Shown piece after piece: positions 1 through 47,724 of a stretch of 47,724 nt of DNA. Positions within the stretch are counted from its first letter, which is position 1; each line of letters starts with the position of its first letter. Source of the DNA: Clostridia bacterium (GTDB lineage: Bacteria > Bacillota > DULZ01); assembly GCA_012840125.1 (NCBI GenBank), contig DULZ01000080.1, positions 1-47,724 of the forward strand, in the 5' to 3' direction. A program made the position numbers and the translations under genes. Below the pieces are notes generated by a model that saw nothing but the letters and a program-made list of their open reading frames with translations, did not search any database and was not told the DNA's origin.

Positions 1-7
1 CGTGATC

Positions 8-35
8 ATTATAAATCTTGCCAGTTTGTTGTCAA
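8..35 (-). promoter_or_regulatory. consensus sigma-A promoter reading out of the left edge
   Basis: On the minus strand there is TTGACA (30-35), a 16-base spacer and TATAAT (8-13). Both hexamers match the vegetative consensus exactly. Transcription would start at about position 1 and serve a gene beyond the window. I see no other feature in the 85 bases left of the permease gene, and no convincing terminator for that gene. Confidence 0.7.
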
Positions 36-85
36 AGAATACATGGAAGGTGCGAGCAACTCCCGCAGCGGTTAAAGCCGGGCTA

Positions 86-1408
86 TTACCTGCCGGCCCG
101 GAACACCAGGTGCTCCAGCAGCAAGACCAGCACAATGCCCATCAAAAGGCCGTTACCGCACACCAGCTGGAAGACCACCGGCAAGCCGGCATAAGCCGCC
201 GGCGGCACGAACATTAAGCCCACGCTGATGCACAAGGTTAACCCGATAATGATTAGATTGCGCTGGTTGAGCCGGACCCGCAGGAGGTTGGTAAAACCAA
301 TGCCCACCATGCGGGTAAAGGCCACAAAGGAAACGGCATAAACCACCGGGGCCGGGATGCTGGTGAAAAACTGGCCCAAAGGCCAAATCAACCCTACCAG
401 CATCAAGATCACGGCAGCCAGCAGGAAAGGAAGGCGGGCGCCCACCCCGGTCATTTCCACAAAACCGGCGGCATTGGCGATGGGAACGGTGCCGATCCCG
501 GCCAGGAGGCCGGAAAGCAAATTGGAAATGCCGTTACAGACCCCGCCCTTCTTGATGGTGCCCGCCGGCAGCTCTTGTCCCAGCACGGACCGGGCCGCCG
601 CATAACTGGCCAGGTGATTGGCCACCAGCACCAGGCAACAAATGAGGGCCGTTACCGCCACCGCTGCCGACACCCGTGGTGCACCCCAGGCCAACAACTG
701 GGGTAAATAAATAAGGCGGTCCGGTACCGTCCCGGCTGCCTGGGTGCCCCCCAGCCCCAGCAGGCTGTACAGCCCCCAGCCCACCAGGAGCCCGATTAAC
801 GCCGAAAAGTTTTTCAAATAGGCATTGCCTCGATAACTCAAAAAGGTCACCAGGGCCACCACCAGGATGCTGCACAGGGCCACCAAACCCCTGACCTGCC
901 CGTTTTCATATCCTACCATGCCCTGCACGAAAGTGCCGGAAACCTGTAAGGCAATAAGAATCAGGGCCATCCCAATGACCAAAGGGGTAAACAGTCTCTG
1001 GATGGCGTTTAACACCCCGCCTAAACTCAACAAGATCATGAGCACGCCGGCAAAAATCAAACCAAACTCCATGGATTGCAGCACTGCTCCCGGGCTTTGC
1101 CCGGCCGGCACTCCCGCCTGGTAGGACAGGATAAAAATGCTAAACCAAACGGCAGCCACGCCTTCCGTGATGGGGACCCGGTGCCCCCACATTACCTGCA
1201 ATAAGGAACCGAGCCCCACCAGGAAGGTGCTCCTTTGTACCAGCGCCGTAGTCTCCGCCGGGGGAAATTGAAAAATATCTCCAATAACCAAAGGATAGAT
1301 CAAATTGATCGAATACATGAACAAAGCCCATTGCAGGGCCAGCAAGACGGTCTCCGTGGGGGAAGGACGATCTTCCAGCCGGTAATGCAGCTCTTGCTCC
1401 TTTTCCAT
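86..1408 (-). CDS. NCS2-like (uracil/xanthine-type) permease
   Basis: This is a 440-residue, very hydrophobic protein with about 12 to 14 membrane segments. It belongs to the nucleobase-cation symporter-2 superfamily by overall pattern: an N-terminal LQWALFMYSINLIYPLVIG segment, a GHRVPITEG motif after the third helix, and a MTGVGAR motif in the position where NCS2 proteins carry TGV.SR. The start at 1408 is chosen because GGAGGTGA lies 5 bases upstream. A longer frame opens at 1495 and touches the stop of the upstream gene, but no ribosome binding site precedes it. It lies 86 bases downstream of an acyl-CoA synthetase gene and is probably co-transcribed with it. The sequence is divergent from well-known UraA/PbuX proteins, so the substrate is open; transport of an organic acid rather than a nucleobase is possible. 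Confidence 0.75.
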   Translation of the reverse strand: MEKEQELHYRLEDRPSPTETVLLALQWALFMYSINLIYPLVIGDIFQFPPAETTALVQRSTFLVGLGSLLQVMWGHRVPITEGVAAVWFSIFILSYQAGVPAGQSPGAVLQSMEFGLIFAGVLMILLSLGGVLNAIQRLFTPLVIGMALILIALQVSGTFVQGMVGYENGQVRGLVALCSILVVALVTFLSYRGNAYLKNFSALIGLLVGWGLYSLLGLGGTQAAGTVPDRLIYLPQLLAWGAPRVSAAVAVTALICCLVLVANHLASYAAARSVLGQELPAGTIKKGGVCNGISNLLSGLLAGIGTVPIANAAGFVEMTGVGARLPFLLAAVILMLVGLIWPLGQFFTSIPAPVVYAVSFVAFTRMVGIGFTNLLRVRLNQRNLIIIGLTLCISVGLMFVPPAAYAGLPVVFQLVCGNGLLMGIVLVLLLEHLVFRAGR

Positions 1409-1494
1409 CTCCGTCACCTCCGGTGTTGATTTAGCATCTCCTGCTCCGGAAACGGAAACGCTGGAGATTACCTTCCCCAGCGTTAGGATAGACA

Positions 1495-3132
1495 TCAGCT
1501 TTGGGTTTGTGCCGCCACAAGCCTAGTTGCTCCGTATTTTTCCCGTAATTTAGGTTTTTCAATCTTGCCGGTGGGATTCCGCGGCACCCGGTCGAAGATG
1601 ATCCGGCGCGGCCGCTTGTACCTGGGCAGCTGCTTGCAGAACTCATGGATTTCCTCCGCCGTGCACGCCACCCCAGGCTTCAATTCGATGATGGCTGTGG
1701 CAATTTCACCCAGCCGCTTGTCGGGCAGCCCGATGACCGCCGCATCCTTGATGGCATCATGCTGCCGCAGGAAGTCCTCGATTTGCACCGGGTAGATGTT
1801 TTCCCCGCCGCTGATGATCACGTCTTTCTTCCGGTCCACCAGGTAGATAAAGCCGTCCTCGTCCATCTGGGCCATATCACCGGTATAAAGCCAGCCGTCC
1901 TTCAGCACTCTGGCGGTAGCTTCCGGATCCCGGTAGTAACACTTCATCACGCCCGGGCCTTTCACCGCCAGTTCCCCTACCTGCCCGGGCGGGACGGGGT
2001 TGCCGTTCTCGTCCACGATCCTGGCCTCCCAGTTATGACCGGGTATGCCGATGGCCCCCACCTTATGAATATTCTCCACCCCCAAGTGCACGCACCCGGG
2101 ACCGGTAGATTCGCTTAAACCATAGTTGGTATCGTATTGGTGATGGGGGAAGTGTTTTTTCCAGCGGTGGATGAGGCTGGGCGGCACCGGCTGGGCACCG
2201 ATATGCATCAGCCGCCAGCTGGAAAGATCATAGTCTTCCAGCGTCACGTCCCCTCTTTCAATGGCATCCAGGATATCCTGGGCCCAGGGCACCAGCAGCC
2301 AGACAATGGTAATTTTCTCTTCAGACACGGTTTTCAGGATCCATTCCGGCCGGACGCCCCTTAAGAGGACGGCTTTGCTGCCGGTAAGCAGGCTGCCGAA
2401 CCAGTGCATCTTCGCCCCGGTATGATACAAGGGGGGAATGCATAAGAAATTATCCTCCCGGGTTTGTCCATGGTGCGCCGCTTCGGTATAACAGGAAGCT
2501 ACCAGGGCGCCGTGCCTGTGCAAAATGGCCTTGGGGAACCCCGTCGTGCCTGAAGAAAAGTAGATGGCGGCATCATCTTCATCGGAAATCTCCACTTCCG
2601 GGGCCTCCGACGGGCAGTTGGCCGTGAGGCGATCATAGTTTTCCGCGAAAGTGGGCCGGTTTTCGCCGACGAAAAAGATCAATTTCACTTGAGAAATAAT
2701 CTGGTTGTAAATAGTCTCAATGCGCCCGATAAATTCAGGCCCAAAAAGCAGGGCCTTGGCTTCACTCAACTCCAGGCAGTACTTGATCTCCTCCGCCGAA
2801 TAGCGGAAATTCAAGGGAACGGCCACGGCCCCGGCTTTCAAAATGCCAAAATAAATCGGCAGCCATTCCAGGCAGTTCATGAGCAAGATCGCCACTTTGT
2901 CGCCTTTCTTGATACCTCTTTTGATGAGCAAGTTGGCGAGACGGTTAGCCTTCTCGTCAAAAACCCGCCAGGTCATGGACCGCCGGTATTCGCCCAGGGG
3001 GCTGTTTTCAATGAGTTCATAATCAAGCCAGGTAACCTTGTGTTCCTCCTGCAAATCCATATTGATCTCGGTTAAACACTTCTCATGACCGTACAACCTT
3101 GCATTTCTGGCTAAGAATTCCGTAATCGGCAT
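1495..3132 (-). CDS. AMP-binding acyl-CoA synthetase (fatty-acid--CoA ligase type)
   Basis: This 545-residue protein is of the ANL superfamily, which adenylates a carboxylic acid with ATP and then forms the CoA thioester. Visible motifs are the P-loop-like YFSSGTTGFPKAI, the YGLSESTG core motif, YTGDMAQMDEDGF with the ATP-ribose aspartate, DRKKDVIISGGENIYP at the hinge, and the C-terminal PRNPTGKIEK with the catalytic lysine. Length is normal for medium/long-chain acyl-CoA ligases. The start at 3132 is preceded by GGAGGAG at 8 bases; an upstream in-frame ATG at 3150 is part of that site. The gene is first of a two-gene unit with the NCS2-like permease, behind a sigma-A promoter with a palindrome in its spacer. 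The exact acid substrate cannot be told from sequence. Confidence 0.85.
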   Translation of the reverse strand: MPITEFLARNARLYGHEKCLTEINMDLQEEHKVTWLDYELIENSPLGEYRRSMTWRVFDEKANRLANLLIKRGIKKGDKVAILLMNCLEWLPIYFGILKAGAVAVPLNFRYSAEEIKYCLELSEAKALLFGPEFIGRIETIYNQIISQVKLIFFVGENRPTFAENYDRLTANCPSEAPEVEISDEDDAAIYFSSGTTGFPKAILHRHGALVASCYTEAAHHGQTREDNFLCIPPLYHTGAKMHWFGSLLTGSKAVLLRGVRPEWILKTVSEEKITIVWLLVPWAQDILDAIERGDVTLEDYDLSSWRLMHIGAQPVPPSLIHRWKKHFPHHQYDTNYGLSESTGPGCVHLGVENIHKVGAIGIPGHNWEARIVDENGNPVPPGQVGELAVKGPGVMKCYYRDPEATARVLKDGWLYTGDMAQMDEDGFIYLVDRKKDVIISGGENIYPVQIEDFLRQHDAIKDAAVIGLPDKRLGEIATAIIELKPGVACTAEEIHEFCKQLPRYKRPRRIIFDRVPRNPTGKIEKPKLREKYGATRLVAAQTQS

Positions 3133-3191
3133 GTCAGTTTCTCCTCCCATCCTGCCATACTACGCTGAGGTCGTATAAATACTTATCTTAG

Positions 3192-3220
3192 ATTATAAAA
3201 TGACCAAAGTCATTTAGCAA
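3192..3220 (-). promoter_or_regulatory. sigma-A promoter of the acyl-CoA synthetase unit with operator-like palindrome
   Basis: The minus strand carries TTGCTA (3215-3220), a 17-base spacer and TATAAT (3192-3197). The spacer is almost filled by a perfect inverted repeat, AAATGAC-4-GTCATTT (3198-3215). A dimeric repressor bound here would block RNA polymerase directly. The half-site ATGA/TCAT resembles operators of fatty-acid regulators of the FadR/TetR type, but the spacing differs from the Bacillus FadR site, so the regulator is not identified. Confidence 0.7.
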
Positions 3221-3233
3221 CCGTCTTCCAATT

Positions 3234-3268
3234 GAAAAAGCCTACCGGCGGTGTTCCCGCCGGTAGGC
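3234..3268 (-). terminator. rho-independent terminator after rubrerythrin
   Basis: A perfect 12-bp stem (GCCTACCGGCGG with its complement, 3240-3251 and 3257-3268) with a 5-base loop is followed on the minus strand by a run of five T. It begins 12 bases after the rubrerythrin stop. Confidence 0.9.
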
Positions 3269-3280
3269 CTAAACCCGGAT

Positions 3281-3826
3281 TTACTTGAAATATCTCTCCA
3301 AGAGCCCTTTGAAGGCTTGGCCGTGCCGGGCCTCGTCTTTGCACATTTCATGGACCGTATCGTGAATGGCATCCAAACCGAGCTGTTTCGCTTTGGCTGC
3401 CAGGTCCTTCTTACCCTGGCAAGCCCCGTATTCGGCTTCCACCCTGGCTTGCAGGTTCTTCTTGGTATCGGCGTAGACCACTTCCCCCAACAGTTCGGCA
3501 AACTTGGCCGCGTGCTCTGCTTCTTCGAAAGCGATCCTCCGGTAAGCTTCCGCCACCTCGGGATAACCCTCCCGGTCAGCCTGGCGGCTCATAGCCAAAT
3601 ACATCCCTACTTCCGTGCACTCACCCATGAAGTTGGCCCGCAGTCCCTCGATAATCTCCGGATCCACGTCTTTGGCCACACCAATTCTATGTTCATCTGC
3701 CCAAACCAAAGCTCCCCCTTGCTGTTCTACGAACTTCTCCTTGGAAGCCTTGCACTGTGGGCAGGTATCCGGCGCTTCATTGCCCTCATAAACATAACCG
3801 CAGATTTGACAAACAAATTTCTTCAT
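3281..3826 (-). CDS. rbr: reverse rubrerythrin (N-terminal rubredoxin domain)
   Basis: The 181-residue protein has a rubredoxin-type iron site at the N terminus (Cys6, Cys9, Cys22, Cys25 in CxxC pairs) followed by a four-helix diiron domain with the ligand motifs [18 protein letters not shown] and DEARHGQAF. This order, rubredoxin first, is that of the reverse rubrerythrins of clostridia, which act in the cytoplasm as the terminal peroxidase (and oxygen reductase) of an NADH-dependent electron chain. The start at 3826 is chosen because AAGGAGGGGG precedes it by 9 bases; an in-frame upstream start at 3862 has no such site. It is monocistronic, with its own promoter, palindrome and terminator. 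It supports an anaerobic or oxygen-sensitive lifestyle. Confidence 0.93.
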
Positions 3827-3870
3827 TGTAGAAGACCCCCTCCTTGAATTTGAATGCTGCAAAATTTAAT

Positions 3871-3919
3871 TATTAGTAATCGTTACTAATATTGTACAAT
3901 TGTTTACCCTCCAAGTCAA
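3871..3919 (-). promoter_or_regulatory. rubrerythrin promoter with palindromic operator at the transcription start
   Basis: TTGACT (3914-3919), a 17-base spacer and TACAAT (3891-3896) form a strong sigma-A promoter. Directly downstream, where transcription should begin, lies a 9-bp inverted repeat with a 3-base centre (3871-3891; core ATTAGTAA-3-TTACTAAT). Size and A/T-rich symmetry fit a Fur/PerR-family box, and PerR controls rubrerythrin genes in several clostridia. The sequence is not the canonical PerR box, so the regulator is inferred. Confidence 0.75.
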
Positions 3920-3950
3920 CAATTATTTTCCGTTTTTGTCTCAATTAATA

Positions 3951-5039
3951 TTAAACCTCGGTGTTCCTCAGGACCTGGTAAAGAACATCGGCAAACAGCT
4001 CCACCGCCGCCAGCGCTTCATCCAAGGAGTTTAAGTCATTGCCCACTTCCAACAGGACGGCTCGCGGGTGCAGGTGCTGGTTATACCGGCCGCTTTGCAC
4101 CCGGTAACCCAAGGACAAACCGGGATACAACTCATCCATTTTCTCCGCCAGCTGCCTGGCAAATTCCCGGTTCTGCATCCAGCCGGGATGAGGCAGCCTG
4201 GCATCACTGCCCACGATTAACCTGATCTGGGCGGTTTTCCTCCCGTTGATGGTAGCCGTCAAAGGCTTCGACTGGCCTGCATCCCGGTGAACGTCAATGA
4301 CCACCCGGGCTTGGGGATTCCGTTTGAGCATGTCTTCCAGGGTTACCGCCGCATTGGTGTATGACTTTTCAAACTCGGGATAATCATGAATTGTTTCCGA
4401 ACGTTCCGTCCTCATACGGTATTTTTGCTGCAGCACATTTTCCAAGTGAGCGGCGGCTTTGACAACGCCCGCATTCTCCCCTTCTTTCTTGCTGACCCCG
4501 TCGGTAGCCCGGTAGGTTTCGGCGTTATGGGTATTAATGATAATCACTTCCGCCCCTTCCGCTACAGCTTGTACCGGAGGCTCCGGTTCCGGTACCGGGG
4601 CTTGTGGTTCCTCCGGGGGCACATCGGGAATCTCCACAATGGATTCATCTTCAAACAACGGATAGCTCTCCACTTGGGACGCCGCCAGGGCTTCCATGGC
4701 TCCCACCGCCGTCATCCCTTGTCCAAACAGGGAGCGCGGGTTTGCCAGGTCCACATTAAAAACGGCTCGCATGAAAGCGGTGACGTATCCCTCCGGTGGA
4801 AGGTCCGCCTGCCGGTGGACAGGGGGCAACCCGCTCCTCAGGATGTTCTTGTAGGTCTGGCTATCAACGCCGGCGATAGCCAAGATCTGCTTTACCCGGT
4901 CCGGGCCATTCCCCTGGCCGGACGGGGCAGAAGGGGAATATAAGAGGGCGATGCTCAACAGGATACCGACCGCCAGCATCAAGAAGGGTTTGCCTCGTCC
5001 CATCATGTTCAACCGGCGGCGCAAGTAGAAACGTATCAT
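3951..5039 (-). CDS. spoIIP: stage II sporulation protein P (SpoIIP)
   Basis: This 362-residue protein is SpoIIP, the peptidoglycan amidase/endopeptidase of the engulfment complex with SpoIID and SpoIIM. There is a basic N terminus, one membrane anchor at about residues 19-35, a proline-rich linker around 140-160, and then the catalytic domain starting with VIIINTHNAETYR (His171 and Glu174 as likely zinc ligands), followed by VVIDVHRDA and a C-terminal VLLEVGNDLN motif. The start at 5039 is preceded by GAGGGGAGGA at 8 bases, which makes it better than an upstream ATG at 5066. In many relatives gpr sits next to spoIIP; here it is absent and a small holin-like gene lies upstream. I see no clear sigma-E promoter. 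Confidence 0.9.
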   Translation of the reverse strand: MIRFYLRRRLNMMGRGKPFLMLAVGILLSIALLYSPSAPSGQGNGPDRVKQILAIAGVDSQTYKNILRSGLPPVHRQADLPPEGYVTAFMRAVFNVDLANPRSLFGQGMTAVGAMEALAASQVESYPLFEDESIVEIPDVPPEEPQAPVPEPEPPVQAVAEGAEVIIINTHNAETYRATDGVSKKEGENAGVVKAAAHLENVLQQKYRMRTERSETIHDYPEFEKSYTNAAVTLEDMLKRNPQARVVIDVHRDAGQSKPLTATINGRKTAQIRLIVGSDARLPHPGWMQNREFARQLAEKMDELYPGLSLGYRVQSGRYNQHLHPRAVLLEVGNDLNSLDEALAAVELFADVLYQVLRNTEV

Positions 5040-5105
5040 ACAGGCTGTCCTCCCCTCTTTCAGCATATTCTATTTCTATGCCCAAAAAGGAAGGTTATGC
5101 CATAA

Positions 5106-5133
5106 ATAAAAAACACCCCGGAGGTGGGGTGTT
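5106..5133 (-). terminator. rho-independent terminator after the holin-like gene
   Basis: An 8-bp stem, AACACCCC with its complement (5112-5119 and 5126-5133), with a 6-base loop is followed on the minus strand by a T-rich tail. It starts 17 bases after the stop of the small membrane protein gene and separates it from spoIIP. Confidence 0.85.
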
Positions 5134-5149
5134 CGGAACCATGAATGGA

Positions 5150-5491
5150 TTAACGCAGCTCCGTAGGTACAAAGGCGTCGATGACACCGATGACCAGGGC
5201 GGCCAGCAAAGCACCCAGAATATTAACGCTGAGATAATTGGGCACGATGAACTGGGCCAAATAGATGACTACCGCTGCCACGATAAAGCCGACAATGCCC
5301 CTACTTTGGGGTGAGATTTTTTCGCCTAGAATCAGTTCAGCCAGGTAACCTAAGACAGCAATGACCACAGCAGCCAAGAGTGCACCCATGAAACCGTTGA
5401 CGGAAATGCCAGGTAAGAGCCAACCTACCAGCATCAAGACCAGGGCAGACACGATAAACCGTACAATCGTACCGATTAAGCTTCCCTTCAC
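5150..5491 (-). CDS. small holin-family membrane protein (DUF360/YvlD type)
   Basis: The 113-residue protein is almost entirely hydrophobic, with about four membrane segments and repeated patterns of the kind FMGALLAAVVIAVLGYL and ILGALLAALVIGVID. This matches the Pfam family of mycobacteriophage-holin-like proteins (formerly DUF360), widespread in Bacillota chromosomes and of unknown function. The start codon is GTG at 5491 with AAGGAGGTGA 6 bases upstream. It is a single-gene unit with its own terminator, divergent from rpsT. Nothing nearby suggests a phage, so the holin name describes similarity only. Confidence 0.75.
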   Translation of the reverse strand: MKGSLIGTIVRFIVSALVLMLVGWLLPGISVNGFMGALLAAVVIAVLGYLAELILGEKISPQSRGIVGFIVAAVVIYLAQFIVPNYLSVNILGALLAALVIGVIDAFVPTELR

Positions 5492-5564
5492 CTGGATTCA
5501 CCTCCTTTTTCCAAGACTAATAATAGTTTTCCCGAAAAAAGGAGGTATATACCGTGTCCATGCC

Positions 5565-5593
5565 TTGATTTACTTCAATCCACATGTTAAAAT
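5565..5593 (+). promoter_or_regulatory. rpsT promoter
   Basis: TTGATT (5565-5570), a 17-base spacer and TAAAAT (5588-5593) form a good sigma-A promoter 52 bases before the rpsT start. Confidence 0.75.
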
Positions 5594-5645
5594 GTACTTT
5601 GTTAATTATTGCTTTAAAGTCCACTGCTAGGAGGTGACAAAACCC

Positions 5646-5921
5646 GTGGCTAATATAAAATCCTCGATCAAAAGAATCGAAATCGCTAGGAAACGTACCC
5701 GCATCAACGCTGCCCGCAAGTCGATGATGAAAACGGCAATCAAGCGTTTCGAGCAGAGCCTGGCTTCCGGCGAGCCTGAAAGAATACAAGCCACCTTTAA
5801 GCATGCCATTAAGACCATTGACAAAATGGCATCCAAGGGCTTAATCCATAAAAACAATGCCGCCAGAAAGAAATCCGCCCTGTACAGGAAGCTCAATCAA
5901 ACCAAGCAAGCAATCAGTTAA
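5646..5921 (+). CDS. rpsT: 30S ribosomal protein S20
   Basis: The 91-residue, strongly basic protein begins MANIKSSIKRIEIARKR, as S20 proteins do, and has the helical NAARKSMMKTAIKRF and HKNNAARKKSAL segments that bind 16S rRNA. The start is GTG at 5646, with AGGAGGTGA 8 bases upstream. A GTG at 5634 falls inside that ribosome binding site and is not used. It is a single-gene unit with its own promoter and terminator, facing holA tail to tail. Confidence 0.97.
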   Translation: MANIKSSIKRIEIARKRTRINAARKSMMKTAIKRFEQSLASGEPERIQATFKHAIKTIDKMASKGLIHKNNAARKKSALYRKLNQTKQAIS

Positions 5922-5922
5922 C

Positions 5923-5948
5923 AAAGGCCTAGCGGCCTTTTGTTTTTT
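5923..5948 (+). terminator. rpsT terminator
   Basis: A 7-bp stem, AAAGGCC with GGCCTTT (5923-5929 and 5934-5940), with a 4-base loop is followed by TGTTTTTT. It begins just after the rpsT stop and its tail touches the end of convergent holA. Confidence 0.88.
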
Positions 5949-6975
5949 ATGAACATAATTCCAGGATGACCTGCTCCAGCAGGTTCGCCGGTTCCCCTTG
6001 GCCTCGCTTGATGGCCACATCAACGTCCAGCAGCTTGGCCAAAGCTTCAATCAATTCCTGCCGGCGGTAGTACCTGCTCTGGGCCAGTGCTTTCTTCACG
6101 GCATAAGGATGCACTTGCATCTGCCGGGCTATGTTTTCCTGGGAATAACCTTCCTCCGCCAGGGCTTGTCCGTAGAGGATGAGCCGGAACTGGCGGGCCA
6201 GCATGCCTAGAATCATCAAGGGCTGTTCCCCGGTGCGCAGCATGGCTCGCAAATGCCAGAGGGCGGCGGCGCTTTCTTTAGCCCCTACGGCATCGGTCAA
6301 AGCAAAGATACTGTACTGCTCCGGAAAACTCATAATCGCTTCCACATCTTCCGGCCCCACTTCTCCCTTGTCGCCCAGGTATAGAACCAGTTTTTCCAAC
6401 TCCTGCACCAGCAGCCCCAAGTCGCCCTGGTCCCGGGTCACAATGTGCTCCAGGGCTGCGGGCGAAATATTCTTACCCCGCCCCGCCAACCAGTCTTTCA
6501 CGAAATCTTTTAAGGCCGTGCCGGCCAGCGGCCGGCTTTCCCAGACCACTCCCTTGGCGGCCAGTTCTTTGTAAACCTTCTTGCGCTTATCCGGGTTACT
6601 CGCCGTCAAAAACACCAGGCAAGTAGTGGGTGAAGGTTCCTGCAGGTAGGACAATAAGAGTTCATCCGCTTCTTTACTACCCGCCGTTTCCTTGCCGGTG
6701 CCCTTACCGTCAAACCAGGGAGCATTTTTCACTACCACCAGTCTTTTTGCCCCAAACATCGGCACCAGCCAAGCGCTTTCCAAGACGGTAGATAAAAGCA
6801 CCGCCTCCCCGTCAAAGACCTCATAATTGACGTCGTCGGCACCGTTCTCCAGCAGCTTTTCTTCCAAACAATATAAAACCTGTTCTTTAAAGTAGGCGCC
6901 CTCACCGGCCAGCAAATACACCGGGGCGATGCGCCCCCGGCGGATATCCGCCAGGATTTTCCGGAAATCTTGCAT
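5947..6975 (-). CDS. holA: DNA polymerase III subunit delta
   Basis: This 342-residue protein is the delta subunit of the clamp loader, which opens the beta clamp for loading on DNA. It starts MQDFRKILADIRRGRIAPVYLLAGEGAYFKEQ, the usual delta opening, with the SYLQEPSPTTCLVFLTASNPDKRKKVYK segment of the AAA-like fold and a C-terminal helical collar domain. The length fits Bacillota HolA/YqeN. GGGAGG precedes the ATG. In relatives holA lies directly behind comEC; here an oppositely oriented permease gene separates them and holA has its own promoter at 7018-7046. Confidence 0.92.
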   Translation of the reverse strand: MQDFRKILADIRRGRIAPVYLLAGEGAYFKEQVLYCLEEKLLENGADDVNYEVFDGEAVLLSTVLESAWLVPMFGAKRLVVVKNAPWFDGKGTGKETAGSKEADELLLSYLQEPSPTTCLVFLTASNPDKRKKVYKELAAKGVVWESRPLAGTALKDFVKDWLAGRGKNISPAALEHIVTRDQGDLGLLVQELEKLVLYLGDKGEVGPEDVEAIMSFPEQYSIFALTDAVGAKESAAALWHLRAMLRTGEQPLMILGMLARQFRLILYGQALAEEGYSQENIARQMQVHPYAVKKALAQSRYYRRQELIEALAKLLDVDVAIKRGQGEPANLLEQVILELCS

Positions 6976-7017
6976 AGTTGTTTTTTCCTCCCGGCCTTAG
7001 TTCCCTGATTTAGTACT

Positions 7018-7046
7018 ATTTTAATCCAAGGCCGGGTCCCTCACAA
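7018..7046 (-). promoter_or_regulatory. holA promoter
   Basis: TTGTGA (7041-7046), a 17-base spacer and TAAAAT (7018-7023) lie on the minus strand about 43 bases before holA. This promoter gives holA independent expression from comEC. Confidence 0.65.
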
Positions 7047-7119
7047 GAGAAGCCGGTGCCACGGCAGGCAAAGGTTTCCGCCGGACGGCAAAAGAGACAG
7101 GCGGCACGGCAACGAGTCG

Positions 7120-7128
7120 TGGTATAAT
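7120..7128 (+). promoter_or_regulatory. extended -10 promoter of the second permease
   Basis: TGGTATAAT is an exact extended -10 element. No good -35 hexamer stands 17 bases upstream. Because an in-frame ATG overlaps the TATAAT, that ATG cannot be the start of a gene transcribed from here. Confidence 0.6.
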
Positions 7129-7162
7129 GTGGATAATAAACTATGGGGAGAAGGTGCCGGTT

Positions 7163-8470
7163 TTGAGCAAGATTCGCTTACATTATCAATGGGATGACCA
7201 CCCGCCTTTGGGTGAGACCCTCCTGTACGGATTGCAGTGGTTCATCATCACGGTCCCCATCGTGATTATCATCGGTCGGGTGGCGGCGGAACTCCACGGG
7301 TCCCAAGCAGTCTTTCAAGTCGGTTACCTCCAAAAACTGTTTTTCCTCACGGGAGCAGTTAGCCTGGTACAGCTTTTCTGGGGACACCGCCTGCCGGTAA
7401 TCACCGGGCCGGCTACTGTGCTCCTGATCGGCATTATGGCCAGTCAGGGGGAAGACTATCACGAGGTCTATTCCGCCATCATGACCGGGGGCTTCTTGCT
7501 CATGCTGGTCAGTATCACCGGGTTTTTCGGGTACTTGCGCCGGCTCTTTACTCCCCGGGTGGTGGCCACGGTACTGATCCTGATCGCCATCACCCTTACC
7601 CCGATGATGATTGACCTGATTACCGGAAGCGGTGAGGACGACGGGTTTTCCCGCTTCCTCTTTGCCCTGGTTTTCGTCTTCGCCATGTTCGTCGCCAATC
7701 GCTACTTGACCGGCATCTGGAAAGCAACCTTGATCTTGTGGGCCATAATCTCCGGTTCCGCTCTTCATGCCTGGCTCTTTCCCCCGGAATCCGCCGGCAC
7801 ACCGGCCGGATTCCCCTTGGCCGCCGGCTTTATGGACAGCTTCGGTTTTCAATTTTCCCTTAATCCGGGCCTGGTCCTGTCCTTTTTGTTTTGCTTCCTG
7901 GCCCTGGCCGTAAACGATCTAGGCTCCATCCAAGCGGTGGGAGAAATTGTCCGGCCGGATCACCTGGAAAAGAGAATCACCAGGGGCATTGCCGTCTCCG
8001 GCCTGGGTAACACCCTGGCGGGCCTCCTCGGGGTGCCGGGACCGGTCAACTTTTCCCTTACCCCGGGGGTGATTGCCGCCACCGGCTGCGCTTCCCGGCA
8101 TACCCTGACACCTATGGCCTTGGGATTGATTGTTTTGTCCTTTCTCCCCCGTACCATTGCCTTCATGAGCCGGATTCCCCTCTTAATCACCGGCAGCACC
8201 GTTTTGTATATTATGTGTTCCCAAATCGCGGCAGGATTAACCGTTTGCGCCGGCGCCGCGGAGGAGTTCAAACTGGAGCATGGACTGGTGATGGGATTCC
8301 CTATCTTGTTAAGCATCATCGTTTCCTTTTTACCCGAACATACCGTGGCGGATTTTCCCGCCCTCCTGAAGCCTGTATTGAGCAACGGCTTCGCCGCCGG
8401 CGTTTTCACCGTGTTGATCATGGAACACATTATTTTCCGCTCGCCTAGAACTATTCGACCCCGGCAATAA
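7163..8470 (+). CDS. second NCS2-like permease
   Basis: The 435-residue polytopic protein is a distant paralogue of the permease at 86-1408: it shares the LLYGLQWFIITVPIVIIIG opening, the GHRLPVITGPA motif, the NDLGSIQAVGE segment where NCS2 proteins have their substrate-binding acidic helix, and the GVIAATGCASR motif. Substrate is unknown. The start is taken as TTG 7163, with a GGAGAAGGTG stretch ending 6 bases upstream; GTG 7154 is an alternative. The 3' end overlaps convergent comEC by 20 bp. Its position, inverted between comEC and holA, breaks an order that is common in Bacillota and suggests insertion of the gene here. Confidence 0.7.
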   Translation: MSKIRLHYQWDDHPPLGETLLYGLQWFIITVPIVIIIGRVAAELHGSQAVFQVGYLQKLFFLTGAVSLVQLFWGHRLPVITGPATVLLIGIMASQGEDYHEVYSAIMTGGFLLMLVSITGFFGYLRRLFTPRVVATVLILIAITLTPMMIDLITGSGEDDGFSRFLFALVFVFAMFVANRYLTGIWKATLILWAIISGSALHAWLFPPESAGTPAGFPLAAGFMDSFGFQFSLNPGLVLSFLFCFLALAVNDLGSIQAVGEIVRPDHLEKRITRGIAVSGLGNTLAGLLGVPGPVNFSLTPGVIAATGCASRHTLTPMALGLIVLSFLPRTIAFMSRIPLLITGSTVLYIMCSQIAAGLTVCAGAAEEFKLEHGLVMGFPILLSIIVSFLPEHTVADFPALLKPVLSNGFAAGVFTVLIMEHIIFRSPRTIRPRQ

Positions 8471-10793
8471 AAGGGGTTATTTGCATCTTTTGCCCATCGG
8501 TGCTCACAATGACGGCGCCGTGCTCATCGGTACGGTAGATGTCCACTCCTCTCTCCTCCCAATAGCGGACCAGCCGGGGTGAAGGATGGCCATAGCTGTT
8601 GCGGCCCACCGACAGGACCACCGCCACCGGGTTGATTTCGTCCAGGAAGGGCTCATAGTAGCCGGTGTGGCTGCCGTGATGAGGCGCTTTAAACACGTGC
8701 ACAGGGCCAAAATGCCCCTGCCGGAGTAAGCGCTGGAGTCCTTCCACCTCGATGTCACCGGTGAGCCAGATCCCGGCTGTACCGTACTTGATTTGTAAAA
8801 CCAAAGAATGATTGTTATCCGGAGCTGAAGTGAAAACGGGAGAACGGCCCGGGGGATTCCACACCCTGATCTCCATGCCCCTCTCCAGGATGAGCCTGTC
8901 CCCGGCCATTACTTCCCGGACCGGTACCCGTTTCATGGCCGCCAACTGCAGCAGTTGGTCGTAACCGTTCCCAAAAAGCTGCCCGGGCGGGATGATGACG
9001 GTCCCGGCGTCCAGTTCCGCCAGCACGTCCTCCAACCCCTGCAGGTGGTCCGTATCCGGGTGGGTACTGATCATGAGGTCTACTTTCTTGATACCCCGCC
9101 TGTGCAAGTATGGTACCACCACTTCCCGGCCGACCCGGAAATCGCTTTGGTGCCAGGCCGGGGTGCCCCCTCCGTCCACCAGCACGGTTCGGCCCCCGGG
9201 GGTATGGATGACAATAGCGTCTCCCTGTCCCACGTCGAGAAAAACGATTTCTAACGGGCGAGGCGTGTTTTGCTGCCAGAGAAACACAGCGCTTACCAGC
9301 AGGCCGCCGCCCACCAGGGCCGCCTTACCGTAAGGCCGCAGCCCGGCGCGGAAATCCTCGCGCACCGCCAGTTCCCGCACCAGCATACCCACCAGGTAAT
9401 AGCTGATTATAGCAGCCGGGGCCGGGGTAGCCACCACAAAAGCACTAAAAGGCAGGGCTTCCAATGGGGTACATAACCGGACGATCCCTTCCACCAGGGC
9501 CCCGGCGGCTAAAAGCATGAAACCGGCCAGGGCGCCGGAAACCAGCGACGCGAAGAACGCCACCAGGCCCAGGATCACCACCAGGCCGGCCAGGGGCACA
9601 ATCACCACATTGGCGAAAATGCCCATGAGAGAAAAAAGGTTGAAGTAATAAGCCGTCACCGGCAAAACGGCAATCCCGGCCGCCAGCGGGATAACCAGCA
9701 CTTCGCGCCAGGGCAGGGTGCGGGGCAGCAAGGCGCTCACCAGGGGACTAAAGTAGACAATCCCCCAAGCCGCCAAAAAGGAAAGCTGGAAACCGCTGTG
9801 AAAAAGATAGAAAGGATTATACAACAGGATGATCAAAGCAGCGGCGGCAATGCCGGTATAAAAATCCTTTTCTTTTTTCAGGACATCCCCGAGCAGTACC
9901 ACGGCAGCCATCAAAGAAGCTCGCAGCACGGAAGGAGCAAACCCGGTGGCCGCGCAATAGAAACCAACCAGCCCCAGGGCCAGCCAGAAATACACTACCG
10001 GGCCAAGACCCAACAGTTTTTGCAGCCATTTGGTCAGGACCAGCAGGAAGCCCACATGCAGGCCAGAGACGGCCATCAAGTGCATGATGCCCAGGGTGAG
10101 AAACATCTCCTTCAGGTCCTTTTCCAAGGCCGTTTTGTCCCCAAAAATCAAAGCCCTGGCGACGGCCCCGGCCCGGGTAGACATGCTTTCATCAACTCTG
10201 TTTAAGAAAACCGTCTTGGCTTGATAGATCAGGTTTCGCCAGTGGAGAGCGTCCCTTTCCAAAACAGTGATGCTTTCCGGTTCAGCTGATAACTCGGCTA
10301 CGATCCCCAGCTGCCAGAGATAAGCGCGGTAATCAAATTCCCCCGGGTTCCGGGCTTGTCTTGGCCTGGCCAAGAAACCACGGGCTTTGATCACGTCTCC
10401 CGGCTGCAAAAACGCCCGCTCTTCTCCCCTCACTACCAGCTGTATTTTCGCCCCCTGGGGTAATTGAAGCGTATAGAGAGTCCTGGTGGGATAAGAAGCA
10501 GGTTCAGAAACGATCCGGCCCGTCACCTGTGACTCCCGGTCTAAGGGCAGGGAAGCTAAGAGACGGTGCTGGTAATCCGTTTTTAGCTGGTAAGCCAAGC
10601 CGCCCAGGCAAAAGAAAGCCACCAGCAAAAGCCAGCCGGTATTTTTCTCCGGCCGGCGGCTGCCCAGGCACCAAAAAAGAAAAGCCCCGGTGAACAAACC
10701 CAGCCACCAGAGCACGGGCATTTTGATCCAGTGGGCGGTTAAGATGCCCACGGCATAGAGCCCGGTTACAAATACCAAAATCCTTTCTTTCAT
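8451..10793 (-). CDS. comEC: DNA internalization competence protein ComEC/Rec2
   Basis: The 780-residue protein is the membrane channel that takes up single-stranded DNA during transformation. Order of parts: two or three N-terminal helices, a soluble OB-like region (about 60-170), the polytopic competence domain (MHLMAVSGLHVGFLL and SGFQLSFLAAWGIVYFSP motifs), and a C-terminal metallo-beta-lactamase domain with DVGQGDAIVIHTP, STHPDTDHLQG and APHHGSHTG, which may degrade the non-transported strand. All metal-ligand motifs are present, so the gene looks intact. It follows comEA by 15 bp and forms an operon with it. Confidence 0.95.
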   Translation of the reverse strand: MKERILVFVTGLYAVGILTAHWIKMPVLWWLGLFTGAFLFWCLGSRRPEKNTGWLLLVAFFCLGGLAYQLKTDYQHRLLASLPLDRESQVTGRIVSEPASYPTRTLYTLQLPQGAKIQLVVRGEERAFLQPGDVIKARGFLARPRQARNPGEFDYRAYLWQLGIVAELSAEPESITVLERDALHWRNLIYQAKTVFLNRVDESMSTRAGAVARALIFGDKTALEKDLKEMFLTLGIMHLMAVSGLHVGFLLVLTKWLQKLLGLGPVVYFWLALGLVGFYCAATGFAPSVLRASLMAAVVLLGDVLKKEKDFYTGIAAAALIILLYNPFYLFHSGFQLSFLAAWGIVYFSPLVSALLPRTLPWREVLVIPLAAGIAVLPVTAYYFNLFSLMGIFANVVIVPLAGLVVILGLVAFFASLVSGALAGFMLLAAGALVEGIVRLCTPLEALPFSAFVVATPAPAAIISYYLVGMLVRELAVREDFRAGLRPYGKAALVGGGLLVSAVFLWQQNTPRPLEIVFLDVGQGDAIVIHTPGGRTVLVDGGGTPAWHQSDFRVGREVVVPYLHRRGIKKVDLMISTHPDTDHLQGLEDVLAELDAGTVIIPPGQLFGNGYDQLLQLAAMKRVPVREVMAGDRLILERGMEIRVWNPPGRSPVFTSAPDNNHSLVLQIKYGTAGIWLTGDIEVEGLQRLLRQGHFGPVHVFKAPHHGSHTGYYEPFLDEINPVAVVLSVGRNSYGHPSPRLVRYWEERGVDIYRTDEHGAVIVSTDGQKMQITPFIAGVE

Positions 10794-10808
10794 GAGCGCC
10801 CTTCAACC

Positions 10809-11426
10809 TCAATGAGTAATCAACGGTACCAGGTCTTGATATCTCTTTTCCCCGATGCCGGAGACATTTTTCAATTCATCCAAGGACCGGAAGGGTCCGT
10901 GATTATTCCTGTAATCAATGATTCTCTGGGCCAGGGCCGGGCCGATGCCGGGAAGGGTCATCAATTCCTCCCGACCGGCGGTATTGATATTGACTTTTCC
11001 GGTTTCCCCTGCCGGTTGATTCCCCTTCGAACCCGGTACCCCGGTTCCCCCGGCACCGTCATTCCGGAAAGGAACGTAGATCCGCTGTTCATCTTTTAAA
11101 TAAGCGGCCAGGTTAATGGCGTCCAGATCCGCTTCCGGCAACGGCTGGGCTAAGGCCAGTACATCTTCCACCCGGCTCTTTTCCCGGAAAGCATAGACCC
11201 CCGGGCGCAAAACCGCCCCGGCCACATGGACCTTCAATTCCGGTGCCGGTTCCTCCCGGACCTGCACGGCCGCCTGGGTATCCCCCGTTTCCAGCAAGAA
11301 AACGCTTTCCCCTGCCGGATCCTGCTGCCAGCGGGTGTACATCACCCCTAAGCCGAAAGCCAAGATGAAGAGTAAAACGGCTAGAGCTTGCTGTACCTGG
11401 CGGGACAGCCCAAACACCGTTTTCAC
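10809..11426 (-). CDS. comEA: competence protein ComEA, DNA receptor
   Basis: This 205-residue membrane-anchored protein binds incoming double-stranded DNA outside the cell membrane. It has one N-terminal membrane segment (about 12-30), an SLBB domain with VHVAGAVLRPGVYAF (about 66-117), a linker, and a C-terminal double helix-hairpin-helix DNA-binding domain, VNINTAGREELMTLPGIGPA and LKNVSGIGEKRYQDL (about 143-203). The start codon is GTG at 11426 with a weak ribosome binding site. It is first of the comEA-comEC unit and follows the leuS terminator. Confidence 0.93.
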   Translation of the reverse strand: MKTVFGLSRQVQQALAVLLFILAFGLGVMYTRWQQDPAGESVFLLETGDTQAAVQVREEPAPELKVHVAGAVLRPGVYAFREKSRVEDVLALAQPLPEADLDAINLAAYLKDEQRIYVPFRNDGAGGTGVPGSKGNQPAGETGKVNINTAGREELMTLPGIGPALAQRIIDYRNNHGPFRSLDELKNVSGIGEKRYQDLVPLITH

Positions 11427-11499
11427 CCCACTTACCGAGTTAAATTACTGAATTTTTCGTCATTAATTTGTTTTTTCCTTCCGTTATTTACAAAAAGTA

Positions 11500-11529
11500 C
11501 AAAAAGCGGCTGTCCCGTGACAGCCGCTT
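11500..11529 (-). terminator. leuS terminator
   Basis: A perfect 11-bp stem (AAGCGGCTGTC and complement, 11504-11514 and 11519-11529) with a 4-base loop is followed by TTTTTG on the minus strand. It starts 6 bases after the leuS stop and ends the long spo0B-to-leuS run. Confidence 0.92.
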
Positions 11530-11535
11530 GGCATG

Positions 11536-14007
11536 CTATTTCACTACGATGCTGATGAGTTTGTTCGGCACCACCACGAATTTGATGATGTCCTTGCCGG
11601 CGACGAAATCCTGCACCCGTTTTTCCGCCAGCACGACGGGTTTCAGTTCTTCTTCCGGCATGTCCTTCGGCAAGCTCATCCTGGCCCGCACCTTACCGTT
11701 AATCTGGACAGCCACCTCCACCCGGTCTTGCTCCAGGGCTTTTTCATCGTAGGCAGGCCAGCTCTGCAGGTGGACACTGTCTTCGTTACCTAATGCATGC
11801 CAGAGCTCTTCCGTAATGTGAGGGGCAAAAGGAGCCAGCAGCAATACCAGCCGTTCCAAGCCAAACCGGACCAGCGGTAGGTTTTCTTGCCCGCCGGCCT
11901 TCTGGTCCCTGTAATCGTGCAGGCTGTGGACCAGTTCCATGACGGCGCTGATGGCGGTGTTGAAATTAAACCGCTTATCAATATCCTCCGTGACTTTCTT
12001 CACCGTCAGGTGAATCATGCGGCGCAGTTCCTTGTCCGCTTCATCCAGGGCTTCGTCCTTAGGTGCCACCATTTGCACCTGCCGGTGGTAGCCGTACACC
12101 AAACGCCAGACCCGGTTCAGGAAGCGGAAGCAGCCCTCCACCCCCTGATCGCTCCACTCCAAGTCTCTTTCCGGAGGCGCCGCAAACAGGATAAACAGCC
12201 GGGCCGTATCGGCACCGTATTTCTTGATGATTTCTTCCGGGCTGACCACGTTTCCTTTGGACTTGGACATCTTGGAGCCGTCTTTCAGCACCATGCCCTG
12301 GGTCAAGAGATTCTGGAAAGGTTCATCACATGTGGTCAAGCCCAAATCCCGCAGCACTTTGGTGAAAAACCTGGCATACATCAAGTGGAGAATGGCGTGT
12401 TCCACCCCGCCGATATACTGGTCCACATTCATCCAGTAACCGGCTTTCTCCTTGTCAAAGACTTCCCCGTCATTGTTGGCATCGCAGTAGCGCAAGAAGT
12501 ACCAGGAGGAGTCCACAAAAGTATCCATGGTCTCCGTCTCCCGCACGGCCTTTTGACCGCACTGCGGGCATTGACAACCGGTGAATTCCGGCATGGATTT
12601 TAAGGGAGATTCCCCCGTGGGCTTAAACTGCACGTCCTCCGGCAGGATCACCGGCAGGTCTTCTTCCGGCACCGGCACTACACCGCATTGATCACAATAA
12701 ATGATGGGGATGGGGGTGCCCCAGTAACGCTGCCTGGAAATCAACCAGTCCCGCAGCCGGTACTGCACTTGAAAACGTCCCAGTCCCTGCTGTTCAACGT
12801 ATTCAGTGATCTTGGCAATAGCCGTTTTATTGTCCAGGCCGTTAAAAGGACCGGAATTCACCAGGAAGCCTTCCGCCGGGAACGCTTCCGTCATTTCGTC
12901 CGGCTGCAGGTCTGCTCCTTCCGGCTGCACCACAATGCGAATGGGCAGGTTGTATTTCCTGGCAAACTCGAAATCCCGCTGGTCGTGGGCCGGCACGCCC
13001 ATGACGATACCGGTACCGTAATCCATCAATACATAATTGGCCACCCAAATGGGAATGCGCTCGTTGTTTAGCGGGTTAACGGCATACGCCCCGGTGAACA
13101 AACCTTCCTTCTCCTGCTCGGCCCGCTCAATGCTGGACATCTTTCTTACCCGCTGGACAAACTCCTTCACCGGACCTTCATAGGGAGTACCCGCTACCAG
13201 TTCCGCCACCAGGGGGTGTTCGGGGGCCAGCACCATGTAAGTAACCCCATAGACGGTGTCGGGCCGTGTGGTGAAAACGGTCAAATCATGCCCGGCCTCG
13301 GTTCTGAAGCAGATTTCCGCCCCCTCACTGCGGCCGATCCAGTTAAACTGCATGGTTTTGACTTTCTCCGGCCAGCCGGGCAGTTTTTCCAAATCCCGGA
13401 GCAGTTCATCGGCATAGTCCGTGATCTTGAAGAACCACTGCTCCAGTTCCTTCTTGTCCACTACGGAGTCACACCGTTCACATTTCCCGTCCACCACCTG
13501 TTCGTTGGCGAGCACCGTAGCGCAGGAAGGGCACCAGTTGACGGCGGCCTTTTTCTTGAAGACCAGCCCGCGTTTGTAAAACTGCAAGAACAGCCATTGG
13601 GTCCACTTGTAATAATCAGGATTACAGGTGGCTACCTCGCGGCGCCAGTCATAGCTAATCCCCATGGATTTCAACTGCCGTTTCATGTTGGCGATATTCT
13701 TCCGGGTCCAAATACTGGCCGGAATCCCGTGCTGGATGGCGGCGTTTTCCGCCGGCAGCCCGAAAGCGTCCCACCCCATGGGGTGCAGCACGTTATAACC
13801 CTGCATCATCTTAAAGCGAGCCACCACGTCACCGATAGAATAATTGCGCACATGGCCCATATGTAAATTCCCCGACGGGTAAGGGAACATTTCCAGTACA
13901 TAATATTTCTTTTTACCGGGATCCTCGTCTACCTGGTACATGCCTTTTTCTTCCCAGTATCCTTGCCATTTCGGCTCTATTTGCGAAAAATCATACCGTT
14001 CCTGCAT
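11536..14007 (-). CDS. leuS: leucyl-tRNA synthetase
   Basis: The 823-residue class I synthetase charges tRNA-Leu. It has [21 protein letters not shown] with the HIGH-type signature, a CP1 editing domain ([21 protein letters not shown]), [15 protein letters not shown] as the second ATP signature, four zinc-type Cys pairs (CPSC/CERC and CDQC/CPQC), and a C-terminal anticodon and LeuS-specific domain. GGGGAGTGA precedes the ATG. It is the last gene of the obgE-side run, 44 bases behind rsfS, and no T-box leader sits in front of it, unlike valS in the same window. Confidence 0.97.
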
Positions 14008-14051
14008 ACCTTCACTCCCCTTACTGGTACTGTTGCCAAACTTTTACCAAT

Positions 14052-14408
14052 CTAAACAGGGTCTATGAGGTCTGTGATTACTCTGGCGTCTCCCCATAAC
14101 CTTTCCAAATTATAATACTGCCTCTGTTCCGGCAGGAATATATGCACCACCACGGTACCGTAATCCATCAGGACCCACTGGGCCTCCTGCAAACCTTCAA
14201 CGCGGAAAGGCCTTATCCCCTGCTCTTCCAATTTCTCTTCCACATGCCTGGCGAGGGCCTGCACCTGGATGCGGGAATTACCGGTGGCAATCACAAAATA
14301 ATCGGTGATCAAGGTGAGGTCTTTTACTTCAAGGATCATGATGTCAGATCCTTTCTTCTCTTGCAGAGTCTCTGCCACCAACTTCAGTATATCACGGGTA
14401 TCCTGCAA
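14052..14408 (-). CDS. rsfS: ribosome silencing factor RsfS
   Basis: This 118-residue protein is of the RsfS/YbeB/iojap family. It binds L14 on the 50S subunit and blocks joining of the subunits when nutrients are low. Recognisable parts are LEVKDLTLITDYFVIATGNS and the C-terminal WVLMDYGTVVVHIFLPEQRQYYNLERLWGDA. The start codon is TTG at 14408, preceded by GGGAGA. It lies between yqeK and leuS, which is its usual Bacillota position. Confidence 0.95.
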   Translation of the reverse strand: MQDTRDILKLVAETLQEKKGSDIMILEVKDLTLITDYFVIATGNSRIQVQALARHVEEKLEEQGIRPFRVEGLQEAQWVLMDYGTVVVHIFLPEQRQYYNLERLWGDARVITDLIDPV

Positions 14409-14414
14409 TAAATC

Positions 14415-14996
14415 TCATCTCCCTTCAGTGTTCAGCGTCACTAAAAGACCGTTTCTGGCATCTATCATCAACGGGTGAATTGGAGACCTCTTGGTCAACA
14501 GGTACCTGATGGATTGATCAAAAGCCGCCAGCATCGCCTCATCCAAGTTTCTAAAGGCCAGGTCGCGGAGCACCTCCACCCCGGGGAAATCCCGGTGGGG
14601 TTCAATCATGTCGGCCAAAAAAACCACTTTATCCAAATCAGTCATCGCCGGAGATCCTAAAATATGGTCCTTGATAGCCTGCAGCAAGGCCGGGTGCTTT
14701 AAACCCAATTCCTTTTCCACCAGGAAGGCCCCCACGCTGCCGTGCCATAGTTCCGGAACGGCATCCTTCATGGGATCCGGCGGAAGCCCCGCGGTCTTCG
14801 CCACTTCGACGAGGAGGTGATTGGGCAGGTCCCTGGCATAATCATGCAGCAAACCGGCCAGGTACGCAAGACCGGGTTGCACCTGATGGGTTCTGGCCAG
14901 GGCCAGGGCCGTTTGCGCCACCGCCAGGGAGTGCCGGTACCTTTTGGGGGTGAGTTTTCCCGCCAGTCGAGCGGCATAGTGACGGAATGCCTTCAT
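14415..14996 (-). CDS. yqeK: YqeK HD-domain diadenosine tetraphosphatase
   Basis: The 193-residue HD-family protein hydrolyses symmetrical Ap4A to ADP in this family. Metal-binding motifs are [12 protein letters not shown] (His22), [10 protein letters not shown] (His51, Asp52), [17 protein letters not shown] and IKDHILGSP. The start overlaps the nadD stop by 4 bp (ATGA type), so translation of the two is probably coupled. NadD and YqeK adjacency is typical and links NAD synthesis with dinucleotide clearance. Confidence 0.93.
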
Positions 14997-15652
14997 CTTT
15001 CCTCCCTGTCCAGACCATGGTCCTGTCGATACAGGCCCTTTTTGTATATATAGTGTTCCACCGTTTCCGGCAGGAGATATTTAATGGGCCTTCCTTCCCT
15101 CACCCGCTGCCTGATGTCTGAAGAAGAGATGGCCAGCGCAGGCACTTCCAGCAGGTGGAGCCTGCCCTCCAGTTCCGGCAGCTCCGAGAAAACTCTATCT
15201 AACGCCTTCAAGTCAAACCCCGGACGGGTGGCGGCAATGAACTGGCACAGCTCCGGCAAATGCTGCACGTTTTTCCAGGTGAGAATTTCCAAGATGGCAT
15301 CCGCTCCGGTGATGAAATACAGTTCCGTCTGCGGGCCGTAAAGCCCCCGGAAGTCTTTGATAGTGTCAATGGTGTAGGAATAGCCTGTCCGGTCGATTTC
15401 CAGGCGGGAAACATGAAAACGGGCATTGGTGGCCACGGCCAAAATGGTCATGAGATAACGGTGTTCTGCCTCCGTCACATGGTAATCCTTTTTGTGCGGG
15501 GGCTTCCCCGAGGGCACAAACACCACTTCCTCCAGGCCATAAGCATGCAGAGCCGCTTCTGCCGTGACCAGGTGCCCATAGTGGATGGGATCAAAGGTCC
15601 CCCCCATGATCCCAATCCTTTTCATCGATGCTGTCGCCATGTTCATCCCCAT
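14993..15652 (-). CDS. nadD: nicotinate-nucleotide adenylyltransferase
   Basis: This 219-residue enzyme joins ATP and nicotinate mononucleotide to deamido-NAD. The nucleotidyltransferase motif [15 protein letters not shown] and the downstream [28 protein letters not shown] are complete. The start is uncertain: ATG codons occur at residues 1, 3, 5 and 10 of the frame, and no clear ribosome binding site separates them. The family normally opens just before KRIGIMGG, so the true start may be up to 27 bases further in. It sits 2 bases after proA. Confidence 0.94.
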
Positions 15653-15654
15653 TT

Positions 15655-16908
15655 CTAGGTTCTGATCTGACCCTGCCCTAAAACAACAAACTTGTAGGTG
15701 GTTAATTCTCTCAGTGCCATCGGTCCCCGGGCATGCAGTTTCTGGGTGCTGATCCCGATTTCAGCACCAAAACCGAACTGGCCGCCGTCGGTGAAACGAG
15801 TGGAAGCATTGACAAACACCGCCGCTGCGTCAATTCTCTTCAGGAAATCGTGGGCTTTAGTGTAGTCTTCGGTGACGATGGCTTCCGAATGGCCGGTACT
15901 GTAACGGTGAATATGGTCCACCGCTTCTTCGTAAGAATCCACCACTTTTACCGCCAAGATCAGGTCCAGGTACTCCGTGGCCCAATCTTCCTCCGTCGCC
16001 GGTTTGGCATTGGGCAAGAAAGGCAAAGCCTTGGGACAGGCCCTGAGCTCCACACCCTTTTCCCCGTAAACGGCGCCAAGCCTGGGCAGCACTTCCGGCG
16101 CCACTTTAGCATGGATCAAAAGGGTTTCCATAGCGTTGCATACGCCGGGGCGCTGGCACTTGGCGTTGACGGCAATGTTAACGGCTTTCTCCACATCCGC
16201 CCCTTCATCTATGTACACGTGGCAATTGCCGACGCCGGTTTCAATGACCGGCACCGTGGCATTTTCCATGACTCGCCTGATGAGGGCCGCTCCGCCCCTG
16301 GGTATGATCACATCCAAGTAGCCGTGCATCTTGACCATCACATCGACGGCATCCCGGTCCGTGGTCTGGACCAGCTGCACGGCGTCGGCCGGCAGGCCCT
16401 TAGCCTGTAAAGCCTCCCGCAGGATCTCCACCAGCACCCGGTTGCTGTTGATGGCTTCCGATCCGCCCCTTAGGAGCACCGCGTTACCCGCCTTCAAACA
16501 CAACCCGGCGGCGTCCACCGTCACATTGGGGCGCGCCTCGTAGATCATGCCGACCACTCCTAAGGGCACCCGCATTCTCCCGATTTGCAGCCCGTTGGGA
16601 CGGGTCACCATCTCGGTGATTTCGCCAACGGGATCCGGCAGGGCGGCCACTTCCCGCAGCTCCTTGGCCATGTCCAGGATCCTCTGTTCCGTTAAAAGCA
16701 GCCGGTCCAGCAGGGCTTTGGACAGCCCTTTTTCCTTCCCTGCCTGCATATCGACGGCATTGGCTGCCAGGATCCGGTTTTGCTGGTCCAGCAGCCGATC
16801 CGCCATGGCTTCCAAGGCTTCGTTTTTCTCCCTGGTAGACAGGACCGCAAGTTTCCTTGCCGCTTCCTTGGCCTTTTTCCCTTGTTCCAGCAGCTCTTCC
16901 CTAAACAT
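15655..16908 (-). CDS. proA: glutamate-5-semialdehyde dehydrogenase (gamma-glutamyl phosphate reductase)
   Basis: This 417-residue NADPH-dependent enzyme performs the second step of proline synthesis. Visible signatures are [28 protein letters not shown], the [13 protein letters not shown] segment, the catalytic-cysteine region [17 protein letters not shown], and the C-terminal [18 protein letters not shown] that is highly conserved in ProA. It overlaps proB by 8 bp, which is the usual paired arrangement. AGGTG lies just upstream of the ATG. Confidence 0.97.
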
Positions 16909-18061
16909 CCATCACCTGACCCCTTTCGCTTTCACCATTTTCCCACAATACTAAATTATCACGGTGTATGGCCTCATCGTAGTCCTTGTACCCCAGGATC
17001 GCCTCAATGTCACCGGTCTTCTTGCCCTTAATCAGCTCTAATTCCTGGGCACTGTAGTTAACAATCCCCCGGGCCACTTCCTTCCCGCCGGGATCATGCA
17101 CAGCCACTACCCCCCCGGCTTCAAAATGACCTTCCACCGCCACAATACCGATGGGCAGCAAGCTCTTCCCTTCCGCCTTGAGGGCCTGGGCCGCGCCGGC
17201 ATCAATCATGATTCTGCCCACTACCGCTGAACCGTAGGCAATCCACTTCTTTTTACCCCGCAGTTTATCCACCCTGGGCAAGAAGACGGTGCCCACTTCT
17301 TTGCCGGCCACGATATCGTGCAGCACTCCTTCTTGATTCCCGCTGGCGATGACCACCGGGATGCCGGAACTGGTGCAGACCTTGGCGGCTTGGATCTTGG
17401 TACACATACCGCCGGTCCCGAAACTGGACCCGGCACCGCCGGCAAGCCTTTCAATCTCCGGGGTGATTTCTTTCACCACGGGCAGTTTCCTGGCCTGGGG
17501 ATTGGTCCTGGGATTGTCATCGTAAAGGCCGTCAATATCGGATAAAATGATTAATAAATCCGCATCAATGGCACCGGCCACCAGGGCAGCCAAATTGTCG
17601 TTGTCGCCGAACCTCAGCTCTTCCACCGCCGTGGTATCATTTTCATTCACGATGGGGATCACATCATATTCTAATAGCTGGGAAAAGGTATGGCTCACGT
17701 TGAGATAGCGGCGCCGGTCGGAAAAGTCCTCCCGGGTCAGCAGGATCTGCGCCACCACCCGGCCGTACTCAGCGAAGAATTTCTCGTACATGTGGACCAG
17801 GATTCCTTGTCCCACGGCCGCCACGGCTTGCTTTTCCCTTAACGTACGAGGGCGCCGGGAGAAACCCAGGCGTCCCATCCCGGCACCCACCGCCCCTGAT
17901 GTCACCAAGACCAGCTTCTTCCCTTGATTAGCCAAGTCCACTAAATCCCGCGCCAGTTTTTCTATTCTTTTCAAGTCCAGCTGTCCGGTTGCATGGGTGA
18001 GAGTACTGGTCCCTACCTTCACTACAATGCGCTCCGCCGTTAGCATCTCCACCGCTGTCAC
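16901..18061 (-). CDS. proB: glutamate 5-kinase with PUA domain
   Basis: This 386-residue enzyme phosphorylates glutamate in the first step of proline synthesis. The amino-acid kinase domain (VVKVGTSTLTH, LVTSGAVGAGMGRL, VNENDTTAVEELRFGDNDNLAALVA, GTGGMCTKIQAAK) is followed from about residue 285 by a PUA domain, as in long bacterial ProB proteins. The start is GTG 18061, immediately after the yhbY stop; ATG 18046 is another option since the ribosome binding site is poor. Proline probably feeds back on the kinase domain, as known for the family. Confidence 0.96.
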   Translation of the reverse strand: MTAVEMLTAERIVVKVGTSTLTHATGQLDLKRIEKLARDLVDLANQGKKLVLVTSGAVGAGMGRLGFSRRPRTLREKQAVAAVGQGILVHMYEKFFAEYGRVVAQILLTREDFSDRRRYLNVSHTFSQLLEYDVIPIVNENDTTAVEELRFGDNDNLAALVAGAIDADLLIILSDIDGLYDDNPRTNPQARKLPVVKEITPEIERLAGGAGSSFGTGGMCTKIQAAKVCTSSGIPVVIASGNQEGVLHDIVAGKEVGTVFLPRVDKLRGKKKWIAYGSAVVGRIMIDAGAAQALKAEGKSLLPIGIVAVEGHFEAGGVVAVHDPGGKEVARGIVNYSAQELELIKGKKTGDIEAILGYKDYDEAIHRDNLVLWENGESERGQVMDV

Positions 18062-18063
18062 CC

Positions 18064-18369
18064 TTACGGCAATTCTATGATTGACTTTTTGCTGGACCGC
18101 CGGTAGAGCAGTAAATTGCGGCCCACCACTTGAATTAATTCCGCTCCTGTTTTTTCGGCTAAGATCTTGCCTGTATTCTTCGGATCATCCTCATGGTTGT
18201 TTAACACCCGCACCTTAATCAGTTCCCTGGCTTCCAAGGCTTCTTCCACCTGCTTCAGGACGGGCTCCGTAATACCCGCCTTGCCGATCTGGATAATGGG
18301 ATCGATACCGGTCCCTAAAGCCCTGAGAAACCGCTTTTGTTTTCCAATCAAGCCTGGCTTACTAACCAA
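18064..18369 (-). CDS. yhbY: YhbY-family RNA-binding protein (CRM domain)
   Basis: The 101-residue protein is a single CRM/YhbY domain, a KH-like fold that associates with pre-50S ribosomes. LIGKQKRFLRALGTGIDPIIQIGKAGIT and the GXXG-like loop region are typical, as is the C-terminal VVGRNLLLYRRS. The start is TTG 18369, with AGGAGGTG a rather long 11 bases upstream. The start codon sits inside a 7-bp inverted repeat (18361-18377), which is unusual. It lies between obgE and proB, with a promoter of its own in front. Confidence 0.9.
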   Translation of the reverse strand: MVSKPGLIGKQKRFLRALGTGIDPIIQIGKAGITEPVLKQVEEALEARELIKVRVLNNHEDDPKNTGKILAEKTGAELIQVVGRNLLLYRRSSKKSIIELP

Positions 18370-18377
18370 AGGTTAGT
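18361..18377 (-). promoter_or_regulatory. hairpin covering the yhbY start codon
   Basis: ACTAACC-3-GGTTAGT is a perfect inverted repeat that spans the TTG start of yhbY. In the mRNA it would form a small hairpin just behind the AGGAGGTG site and could limit initiation. Function is inferred. Confidence 0.45.
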
Positions 18378-18406
18378 CTGCACCTCCTAAAATATAATGT
18401 TAAACT

Positions 18407-18415
18407 ATTATATCA
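18407..18415 (-). promoter_or_regulatory. extended -10 promoter of yhbY-proBA
   Basis: TGATATAAT on the minus strand is an exact extended -10 element in the 78-base gap after obgE. A -35 element is weak (TAGGTA). It would give the yhbY-proB-proA-nadD-yqeK-rsfS-leuS group transcription independent of obgE. Confidence 0.55.
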
Positions 18416-18447
18416 TATCTTCCCTGCCGTACCTACCCTTTTATCTC

Positions 18448-19740
18448 TTATTCCTCCACGAACCCGGGCTCAACAAAATCAAAAACCAGCTTACCGATCC
18501 GCACTTCATCTCCGTCTTTGGCCCCTGCTTGGCGCAGGGCATCGTCCAGTCCCATCTTCCGGAAGATCCACTGCAGCCGGCGCACCGCCTCGTCGTTTTC
18601 CAAATCCGTCATGGCCACCAGTCTTTCCACTCGCTTGCCGGAGACTACGTAGACTCCTTCCGCCAAGGAAATGGTAAATGGTGCTTCTTCGCCCCGGTAA
18701 CGAGTTTCCTTGAAGGCCACTTCCGGCGGCTGGTCCGGTTCCGGCTCACCGGTTTCCTCCAAAAGCCGGGCTACCTGATGCAGCAGTTCCTGCACCCCTT
18801 CCCCGGTGACGGCGGAAATAGGTACTACCGTCACCCCCGGACCCAGGGCCTGCACGAATCCGTCCAGCCTCTCCCGGGCTTCCGGCAGGTCGATTTTGTT
18901 GGCAGCTACGATTTGCGGCTTCCGGCTCAGCTCCCGGCTGTACAGCTCCAGCTCCCGGTTGATGATTTGGTAAGCCTCAATAGGCTCACGTTCCCAGTTG
19001 GCCAGGTCAACCAGGTGGATGAGCACCCGGGTCCGTTCCAAATGCCTGAGAAAATCATGTCCCAAACCGGCTCCCTGGTGGGCTCCTTCGATTAAGCCGG
19101 GAATATCGGCCACCACGAAGCTCCGGCCTTCCTCCAGGTTGACCACCCCTAAATTGGGGGTGAGGGTGGTAAAAGGATAGTCGGCAATTTTGGGCCTGGC
19201 CGCCGAAATGCGGGAAATCAACGTGGATTTGCCTGCATTGGGAAAGCCGAGGAGTCCCACATCAGCCAGCAGTTTCAGCTCTAAGAGCAGCCACTTTTCT
19301 TCCCCAGGCTCCCCTTTTTCCGCCATCCGGGGCGCTTTGTTTTTGTTGCTGAGGAACCTGGCATTCCCCCGGCCCCCGCGCCCGCCTTGGGCCACTACCA
19401 CCGGGGCGCCGGGCTCAATCAAGTCCGCCAGGACTTCACCGGTGTCCGCATCCTTCACCACGGTACCGGGCGGTACCCGGATGATCAGGTCCTCTCCGGC
19501 CCTGCCGTGCATGTTCTTGCCGCGGCCGTGCTGGCCTCTTTCCGCTTTATAATGCCTTTTGTACTTGAAATCCACCAGGGTACGTAACCCTTCATCCACA
19601 ATCAGGACCACGTTGCCGCCGCGGCCCCCGTCTCCCCCGTCGGGCCCCCCTTCCGGGACATACTTTTCCCGCCGGAAGGAAATCACGCCGTCACCGCCGT
19701 CACCGGCTTTGACATAGATTTTTGCTGTATCGTAAAACAT
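18448..19740 (-). CDS. obgE: GTPase Obg
   Basis: This 430-residue ribosome-associated GTPase is required for 50S assembly and, in Bacillus, for sporulation and the general stress response. It has the glycine-rich Obg domain ([21 protein letters not shown]..., 1-158), the G domain with [27 protein letters not shown] and NKIDLPEA, and the C-terminal OCT domain from about residue 350. AAGGTGA lies upstream of the ATG. It follows spo0B, the same order as in Bacillus subtilis. Confidence 0.97.
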
Positions 19741-19807
19741 GGCATCACCTTGTACTTCCTAACTTGTGAATTTGGTTATTTCCTAGCTTCACCCTTTTTT
19801 CCCGCCT

Positions 19808-20386
19808 TTACTCAGCCACCAGCCAGGAAGATTTTTTGGGTACACTACACCTGATGGTGTGGAGCGGGCCGTCTTGCAAGATTTCCACCTCGTAACCTAG
19901 CGCCTGGGCTTGCCGCTCCACCTCCGCCCAGTCTTCTCCCGGCCAGGCGGCGTCTTGGGAAATGATTTCAAACCGGTAGCCTGCTAGATCATCCCACATC
20001 CTCAGCACCCAGGTTTCCGTGCCGGCACCGGTCTTGCCGGCATGCACCAGGCGCAGGATGGAAGAAAGCAGCTGCTGCAGTTCCTGGTCGCCCATGTTGA
20101 TTTCCTTCAAATCCGTTTCACATTCAATACCTAAAATCCGGCCCTTTTCATGAAACTTGAGCTGCCACTGCAGCAGGAGCAGGGCAATGGTAGGATATGT
20201 CAAACGAAACAAGGAACTCCGCTGTTGCATGGCGGCCACGGTTTCTTTTATGTATAGCAACGCCTGCTGGGCTCTGCCCATCTGCAGGTACCCGGAAATC
20301 ACCTGGAAATGATTCAGGTAATCATGGTTGATAGCCCGCAGCAATTGAATCATGTGTTCAGCCTGACCGTACACCTTTTCCACCAT
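19808..20386 (-). CDS. spo0B: sporulation initiation phosphotransferase Spo0B
   Basis: Read from ATG 20386 the protein has 192 residues, the size of Bacillus Spo0B. The N-terminal dimerisation helix carries the phosphorylatable histidine in AINHDYLNHFQVISGYLQMGR (His21). The C-terminal half has no N- or G-box ATP-binding motifs, as expected for a phosphotransferase that passes phosphate from Spo0F to Spo0A rather than a kinase. The frame is open to 20524, but the family normally begins near the helix. GAGGAG directly abuts this ATG, so a GTG at 20383 or 20374 is also possible. It lies just upstream of obgE. Confidence 0.82.
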   Translation of the reverse strand: MVEKVYGQAEHMIQLLRAINHDYLNHFQVISGYLQMGRAQQALLYIKETVAAMQQRSSLFRLTYPTIALLLLQWQLKFHEKGRILGIECETDLKEINMGDQELQQLLSSILRLVHAGKTGAGTETWVLRMWDDLAGYRFEIISQDAAWPGEDWAEVERQAQALGYEVEILQDGPLHTIRCSVPKKSSWLVAE

Positions 20387-20563
20387 CTCCTCTGTTTTAA
20401 GTAATCCCCATGGTAAGGTTAATATTTCTCTTTTTGTCACAGGATTCCTTGATTGTCTATGTAATTTTAACCAGAGCCACGGCCCGGCCCGTACCGGTCC
20501 GGCAGGAAAGCCGGCTTGCTTCATCTAATTGTTCCACTACCACTGAAACGGGAGTGAGGAACC

Positions 20564-21469
20564 ATGCGGGAACAGGTACCGGGTTACCGGAAACTGTGGT
20601 CCGGCGGGGAATTGAAGCGAAGGGTTGCACTGGCAAAAGAGCACCTGGCTGAGTGCCGTCTTTGCCCCCATAGGTGCATGGTGAACCGGCAAGAAAAACG
20701 GGGGGTCTGCCGCGCCCCGCACCGGCCTGTGGTGGCCGGCTACGGGCCTCATTTCGGCGAGGAACCTCCCCTGGTAGGCCGCCATGGATCGGGCACCATC
20801 TTTTTCGGGTTTTGCAACCTGCAGTGCGTTTACTGTCAAAACTGGGATCTCAGTTTCGGCGGCACCGGAACCCCTGTGTCCGCTCAAGAACTGGCCTCCA
20901 TCATGCTCAAGCTGCAGGACGATTACCGGTGCCACAATATCAACCTGGTCACCCCTACCCATTTCGTCCCCGGTATTCTCGAAGCGGTGGCTTTGGCCGC
21001 CGAACAAGGTTTAACCGTGCCCCTGGTCTACAACTGCGGCGGTTATGAGAGCTTGGAGACCCTGGCTTTGCTTGACGGCGTCATTGACATTTATATGCCT
21101 GACATTAAATATGCTCAACTGGAACGGGGTTTAAAATACTCGCAAGTCAAGGACTATCCTGAAATCGCCCAAAAAGCCTTAAGGGAAATGGACCGCCAGG
21201 TGGGGGGCTTAAAAACGGATGCCGGCGGGTTAGCTTACCGGGGCCTCCTTATCAGGCACCTGGTGCTGCCCGGCGGTTTGGCAGATACGAAGGCAGTCCT
21301 CCGTTTCATCAAAGAGGAGCTCTCCCCGGACTGCCTGGTCAACTTGATGGACCAGTACTACCCGGCCCACCAGGCCCATCGCTATCCGGAGCTGTCAAAG
21401 AGGCTGTCCCGCCGGGAATATGAAGCCGCCTATGCCTATGCCGGGGAGCTCGGCCTGAGACTGGTGTAG
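20564..21469 (+). CDS. PflX-like radical SAM protein
   Basis: The 301-residue protein has the radical SAM cluster motif in FGFCNLQCVYCQNW (Cys84, Cys88, Cys91) and an N-terminal Cys cluster (Cys31, Cys34, Cys38, Cys49) in ECRLCPHRCMVNRQEKRGVC. This layout matches the COG1313 group, homologues of pyruvate formate-lyase activating enzyme often called PflX, with no settled substrate. GGGAGTGAGG precedes the ATG. It stands alone on the plus strand between rpmA and spo0B, which are adjacent in many Bacillota, so it looks like an insertion into that locus. No glycyl radical enzyme lies in the window. Confidence 0.82.
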   Translation: MREQVPGYRKLWSGGELKRRVALAKEHLAECRLCPHRCMVNRQEKRGVCRAPHRPVVAGYGPHFGEEPPLVGRHGSGTIFFGFCNLQCVYCQNWDLSFGGTGTPVSAQELASIMLKLQDDYRCHNINLVTPTHFVPGILEAVALAAEQGLTVPLVYNCGGYESLETLALLDGVIDIYMPDIKYAQLERGLKYSQVKDYPEIAQKALREMDRQVGGLKTDAGGLAYRGLLIRHLVLPGGLADTKAVLRFIKEELSPDCLVNLMDQYYPAHQAHRYPELSKRLSRREYEAAYAYAGELGLRLV

Positions 21470-21660
21470 CCCCACCGCTCCCGTCCCTCTTTCATACTCC
21501 AACGGCAGCCATAACAAGCGGTATTAATCAGTGGCCGGTGACGTCAACAGCGGTGGTCAGACTTCCGCCGTCAGACGTCAGGTTTGCATTTTCATCCTCC
21601 CGGGTCTCAAAAGCCCTTCCGGTCTATGTCTAAACACGGCTTGCCTCTTTGGCAACTATG

Positions 21661-21685
21661 CAAAAAACCGCCTTGCGGCGGTTTT
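21661..21685 (-). terminator. terminator of the rplU-prp-rpmA unit
   Basis: A 9-bp stem, AAAACCGCC with its complement (21664-21672 and 21677-21685), with a 4-base loop is followed by six T on the minus strand. The stem begins only 3 bases after the rpmA stop. Confidence 0.92.
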
Positions 21686-21688
21686 CAA

Positions 21689-21976
21689 CTACATGACTGC
21701 TTCAGCATAAACGCTGACTTGTGTTTTATCGCGGCCTTTCTTCTCATAGCGGACGACGCCGTCCACCAACGCAAACAAGGTATGATCCTTGCCCAATCCT
21801 ACGTTCACGCCGGGATGAATCTTGGTGCCTCTTTGACGCACCAGGATGTTGCCGGCAGCCACCACCTGACCGTCGTGCCTTTTGATCCCCAGTCGCTTGG
21901 CTTCACTGTCCCGGCCGTTTCTGGAGCTGCCAACACCCTTTTTATGCGCAAAAAGCTGTAGATCGATTCTCATCAT
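21689..21976 (-). CDS. rpmA: 50S ribosomal protein L27 (with cleavable N-terminal extension)
   Basis: The 95-residue protein starts [24 protein letters not shown]. The LQLF-AHKKG junction is the site that Prp cuts in Bacillota, so mature L27 should begin at AHKKG; the extended N terminus then reaches the peptidyl-transferase centre. The start at 21976 aligns exactly with Bacillus L27, overlaps the prp stop by 4 bp, and has GAGGAGGTGG upstream. The ATG at 21973 is next to it, and a GTG at 21985 lies inside the ribosome binding site. Normal length for the family. Confidence 0.96.
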
Positions 21977-22311
21977 CGTGTCCACCTCCTCTTGTGGATC
22001 TTGAAATACTTCCCGTAATCCGGTTCTAACGCCTTCAATCCCAATTCCATGGTTTTCAACACTACTTGGGACAGTTCTTCCTCTTTGGCACTGAGATCAC
22101 CAGGCAGGACGCAGCGCAGCCAGCCTTGTTTGATCTCCGTTTCCGGTGCCTTGGACAAAAAATGGCTGAGACCGATGACCGCCGCCTGGCTGAGCACGGA
22201 AACGGCGGCGCAAACAATGTCCTGGCCGTAGGGCGCGGCACCGGCATGACCCTTTACACAAAAGGCCCGCAGGCTCTCCTGATCATCATAGAAAAGCTCT
22301 ACGGTGATCAT
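21973..22311 (-). CDS. prp: ribosomal-processing cysteine protease Prp
   Basis: This 112-residue protein cleaves the N-terminal extension of L27. The catalytic motifs are present: GHAG with His22, and [14 protein letters not shown] with Asp31 and Cys34. It lies between rplU and rpmA, its standard place, 3 bases after rplU and overlapping rpmA, which fits coordinated synthesis with its substrate. Confidence 0.95.
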
Positions 22312-22314
22312 GGT

Positions 22315-22626
22315 TTAGCCTTGAATTTTCTCCACTACTACTTCCGTATAAGGTTGGCGATGACCGTACTTGCGGCGGTAATTCTTCTTGGGCTTGTACT
22401 TGAAGACGATCACCTTTTTGCCCCGGCCGTGGCCTTGGACTTTAACGGTGACTTTGGCTCCCTCCACGTAGGGATTGCCAACCTTCACTCCTTGCTCGCC
22501 GGCAATCAACAGCACCTTATCCAGTTCGACTACTTCTCCTTCCCCGGCGGCCAATTTCTCCACGCGGATGACGTCCCCTTGGCTAACCCGATACTGCTTA
22601 CCGCCGGTTTCCACGATTGCGTACAT
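22315..22626 (-). CDS. rplU: 50S ribosomal protein L21
   Basis: The 103-residue protein begins [25 protein letters not shown], the L21 signature, and ends with the basic [44 protein letters not shown] site precedes the ATG. It is first of the rplU-prp-rpmA unit, with a promoter at 22715-22743 and a structured leader between. Confidence 0.98.
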
Positions 22627-22710
22627 AGACTTACCTCCTCGTAAAGACTCGCTGAACCCAGGTGGCCCATGCGCTTGAAACCTGGCTCAAGCGGTTTTAA
22701 ACGATCCAAC
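22627..22710 (-). promoter_or_regulatory. probable L21 leader (structured rplU 5' UTR)
   Basis: The rplU mRNA leader contains a perfect hairpin, CGCTTGA-8-TCAAGCG (22672-22693). Its loop sequence CCAGGT (22680-22685) is complementary to ACCTGG just downstream (22658-22663). The loop could therefore form a pseudoknot, or an alternative pairing that opens the hairpin. Autogenous L21 leaders are known in Bacillota in this position; I recognise the context and the structure but cannot match the family consensus base by base. Confidence 0.6.
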
Positions 22711-22714
22711 GAAT

Positions 22715-22743
22715 AATCTATCACAATCCACAACTCATGTCAA
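22715..22743 (-). promoter_or_regulatory. rplU promoter
   Basis: TTGACA (22738-22743), a 17-base spacer and TAGATT (22715-22720) form a good sigma-A promoter. It overlaps the end of the upstream M20 hydrolase gene and lies 89 bases before rplU. Confidence 0.75.
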
Positions 22744-23910
22744 GGATACAAAATGGCAGCCCATCAGAGCCCGGTAGCCCAGCATGGCCTGTTCCAGTTC
22801 CGTCAAATCAATGAATTCGTCAACGATATGGGCCTGGTGCTCATGGCCGGGGCCGAAGCCGATGGTAGGGATACCTCTTTTTCCCATGCTGGCGCTGCCG
22901 TTGGTGCAGAAGCGGTAAGCGGAAACCTGCGGGGACAGCCCGGCTGCCCGTAAAGCGGTTAGACTTTGCCGGACGTAGGGATGTTCCGGCGGCAGCTGCC
23001 AGGCAGGGAAGAACCGCTTATTGAGAAATTGATAGCCCGTATAGGTCCGGTGCTCCCCGGCGGCAATCTCAAAAGATACCTGTAGGTTCGGGTTTTCTTC
23101 CCTGAGTCCGGTTACCAGTTCCTGCAAGCCTGCCAAAATTCCTTCTTCCGTTTCCCCCACCAGCAGCCGCCGGTCGTAAGTGGCAAGAGCCGCATAGGGT
23201 ATCACCGATTGACCCGGGTAAGGATGGGAAATCATATCCGTGAGCACCATGATGGCGTCCCCCAAAAGGGGGTCATGGCCCAACTTCGCCCGGCGCAGGG
23301 CCCGGATCGCGTCCGCCAGGTGTTCCGCGGCATTCACCGCCAGTGCCGGATTGGAGGAGTGGGCGGACTTGCCGGTGGTCCTGACCAATATCTCCGCCCT
23401 GCCCCGCTGGCCTATTTTCAAGTTCAGCTCCGAAGCTTCCCCGATGATGACGAGATCGGGCCGCACCCGGTCCAGCACCAGTTCGAAGCACTGTCCTTCC
23501 GCCACCTCTTCCGAGACGGTGCCGCTGATGTAAATATCGCCGAAGGGCCGTTCCGGGCAGTGCGCCAGTTGGGCCCCGGCATAAAGCATCGCCGCCAGGG
23601 CTCCTTTCATATCCGCCGCTCCCCGGCCGTACAGTTTCCCGTCCGCCACCTCGCCGCCAAAGGGGTCATAAGTCCAGGCCGATGCATCACCCGCACCCAC
23701 CGTATCCAGGTGGGCGTCAAACAGGAGCTTCGTGCCGCCCCGGCCCCGGATGACCCCGATCACGTTACCGGCCTCATCAATGACTGCTTCATCATACCCG
23801 CTCTCCAGCATGTAATCCCGGACAAACCCGGCCAGCTCTTGTTCCGCACCGGTGACACTTTTGATCCGGATCAACTGCCGGGCTAACTCCACCAGTTCCT
23901 GCGTTGCCAT
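22735..23910 (-). CDS. M20-family metallohydrolase, YgeY-like
   Basis: The 391-residue protein is a zinc amidohydrolase/peptidase of clan MH. Metal-site motifs are LLFDAHLDTVGAGD (His67, Asp69), YGRGAADMKGALAAM (Asp100) and TVSEEVAEG, with a PNLQ-type dimerisation domain in the middle. The pattern GEASELNLKIGQRGRAEI and YDRRLLVGETEE is that of the YgeY group, named for its link with selenium metabolism; there are no selenium genes here. The start at 23910 has AAGGAGGA upstream, and an open frame runs on to 24027 only by overlap with rng. The substrate is unknown. Confidence 0.8.
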   Translation of the reverse strand: MATQELVELARQLIRIKSVTGAEQELAGFVRDYMLESGYDEAVIDEAGNVIGVIRGRGGTKLLFDAHLDTVGAGDASAWTYDPFGGEVADGKLYGRGAADMKGALAAMLYAGAQLAHCPERPFGDIYISGTVSEEVAEGQCFELVLDRVRPDLVIIGEASELNLKIGQRGRAEILVRTTGKSAHSSNPALAVNAAEHLADAIRALRRAKLGHDPLLGDAIMVLTDMISHPYPGQSVIPYAALATYDRRLLVGETEEGILAGLQELVTGLREENPNLQVSFEIAAGEHRTYTGYQFLNKRFFPAWQLPPEHPYVRQSLTALRAAGLSPQVSAYRFCTNGSASMGKRGIPTIGFGPGHEHQAHIVDEFIDLTELEQAMLGYRALMGCHFVSLT

Positions 23911-23923
23911 CTGTTCGTCCTCC

Positions 23924-25567
23924 TTATAATCTTCTTGCTTGGACTCCGGCAGCGTCGACGTGGACGATCTCCAAGCTGCAGCCTGCCTCCGGCTCCGCTT
24001 CCCCTCTCTCCTCCACCAGGTGCACACCGTACTGCGCCAGAAAAGCAGGGGTCACCCCTTTCCACCTGACCACCTGCCCTGCTTCAAAGGGCAAAAACAG
24101 CCGGTCTACCGCTGCCGGGCCCGCCGGTTCCAAGTGGATGTATTCCCGGTGGCAGCCCGGCCGCCCCACCACCAGGATCTCTTTACCCGTTTGGGCTTCC
24201 AACTCCGCCAGGGGTTCCTGGAGGAAAAACAGGGCTACCTGAGTATTCAAATGAACGGCAATCAAAGGAGAACTAACGGTACGAGCCAGTTGAAACAGTT
24301 TTTCCAAAGCCTGCCCGGCCACCCGCTGGATTTTCAACACTCGACCGTGCCCTTTACAGTAAGGACAGTTACTCAGCCACTGCCCGGCCAGGCTCCGGTT
24401 AGTTTTCTTGCGGCTGATTTCCACCAGCCCCAGCTTGGTCAAGCCCAGCACCTGGGTTTTCACCCGGTCCTTTTGGGCTTGCCGTTCCAGTTCCTCTAGC
24501 ACCTGTTCCCAGTCTTTTTCCCCGGGCATGTCCACGAAATCCACCACGATCATGCCCCCAATGTTTCTCAGCCTTAACTGCCGTCCAATTTCCGCCGCCG
24601 CCTCCAGGTTGACTTTCAACGCCGTTTCCGCCAGGTTGGTGGTCCCGGTAAAACGACCGGTATTGACATCGATTACCGTGAGGGCTTCCGCCCCGTCAAT
24701 GATCAGGTAGCCGCCGCAGTTGAGCCACACCTTGCGGCCCAATGCTTGGGCCAGCTGGGTGTGGACATGGAACAATTCCAGCAAATCCGTCTCCTGCAGT
24801 ACCACCCGGTCCGCCAGGTGGGGCGCCCAGGTGCTCACGATACCTTTCACTTCTTCTTTCACCTGGGGCGTATTGACCAGGATCCGGTCCACGTCGCTGG
24901 CCACCAGGTCCTTCAACAAAGCCGGCAATAAGGGCGCATCCCGGTGTATCACGGCGGGACTCCGGGCCCGGCTCGCTTTCTCCCGGATACTGTGCCACAA
25001 TTCTTCCAGTTCCCGGTAGTCGGCCAGCAGTTCCGTCCATCCCGCTTCCTGGGCCACCGTGCGCACAATGAGCCCCACGCCGTCCTTCCTAAGCCGGCGC
25101 GCCATTTCCTGCAGTTCCGCCCTCACCGCCTCATCCCGGATCCGGCGGGAAATAAACAAGTTGTGCTGGTAAGGCATGAAAACCAGAAACCGTCCCGGCA
25201 GGGCGATTTTCGTGGTGATCCTGGGGCCTTTCGCCCCCACGGCATCTTTTACCACTTGGACCAGGATATCCTGCCCCTCTTTCACCAGGTCGGAAATCCC
25301 CGGTTTTCTCTTCCCGGGGGTAAACCCTGCTTCCGACCGGGGCAGGTGAACGTCACCGGCGTGCAGCAAAGCGTTCCGCCCCAGACCCAGGTCCACAAAA
25401 GCCGCCTGCATGCCGGGCAGCACATTTACCACCCGGCCCAGGTAAATATTCCCTACCAGCTTTTCATGGTACAGCTTTTCCGCATGAAACTCGACCACTT
25501 TACCGTCTTCCACCACGGCCAGGCTCTTTTCCTGAAACCCGGACTGGATTAAAATGATACGCTCCAT
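23924..25567 (-). CDS. rng: ribonuclease G (Rne/Rng family)
   Basis: This 547-residue endoribonuclease processes rRNA precursors and mRNA. It has an N-terminal S1 domain (KLVGNIYLGRVVNVLPGMQAAFVDLG), the DNase I-like catalytic region with LTVIDVNTGRFTG and GGMIVVDFVDM (acidic metal ligands), and the zinc-link CPYCKGHGRV. There is no long C-terminal degradosome scaffold, so it is RNase G in size. The start at 25567 has GGGAGTGG upstream; an open frame begins at TTG 25582. It follows the radical SAM/DUF2344 pair, a common clostridial order. Confidence 0.93.
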   Translation of the reverse strand: MERIILIQSGFQEKSLAVVEDGKVVEFHAEKLYHEKLVGNIYLGRVVNVLPGMQAAFVDLGLGRNALLHAGDVHLPRSEAGFTPGKRKPGISDLVKEGQDILVQVVKDAVGAKGPRITTKIALPGRFLVFMPYQHNLFISRRIRDEAVRAELQEMARRLRKDGVGLIVRTVAQEAGWTELLADYRELEELWHSIREKASRARSPAVIHRDAPLLPALLKDLVASDVDRILVNTPQVKEEVKGIVSTWAPHLADRVVLQETDLLELFHVHTQLAQALGRKVWLNCGGYLIIDGAEALTVIDVNTGRFTGTTNLAETALKVNLEAAAEIGRQLRLRNIGGMIVVDFVDMPGEKDWEQVLEELERQAQKDRVKTQVLGLTKLGLVEISRKKTNRSLAGQWLSNCPYCKGHGRVLKIQRVAGQALEKLFQLARTVSSPLIAVHLNTQVALFFLQEPLAELEAQTGKEILVVGRPGCHREYIHLEPAGPAAVDRLFLPFEAGQVVRWKGVTPAFLAQYGVHLVEERGEAEPEAGCSLEIVHVDAAGVQARRL

Positions 25568-25586
25568 CGGGTCCACTCCCAACGTC

Positions 25587-26279
25587 TTACAGGATCTCCA
25601 GGGGTGTGACCAGGCGCTGCCCCTTCAGGGCAAACAGCCCCTGGCGGTGAATCTTCACGGCTCCGGTAACAGGTACTCCTTCCAGTTCCCGTAAAGCCTG
25701 GACTACTTCCTCCGGGCGGACGGCCCCCCGGCTGCCGATTTGCAAATCCATGGTGAAGACTACCGCCCCTTCTCCCGGCGCGGCGGCCAGGCTGAAAATG
25801 CCCGGGCGGATTTCTTGCGGCCGTTCTCCTGCTTTGGTCCGGCGGGAGATGACGATACTGGGACGCGCCAGTAACCGGGCCACCGTCTCGGGCCAGGGCA
25901 GGTCCGGCCCCATCTCCGGCAAAGGCACCGTGACCCGGTACCTGGCGCGTTCGATCACCGCCATCAGAGCCGGGACCTTGCCTTTTATTTCCCTGGCCTC
26001 TTTTACCCGGATGCCCTCAGGTAACGCTTGTCCCAGCTGCATCATTAATCCGGGCAGGGGAACGGGCTCCGCCAGTTCCAAGTCCAAATATTCGGCACTG
26101 CTGGTCACACCCACCGGCAGGGGCGGGCCAAAGGCCAGCTTGGGATGGGGGTTGAATCCCTGGGAATAGGCTACCGGCAGCCCGGCCCGGCGCAGGGCCC
26201 GGGCAAACAGGCGCAAGTAATCCAGGTGGGAAAGGAACCGCACCTGGCTGCCGACACTATACTCCAGCCGGACCAGCAT
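25587..26279 (-). CDS. TIGR03936-family radical SAM-associated protein (DUF2344)
   Basis: The 230-residue protein begins MLVRLEYSVGSQVRFLSHLDYLRLFARALRRAGLPVAYSQGFNPHPKLAFGPPLPVGV, the hallmark of DUF2344. It carries no radical SAM motif itself but nearly always lies next to the TIGR03960 radical SAM gene, here with a 23-bp overlap. In some genomes the two are fused. The biochemical role is unknown. GGGAGGGAAGG lies upstream of the ATG. Confidence 0.88.
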   Translation of the reverse strand: MLVRLEYSVGSQVRFLSHLDYLRLFARALRRAGLPVAYSQGFNPHPKLAFGPPLPVGVTSSAEYLDLELAEPVPLPGLMMQLGQALPEGIRVKEAREIKGKVPALMAVIERARYRVTVPLPEMGPDLPWPETVARLLARPSIVISRRTKAGERPQEIRPGIFSLAAAPGEGAVVFTMDLQIGSRGAVRPEEVVQALRELEGVPVTGAVKIHRQGLFALKGQRLVTPLEIL

Positions 26280-28146
26280 GGCCCTTCCCTCCCTTCAGCA
26301 CCAGATCCACCCCGAAGCCGCCGCATACCTCGCAACCGGTACAGCGGCCTTCCCGGCAGTCCCGGGTCAAAACTCCTTGAAAGGCTTTTTCCCGCTCCCG
26401 CAGCAGGAACCGCTTGCTGACGCCCATATCCAGGTGTTCCCAGGGCAGCACCGCCTCCAAGGGAATGGGCCGGTTGGCATAAAAAGCAGGATCAATGCCG
26501 GTCTCCCGGAAAGCTTGCATCCACCTGGCAAAGGAAAAATGCTCCCGCCAGCTGTCAAATTTACAGCCCAATTCCCAAGCCCGCTCCAAAGCCTCTCCTA
26601 AACGCCGGTCGCCTTTGGCGAAGACGGCCTCCAGGAAGCTTAATTCCGCGTCATGATAATTATAGGTAATGCCTTTCTTCAAGATGGATTTTAAGTAATG
26701 CTGCCTGGCCTTGACTTCTGCCAAGGGTATTTGGGCTTCCCACTGGAAGGGGGTGTGTGCCTTGGGCACATAGGTAGAAACACTGACCGTGACCCGGACT
26801 TTTTTCGTCCTGCCCTGCTCCTTGCTGATCCGCCGTCCCGCCTCCATCACTTTCTCCGCCAGGTCCCGAATGCCGTCCAGGTCTTCCCTGGTCTCGGTGG
26901 GCAGCCCCAGCATAAAGTAGAGCTTAATCCCGGTCCACCCCGCTTCAAAAGCGGCGGTCACCGCCTCCATCAAGTCCCTTTCCCTCACCCCTTTATTGAT
27001 CACATCCCTCAGCCGCTGGGTGCCTGCTTCCGGGGCAAAGGTAAGGCCTGACTTGCGGCCCCGCTGGAGCTCCTTGGCCAGGTGCACCGAAAAAGCATCC
27101 GCCCTGAGGGACGGCAGCGAAACGCTGGTGCCTGTTCCCTGGTACTTGTCCATCAACAGCTTGATTAACGGTTCCAGGCAGGTATAATCCGCCGTGCTGA
27201 GGGAAGTCAGGGAAATCTCCTCGTGGCCGGTGGCCTTAAGGAGCTCCTCCGCCTGCCGGGCCAAGAGTTCCGGATCCCGTTCCCGCACGGGGCGGTAAAG
27301 AATCCCTGCCTGGCAGAAACGGCATCCCCTGGTGCAGCCCCGCAGCACCTCCAACATGGCCCGGTCATGCACCGTCTCCAGGTAAGGAACGATGGGATGG
27401 GTGGGAAAATAAGCCCGGTCCAGGTCCGACACCACCTGCCGGGCCACGCGCGGGGGCACACCCGCCCGGTTGCGGCGGATTTCCACGATAGACCCGTCCT
27501 CCCCGTACCGGATATCATAAAAGCGCGGCACATAGACGCCGGGGAGGCGGGCCGCTTCCAGCAGGAACTGCTCCTTGTCCGGGATGCCGCCGTGCTTGTC
27601 CTTCCAACTCTTCAGCAAATCCAGGAACTGCGGCAAAAGTATTTCCCCGTCCCCTAAAAGAAAGGCATCAAAAAAAGGAACCAAGGGTTCTGGATTGGAG
27701 GCGCAAGGCCCCCCGCCGATCACCAGGGGATACTGCTCGCCCCTGTATTCCGCTCGCACAGGTATCCCGGCTAGGTCCAACATGTTGAGGATATTGGTGA
27801 AACTCATTTCATATTGTAAAGTAAAGCCGATGACGTCAAATTCCTTAAGGGGTCGATAGGATTCCAGGGAAAACAAGGGTACCCGGTGGGCCCGCATGAG
27901 CTCTTCCATATCCCGACCGGGGGCAAAAACCCGCTCCAAGAGGAAATCGTCCCCCCCGTTGACCAAACCGTAGATGATCTGCAGCCCTAAATGGGACATC
28001 CCTATTTCATACACATCAGGGAAGGCAAAAGCCATTTTCACCGGCACCCTGTCCCAGTCTTTATGTACCGCATTCCATTCCGTTCCCAAGTACCGGGCCG
28101 GTTTGAGTACCTGGGGAAGCAACCGGTCTTCTATCAATTGCCGCAT
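26257..28146 (-). CDS. TIGR03960-family B12-binding-type radical SAM protein
   Basis: The 629-residue protein has an N-terminal B12-binding-like Rossmann region (VKMAFAFPDVYEIGMSHLGLQIIYGLVN), then a radical SAM domain with LRGCTRGCRFCQAG (Cys271, Cys275, Cys278). Near the C terminus is a second Cys set at residues 597, 602, 605 and 608 (C-x4-C-x2-C-x2-C), which could hold another Fe-S cluster or zinc. Its reaction is not known; the constant neighbourhood with RNase G and ribosomal protein genes hints at RNA or ribosome modification. AGGAGGAG precedes the ATG. Confidence 0.9.
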   Translation of the reverse strand: MRQLIEDRLLPQVLKPARYLGTEWNAVHKDWDRVPVKMAFAFPDVYEIGMSHLGLQIIYGLVNGGDDFLLERVFAPGRDMEELMRAHRVPLFSLESYRPLKEFDVIGFTLQYEMSFTNILNMLDLAGIPVRAEYRGEQYPLVIGGGPCASNPEPLVPFFDAFLLGDGEILLPQFLDLLKSWKDKHGGIPDKEQFLLEAARLPGVYVPRFYDIRYGEDGSIVEIRRNRAGVPPRVARQVVSDLDRAYFPTHPIVPYLETVHDRAMLEVLRGCTRGCRFCQAGILYRPVRERDPELLARQAEELLKATGHEEISLTSLSTADYTCLEPLIKLLMDKYQGTGTSVSLPSLRADAFSVHLAKELQRGRKSGLTFAPEAGTQRLRDVINKGVRERDLMEAVTAAFEAGWTGIKLYFMLGLPTETREDLDGIRDLAEKVMEAGRRISKEQGRTKKVRVTVSVSTYVPKAHTPFQWEAQIPLAEVKARQHYLKSILKKGITYNYHDAELSFLEAVFAKGDRRLGEALERAWELGCKFDSWREHFSFARWMQAFRETGIDPAFYANRPIPLEAVLPWEHLDMGVSKRFLLREREKAFQGVLTRDCREGRCTGCEVCGGFGVDLVLKGGKGHAGPAGV

Positions 28147-28192
28147 ATAACTCCTCCTGCCGCTTGATCCTCACTCAAATCTAGTCTATCCA

Positions 28193-28201
28193 ATTTTAGC
28201 A
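28193..28201 (-). promoter_or_regulatory. possible extended -10 promoter
   Basis: TGCTAAAAT on the minus strand fits an extended -10 element, 46 bases before the TIGR03960 gene. There is no clear -35 hexamer. It would start the radical SAM-DUF2344-rng-M20 unit. Confidence 0.4.
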
Positions 28202-28244
28202 CAAACTTCTACATGGGATACCCCAAATCCTTTGCCGGGCAGTT

Positions 28245-29114
28245 TTAGGAGACCAGCTTGCCAAGGGGAAGGTACTTGCCATGCTCCAATAAGGCCTGTA
28301 CGATTTGATGCTCCGACAGGGTATGCCATTCCCGGCCGCCTTTTCCCATTACCAAGACCAGGTGATAATAGCCGGGGGTCAGCTTTTCCGCCACCTCCCC
28401 CAGAGTGATCCCTTCAGTGGTCACATACTGCTTGACGGGCAGGACCCCCTGCCTTTTTAACTCCTCCCCTTTGTGGATGAGATACCGGATGAAGATATAA
28501 ATGAAACGGCTCTCTTCCTTCAAGACGGCACCGTACAGGAACGCCGCCATAAAAAGGGTATGGAGGTTACTGGTCCCTAAGAAAATTCCTAGTAACCCCC
28601 ATATGCCGACGGCCGCCGACAGCCCCTTGCTCAGCTTCAGTACCCCGTCGGTGGCCCGGTAAAAGCCCATGGACTTGGCCAGCCAAGCCCGGCATGCCCG
28701 TCCCCCGTCCAGGGGCAGGGCGGGCAGGAGGTTAAAAACCCCCAGCATCAGGTTGGCTTGCAGGAACAGCTCCCCCAGGGGCCAGGCGGCCAGCCAGGGC
28801 CAAAAGAGCCTGCCCAGACCATAGAGCAGCAGATTGCAGGCAGGCCCGGCAAGGCTGACCAGGATTTCCGCCTTGGGGGAATGCTCCAGCATACCGTCGA
28901 TGCGGGCCACTCCCCCAAAAGGAAAAATCTCCACCTCCCCGGGTTTGAGACCGAAACGCCGGGCCGCCAGCAAATGCACCAGTTCATGGATGGTCACCAG
29001 GGCAAAAAGAAGCAGGGTCTCCTTTAAGACCCCTAACAAAGCATAACCCAGCATGAGGAGAATAAAAAAGTCATTAATGATGAACTTGATGCCGAACAGC
29101 CTGCCGAACCGCAT
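28245..29114 (-). CDS. spoIVFB: SpoIVFB-type intramembrane metalloprotease
   Basis: This 289-residue M50 (site-2 protease) family protein has the zinc motif TIHELVHLLAARRFG (His43, Glu44, His47) and the distant ligand in NLLPALPLDGGRA (Asp136), plus about six membrane helices and a C-terminal soluble regulatory domain. In Bacillus SpoIVFB sits in the outer forespore membrane, cleaves pro-sigma-K and is held inactive by SpoIVFA and BofA. The gene lies 13 bases after spoIVFA, as expected. Whether sigma-K is its only substrate here cannot be told. Confidence 0.92.
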   Translation of the reverse strand: MRFGRLFGIKFIINDFFILLMLGYALLGVLKETLLLFALVTIHELVHLLAARRFGLKPGEVEIFPFGGVARIDGMLEHSPKAEILVSLAGPACNLLLYGLGRLFWPWLAAWPLGELFLQANLMLGVFNLLPALPLDGGRACRAWLAKSMGFYRATDGVLKLSKGLSAAVGIWGLLGIFLGTSNLHTLFMAAFLYGAVLKEESRFIYIFIRYLIHKGEELKRQGVLPVKQYVTTEGITLGEVAEKLTPGYYHLVLVMGKGGREWHTLSEHQIVQALLEHGKYLPLGKLVS

Positions 29115-29127
29115 CCAACACCTACTC

Positions 29128-29880
29128 CTAGATACTGGTCTTCACCGGAGCCATGCGCGACAATGGATCAACGGGTTCTCCTTTTTCCCGCACCTCAAAA
29201 TGAATTGTTTTCACATGGCTCGGGGCCCGGCCGCCGGCTTTGCCGATGATGGCCCCCTGCTCCACCACCTGGCCTTCGTCCACCAGCACTTCCCCCAGGT
29301 TCCCGTAGAGGCTGGTTAAACCTCGTCCATGGTCTAATTCCACCACGCGCCCCAGGTAAGGGTCCTGGTCCACCCGGACGACTACCCCGGATAACGTAGC
29401 CCGCACCGGCGCCCCCGGTTCCGCTAGAATGTCGATGCCGCTGTGAAACACCGGCGAATTATCAATGGGAGATCTTTGCCGGCCAAAACCCCTGGCCACT
29501 TTGCCCGACACGGGAATAGCCAGCAGTTCCTCGGTACCGGCTCCCACTTCCAGGTAGTTCTTGTACAGCACCTGATTGTCGAAGGGATCCAGCCACACAC
29601 CGTAACGGGCCATGGCTTCCAGTACCGGCGACATATCGCTCTCCCGCGCCGCCAGGACATAGCGAATATTCTCCTGCACGACCAGGGCTTGCGGGCTTTC
29701 CAGTTGAAAAATGAACAGCAAGCAGAAAAACAGCATGACCACGACGCCGCTTTGCCAAACCCATCGCTTGCTTAGGAAGCGGGGCAGCCGGTGACCCGTC
29801 TCGAAAAAGCTGTCAATACTGCGGTGGCGGTAATCCTCGGAATTCCAAATGTCTTCTAAATCCCGCCAGGTATCTTTCAC
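29128..29880 (-). CDS. spoIVFA: SpoIVFA-type M23-like regulator
   Basis: Read from GTG 29880 the protein has 250 residues: a soluble N-terminal part, one membrane helix (about 45-62), and a LytM/M23-like domain outside with HSGIDILAEPGAPV and IHFEVREKGEPVDP. The second motif has a single His instead of HxH, so it is probably not an active peptidase; SpoIVFA acts as an inhibitor scaffold of SpoIVFB. GGGGGG lies 6 bases upstream of that GTG. A TTG at 29946 also opens the frame but would overlap the likely promoter. Confidence 0.85.
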   Translation of the reverse strand: MKDTWRDLEDIWNSEDYRHRSIDSFFETGHRLPRFLSKRWVWQSGVVVMLFFCLLFIFQLESPQALVVQENIRYVLAARESDMSPVLEAMARYGVWLDPFDNQVLYKNYLEVGAGTEELLAIPVSGKVARGFGRQRSPIDNSPVFHSGIDILAEPGAPVRATLSGVVVRVDQDPYLGRVVELDHGRGLTSLYGNLGEVLVDEGQVVEQGAIIGKAGGRAPSHVKTIHFEVREKGEPVDPLSRMAPVKTSI

Positions 29881-29916
29881 CTTGGACCCCCCTAGGACAG
29901 GCAATTCTTCTACTGT

Positions 29917-29944
29917 AATATATTCGGTCCTTACCAAAATATGC
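29917..29944 (-). promoter_or_regulatory. sigma-E-like promoter before spoIVFA
   Basis: On the minus strand GCATATT (29938-29944), a 13-base spacer and AATATATT (29917-29924) resemble the mother-cell sigma-E consensus (-35 ATATT type, -10 CATA type). Sigma-E controls spoIVFA and spoIVFB in Bacillus. The -10 part is imperfect. Confidence 0.4.
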
Positions 29945-29978
29945 AAACATTCCTGTCCCGGCCGGGGTCAACCGGTGT

Positions 29979-31127
29979 TTAGAAGAGAATCTTTTGCCGC
30001 CGCATCCCCACGTTTAAGGCCAACCCCAGGGCGGTGAGATTGACCAGCATGCTGCTGCCCCCGTAACTGAAGAGAGGCAGGGGGATCCCGGTAATCGGCA
30101 TGATGCCGATGGTCATGCCGACGTTGATCAACAGGTGAAACAGGATCATGGAAACTACGCCGACGACGATCAAACAGCCGAACATATCCTTGGCATGAAA
30201 GGCAATCAGCAGTAAACGGTAAATGAGCAAGAGATAAAGGAGCAAGAAAAGGGCCGCCCCGACAAAACCGAATTCCTCACCGAGAACGGAAAAAATGAAA
30301 TCAGTGTGGTGCTCGGGCAAAAAGTTCCCCTGCACCTGGGACCCCTTACCCCAGCCTTTGCCCCACAGGCCCCCGGAGCCGACGGCCACGATGGATTGGA
30401 TGACATTGTACCCGAATCCCAATCCTCCTTTGCCGTCGTTGTACGGGTCAATGAAGGCCAGCAAGCGCTGGATTTGGTGGGTCTTAAGAGGCAGCCACTC
30501 GAAAACGTTCAGGTGAAACCATACTCCCACGATGACAAAAATTAAGCCGCCAAATCCCAGGGCCAGCAGGATCCGCAGGTTCGCCCCGGCCACAAACATC
30601 ATGCCGAAATAGATTCCGATAAACACCATCGCCGTACCCATATCCGGCTGCAGCATGATGAGGGCCATGGGGGCGGCCACATAAACAAAGGTAGGCAAAA
30701 AATCCCGGAAAGTTTTAAGCTCATTTTGCCGGTCCGCCAAGAACTGGGCAAAAGTCATGATAAACAAGAGTTTTGCCACTTCGGCCGGCTGCAGGTGCAT
30801 AAACCCCAGGTCAATCCAGCTCTGGGCTCCTTTGCTGGTATGGCCGATGCCCGGTACCAGCACGATGACCAGCAGAAACACCATGAGCCCATAGATCTGT
30901 TTTTGCCTCGGGGCGAACTGGACATAATTGACGCCCAGAATCGCAAACATGCCTACTAAGCCAAGGGCAATATTCATCAAATGCCGCTGGGCATAATAAT
31001 ACGGTTTCGACGGTATCACCGATTGGGAGGCACTGGATACCACTACGGCGCTGAAAGCCAAAATGGCCAGGATGACCGCAATCAGGAGGAAATCCAAGTT
31101 TTTCAGCAGTTTTTTTTCGATATACAC
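29979..31127 (-). CDS. rodA: RodA, SEDS peptidoglycan glycosyltransferase
   Basis: The 382-residue protein with about ten membrane helices polymerises glycan strands during cell elongation together with PBP2. SEDS signatures include WIDLGFMHLQPAEVAKLLFIM, the YNVIQSIVAVGSGGLWGKGWGKGSQVQGNFLPEHHTDFIFSVLGEEFG region and GIPLPLFSYGGSSML. The start is GTG 31127 with GGGGAGGTGA upstream. It shares the operon with mreBCD, mrdA and minCDE, though a terminator and promoter-like site lie just in front. Confidence 0.93.
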   Translation of the reverse strand: MYIEKKLLKNLDFLLIAVILAILAFSAVVVSSASQSVIPSKPYYYAQRHLMNIALGLVGMFAILGVNYVQFAPRQKQIYGLMVFLLVIVLVPGIGHTSKGAQSWIDLGFMHLQPAEVAKLLFIMTFAQFLADRQNELKTFRDFLPTFVYVAAPMALIMLQPDMGTAMVFIGIYFGMMFVAGANLRILLALGFGGLIFVIVGVWFHLNVFEWLPLKTHQIQRLLAFIDPYNDGKGGLGFGYNVIQSIVAVGSGGLWGKGWGKGSQVQGNFLPEHHTDFIFSVLGEEFGFVGAALFLLLYLLLIYRLLLIAFHAKDMFGCLIVVGVVSMILFHLLINVGMTIGIMPITGIPLPLFSYGGSSMLVNLTALGLALNVGMRRQKILF

Positions 31128-31148
31128 GGTTTCACCTCCCCAGTGACC

Positions 31149-31175
31149 ATTATAAAGAAAAAAACCCCTTATCAA
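31149..31175 (-). promoter_or_regulatory. possible internal promoter of rodA
   Basis: TTGATA (31170-31175) and TATAAT (31149-31154) lie on the minus strand with a 15-base spacer, shorter than ideal. The -35 overlaps the loop of the preceding terminator. It could restart transcription for rodA-spoIVFA-spoIVFB. Confidence 0.45.
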
Positions 31176-31181
31176 AAGGGG
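31157..31181 (-). terminator. terminator between minE and rodA
   Basis: CCCCTT-5-AAGGGG (31165-31181) is followed by TTTTTTT on the minus strand, beginning 7 bases after the minE stop. The stem is only 6 bp, so it may attenuate rather than stop transcription. Confidence 0.75.
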
Positions 31182-31187
31182 CAAAAA

Positions 31188-31481
31188 TTATACCGTCTCT
31201 TGCTCCTTGACATTTCTTTTCAGCCTCAAAATAGGGATATTGCACACAAGTGCCACTGCATTGTCATCGCTATTAAAACTCACTTCCAAACCGGTTTGAT
31301 CGATTTCCATATACTCGGAAATGACCCGGATCAAATCCTCTTTCAGGGCTTGCAAAGTAGCCGGTGACATGCTCGCCCGGTCCTGTACCAAAACCAGCCG
31401 CAGCCGTTCTTTGGCGGTATTCTTGCTGGCTGTGGACTGATCTCTTTTCAGACCCAAAGCTCGCAGGATGAATTCTAACAC
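31188..31481 (-). CDS. minE: cell division topological specificity factor MinE
   Basis: The 97-residue protein is MinE, which stimulates the MinD ATPase and drives pole-to-pole oscillation. It has the N-terminal membrane-targeting helix (MLEFILRALG), the anti-MinCD stretch AKERLRLVLVQDRA and the C-terminal dimer domain with VISEYMEIDQTGLEVSF. The start is GTG with AAGGGGGAG upstream. Presence of MinE, rather than DivIVA/MinJ alone, is a feature of many clostridia. Confidence 0.95.
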   Translation of the reverse strand: MLEFILRALGLKRDQSTASKNTAKERLRLVLVQDRASMSPATLQALKEDLIRVISEYMEIDQTGLEVSFNSDDNAVALVCNIPILRLKRNVKEQETV

Positions 31482-31505
31482 GTCCGCTCCCCCTTCGTGT
31501 TGACT

Positions 31506-32297
31506 TTAGCCCGCACCAAACAACCGGCGCAGCCGCTTGAAAAATCCTTCCGCTTCCAGATTCATCAGGGGGACATGCTCACCGGTAATACGCCTGGCAA
31601 TATTACGATAAGCTTCCCCGGCCTTTGACCTTTGGTCCAGCACCGCTGGTTCTCCCTTGTTGGTGGAAATGACAATGGTTTCATCCTCGGGTACTACGCC
31701 GATGAGGTCTATGGCTAGAATTTCAATCATATCATCGATGTCCATCATGTCGCCCTTCTTCACCATGTTGGGGCGAATCCGGTTGATAATCAGCTTCGGA
31801 TCGTTCAATCCGGCCGCCTCCAACAAACCAACAATCCGGTCCGCATCCCGCACGGCCGCCACTTCCGGCGTAGTCACCACCAAAGCTTTTTCGGCACCGG
31901 CGATGGCATTCTTAAAACCCTGCTCAATCCCGGCGGGACAGTCAACAATGACATAATCGAACTCTTCTTTCAACTGGCCCGTTAACTCCTGCATTTGCTG
32001 CTCCGATACCGCCGTCTTGTCCTTCGTCTGGGCCGCCGGGAGAAGAAAAAGATCCTCAAACCGCTTGTCCTTAATCAACGCCTGCTTGAGGCGGCAGTTG
32101 CCGGAAACCACATCCACGATATCGTAAACAATCCTGTTCTCCAACCCCATCACAACGTCCAGGTTGCGCAGGCCGATGTCCGTATCCACCAATACCACTC
32201 TCTTGCCCATAACCGCCAGCCCTGTTCCGATGTTGGCTGTGGTAGTAGTCTTACCAACTCCACCTTTACCAGAGGTGACTACAATTACTTCCCCCAT
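31506..32297 (-). CDS. minD: septum site-determining ATPase MinD
   Basis: This 263-residue ParA/MinD-type ATPase carries the deviant Walker A motif TSGKGGVGKTTTTANIG, a switch I/II with DTDIGLRNLDVVMG and YVIVDCPAGIEQG, and a C-terminal amphipathic membrane-targeting helix (GFFKRLRRLFG). It recruits MinC to the membrane. GAGGAGGAAAA precedes the ATG. Confidence 0.97.
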   Translation of the reverse strand: MGEVIVVTSGKGGVGKTTTTANIGTGLAVMGKRVVLVDTDIGLRNLDVVMGLENRIVYDIVDVVSGNCRLKQALIKDKRFEDLFLLPAAQTKDKTAVSEQQMQELTGQLKEEFDYVIVDCPAGIEQGFKNAIAGAEKALVVTTPEVAAVRDADRIVGLLEAAGLNDPKLIINRIRPNMVKKGDMMDIDDMIEILAIDLIGVVPEDETIVISTNKGEPAVLDQRSKAGEAYRNIARRITGEHVPLMNLEAEGFFKRLRRLFGAG

Positions 32298-32330
32298 GAC
32301 TTTTCCTCCTCTTCCTAAGTGAAAACTATC

Positions 32331-32789
32331 CTATTGGTTGAAGAATTTGTTACTACCGGGAGGGTAACTTTCGATCACTAAGGTGCCCCCCGCGATGCGG
32401 GCAATCTCAGGCTGTTGCGGTTCAGGGTATTTCCCATCAGGCGCCCGGGTAAAATGATTGGCAATCCTAAGTTGAGAAGGATTAAGCCGGAAAGCGGCAA
32501 CCATAGCCCGTTCATTTCCGGTGGCACCGGCATGCGCCACTCCTCTTAAGTTGCCCATTACAATAATATTGCCCCCAGCAATGACTTCGGCCCCAGGGTT
32601 CACATCTCCCATGATCACGACATTACCGGGATAGCGGATGCTCTGGCCGGACCGCAGGGTGCGCTGCAAAAGTATCGTATTCTCCGCGTCAATTTCCGGC
32701 CATTCTTGAGCTAACCCACTTTTATCCTCTCCTTGGGATGGAGTTGTTTCATGAGCTCGTCCTTCGCCTACCCTTGAGGTAAACTTCAT
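32331..32789 (-). CDS. minC: MinC lacking the N-terminal domain
   Basis: This 152-residue protein is shorter than usual MinC (about 210-230). Residues about 38-148 form the C-terminal beta-helix domain (TILLQRTLRSGQSIRYPGNVVIMGDVNPGAEVIAGGNIIVMGNLRGVAHAG) that dimerises and binds MinD. The first ~35 residues are polar and low in structure (GRAHETTPSQGEDKSG) and do not look like the N-terminal FtsZ-inhibiting domain. AGGAGGAGATGCT immediately before ATG 32789 fixes the start; the frame is open to 32864 but adds only Gly/Ser/Pro-rich sequence. The 212 bases up to mrdA cannot encode the missing domain. Confidence 0.88.
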   Translation of the reverse strand: MKFTSRVGEGRAHETTPSQGEDKSGLAQEWPEIDAENTILLQRTLRSGQSIRYPGNVVIMGDVNPGAEVIAGGNIIVMGNLRGVAHAGATGNERAMVAAFRLNPSQLRIANHFTRAPDGKYPEPQQPEIARIAGGTLVIESYPPGSNKFFNQ

Positions 32790-33000
32790 AGCATCTCCTC
32801 CTGAAAACCTTGAGAAACCATTGCCCGGATTAAACCCTGAAGGTCTTGGGAGCTTGTCCTCCATGCCACCGCAATTGCTAAAAATTAACTTCTACAGAAC
32901 ACTCCCAAATCCTTCCCCTTCTCCAAAAAAACGAGCCGGTTTTTTCCTTGTTTTTCCATCATTTTCAGACACCAGTTTCCCTTTTCCTCTGAGCCGCCGT

Positions 33001-35088
33001 TTACTCGGCAGGAATCTCGACATAGAACTCCGGCGGGAGCGTGAATTCTTCTTCTTTCTCATTGAGACCGAAATACTCTTCAAAAACAGCTTTCGCCACA
33101 TAACCGGCTGAACCGCTGCCGGACATGCCGTATTCTACAATACCGGCAAAAGCCAGCTGCGGGTCGTCGACCGGGGCAAAAGCAATAAACACGCCGTGAA
33201 AATCATTTTTGCCGTCGCCCGCCAACCCGGTCTCCGCCGTGCCGGTCTTGGCTCCCACCTTGATGTATTCCGGAAAATGGCGGAAAAGGGAGTAAGCCGT
33301 TCCCCCCGGCGCCGTGGTGTTCAGCATGGCCCTGGCTGTTCTGGCCAGGGTTTCCTTGTTCATAGGCACCTCCATTATTAATTCAGGCTCAAATTGCTTG
33401 ACCAGGTTGCCCTCCGCATCATAAATGGAATCCACCAGGTAGGGTTTGTACCGGTAGCCCCCGTTAACCAAAGTGGCCACGTAATTGGCCAGCTGCAGCA
33501 TGGTGTAGCTGTTGGATCCCTGCCCGATGGAAGTATTATAGGTATCAAAAGGCTGCCAGGTGGTTTCGAAATTCAAATCGATCCGGTACCGGGCTTCCAA
33601 GCTCCGCTCTTCCTGCTGCTGCTTGGCCCGGAGGGCCGCCTTTTCCTCTTCGGTGACCGCTTGCTGCAGCAGGTCCTCATACTTCTTGGCCAGGTTCTCC
33701 CGCAGCCTGTCATACTTGCGGTTGATGAGCACCGTGTTGAGCTCTTTCTTCCATTCCGGTGTCGGCAAGACCCCTTTTGCTTCGCCGGGCAAGTCCGTCA
33801 ACCCTGTCGGTGAACCCAGACCTAAAGCCTGGCCCACCCGGACAATATGGTCGATACCCGCCAGTTCGGCGGCATACTGGAAAAAGGTGTTGCAGGAGAC
33901 GGCCATGGCCCGGTCAAAGTCCACCCGTCCATGGGCCTGCCAGCATTTGATATATGGCGGTTTCCAGTATCTCCCGGCACAGTTAACCGACAAATTTCCG
34001 CCGGTTAACTTCCCGGACTCCAGCAGAGCCAAGGCAGTAACTGGCTTAAACGTGGACCCGGGGGGATACACCGCTTGAATGGCCCGGTTGAACGCCGGCT
34101 TTAGATCCTGGTCGTTGTAATAATCCCTTTTTTGCCCGTAACTGCCGTCCACAAAGTCATTGGGATTCATGGTGGGATAGGAAGCCATGGCCAGGATGGC
34201 ACCGGTCTTGACATCAATCACCACGCCGGCTCCGGCCCTGGATTTGGGATTTTTGTTTGCTTGAATTTGCAGGATCACTTCTTCCAAGCTCTCTTCCAGC
34301 ACTTTCTGCAAATCATAATCAATGGTCAGTTTAAGGGTATGGCCTTGCGTGGGCTCCAGGGTCACCGGGAATTCCCGCACTATCCGGTGCCTGGCATCTA
34401 CTTCCACCGGCTGGGCTCCTTTTTGTCCCCGCAGCCCGCCAATAATCTGCCGGTCATCCTCCCAGATTTCATAGGTCCGCTCCAAACCGGTCTTGCCGAT
34501 CCGGTCGTTCAAGCTGTAATCATAGTCCTGGTACAGTTCCAATTCCTTTTCGCTGATGGCACCTTCGTACCCGATAATATGGCCCGCCAGGGTTCCTTCC
34601 GGGTAATACCGCATGGGTTCCGCCCTGATCACCAGCCCCGGCAGTTCGCTGCGCCTTTCTTCCAACTTGGTAATCAAAGTAACCGCTTCTTCACCCCAGG
34701 GCAGCCGGTAGATTTCCAGGGATTCGAAACGCCTGGCGTGATTGTTCAACTTTTGGATGATACTGTCGGCAGTTATTTCCGGGTCGTCCAGGAGTTCCGC
34801 CAGCCTTTCCGCCACCTGCCTCTCCAGTGCCGCATCGTTGAGATGGGACACGGAGATGGTATAGACCGGCTTACTGGTGGCCAGCACTTTGCCGTCGGCG
34901 GTCATGATCTCACCCCGGCTGGCAGGAATGGACAGCATCCGGATCCGGTTGCCGTCGGATTTTAATTGATAGGCCTCGGCATTGATGACCTGGAGCATAA
35001 ACAACCTGGCCAGCAGGACCAGGAAAATGAGCACGGTTACACCAAAATACACTTTTAACTTCAGGTGCAGTTCCTTGTTCTCTTCCAT
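33001..35088 (-). CDS. mrdA: penicillin-binding protein 2 (elongation transpeptidase)
   Basis: The 695-residue class B PBP crosslinks peptidoglycan in the elongasome with RodA. It has one N-terminal membrane helix (about 13-34), a dimerisation/pedestal domain, and a transpeptidase domain with PPGSTFKPVTAL (active Ser345, Lys348), the AVSCNTFF SxN motif and GAKTGTAETG. An insertion rich in Glu/Lys/Gln (about 445-500) lies before the last part. The start at 35088 has GGGGAGG 6 bases upstream; a GTG at 35094 lies within that site. It follows mreD by 22 bases. Confidence 0.95.
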   Translation of the reverse strand: MEENKELHLKLKVYFGVTVLIFLVLLARLFMLQVINAEAYQLKSDGNRIRMLSIPASRGEIMTADGKVLATSKPVYTISVSHLNDAALERQVAERLAELLDDPEITADSIIQKLNNHARRFESLEIYRLPWGEEAVTLITKLEERRSELPGLVIRAEPMRYYPEGTLAGHIIGYEGAISEKELELYQDYDYSLNDRIGKTGLERTYEIWEDDRQIIGGLRGQKGAQPVEVDARHRIVREFPVTLEPTQGHTLKLTIDYDLQKVLEESLEEVILQIQANKNPKSRAGAGVVIDVKTGAILAMASYPTMNPNDFVDGSYGQKRDYYNDQDLKPAFNRAIQAVYPPGSTFKPVTALALLESGKLTGGNLSVNCAGRYWKPPYIKCWQAHGRVDFDRAMAVSCNTFFQYAAELAGIDHIVRVGQALGLGSPTGLTDLPGEAKGVLPTPEWKKELNTVLINRKYDRLRENLAKKYEDLLQQAVTEEEKAALRAKQQQEERSLEARYRIDLNFETTWQPFDTYNTSIGQGSNSYTMLQLANYVATLVNGGYRYKPYLVDSIYDAEGNLVKQFEPELIMEVPMNKETLARTARAMLNTTAPGGTAYSLFRHFPEYIKVGAKTGTAETGLAGDGKNDFHGVFIAFAPVDDPQLAFAGIVEYGMSGSGSAGYVAKAVFEEYFGLNEKEEEFTLPPEFYVEIPAE

Positions 35089-35110
35089 GGTCACCCTCCC
35101 CTCGGCAAGA

Positions 35111-35608
35111 TCACCGGCGTTCCGGGCGAAGCAGCCCTTCCGTCAGAGAACGGTACAAGGGCCGGTAAAGTAAAATCCCCAGCAATGTGTTATAAGCACA
35201 TAAAGGCAGTACCATGTGGCTGAAAGGTGCCCAGGCGCCTCCCCCTGCCACCAGGGAAAACAACATGAAGTAGATAAGCAAGAAACCCAGGGTGCCGGTA
35301 AACACAGCGAAAACCGGTACCAGGATATTGTCTTTAAAAAACCTTTTCTCGCCCCAGCCGATGGCATAACCCACCAGCATCTTGCAGGCCGCATTTAACC
35401 CCACATAATTGCCCAGCAGCAGGTCCTCCACCAGGCCGTAAACAAACCCCAGCTTCGCTCCCGCTGCGCTGCCCCGGAATAAGGAATAGATGATGACCAG
35501 CACCAGGAGCAAATCCGGTTTGACACCGGCCAGGGTTAAGTGGTTAAACAAGGTTGCCTCTAAGGTCAAAGAGAGGAATAAAGCGGCACCTAAAATAAAA
35601 TAGTGCAT
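35111..35608 (-). CDS. mreD: rod shape-determining protein MreD
   Basis: The 165-residue protein with five to six membrane helices (HYFILGAALFLSLTLEATLFNHLTLAGVKPDLLLVLVIIYSLFRG opening) is MreD, which links MreC with the RodA-PBP2 pair. It begins right after the mreC stop and has GGGAGGGG upstream. Sequence conservation of the family is low; the call rests on hydrophobic pattern, size and position between mreC and mrdA. Confidence 0.92.
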   Translation of the reverse strand: MHYFILGAALFLSLTLEATLFNHLTLAGVKPDLLLVLVIIYSLFRGSAAGAKLGFVYGLVEDLLLGNYVGLNAACKMLVGYAIGWGEKRFFKDNILVPVFAVFTGTLGFLLIYFMLFSLVAGGGAWAPFSHMVLPLCAYNTLLGILLYRPLYRSLTEGLLRPERR

Positions 35609-36445
35609 TTATTCCCCTCCCTTCTCGCTGAGAATGACAAACACTTCCTCGATCCGGTCAAAGTCCACAAAAGGCATGATCAGCGCTTTTTTCATCAACC
35701 CGTTGGGTTCGTCCACCACTTCCACCACGTAGCCAATCCGTAGCCCTTTAGGAAAAATGCCTCCCAACCCGGAGGTGATCACCGTCTGGTTCTCCTTCAC
35801 CGGGCTGTCATGAGGAAGCTGGATCATCTGTAACGGTATGTCCTTATCCCCGGTACTTTCCACGATGCCGGGAAAACGAGTGCTTTGGATCATGCCGCCC
35901 AGGGCACCCTCGTGATCCAGGATTAACACCACTTCCGCCGAACGTTCTCCCACCGTACCGAGCCTGCCGACCACTCCCTTGGGAGTAATGACCGCCATGC
36001 CTTCCCTTAACCCATGGTTTCGCCCCCGGTCAATGGTCAGGGTCTGGCGCCAGTTGGAAGGGTTGCGGGCCACCACCCTGGCGGCCAGCATGTCGAAATG
36101 GTCGGCCAGGTTCTCCCCGAAATTCAGCATAGCCCGCAGCCGGATATTCTCTAAACGGTACTCCTCCGTTAGCTGCACCCGTCTTTCCAATTCCGCCAGC
36201 TGCTGTCTCAGCGCTTCATTCTCCAATTGGAGTTGGTGATAATGAGCCACCCTATCTACCACACTTCTGCAGGATTGAATTACCGTGGTCACACCACTTT
36301 CCAAAGGGGCAAGCAAATCCTGCCAAAAAGCCTCCAGCCGGGTCAATAGAGGGCGTTCCATTCTGGTAAAAAAAGCCAGTACAACACACAATAGTAAAAC
36401 AGCCAAAAGGATCCAAACCCTTTGGTTCACCCTCCGGCGTCGCAC
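35609..36445 (-). CDS. mreC: rod shape-determining protein MreC
   Basis: The 278-residue protein has a short basic N terminus, one membrane helix (about 10-26), a coiled coil (LQLENEALRQQLAELERRVQ, about 72-92) and the outer beta domain with VVARNPSNWRQTLTIDRG and GVVGRLGTVGERSAEVVLI. It activates the RodA-PBP2 polymerase. The start is GTG 36445 with AAGGGGCG upstream; a GTG at 36430 abuts GGAGG and is less likely. Confidence 0.94.
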   Translation of the reverse strand: MRRRRVNQRVWILLAVLLLCVVLAFFTRMERPLLTRLEAFWQDLLAPLESGVTTVIQSCRSVVDRVAHYHQLQLENEALRQQLAELERRVQLTEEYRLENIRLRAMLNFGENLADHFDMLAARVVARNPSNWRQTLTIDRGRNHGLREGMAVITPKGVVGRLGTVGERSAEVVLILDHEGALGGMIQSTRFPGIVESTGDKDIPLQMIQLPHDSPVKENQTVITSGLGGIFPKGLRIGYVVEVVDEPNGLMKKALIMPFVDFDRIEEVFVILSEKGGE

Positions 36446-36462
36446 CGTATTTCACGCCCCTT

Positions 36463-37503
36463 TTACACCATCTTTCTCGGTGGCACTAACACCCTCTTTA
36501 ACATATTAATATTCTCTAAAACTTTGCCCGTACCTTTTGCCACTGCGGTCAAAGGCTCTTCTGCCATCTGCACCGGCATGCCGGTCTCTTCCCGCACCAG
36601 CTCGTCCAATCCCCACAGCAGGGAGCCGCCTCCCGCCATCACAATGCCCCGGTCCATGATGTCAGCGGCTAATTCAGGCGGGGTTTTTTCCAAGCACACT
36701 TTGATCCCTTCGATGATATGGCTCACCGGCTCCTGCAGGGCGCCCTGAATCTCCGGAGCCGACACTTCAATGGTTTTCGGCAAGCCGGTTACCATATCCC
36801 GGCCGCGCACCTGGTAGGTGCGGGAACGTCTCTCCCCGGCCTCCGGCCCGCGGCCGAAATAAGCGGCCCCGATGGCCACTTTGATTTCTTCCGCCGTTCT
36901 TTCCCCAATCATTAAATTGTAAGCTTTCTTGATGTGGCTTGCGATGGCTTCATCCATCTCGTCACCGCCGATCCGGATGGAGCGGCTGGAGACGATGCCG
37001 CCCAAAGAGATGATGGCCACTTCCGTGGTACCGCCACCGATATCCACGATCATATTGCCGGTGGGTTCATGCACCGGCATCCCCGCACCGATGGCCGCCG
37101 CCATGGGCTCTTCGATGAGAAAAGCCTCCTTGGCTCCGGCTTGCAGGGCCGCTTCCTTTACGGCCCGCTCTTCGACGGCGGTAACCCCTGAGGGAACCCC
37201 GATCACCACCCGGGGACGAATGAGAAAACCTTTCTTGATGACTTTATGAATAAAGTAATGGAGCATGCTCTGGGTGATGTCGAAATCAGCAATGACTCCA
37301 TCCTTAATGGGCCTGATGGCGACAACATTACCCGGGGTACGGCCGATCATTTTCTTGGCCTCTTCCCCCACGGCTAAGACTTTACCTGTTTCCCGCGCAA
37401 TGGCCACCACGGAGGGTTCTTGGACCACCACCCCGCTGCCTCTCATATATACAATCGTGTTGGCTGTACCCAAATCTATGCCGAGATCCCTGGTGAATAA
37501 CAT
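36463..37503 (-). CDS. mreB: actin-like protein MreB
   Basis: The 346-residue protein begins [35 protein letters not shown] and has the actin-fold phosphate loops IDLGTANT and [13 protein letters not shown], and the adenosine motif [10 protein letters not shown]. It forms short membrane filaments that guide wall synthesis. GAAGGAGATATCTC precedes the ATG. It is first in the shape-division operon, behind the promoter at 37561-37589. Confidence 0.97.
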
Positions 37504-37900
37504 GAGATATCTCCTTCCATGTCAAAGAAACTCCAGAAAGTATGGCTAGTTACAAACATCATTGTATAGGTTTGACTCTAAGTATTCAAGAAAAGTTTCC
37601 GGGCTGGTACATGGTATAACATGGAAAGGAGAATACCACGAGAAGGCAGCCGGTGTGAGTCGAGGGTCCATTTGGAGTAGCAAGCAAAAGAGCAAAGGAG
37701 CCTATCACGGCAAAAAGCCACCGGCAGCCGGGCGCCGGGTTGCGTTTCCATTGTGCTTAAGTCTAGACCCGAAAAGATGACCCGGACCCCCGGCGACCGG
37801 CGGCTGGATTCTTACGACCGTTATTGAGCCCTTCCCCGAACGGGGCTTCCTCCGGACTCCGGTTAACACCGGCTGCCCCGGTGCCTGCGGGCTGAGCCGC
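37504..37900 (-). other. gene-free region between radC and mreB (mreB promoter plus unexplained structured DNA)
   Basis: This 397-base stretch has no gene I can support. Its left part holds the mreB leader and promoter (to 37589). From 37590 to 37900 it is GC-rich and full of short inverted repeats: CCCCG-2-CGGGG (37834-37845), CCGGT-4-ACCGG around 37859-37872, and GGCAAAAAGCC near 37709-37719. On the plus strand TGGTATAAC (37612-37620) looks like an extended -10 element. There is no T-run terminator in either direction. It may be a radC 3' untranslated region, a small RNA gene, or a decayed gene. Confidence 0.5.
37561..37589 (-). promoter_or_regulatory. mreB operon promoter
   Basis: TTGAAT (37584-37589), a 17-base spacer and TACAAT (37561-37566) form a strong sigma-A promoter on the minus strand, about 58 bases before the mreB start. 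Confidence 0.75.
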
Positions 37901-38587
37901 TCACAGTCTGCCTTCTTTTTTGAAACTATAATACCGGCCGTCACCGATGATCACATGGTCCAGCACTTCAATGCCCAGGATCCGGCCCGCCTCCACCAAC
38001 CGGCCGGTGATGGACAGGTCTTCCGGGCTGGGGTTGGGATCACCGCTGGGATGGTTGTGGGCCAGGATCACTGCGGCGGCACTCCTTTTGATAGCATTCT
38101 TGAAAAGCTCCCGCGGGTGGACGACGGTGGAATTGAGACTCCCTATGGAGACGGTTTCCGTGGCCAGCACTTGATGCTTGGTATCCAAAAGGAGCACGAT
38201 GAAATGCTCCCGGTCCAGGTAGCGCATTTTTTCCATTAAGAGCGCCACCACATCTTGGGGCGTTTTGATGGCCGGCCGCACTTCCCCGCCTTCCAGTGCC
38301 AGCCGCCGACCCAGTTCAACGGCCGCTTTGATCTGGCTGGCTTTCGCCAAGCCAACCCAGGGAATCTGCAGCAAATCATGCAGACTGGCTTCCGCCAGGA
38401 AGCGCAGGCCTTTCGGCTGGGCCAGGATCCGGTGGGCCAGTTCCAGGGCACTTTCATACTTGCTGCCGGTGCCCAGGAGGATGGCCAGCAATTCCCCGTC
38501 CGTCAACGCCTCCGGTCCCATTTTCTCCATTTTTTCCCTTGGACGCATATCCGGAGGTAAATCCTTAATGGTCCAACGGTAGTCCAA
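37901..38587 (-). CDS. radC: RadC family JAB/MPN-domain protein
   Basis: This 228-residue protein has the N-terminal UPF0758/HhH part (REKMEKMGPEALTDGELLAILLGTGSK, IPWVGLAKASQIKAA) and the C-terminal JAMM metal motif LAHNHPSGDPNPSPED (His177, His179, Asp190). Despite its name a DNA repair role is not established; the fold is that of a metalloprotease-like hydrolase. The start is TTG 38587 with GGGGAGGG upstream. It is last in rex-maf-radC. Confidence 0.93.
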   Translation of the reverse strand: MDYRWTIKDLPPDMRPREKMEKMGPEALTDGELLAILLGTGSKYESALELAHRILAQPKGLRFLAEASLHDLLQIPWVGLAKASQIKAAVELGRRLALEGGEVRPAIKTPQDVVALLMEKMRYLDREHFIVLLLDTKHQVLATETVSIGSLNSTVVHPRELFKNAIKRSAAAVILAHNHPSGDPNPSPEDLSITGRLVEAGRILGIEVLDHVIIGDGRYYSFKKEGRL

Positions 38588-38613
38588 CCTGGTCCCTCCC
38601 CGTCACAAAGCTG

Positions 38614-39186
38614 TTAAGAGAGCTTGACTCCTTTAGCTCTTAACATCAAGTAGAGCCTGGTCAGGGGCAGCCCCACAACATTGAAATAGCAGCCGTCAAT
38701 GCGTTCAACCAAAATGGAGCCCTTGCCCTGGATGCCGTAGGCACCGGCCTTGTCCAACGGCTCCCCGGTGGCCACATACCAGTCAATCTCCTCTTCCTCC
38801 AGCCGGCGGAACCAAACGGCAGTGGTTTCATGACAGAGATCGATGGCTCCGTTAATTGTGTCCACCAGCGCCAAGCCGGTTATTACTTCATGCCGCCGTT
38901 CACTCAAGCGGCGGAGCATATCCTTGGCCTCCTGCGGGGAACTTGGTTTCCCCAGGACTGCCCCGTCCAGGACCACGATGGTATCAGCTCCTATCACCAG
39001 CGCATCTTTGACTTCCCCGGCCACATCTTGCGCTTTGAGCAGGGCCAGCTGCCTGGCCACTTCTTCCGGCGGTAAAGCCTGATCTACTTTCTCTTCTGCT
39101 TGGCTGGCTTGTACGGCAAAAGGTATACCCAGCGTTTCCAATAGCATTTTCCTTCTTGGGGAAGCAGAAGCCAGTATGAGCCGCAA
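38614..39186 (-). CDS. maf: Maf family nucleotide pyrophosphatase
   Basis: Read from TTG 39186 the protein has 190 residues and opens LRLILASASPRRKMLLETLGIPF, the Maf signature. SQAEEKVDQ, VIGADTIVVLDGAVLGKP and GAYGIQGKGSILVERIDGCYFNVVGLPL complete the family pattern. Maf proteins hydrolyse dTTP, UTP or modified nucleotides. GGAGGAAAGGGA lies directly upstream, whereas GTG 39216, which also opens the frame, lies inside the preceding terminator stem. Confidence 0.92.
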   Translation of the reverse strand: MRLILASASPRRKMLLETLGIPFAVQASQAEEKVDQALPPEEVARQLALLKAQDVAGEVKDALVIGADTIVVLDGAVLGKPSSPQEAKDMLRRLSERRHEVITGLALVDTINGAIDLCHETTAVWFRRLEEEEIDWYVATGEPLDKAGAYGIQGKGSILVERIDGCYFNVVGLPLTRLYLMLRAKGVKLS

Positions 39187-39203
39187 TCCCTTTCCTCCTC
39201 CAT

Positions 39204-39233
39204 AAAAAAATAACACCTTGCAACCAAGGCGTT
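39204..39233 (-). terminator. terminator between rex and maf
   Basis: A 9-bp stem with one G-T pair (39212-39220 and 39225-39233) and a 4-base loop is followed on the minus strand by ATTTTTTT. It directly abuts the rex stop codon and precedes the maf ribosome binding site. Confidence 0.82.
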
Positions 39234-39878
39234 TTATAATTCAATCCCTCGCCGGTAGCCGAGGTTGAAAGTCAAGATCTCCATGTTCACGGACAGATCG
39301 ACGTTGCGCAGTTCCACATCGGGAGGCACATTCAGCACCACCGGGGCAAAGTTCAACAGCGCCTTGACGCCTGCATCAATGAGCATCTCCGCCACTTCCT
39401 GCGCAGCTGATGCCGGCACCGTGATCACACCGATCTTGGCTTTCTCCGCTTGCGCTACTTCCTTGAGCTTGTTCAGGGGGAAGACTTCCACCCCATTGAG
39501 TTTGTACCCGATTTTGTTCGGGTCGTTATCAAAGATACCGACGACGTAAAAACCTCTCTCTCTAAAGCCGCCGTACATGGACAAAGCGGTCCCTAAGTTA
39601 CCTGCCCCCACAATCACAACCGGCCACTTTTGCGTTAGGCCGAGAATCTTCATAATGTGATGATGCAAATCTTTCACATTGTAACCTACACCACGGGTAC
39701 CGAACTCACCGAAATACGCCAAATCCTTGCGCACTTGTGCCGAGCTCACACCGACCCCTTCCGCAATCTCATTGGAAGAGATGGTGACAATACCCCGCCG
39801 GTCACAGGAAGCCAAGTACCTGGAATAGACCGACAGCCGGATAATTGTGGCTTCTGGGATCTTTAAAGTCTTCAACAC
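39234..39878 (-). CDS. rex: redox-sensing repressor Rex
   Basis: The protein (214 residues from GTG 39878) senses the NADH/NAD+ ratio and represses fermentation and respiration genes when NADH is low. It has a winged-helix domain ([42 protein letters not shown]) and a Rossmann domain with [24 protein letters not shown] lies 2 bases before ATG 39881, 5 before GTG 39878 and 8 before TTG 39875, so GTG or TTG is preferred. The frame is open to 39917 without use. It heads the rex-maf-radC group. Confidence 0.95.
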
Positions 39879-39931
39879 CATTCCTCCCCAAGGTAAGTTA
39901 AATTCATCACGTAACATAACAACTATTGTAT

Positions 39932-39959
39932 ATTATAAACGATTAACGGGTAAAAACAA
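39932..39959 (-). promoter_or_regulatory. rex promoter
   Basis: TTGTTT (39954-39959), a 16-base spacer and TATAAT (39932-39937) lie on the minus strand about 50 bases before rex. Confidence 0.65.
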
Positions 39960-39973
39960 AGAGGCAATTAGCA

Positions 39974-39998
39974 TTTTTTGTTAGGTGTTAACAAAAAA
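39974..39998 (-). promoter_or_regulatory. palindrome upstream of the rex promoter, Rex-box-like
   Basis: A perfect 10-bp inverted repeat, TTTTTTGTTA-5-TAACAAAAAA, lies 15 bases upstream of the rex -35 hexamer. The core TTGTTA...TAACAA is that of the Rex operator, but the gap is 5 bases instead of the usual 6. It suggests autoregulation. It is also just behind the folC stop, but lacks a T-run placed as a terminator would need. Confidence 0.5.
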
Positions 39999-40013
39999 GA
40001 TAATAATTATTCA

Positions 40014-41312
40014 TTAAGATAGGCCCAGCAAATGCCCCCTGGCGTCCGCCACCATGTATAGAGAACCGGTAATGCAAACCAGGTCCTGGGGTCCCGCCAG
40101 GGCTAAAGCCGCATCCACCGCTTCCTTAGTGTCCGGCCGCACTATCACCTGCTTCACCAGGCGGGCGCCCAGGGCCGCTACTTCCTCCCAGTTCCCGGCC
40201 CTGGGGTTGTTGGGCTTGGTCACCACCAGCACCGCTGCCAGGGGGGCCAGCAGCTCCAGTACTTTCTCCCTTTCCTTATCACCCAGTATACCCAGGACTA
40301 AGACCAGCTTATCATAGGCAAATAACTGTTCCAAAGCCCGGCGCAAGGTACGGGCCCCGTCCACGTTGTGAGCCCCGTCGATTAAGACCGTTGGGTTGCG
40401 CCGCACCACCTCCAGCCGCGCCGGCCACCGGGCTTCCTTCAGGCCCCGGTAGACGGCCTCCCAGGGAATCTCATAACCATACGCCGCTAAACTGTGCACC
40501 GCCGCCACCGCCAGGGCGCCGTTGATGGCCTGGTGCTCCCCTAAGAGGGACACCTGCAGGTGATCGTATGCCACACCGGGCCCTTTAAGATTAAAGGTGA
40601 CCCCATCCATGGTACTGGATACCACTTCCACCCGGTAGTCCCGGCCCAGCCGCCGGAGGTGAGCCTGCTTTTCCCGGGCGATTTCCTCTAGAATCCTGAT
40701 CACTTCCGGCCGGTCCGCACCGGTGACCACTTGGCAGTGAGGCTTAATGATGCCTCCTTTGACCCGGGTAATCTCCTCGATGGTATTGCCCAGGTAATCC
40801 ATGTGGTCCATCCCCACATTGGTGATCACGGCTACCAGGGGATTGACCACATTGGTGGAGTCGATGGCTCCCCCCAGGCCCACTTCCAGCACGGCAAAGT
40901 CCACCTTTTCCCTGGCAAAATATAATAGGGCCAGGGCCGTGTTCACCTCAAACTCCGTCGGGTGTTCACATCCTTCTTGCACCATCTGCTCCAACAGGGG
41001 CCGGATTTCCGTCAGCAGAGCTGCCACCTTTTCTTCAGGAATTTCTTCCCCGTTGATGGTCATGCGTTCCGTGTAGCGGTGCAGGTGCGGGGAGGTAAAG
41101 AGGCCCACCTTGTATCCCGCCTCCTTTAAAATGGAAGTCACCATGGCCGAGGTGGAGCCCTTCCCGTTAGTGCCCCCGATATGAATAACCTTCAGTCCTG
41201 CCTGGGGATTACCCAACAGGTGCAGCAGTCGGGTAATCCTCTCCAGGCCCAGGTTATAACCAAATTTCGTCAAGTCCCGCAAAAATGCTAGTGCTTCTGC
41301 ATAGGTCATCAT
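40014..41312 (-). CDS. folC: bifunctional folylpolyglutamate/dihydrofolate synthase
   Basis: This 432-residue Mur-ligase-type enzyme adds glutamate to folates. It opens MMTYAEALAFLRDLTKFGYNLGLERI and has the P-loop IHIGGTNGKGSTSAMV (about 44-57), FTSPHLHRYTERMTINGEEI, EVGLGGAIDSTNVV and VLIDGAHNVDGARTL. CAGGGAGTAA precedes the ATG. It lies 25 bases behind valS and shares its transcript, a frequent pairing in Bacillota. Confidence 0.95.
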   Translation of the reverse strand: MMTYAEALAFLRDLTKFGYNLGLERITRLLHLLGNPQAGLKVIHIGGTNGKGSTSAMVTSILKEAGYKVGLFTSPHLHRYTERMTINGEEIPEEKVAALLTEIRPLLEQMVQEGCEHPTEFEVNTALALLYFAREKVDFAVLEVGLGGAIDSTNVVNPLVAVITNVGMDHMDYLGNTIEEITRVKGGIIKPHCQVVTGADRPEVIRILEEIAREKQAHLRRLGRDYRVEVVSSTMDGVTFNLKGPGVAYDHLQVSLLGEHQAINGALAVAAVHSLAAYGYEIPWEAVYRGLKEARWPARLEVVRRNPTVLIDGAHNVDGARTLRRALEQLFAYDKLVLVLGILGDKEREKVLELLAPLAAVLVVTKPNNPRAGNWEEVAALGARLVKQVIVRPDTKEAVDAALALAGPQDLVCITGSLYMVADARGHLLGLS

Positions 41313-41337
41313 CAGCGGTTACTCCCTGCTTGATAGT

Positions 41338-43998
41338 TTACTTGGTCGTGCCGGCAAAAAGGGCCAATCGTTCTTTTAACGCCGTCTCTTTCGCCAGCAA
41401 TTCCTCCAGTTTGGCTTTTTCCTTGGCCACCACTTCCGCCGGTGCCTTCGCCAGGAAATTGGGGTTCTGGCACTTGGCTTCAATTCTCTGCCGTTCTTTT
41501 TCCAATCCCTGCAGCTCTTTGGCCAACCGGTTTTTCTCCGCCTCCACATCGATCAGGCCGGCAAAGGGCAGGAACACTTCCACGCCCCCTTCCGCAACTC
41601 CTGCTAAAGCTTGGGCCGGCTTTTCCGCCAGCTCTATCTCAAGGGTCACGGGTTCCGCAGCGGCCAGCAGGTTAATATAGGACAACCCCGTGTCCAGCAG
41701 CTGATAGTTCTCCCGGCTGTTGGCTTCAATGATCACTTCCGCTTTTTTCCCCGGGGCAACGTTTAACTCCGCCCGCAAATTGCGAATGGTCCTGATGACG
41801 TCCATCATGAGGGACATTTGTTTTTCGGCGGCGGGGTTATGCAGTTCTTCTTTAAACTCCGGCCACTTCTCCAGCATCAAGCTGCCTTCCCGGTGGGGCA
41901 GGTGCTGCCAAATCTCCTCGCTGATGAACGGCATGAAAGGATGAAGCAGCCTGAGAATCTCGCTTAAGGTATACCACAGCACTTGTTGAGCCGTGGCCCT
42001 GCTTTCCGGGGTGACCTTGCCGTAGAGCCTGGGTTTCACCAGTTCAATATACCAGTCGCAGAATTCACTCCAGATGAAATCGTAAAGTTCCCGGGCCGCT
42101 TCGCCCAGCTCATATCGTTCTAAATTCTGGGTCACCAGGCTCACAGTCTGATTCAAGCGGCTTAAGATCCAGCGATCCGACAGCTCCAGGTTGTCCCGGG
42201 GTGCCTTGGGATCCATATCCTCTAAATGCATGAGGGCGAACCGGGAGGCGTTCCAGATCTTGTTGCAGAAATTCCTAGCCCCTTCCAGCCTTTCGAACTG
42301 GAACCGCAGGTCGTTGCCCGGGGTATTGCCGGTAATAAGCATGAACCGCAGGGTATCAGCCCCGTACTGCTCAATCACTTCCACCGGATCAATACCGTTA
42401 CCGAGGGATTTACTCATCTTGCGCCCCTGGGCATCCAGTACCAGCCCGTGGATGAAGACGTCCCTAAAGGGCACATCCTGCATGAATTCCAAGCCCATGA
42501 AGATCATCCTGGCCACCCAGAAGAAGATGATGTCACGGCCGGTGACCAAGACGCTGGTGGGATAGAATTTCTTGAGGTCTTCCGTTTCTTCCGGCCAGCC
42601 CATAGTGGAAAAAGGCCAGAGGGCGGAGCTGAACCAGGTGTCCAGCACATCGGGATCTTGCTCCAGGTTCTTGGAGCCGCACTGCGGGCAAACCGCCGGC
42701 TCATCCAGGGCACAGATTTCCGCCTCGCAATCCCGGCAGTACCAGACGGGAATCCGGTGGCCCCACCACAGCTGCCTGGAAATACACCAATCCCTGATAT
42801 TTTCCAGCCAGTTCAGGTAGATCTTGGTGAACCGCTCCGGCACAAACCGGATGCGGCCTTCTTCCACCGCCCGCATGGCCGGTTCCGCCAGGGGCTTCAT
42901 TTTCACAAACCATTGCTTGGAAACCATCGGCTCAATGACCGTATCACACCGGTAGCACTGGCCTACCGCGTGCTGGTGTTCCTCGACTTTCAGGAGTAAA
43001 TCTTGGGCCTTTAAATCATCGACGATTTTCTTACGGCACTCATAACGGTCTAAACCCTCGTAAGGCCCGGCGTTCTCATTCATGCGGCCCTGTTTATCCA
43101 TGACCGCCAGCCCCGGCAAGTTGTGCCGCAGGGCCACTTCAAAGTCATTGGGATCATGGGAAGGAGTGATTTTCACCACGCCGGTACCGAATTCCGGGTC
43201 CACATACTCATCGGCAATCACCGGGATTTCCCGGTTGACCAGGGGCAGGATCACCTTCTTGCCGATTAACGACCGGTAGCGTTCATCTTCCGGGTGCACG
43301 GCCACCGCCATATCTCCCAGCATGGTTTCAGGCCTGGTGGTAGCCACTACCACAAACCCTTCTCCCTCAGCAAAAGGATATTTGATATGCCACAAATGCC
43401 CCTGGGAGTCGTGGTGTTCCACTTCAATATCGGAAATCGTGGTCTGGCATTTCGGGCACCAGTTGATGATGTAATCGCCCCGGTAGATCAGGCCTTTATC
43501 ATACAGCTTCTTGAAGACTTCCCGCACGGCCCTGGAGCAGCCCTCGTCCAGGGTGAACCTTTCCCGCTGCCAGTCGCAGGAAGCCCCTAAGGTCCTGAGC
43601 TGCTGGGTAATCCGGTTGCCGTAAGTATGTTTCCAATCCCACACTCGTGCCAGGAATTCTTCCCGGCCCAAATCATACTTGGACAGCCCTTCCTTAGCAA
43701 TTTCTTCCTCTACCCGGGCCTGGGTCGCAATCCCGGCATGGTCCGTGCCGGGCAGCCACAGAGTATTATAACCCTGCATCCGCCGCCAGCGGGTCAAAAT
43801 GTCCTGGAGAGTATTGTCCAGGGCATGGCCCATGTGCAGGGAACCGGTGACGTTGGGCGGGGGCATCACGATGGAAAAAGCTTCTCTATCCGGGTCCACG
43901 TCCTGGTGAAAATAGCCGTTTTCTTCCCAGTAACGATACCACTTGGCTTCTACTTCTTTGGGACTATAAGTCTTAGCAAGTTGTTCATGTGCAGCCAT
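41338..43998 (-). CDS. valS: valyl-tRNA synthetase
   Basis: This 886-residue class I synthetase charges tRNA-Val. [21 protein letters not shown] holds the HIGH-type signature, [17 protein letters not shown] the editing domain, [15 protein letters not shown] the second ATP motif, and the C terminus is the ValS coiled-coil arm ([20 protein letters not shown]-like, from about 815). An insertion with zinc-type Cys pairs ([14 protein letters not shown]) is present. AGGAGGTTTG precedes the ATG. Expression is controlled by the T-box leader upstream. Confidence 0.97.
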
Positions 43999-44039
43999 GA
44001 CCGCAAACCTCCTAAAATTTCTTCATGCCAACATCAAGA

Positions 44040-44297
44040 AAGCTCTTCCCATCCATAAGGACGAGAAGAGCTTCGCGGTACCACCTTACTTCCCTCCTGC
44101 CTGCCGGCAAAAGGGCACTCATGGGCTGTAACGGGCTGACCCGACCCCGCCTACTTCCTTCAGCAGGGTGACTCCCAGGGCGACTTCACCCCAGTCTCCC
44201 AAGAAACCTTCCAGCCGTGGGTTTCCTCTCTGGATGGGCCCTGTTGGGCTACTACTCCCTGTCATCGTCGCTAAAATGTAGAGTTCTATCTTTTCAT
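44040..44297 (-). promoter_or_regulatory. T-box leader of valS, likely valine specific
   Basis: The minus strand carries the T-box antiterminator sequence AAGGTGGTACCGCG (44074-44087), followed by a terminator stem made by AAGCTCTTC and GAAGAGCTT (44040-44048 and 44064-44072). Upstream, Stem I shows the GGGAGTAGTA motif and the distal AGAGAGGAAACCC...GGCTGGAAGG loop. In the 3' side of the specifier region stands GTGAA-GTC-GCCC, and GUC is a valine codon, consistent with the gene controlled. Uncharged tRNA-Val should stabilise antitermination and raise valS-folC expression. Confidence 0.93.
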
Positions 44298-44304
44298 GTC
44301 CTTT

Positions 44305-44333
44305 ATCATACCCGTTGGTGCAAACCTTGTCAA
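44305..44333 (-). promoter_or_regulatory. valS promoter
   Basis: TTGACA (44328-44333), a 17-base spacer and TATGAT (44305-44310) give a near-consensus sigma-A promoter on the minus strand. Transcription would start about 44297, at the beginning of the T-box leader. Confidence 0.85.
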
Positions 44334-44387
44334 GTATTCCCTGCCGGAAAGGCCCGGCTGTCGTGGCGGCAAAAAACTTGCAAGATA

Positions 44388-44417
44388 TTTACATTCCCGT
44401 TCCGGCTAAACTATACT
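44388..44417 (+). promoter_or_regulatory. spoVB promoter
   Basis: TTTACA (44388-44393), an 18-base spacer and TATACT (44412-44417) lie on the plus strand. With a transcription start near 44424 this favours the GTG start at 44455 over the ATG at 44431. Confidence 0.6.
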
Positions 44418-44454
44418 TAAGAAGGTAAGCATGTTCGTGAAAGTAGGAATGACA

Positions 44455-46047
44455 GTGAGTAATAAAAGCTTTTTCCGGGGGGCTCTGGTCCTCTCCCTGG
44501 CCGGTCTCTTTGTGAAAGTTATCGGGGCCCTGTACAAGATACCTTTGGCCCGCTTAATCGGCGATGAAGGCATGGGACTGTACCAAATGGCCTACCCGGT
44601 TTACGGCATCCTGTTAACCTTATCCACCGCCGGGGTGCCGGTGGCTATCTCCATCCTGGTGGCGGAAAAGCAGGCTGAAAACGATTACTACGGCAGCCGG
44701 CGCATTTTTCGCTTGTCCGCGGCCATGCTCGGCGCCTTCGGTTTGTTTTTTTCCCTGGTGCTGGTCCTCAGCGCCGCCTGGCTGGCCCATCATGTTTTCC
44801 AGGATGCGCGGGTCTACTCTGCCCTGCTCGCCGTTAGCCCGGCCATCCTGTTGACATCGGTTTCGTCTTCTTTCCGGGGTTATTTTCAGGGCAACCAAAC
44901 CATGGTACCAACTGCCCTGTCCCAAATTATCGAACAGATTGTCCGGGTCGCCACCGTTTTGCTGCTGGCTTATTTACTGCTACCCCACGGGCTGGAATGG
45001 GCGGCGGCCGGCGCCACCTTCGGGGCGGTAACGGGGGGCATGGCCTCGGTAGCTATACTGCTGTTCTATTACCGCCGGCACAAAAAAAATCACCGGGACA
45101 AGTGGCAGCCAGTACAACCACAAGAACCGGTGGCGCACCTGCTCAAGAGAATCATCACCCTGGCCTTGCCCGTTTCCGTAGGGGGACTGGTGGTACCGAT
45201 CATGCAGGTTATTGACGCTGCCATCATTCCCATGCGCCTGCAAGTAGCCGGGCACTCACCGAAAATGGCTACGGGCCTGTACGGTCAGTTTTCCGGGATG
45301 GCTAATCCCTTGATCAACATCGCCCCGATTATTACCATTTCTATTTCCCTGGCCCTGGTCCCCATCATTGCGGAAGCCATGGCCAAGAATGACCGCCGGG
45401 AAGTCAGCCGCCGGGTCAACCAGGCCTTATGGAGCACATTCTTAATCGGCATGCCGGCGGCGGCAGGCCTGGGCGTTCTCGCCACCCCTATCTGTGACAT
45501 GCTGTACGCTAAGCCGGAGGTAGGTCCCCTCGTAGCGGTGCTGACCCCCTCCACCCTGCTGCTGGGTTTATACCAAACCACCCGGGGCACTTTACAAGGC
45601 ATGGGGAAAACCCATTTGCCCGTCATCAACCTCACCGTGGGAGTCATCATTAAAGGTACTTTGAACTACCTGCTGGTAGCCGTTCCGTTTCTCAGCATCC
45701 AGGGAGCAGGCATAGCCACGGTAACGGGATTTAGCGTATCCGTCGCCCTCAACTGGTATTTTGTCAGGAAATACACCGGCTTTTCCCTGGATTGGCGCAA
45801 AACCATCTCCCTGCCCCTGGTCTGTACCGTCTTCATGGCCGTCATGACCCGGCTGGCCTACCTGCTGGTGAGCAGCCATGCCGGGAATACCGCCGGGGTG
45901 CTGGTGGCGATCTGCACCGGGATCATTACTTACGGTTTCGCCATCCTGGCCACCGGCGGCGTAAAAGCCGCGGATCTAAAATTCATTCCCGGCATCGGCC
46001 CTAAACTGGCCCGCCTCCTGGAGCAGTGCAAGTTTATTAAACAGTAG
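44455..46047 (+). CDS. spoVB: SpoVB-type polysaccharide flippase
   Basis: The 530-residue membrane protein with about 14 helices is of the MVF/polysaccharide-transport superfamily. The N terminus SNKSFFRGALVLSLAGLFVKVIGALYKIPLARLIGDEGMGLYQMAYP matches stage V sporulation protein B, needed for spore cortex synthesis and related to the lipid II flippase MurJ. The start is GTG 44455, with GTAGGA 6 bases upstream and the family-typical first residues; ATG 44431 is nearly at the transcription start. The last 11 bases overlap the convergent CofE-like gene. In Clostridia such proteins may also serve vegetative wall synthesis. Confidence 0.88.
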   Translation: MSNKSFFRGALVLSLAGLFVKVIGALYKIPLARLIGDEGMGLYQMAYPVYGILLTLSTAGVPVAISILVAEKQAENDYYGSRRIFRLSAAMLGAFGLFFSLVLVLSAAWLAHHVFQDARVYSALLAVSPAILLTSVSSSFRGYFQGNQTMVPTALSQIIEQIVRVATVLLLAYLLLPHGLEWAAAGATFGAVTGGMASVAILLFYYRRHKKNHRDKWQPVQPQEPVAHLLKRIITLALPVSVGGLVVPIMQVIDAAIIPMRLQVAGHSPKMATGLYGQFSGMANPLINIAPIITISISLALVPIIAEAMAKNDRREVSRRVNQALWSTFLIGMPAAAGLGVLATPICDMLYAKPEVGPLVAVLTPSTLLLGLYQTTRGTLQGMGKTHLPVINLTVGVIIKGTLNYLLVAVPFLSIQGAGIATVTGFSVSVALNWYFVRKYTGFSLDWRKTISLPLVCTVFMAVMTRLAYLLVSSHAGNTAGVLVAICTGIITYGFAILATGGVKAADLKFIPGIGPKLARLLEQCKFIKQ

Positions 46048-46777
46048 CCTCGCGGCCTGCAGCCACAGCCAGCATGCTTTGCGCTTCTTCCTGGGTGAGT
46101 TTACGGATGAGGCCCATGGGCGTTTGCTGGCTGCCCTGCCCCAAAGGATTGTCCCGCAATACTTCGGCAATGGTCCCTTCACTCAAGACCGCATGAGGGG
46201 ACAGGGCTATCACTTCCCGGCCGATATCATTGACATCAACAATGGCACAGCTGATGCCCAATTGTTCCTCAATTCTGGCCACAATTCTCTCCGGTTCCGC
46301 CGGAGCCAGTACCACATATTGATTGTAGGGGGGAAGGGTATATGGTGTAGGCCCGTCGATCATGGCTACTTTGCGCCCGGCAATCCGGTAAAAATCGCCG
46401 CTCCGGCCCAGCAGCTTGCCTACGGCTGCCACCATGGCGGCCAACAAGATTCTCACCGTTCCCACCTCCCGGAAAGCCATTTCCATGGTTTCCGGCATCC
46501 CCAAGCCAATGCCGTAACTTACCTTCTTGACAAACCTGGATAAAAATTTCGCCAAAAACCTGGGCTTGATGGTCTTAACCGGAATGGCCCGGCCCTGAGT
46601 GATGGCGGTCGCTTTCTCACTCACAAACAGGACGTCTCCTGTCTGATAAAGGGGCGCCGCGTAAGTCTCGACCACCCGGATCATGTCATCAGCCTCGGTC
46701 AGCACATGGGTTTTAATTGATATGCGTAAGTAATAACTTTCTTTTATCTTGACCAGGGGGTTCTTCTCCTCCGGCAT
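46037..46777 (-). CDS. CofE-like (coenzyme F420 gamma-glutamyl ligase fold) protein
   Basis: This 246-residue protein has the pattern of the F420-0:gamma-glutamyl ligase family (PF01996): ISIKTHVLTEADDMIRVVETYAAPLYQTGDVLFVSEKATAITQGR at the N terminus, then AMIDGPTPYTLPPYNQYVVLAPAEPERIVARIEEQLG and CAIVDVNDIG. Family members in F420 producers add glutamates to the cofactor. No other F420 gene is in the window and most clostridia do not make F420, so the true substrate may be different. AGAGGTGA precedes the ATG. It is a single gene with its own promoter region. Confidence 0.75.
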   Translation of the reverse strand: MPEEKNPLVKIKESYYLRISIKTHVLTEADDMIRVVETYAAPLYQTGDVLFVSEKATAITQGRAIPVKTIKPRFLAKFLSRFVKKVSYGIGLGMPETMEMAFREVGTVRILLAAMVAAVGKLLGRSGDFYRIAGRKVAMIDGPTPYTLPPYNQYVVLAPAEPERIVARIEEQLGISCAIVDVNDIGREVIALSPHAVLSEGTIAEVLRDNPLGQGSQQTPMGLIRKLTQEEAQSMLAVAAGREATV

Positions 46778-46796
46778 CTGAAGTCACCTCTTTTGG

Positions 46797-46841
46797 TAGG
46801 TAATCTACCTATACACTAAACAATTCCCCCGGGCCTGTCAA
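46797..46841 (-). promoter_or_regulatory. promoter and palindrome of the CofE-like gene
   Basis: TTGACA (46836-46841) with a 17-base spacer leads to TAGTGT (46813-46818), a weak -10. Just downstream lies a perfect inverted repeat, TAGGTA-3-TACCTA (46797-46811), at the expected transcription start. A weak -10 plus a palindrome suggests regulated expression. Confidence 0.45.
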
Positions 46842-46868
46842 CGACTAACCTTTACCGTTTGAGGCGCT

Positions 46869-46911
46869 AAAAAAAGACCGGCCGCGATCCCAGCTTTCGA
46901 CCCACTCCCGG
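46869..46911 (-). terminator. possible terminator after the histidine kinase
   Basis: AAGCCGG and CCGG(T)CTT on the minus strand could pair across a 26-base inner segment, followed by a run of seven T (46869-46875). The stem is imperfect with one bulge. Confidence 0.4.
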
Positions 46912-46912
46912 C

Positions 46913-47686
46913 TTATAATACCGCCTCCAAGGGCAGCGCTTTGGGGAACTTCAGCGTGAACACGGTACCGGTCTCCGCATTGCTGACCAGGTGTACTGAG
47001 CCGCCGTGTTTTTCCGTCAGTTCCTGCACAATGGCCAGCCCTAAACCGGTCCCCCGCACACCTTTGGTGCTGAATCCCGCCTGGAAAATCTTATCCTGAA
47101 TCGTCTCCGGGATCAATGGACGCTCATTTAAGACGGAGATGATAAAATGGGCTTCATCCTCTTGAAAACTGACCTTGACCAACCTTTCCGCCGGGTCATC
47201 CAATTCCTCGACGGCATCAAAAGCGTTATCCACCAGGTTCCCTAAAATCCGGGAAATATCCGCCGCAGGCACAACGAGTCCTCCCAAATCGGACCTCAAT
47301 TCCAGCTCCAGCCGGATGCCCCGATCCTCAGCTTGCTGCTGCTTAGAAATAAATAACGCGGCAAGATCGATATTCTTGATGTTCACAGGGCTGGAAGACT
47401 CCCGGAAGGACTGCACCACCTCTTTGATATAACTGACGGCGCCCTCATTGCGCCCCAGTTGGACCAATCCCATAATCACCTGGAGATGGTTCTGGAAATC
47501 ATGACGGTGGCTCCGCAAGACACGGATCATCTCCTGGTTTTTCTGCAGCATCCTTTTGTTGATCTCCAGCTCATATTCTTTTTCAATTAGGCGATTGATT
47601 TCCATCATCAAATATAAAGCGGCTCCCGAAAGGAGCAGCCCCCCTATCAACGCCAAAGTCGCCACGAATTGTGTATCAACCGTCAT
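46913..47686 (-). CDS. Spo0B-type sensor histidine kinase without sensor domain
   Basis: The 257-residue protein has one membrane helix (about 8-28), a short coiled linker, and a phosphoacceptor helix HRHDFQNHLQVIMGLVQLGR with the likely phospho-His in HDFQNH (residue 62 from this start). The ATPase domain is complete: N-box GNLVDNAFDAV, the F region IFQAGFSTKG and G-box GTGLGLAIV. This is the SPOB_a/HATPase architecture of the CitA/DcuS/AgrC-like kinases, but no extracytoplasmic PAS domain is present. No response regulator is in the window. The start is ATG 47686; TTG 47689 is adjacent, with no clear ribosome binding site. A partner may lie beyond the right edge. Confidence 0.82.
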   Translation of the reverse strand: MTVDTQFVATLALIGGLLLSGAALYLMMEINRLIEKEYELEINKRMLQKNQEMIRVLRSHRHDFQNHLQVIMGLVQLGRNEGAVSYIKEVVQSFRESSSPVNIKNIDLAALFISKQQQAEDRGIRLELELRSDLGGLVVPAADISRILGNLVDNAFDAVEELDDPAERLVKVSFQEDEAHFIISVLNERPLIPETIQDKIFQAGFSTKGVRGTGLGLAIVQELTEKHGGSVHLVSNAETGTVFTLKFPKALPLEAVL

Positions 47687-47724
47687 CAATCCAAAGGCCG
47701 CAAAATAAAACCAACACCCGCAAA

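Follow-up and report, generated by a model that had tools for sequence, protein, structure and literature searches.

The minC gene in the min operon of a Clostridia bacterium encodes the C-terminal domain of MinC alone (C-only MinC), and a complete minC stands elsewhere in the same genome. Pairing of a C-only operonic MinC with an unlinked complete MinC is a rule among the genomes compared, one that rests on few independent events. MinC work appears, from the sequences, to be divided between two genes, and the recurring two-gene split suggests that both proteins share one job. The best explanation, to which we give about even odds (roughly 0.5), is a divided MinC in which the C-only and the full protein would co-assemble, probably as mixed dimers.

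A C-only MinC in the min operon

The window, that is, the whole stretch of 47,724 nucleotides that was analyzed, carries the following features around minC.

32331..32789, minus strand: C-only MinC, 152 aa; predicted disordered tail at residues 1-27, beta-helix domain at about 38-142, RSGQ at 46-49
32795..32802, minus strand: strong ribosome binding site AGGAGGAG, directly 5' of the ATG at 32789
32790..33000, minus strand: gap between mrdA and minC, the only place for a MinC_N domain; none found with our own profile in six frames
31506..32297, minus strand: MinD, 263 aa; TIGR01968, 418.9 bits
31188..31481, minus strand: MinE, 97 aa; PF03776, E 1.5e-24
33001..35094, minus strand: upstream neighbor, presumably MrdA (penicillin-binding protein 2); same place in relatives
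29979..31184, minus strand: downstream neighbor, RodA-like protein; conserved gene order

The C-only minC is separated by 211 bp from mrdA above it and by 33 bp from minD below; minE and then a rodA-like gene follow, and the order in relatives is mreC-mrdA-minC-minD-minE-rodA. We take 33001..35094 to be mrdA, as in the first-pass annotation, and the name RodA is our assumption. MinD and MinE are both full-length, as the first-pass annotation had said. Just below rodA, an M50 peptidase (PF02163) follows an M23/LytM-type-like peptidase (window 28245-29946, minus strand), an order that resembles spoIVFA-spoIVFB below mreBCD-minCD in B. subtilis. Elsewhere in the window, two xanthine/uracil-type permeases (PF00860) are encoded on opposite strands within 8 kb (86-1495, minus strand, and 7127-8470, plus strand).

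The open reading frame of C-only MinC runs on the minus strand from the ATG at 32789 to the stop at 32331 (152 codons). It scores over the cut-off of MinC_C (PF03775) at residues 41-140 (E 4.7e-36, 123.3 bits vs. 33.2), and a Pfam search up to E 1 found no match to the MinC_N models PF05209 or PF22642. With its C-domain alone, the protein also passes TIGR01222, the NCBIfam equivalog for minC (111.2 vs. a cut-off of 95.25). The MinD-binding motif RSGQ is at residues 46-49. A FapA or other beta-solenoid identity was rejected, as PF03961 scored 29.9, below 31.0, and only over a 32-residue stretch. Structure prediction, which had been proposed as a check, gave a disordered tail (residues 1-27) and a beta helix, with AlphaFold2 confident at about residues 41-110 (pLDDT >90 per ten-residue block) and less sure beyond. 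The best solved match was the MinC C-domain of A. aeolicus in the MinC:MinD complex 4v02 (Foldseek E 7e-12; phmmer 6.7e-25). Like MinC in general, the protein may dimerise, bind MinD and FtsZ, and inhibit the Z ring.

The sequence SGGD is encoded ahead of the start of C-only minC and recurs in two other loci (L007 and L008). Both relatives from its family have a frame that opens just 7 codons 5' of the same start. A second in-frame ATG is found at 32864, and no comparable ribosome site was seen 5' of it. We built our own MinC_N profile from 13 full-length relatives, and it had no match in any of the six frames of window 26001-40000. Since this profile found nothing, there is no frameshifted MinC_N remnant of at least 40 residues near C-only minC. 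The family relatives showed neither a frameshift nor a 5' region aligning with MinC_N; full-length operonic minC exists in more distant relatives and is presumed to be the ancestral form. The first-pass annotation was therefore right that the operonic MinC is a C-only protein of 152 residues (open reading frame, Pfam, and MinC_N profile agree), and right that a missed start is ruled out, given the ribosome site at ATG 32789, none like it at 32864, and no MinC_N upstream.

A second, complete MinC in the same genome

The genome that we searched has 2.47 Mb in 106 contigs and is 97% complete. It contains two matches to MinC_C and one match to MinC_N, and the latter belongs to a complete second copy.

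Contig C34, about 12111-12794, minus strand: full MinC (second copy), 227 codons; MinC_N + MinC_C

The ATG of this gene is preceded by the ribosome site GGGGGAGG, and both Pfam domains of the product are over the cut-off (MinC_N 53.2 vs. 27.3, MinC_C 116.3 vs. 33.2). Residues 16-224 of its 237-aa frame align with MinC from T. maritima (1hf2), and AlphaFold2 gave a two-domain model. The gene stands alone, flanked by two genes on the other strand, and no minD was found within the 12 kb examined around it. Both other genomes examined from the same class contain the same pair of a C-only and a complete MinC.

The first-pass annotation had stated that a C-only MinC must inhibit by FtsZ-tail binding alone, or else use a separate partner. 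With a complete MinC on contig C34 the first option is not supported as a necessity, and the second is favored. The partner is not the stand-alone N-domain protein that was to be searched for, as there is none in the genome and MinC_N occurs only within the full-length second copy.

Distribution of the C-only form

In a sample of 398 genomes of the phylum, 331 have MinC_C, with many of the matches listed in short frames. Named genomes, when scanned, contributed 80 loci, almost all of them in the order mreC-mrdA-minC-minD-minE-rodA. Besides the gene of the window, the MinC_N profile identifies 54 operonic minC genes as C-only, with no MinC_N in any frame; at least three of these repeat a counted genome, and the count leaves out L116 (Chloroflexota, with a divergent full-length N-region) and L088, which runs off its contig. 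In Bacillota this amounts to about 50 other genes. C-only operonic minC occurs, among others, in Desulfotruncus, Desulfofundulus, Pelotomaculum, Desulforadius, Desulforamulus, Desulforudis, Carboxydocella, Moorella, and Sulfobacillus, and complete operonic minC in, for example, Heliobacterium and Syntrophothermus. In all C-only loci with readable flanks, the C-only form occupies the operon place of the complete gene. The tails of the C-only proteins vary from 12 to 86 residues ahead of RSGQ (L116 dropped), with a median of 36 (L116 included). Their sequences differ, and no common motif was seen in them by eye.

Beside a textbook MinC the C-only gene looks truncated, as would be expected from a sequencing, assembly, or start-site error or from a decaying pseudogene. 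This explanation is rejected with near certainty, because the same form was found in the 54 other loci and the C-domain of the C-only proteins ranks highest in conservation among the MinC domains that we compared.

Three other loci are worth recording. The operonic MinC of L116 (5641-6333, about 227 aa) has an N-terminal region outside both Pfam MinC_N models. L063 is from a bin labeled Armatimonadetes, and its C-only MinC operon groups with Desulfotomaculum relatives; the bin label or the contig may be wrong. In L035 (1441-2433), a long and very basic linker (KKKKKHSKRH) joins the two domains of a complete operonic MinC, whose stop-to-stop frame has 331 aa.

Co-occurrence of the two proteins

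A second, full-size MinC is encoded elsewhere in 40 of the 41 genomes with a C-only operonic MinC, a figure that includes G110 (operonic copy L171, second copy L010), which was added to the C-only side. The sole exception, G259, is 63% complete. The second MinC_C is over the cut-off, in a frame of 209-293 aa, in 39 of 40 C-only genomes, and MinC_N is over the cut-off in 37 of 40. In the Sulfobacillus loci L096 and L113 the second copy has 229-232 residues and its N-region is weak in every profile. A second copy was found in just 3 of the 39 genomes with a complete operonic MinC. The sample comprised 40 of 58 "short" entries, chosen by hand with repeats and some metagenome bins left out, and on the complete side 40 entries, likewise hand-chosen, of 59 "long" ones (five of the 59 being second-copy loci). 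Fisher's test gave p 5.5e-18 for the pairing, ignoring relatedness of the genomes. This value overstates the evidence, because the well-supported branches of the MinC_C+MinD tree give only one independent pair. In many genomes MinC_C also matched, weakly, frames of about 480-690 aa. These are probably FapA-like beta-solenoid proteins, a reading based on the PF03961 score of MinC itself.

Shift of constraint between the copies

Mean pairwise identities were compared at matched MinD identity, in bins. At MinD identity 0.65-0.70, C-domain identity was 0.629 for the C-only proteins (n = 180 pairs), 0.566 for complete operonic MinC (n = 289), and 0.365 for second copies (n = 180 pairs). N-domain identity in the same bin was 0.366 for second copies and 0.259 for complete operonic MinC. 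The same ranking was found across the MinD bins from 0.60 to 0.80. The lowest bin holds 3 pairs, and at 0.8-0.9, the highest bin (54 and 9 pairs), both domains are better conserved in complete operonic MinC. Over all pairs, N-domain minus C-domain identity was −0.01 for second copies and −0.30 for complete operonic MinC. The 39 complete-operonic rows keep L056, L057, and L087, which own a second copy, and the column and paired identity figures are without L116 and L088.

Single columns were also compared. Operonic MinC of either kind conserves R115, E128, R82, R108, N64, and Q106 at 95-100%, and second copies do so at 40-72%. R46, G48, and the helix-turn glycines are invariant throughout. In phmmer alignments, R108 and R115 were not common to solved MinCs outside Bacillota. 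RSGQ is retained in the C-only proteins and mostly retained in second copies (R 100, S 93, G 100, Q 85%). The simple view that the second copy has lost MinD binding was therefore not upheld; second copies may be able to bind MinD unaided, with no need of a partner. In six second copies from Desulfotomaculum relatives (L138, L140, L142, L149, L158, and L164), the C-domain is strongly diverged and has lost the RGxxHAG and PE motifs, and the N-domain is conserved.

Judged by these identities, selection is shifted: the C-domain of the second copy is relaxed, and its N-domain is tightened compared with single-MinC genomes. Equal constraint on the C-domains would be expected if the two copies merely coexisted, but the constraint differs between them. 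The pattern implies that the operonic C-only protein kept the ancestral duties of the C-domain and that the unlinked protein kept the duty of the N-domain.

Another explanation is that C-only MinC is a natural antagonist. It would occupy MinD and form mixed or empty dimers, leaving fewer N-domains at the membrane. It would then determine how strongly Min inhibits, and it may act on the MinDE cycle instead of sharing in FtsZ inhibition. A protein with RSGQ and without an N-domain would suit this role, and according to PMC6803595 the MinD site is common to MinC and MinE and excess MinC disturbs MinDE patterns. A mere competitor, however, would explain neither the relaxed C-domain of the full MinC nor the replacement of the complete gene by the C-only one in the operon, and we think this explanation somewhat unlikely.

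Origin and neighborhood of the second copy

In the MinC_C+MinD tree, which is weakly resolved, C-only and complete operonic genes are intermixed, with 7 changes between the forms. A single origin of the C-only form gave an AU p of 0.27, and one clade is thus compatible with the data. The tree of MinC_C only (57 "short" rows, including L116 and L088) has too few columns; in this weak tree, second copies mostly stand apart from operonic ones. Among 21 second-copy loci, one neighborhood (F1) was found in 11, mostly in Desulfotomaculum relatives, and another (F2) in 7, among them the genome of the window, its family, and Moorella. These conserved neighborhoods fit old vertical inheritance. The full-length duplicates of Syntrophothermus and Thermosyntropha show that minC can be duplicated and the operonic N-domain kept.

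The ancestor would have had a complete minC in an mreBCD-mrdA-minCDE-rodA cluster, and a duplicate of this minC would have arisen at an unlinked site. Loss of the N-domain would then have turned the operonic copy into C-only MinC (we infer this direction of loss), and the unlinked copy would have kept and tightened its N-domain and relaxed its C-domain.

From their translations, we take the genes next to second copies to be pyk, pfkA, coaD, pycB, thiolase, glycogen synthase, and Nudix genes. The flanks look metabolic, and no link to sporulation genes was seen in the 21 neighborhoods. This bears on the idea that the two proteins have separate roles, with C-only MinC and MinD blocking the FtsZ tail during growth and full MinC acting alone at other times, for example at the asymmetric sporulation septum. 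The two genes are unlinked, DivIVA and Spo0A are encoded in the genome, and the E. coli C-domain with MinD can antagonise Z rings (PMC11938149). Besides the absence of a sporulation link, though, the two proteins are mutually dependent in their occurrence, and in E. coli the effect of overproducing just the C-domain was small (PMC5548801). We consider separate roles unlikely. Given MinE, DivIVA, and Spo0A in the genome, the MinE cycle and sporulation may both be involved.

How the two proteins may work together

The accepted view of MinC (PMC11938149, PMC3618327, PMC6803595) is that of a C-domain that dimerises and binds MinD and the FtsZ tail, and an N-domain directed at the filament, by attack or capping. 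In E. coli, as relayed by PMC6803595, a MinC dimer still complements when a single subunit is MinD-competent. In a divided MinC, the C-only protein, made together with MinD and MinE, would be the MinD-coupled, dimerising subunit, and the unlinked full MinC would supply the N-domain, which would cap FtsZ filaments or weaken them. The two would meet at the dimer face of the C-domain, on membrane-bound MinD, either as mixed dimers or within mixed arrays of MinC and MinD. Part of the N-domain delivery would be in trans, and the ratio of the two MinCs would presumably set the N-domain dose on MinD. Mixed dimers are favored because the C-domain dimer is a natural meeting place and asymmetric E. coli dimers are workable. 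The second minC gene is outside the minCDE transcript, which counts against co-assembly, as does the RSGQ motif kept by most second copies.

A stronger version can be put forward only tentatively, namely that MinC is obligately split in a broad set of spore-forming Bacillota. The C-only, MinD-coupled subunit and the unlinked full subunit would form a heterodimer in which the N-domain of the full subunit attacks FtsZ, while its own C-domain would be insufficient for MinD-dependent activity.

Relation to known Min systems and implications

C-only MinC shares the beta helix, RSGQ, adjacency to minD and minE, and the C-domain fold of 4v02 with the MinC of MinCDE and MinCD systems (TIGR01222; PF03775 + PF05209). 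It differs from it in having a disordered tail instead of MinC_N and in the complete MinC encoded elsewhere. The MinC-CTD constructs of E. coli have the same domain content and are known to bind MinD and, jointly with it, to target the FtsZ tail (PMC11938149, PMC5548801), but they are laboratory truncations, whereas C-only MinC is a natural, conserved product. The proposed asymmetric dimer resembles the mixed dimers of E. coli MinC in which only one subunit was MinD-competent (Park et al. 2015, as relayed in PMC6803595); those were engineered, and from the text relayed there both subunits apparently had N-domains. In open-licence PubMed Central we found no description of a natural operonic MinC that is C-only and paired with a complete MinC at an unlinked locus. 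The separate parts are known, and the natural pair across a broad group is undescribed there.

Annotation hides the C-only form: scoring over the cut-off of the general MinC model, it would receive the name of a normal MinC. The pair touches several debated points about MinC: tail binding by the C-domain vs. filament capping by the N-domain, the need for dimer symmetry, and the importance of MinC-MinD copolymers. It is a natural experiment on the roles of the two halves of MinC, in which the MinD-coupled half is on its own gene, so that removal of either gene would test each.
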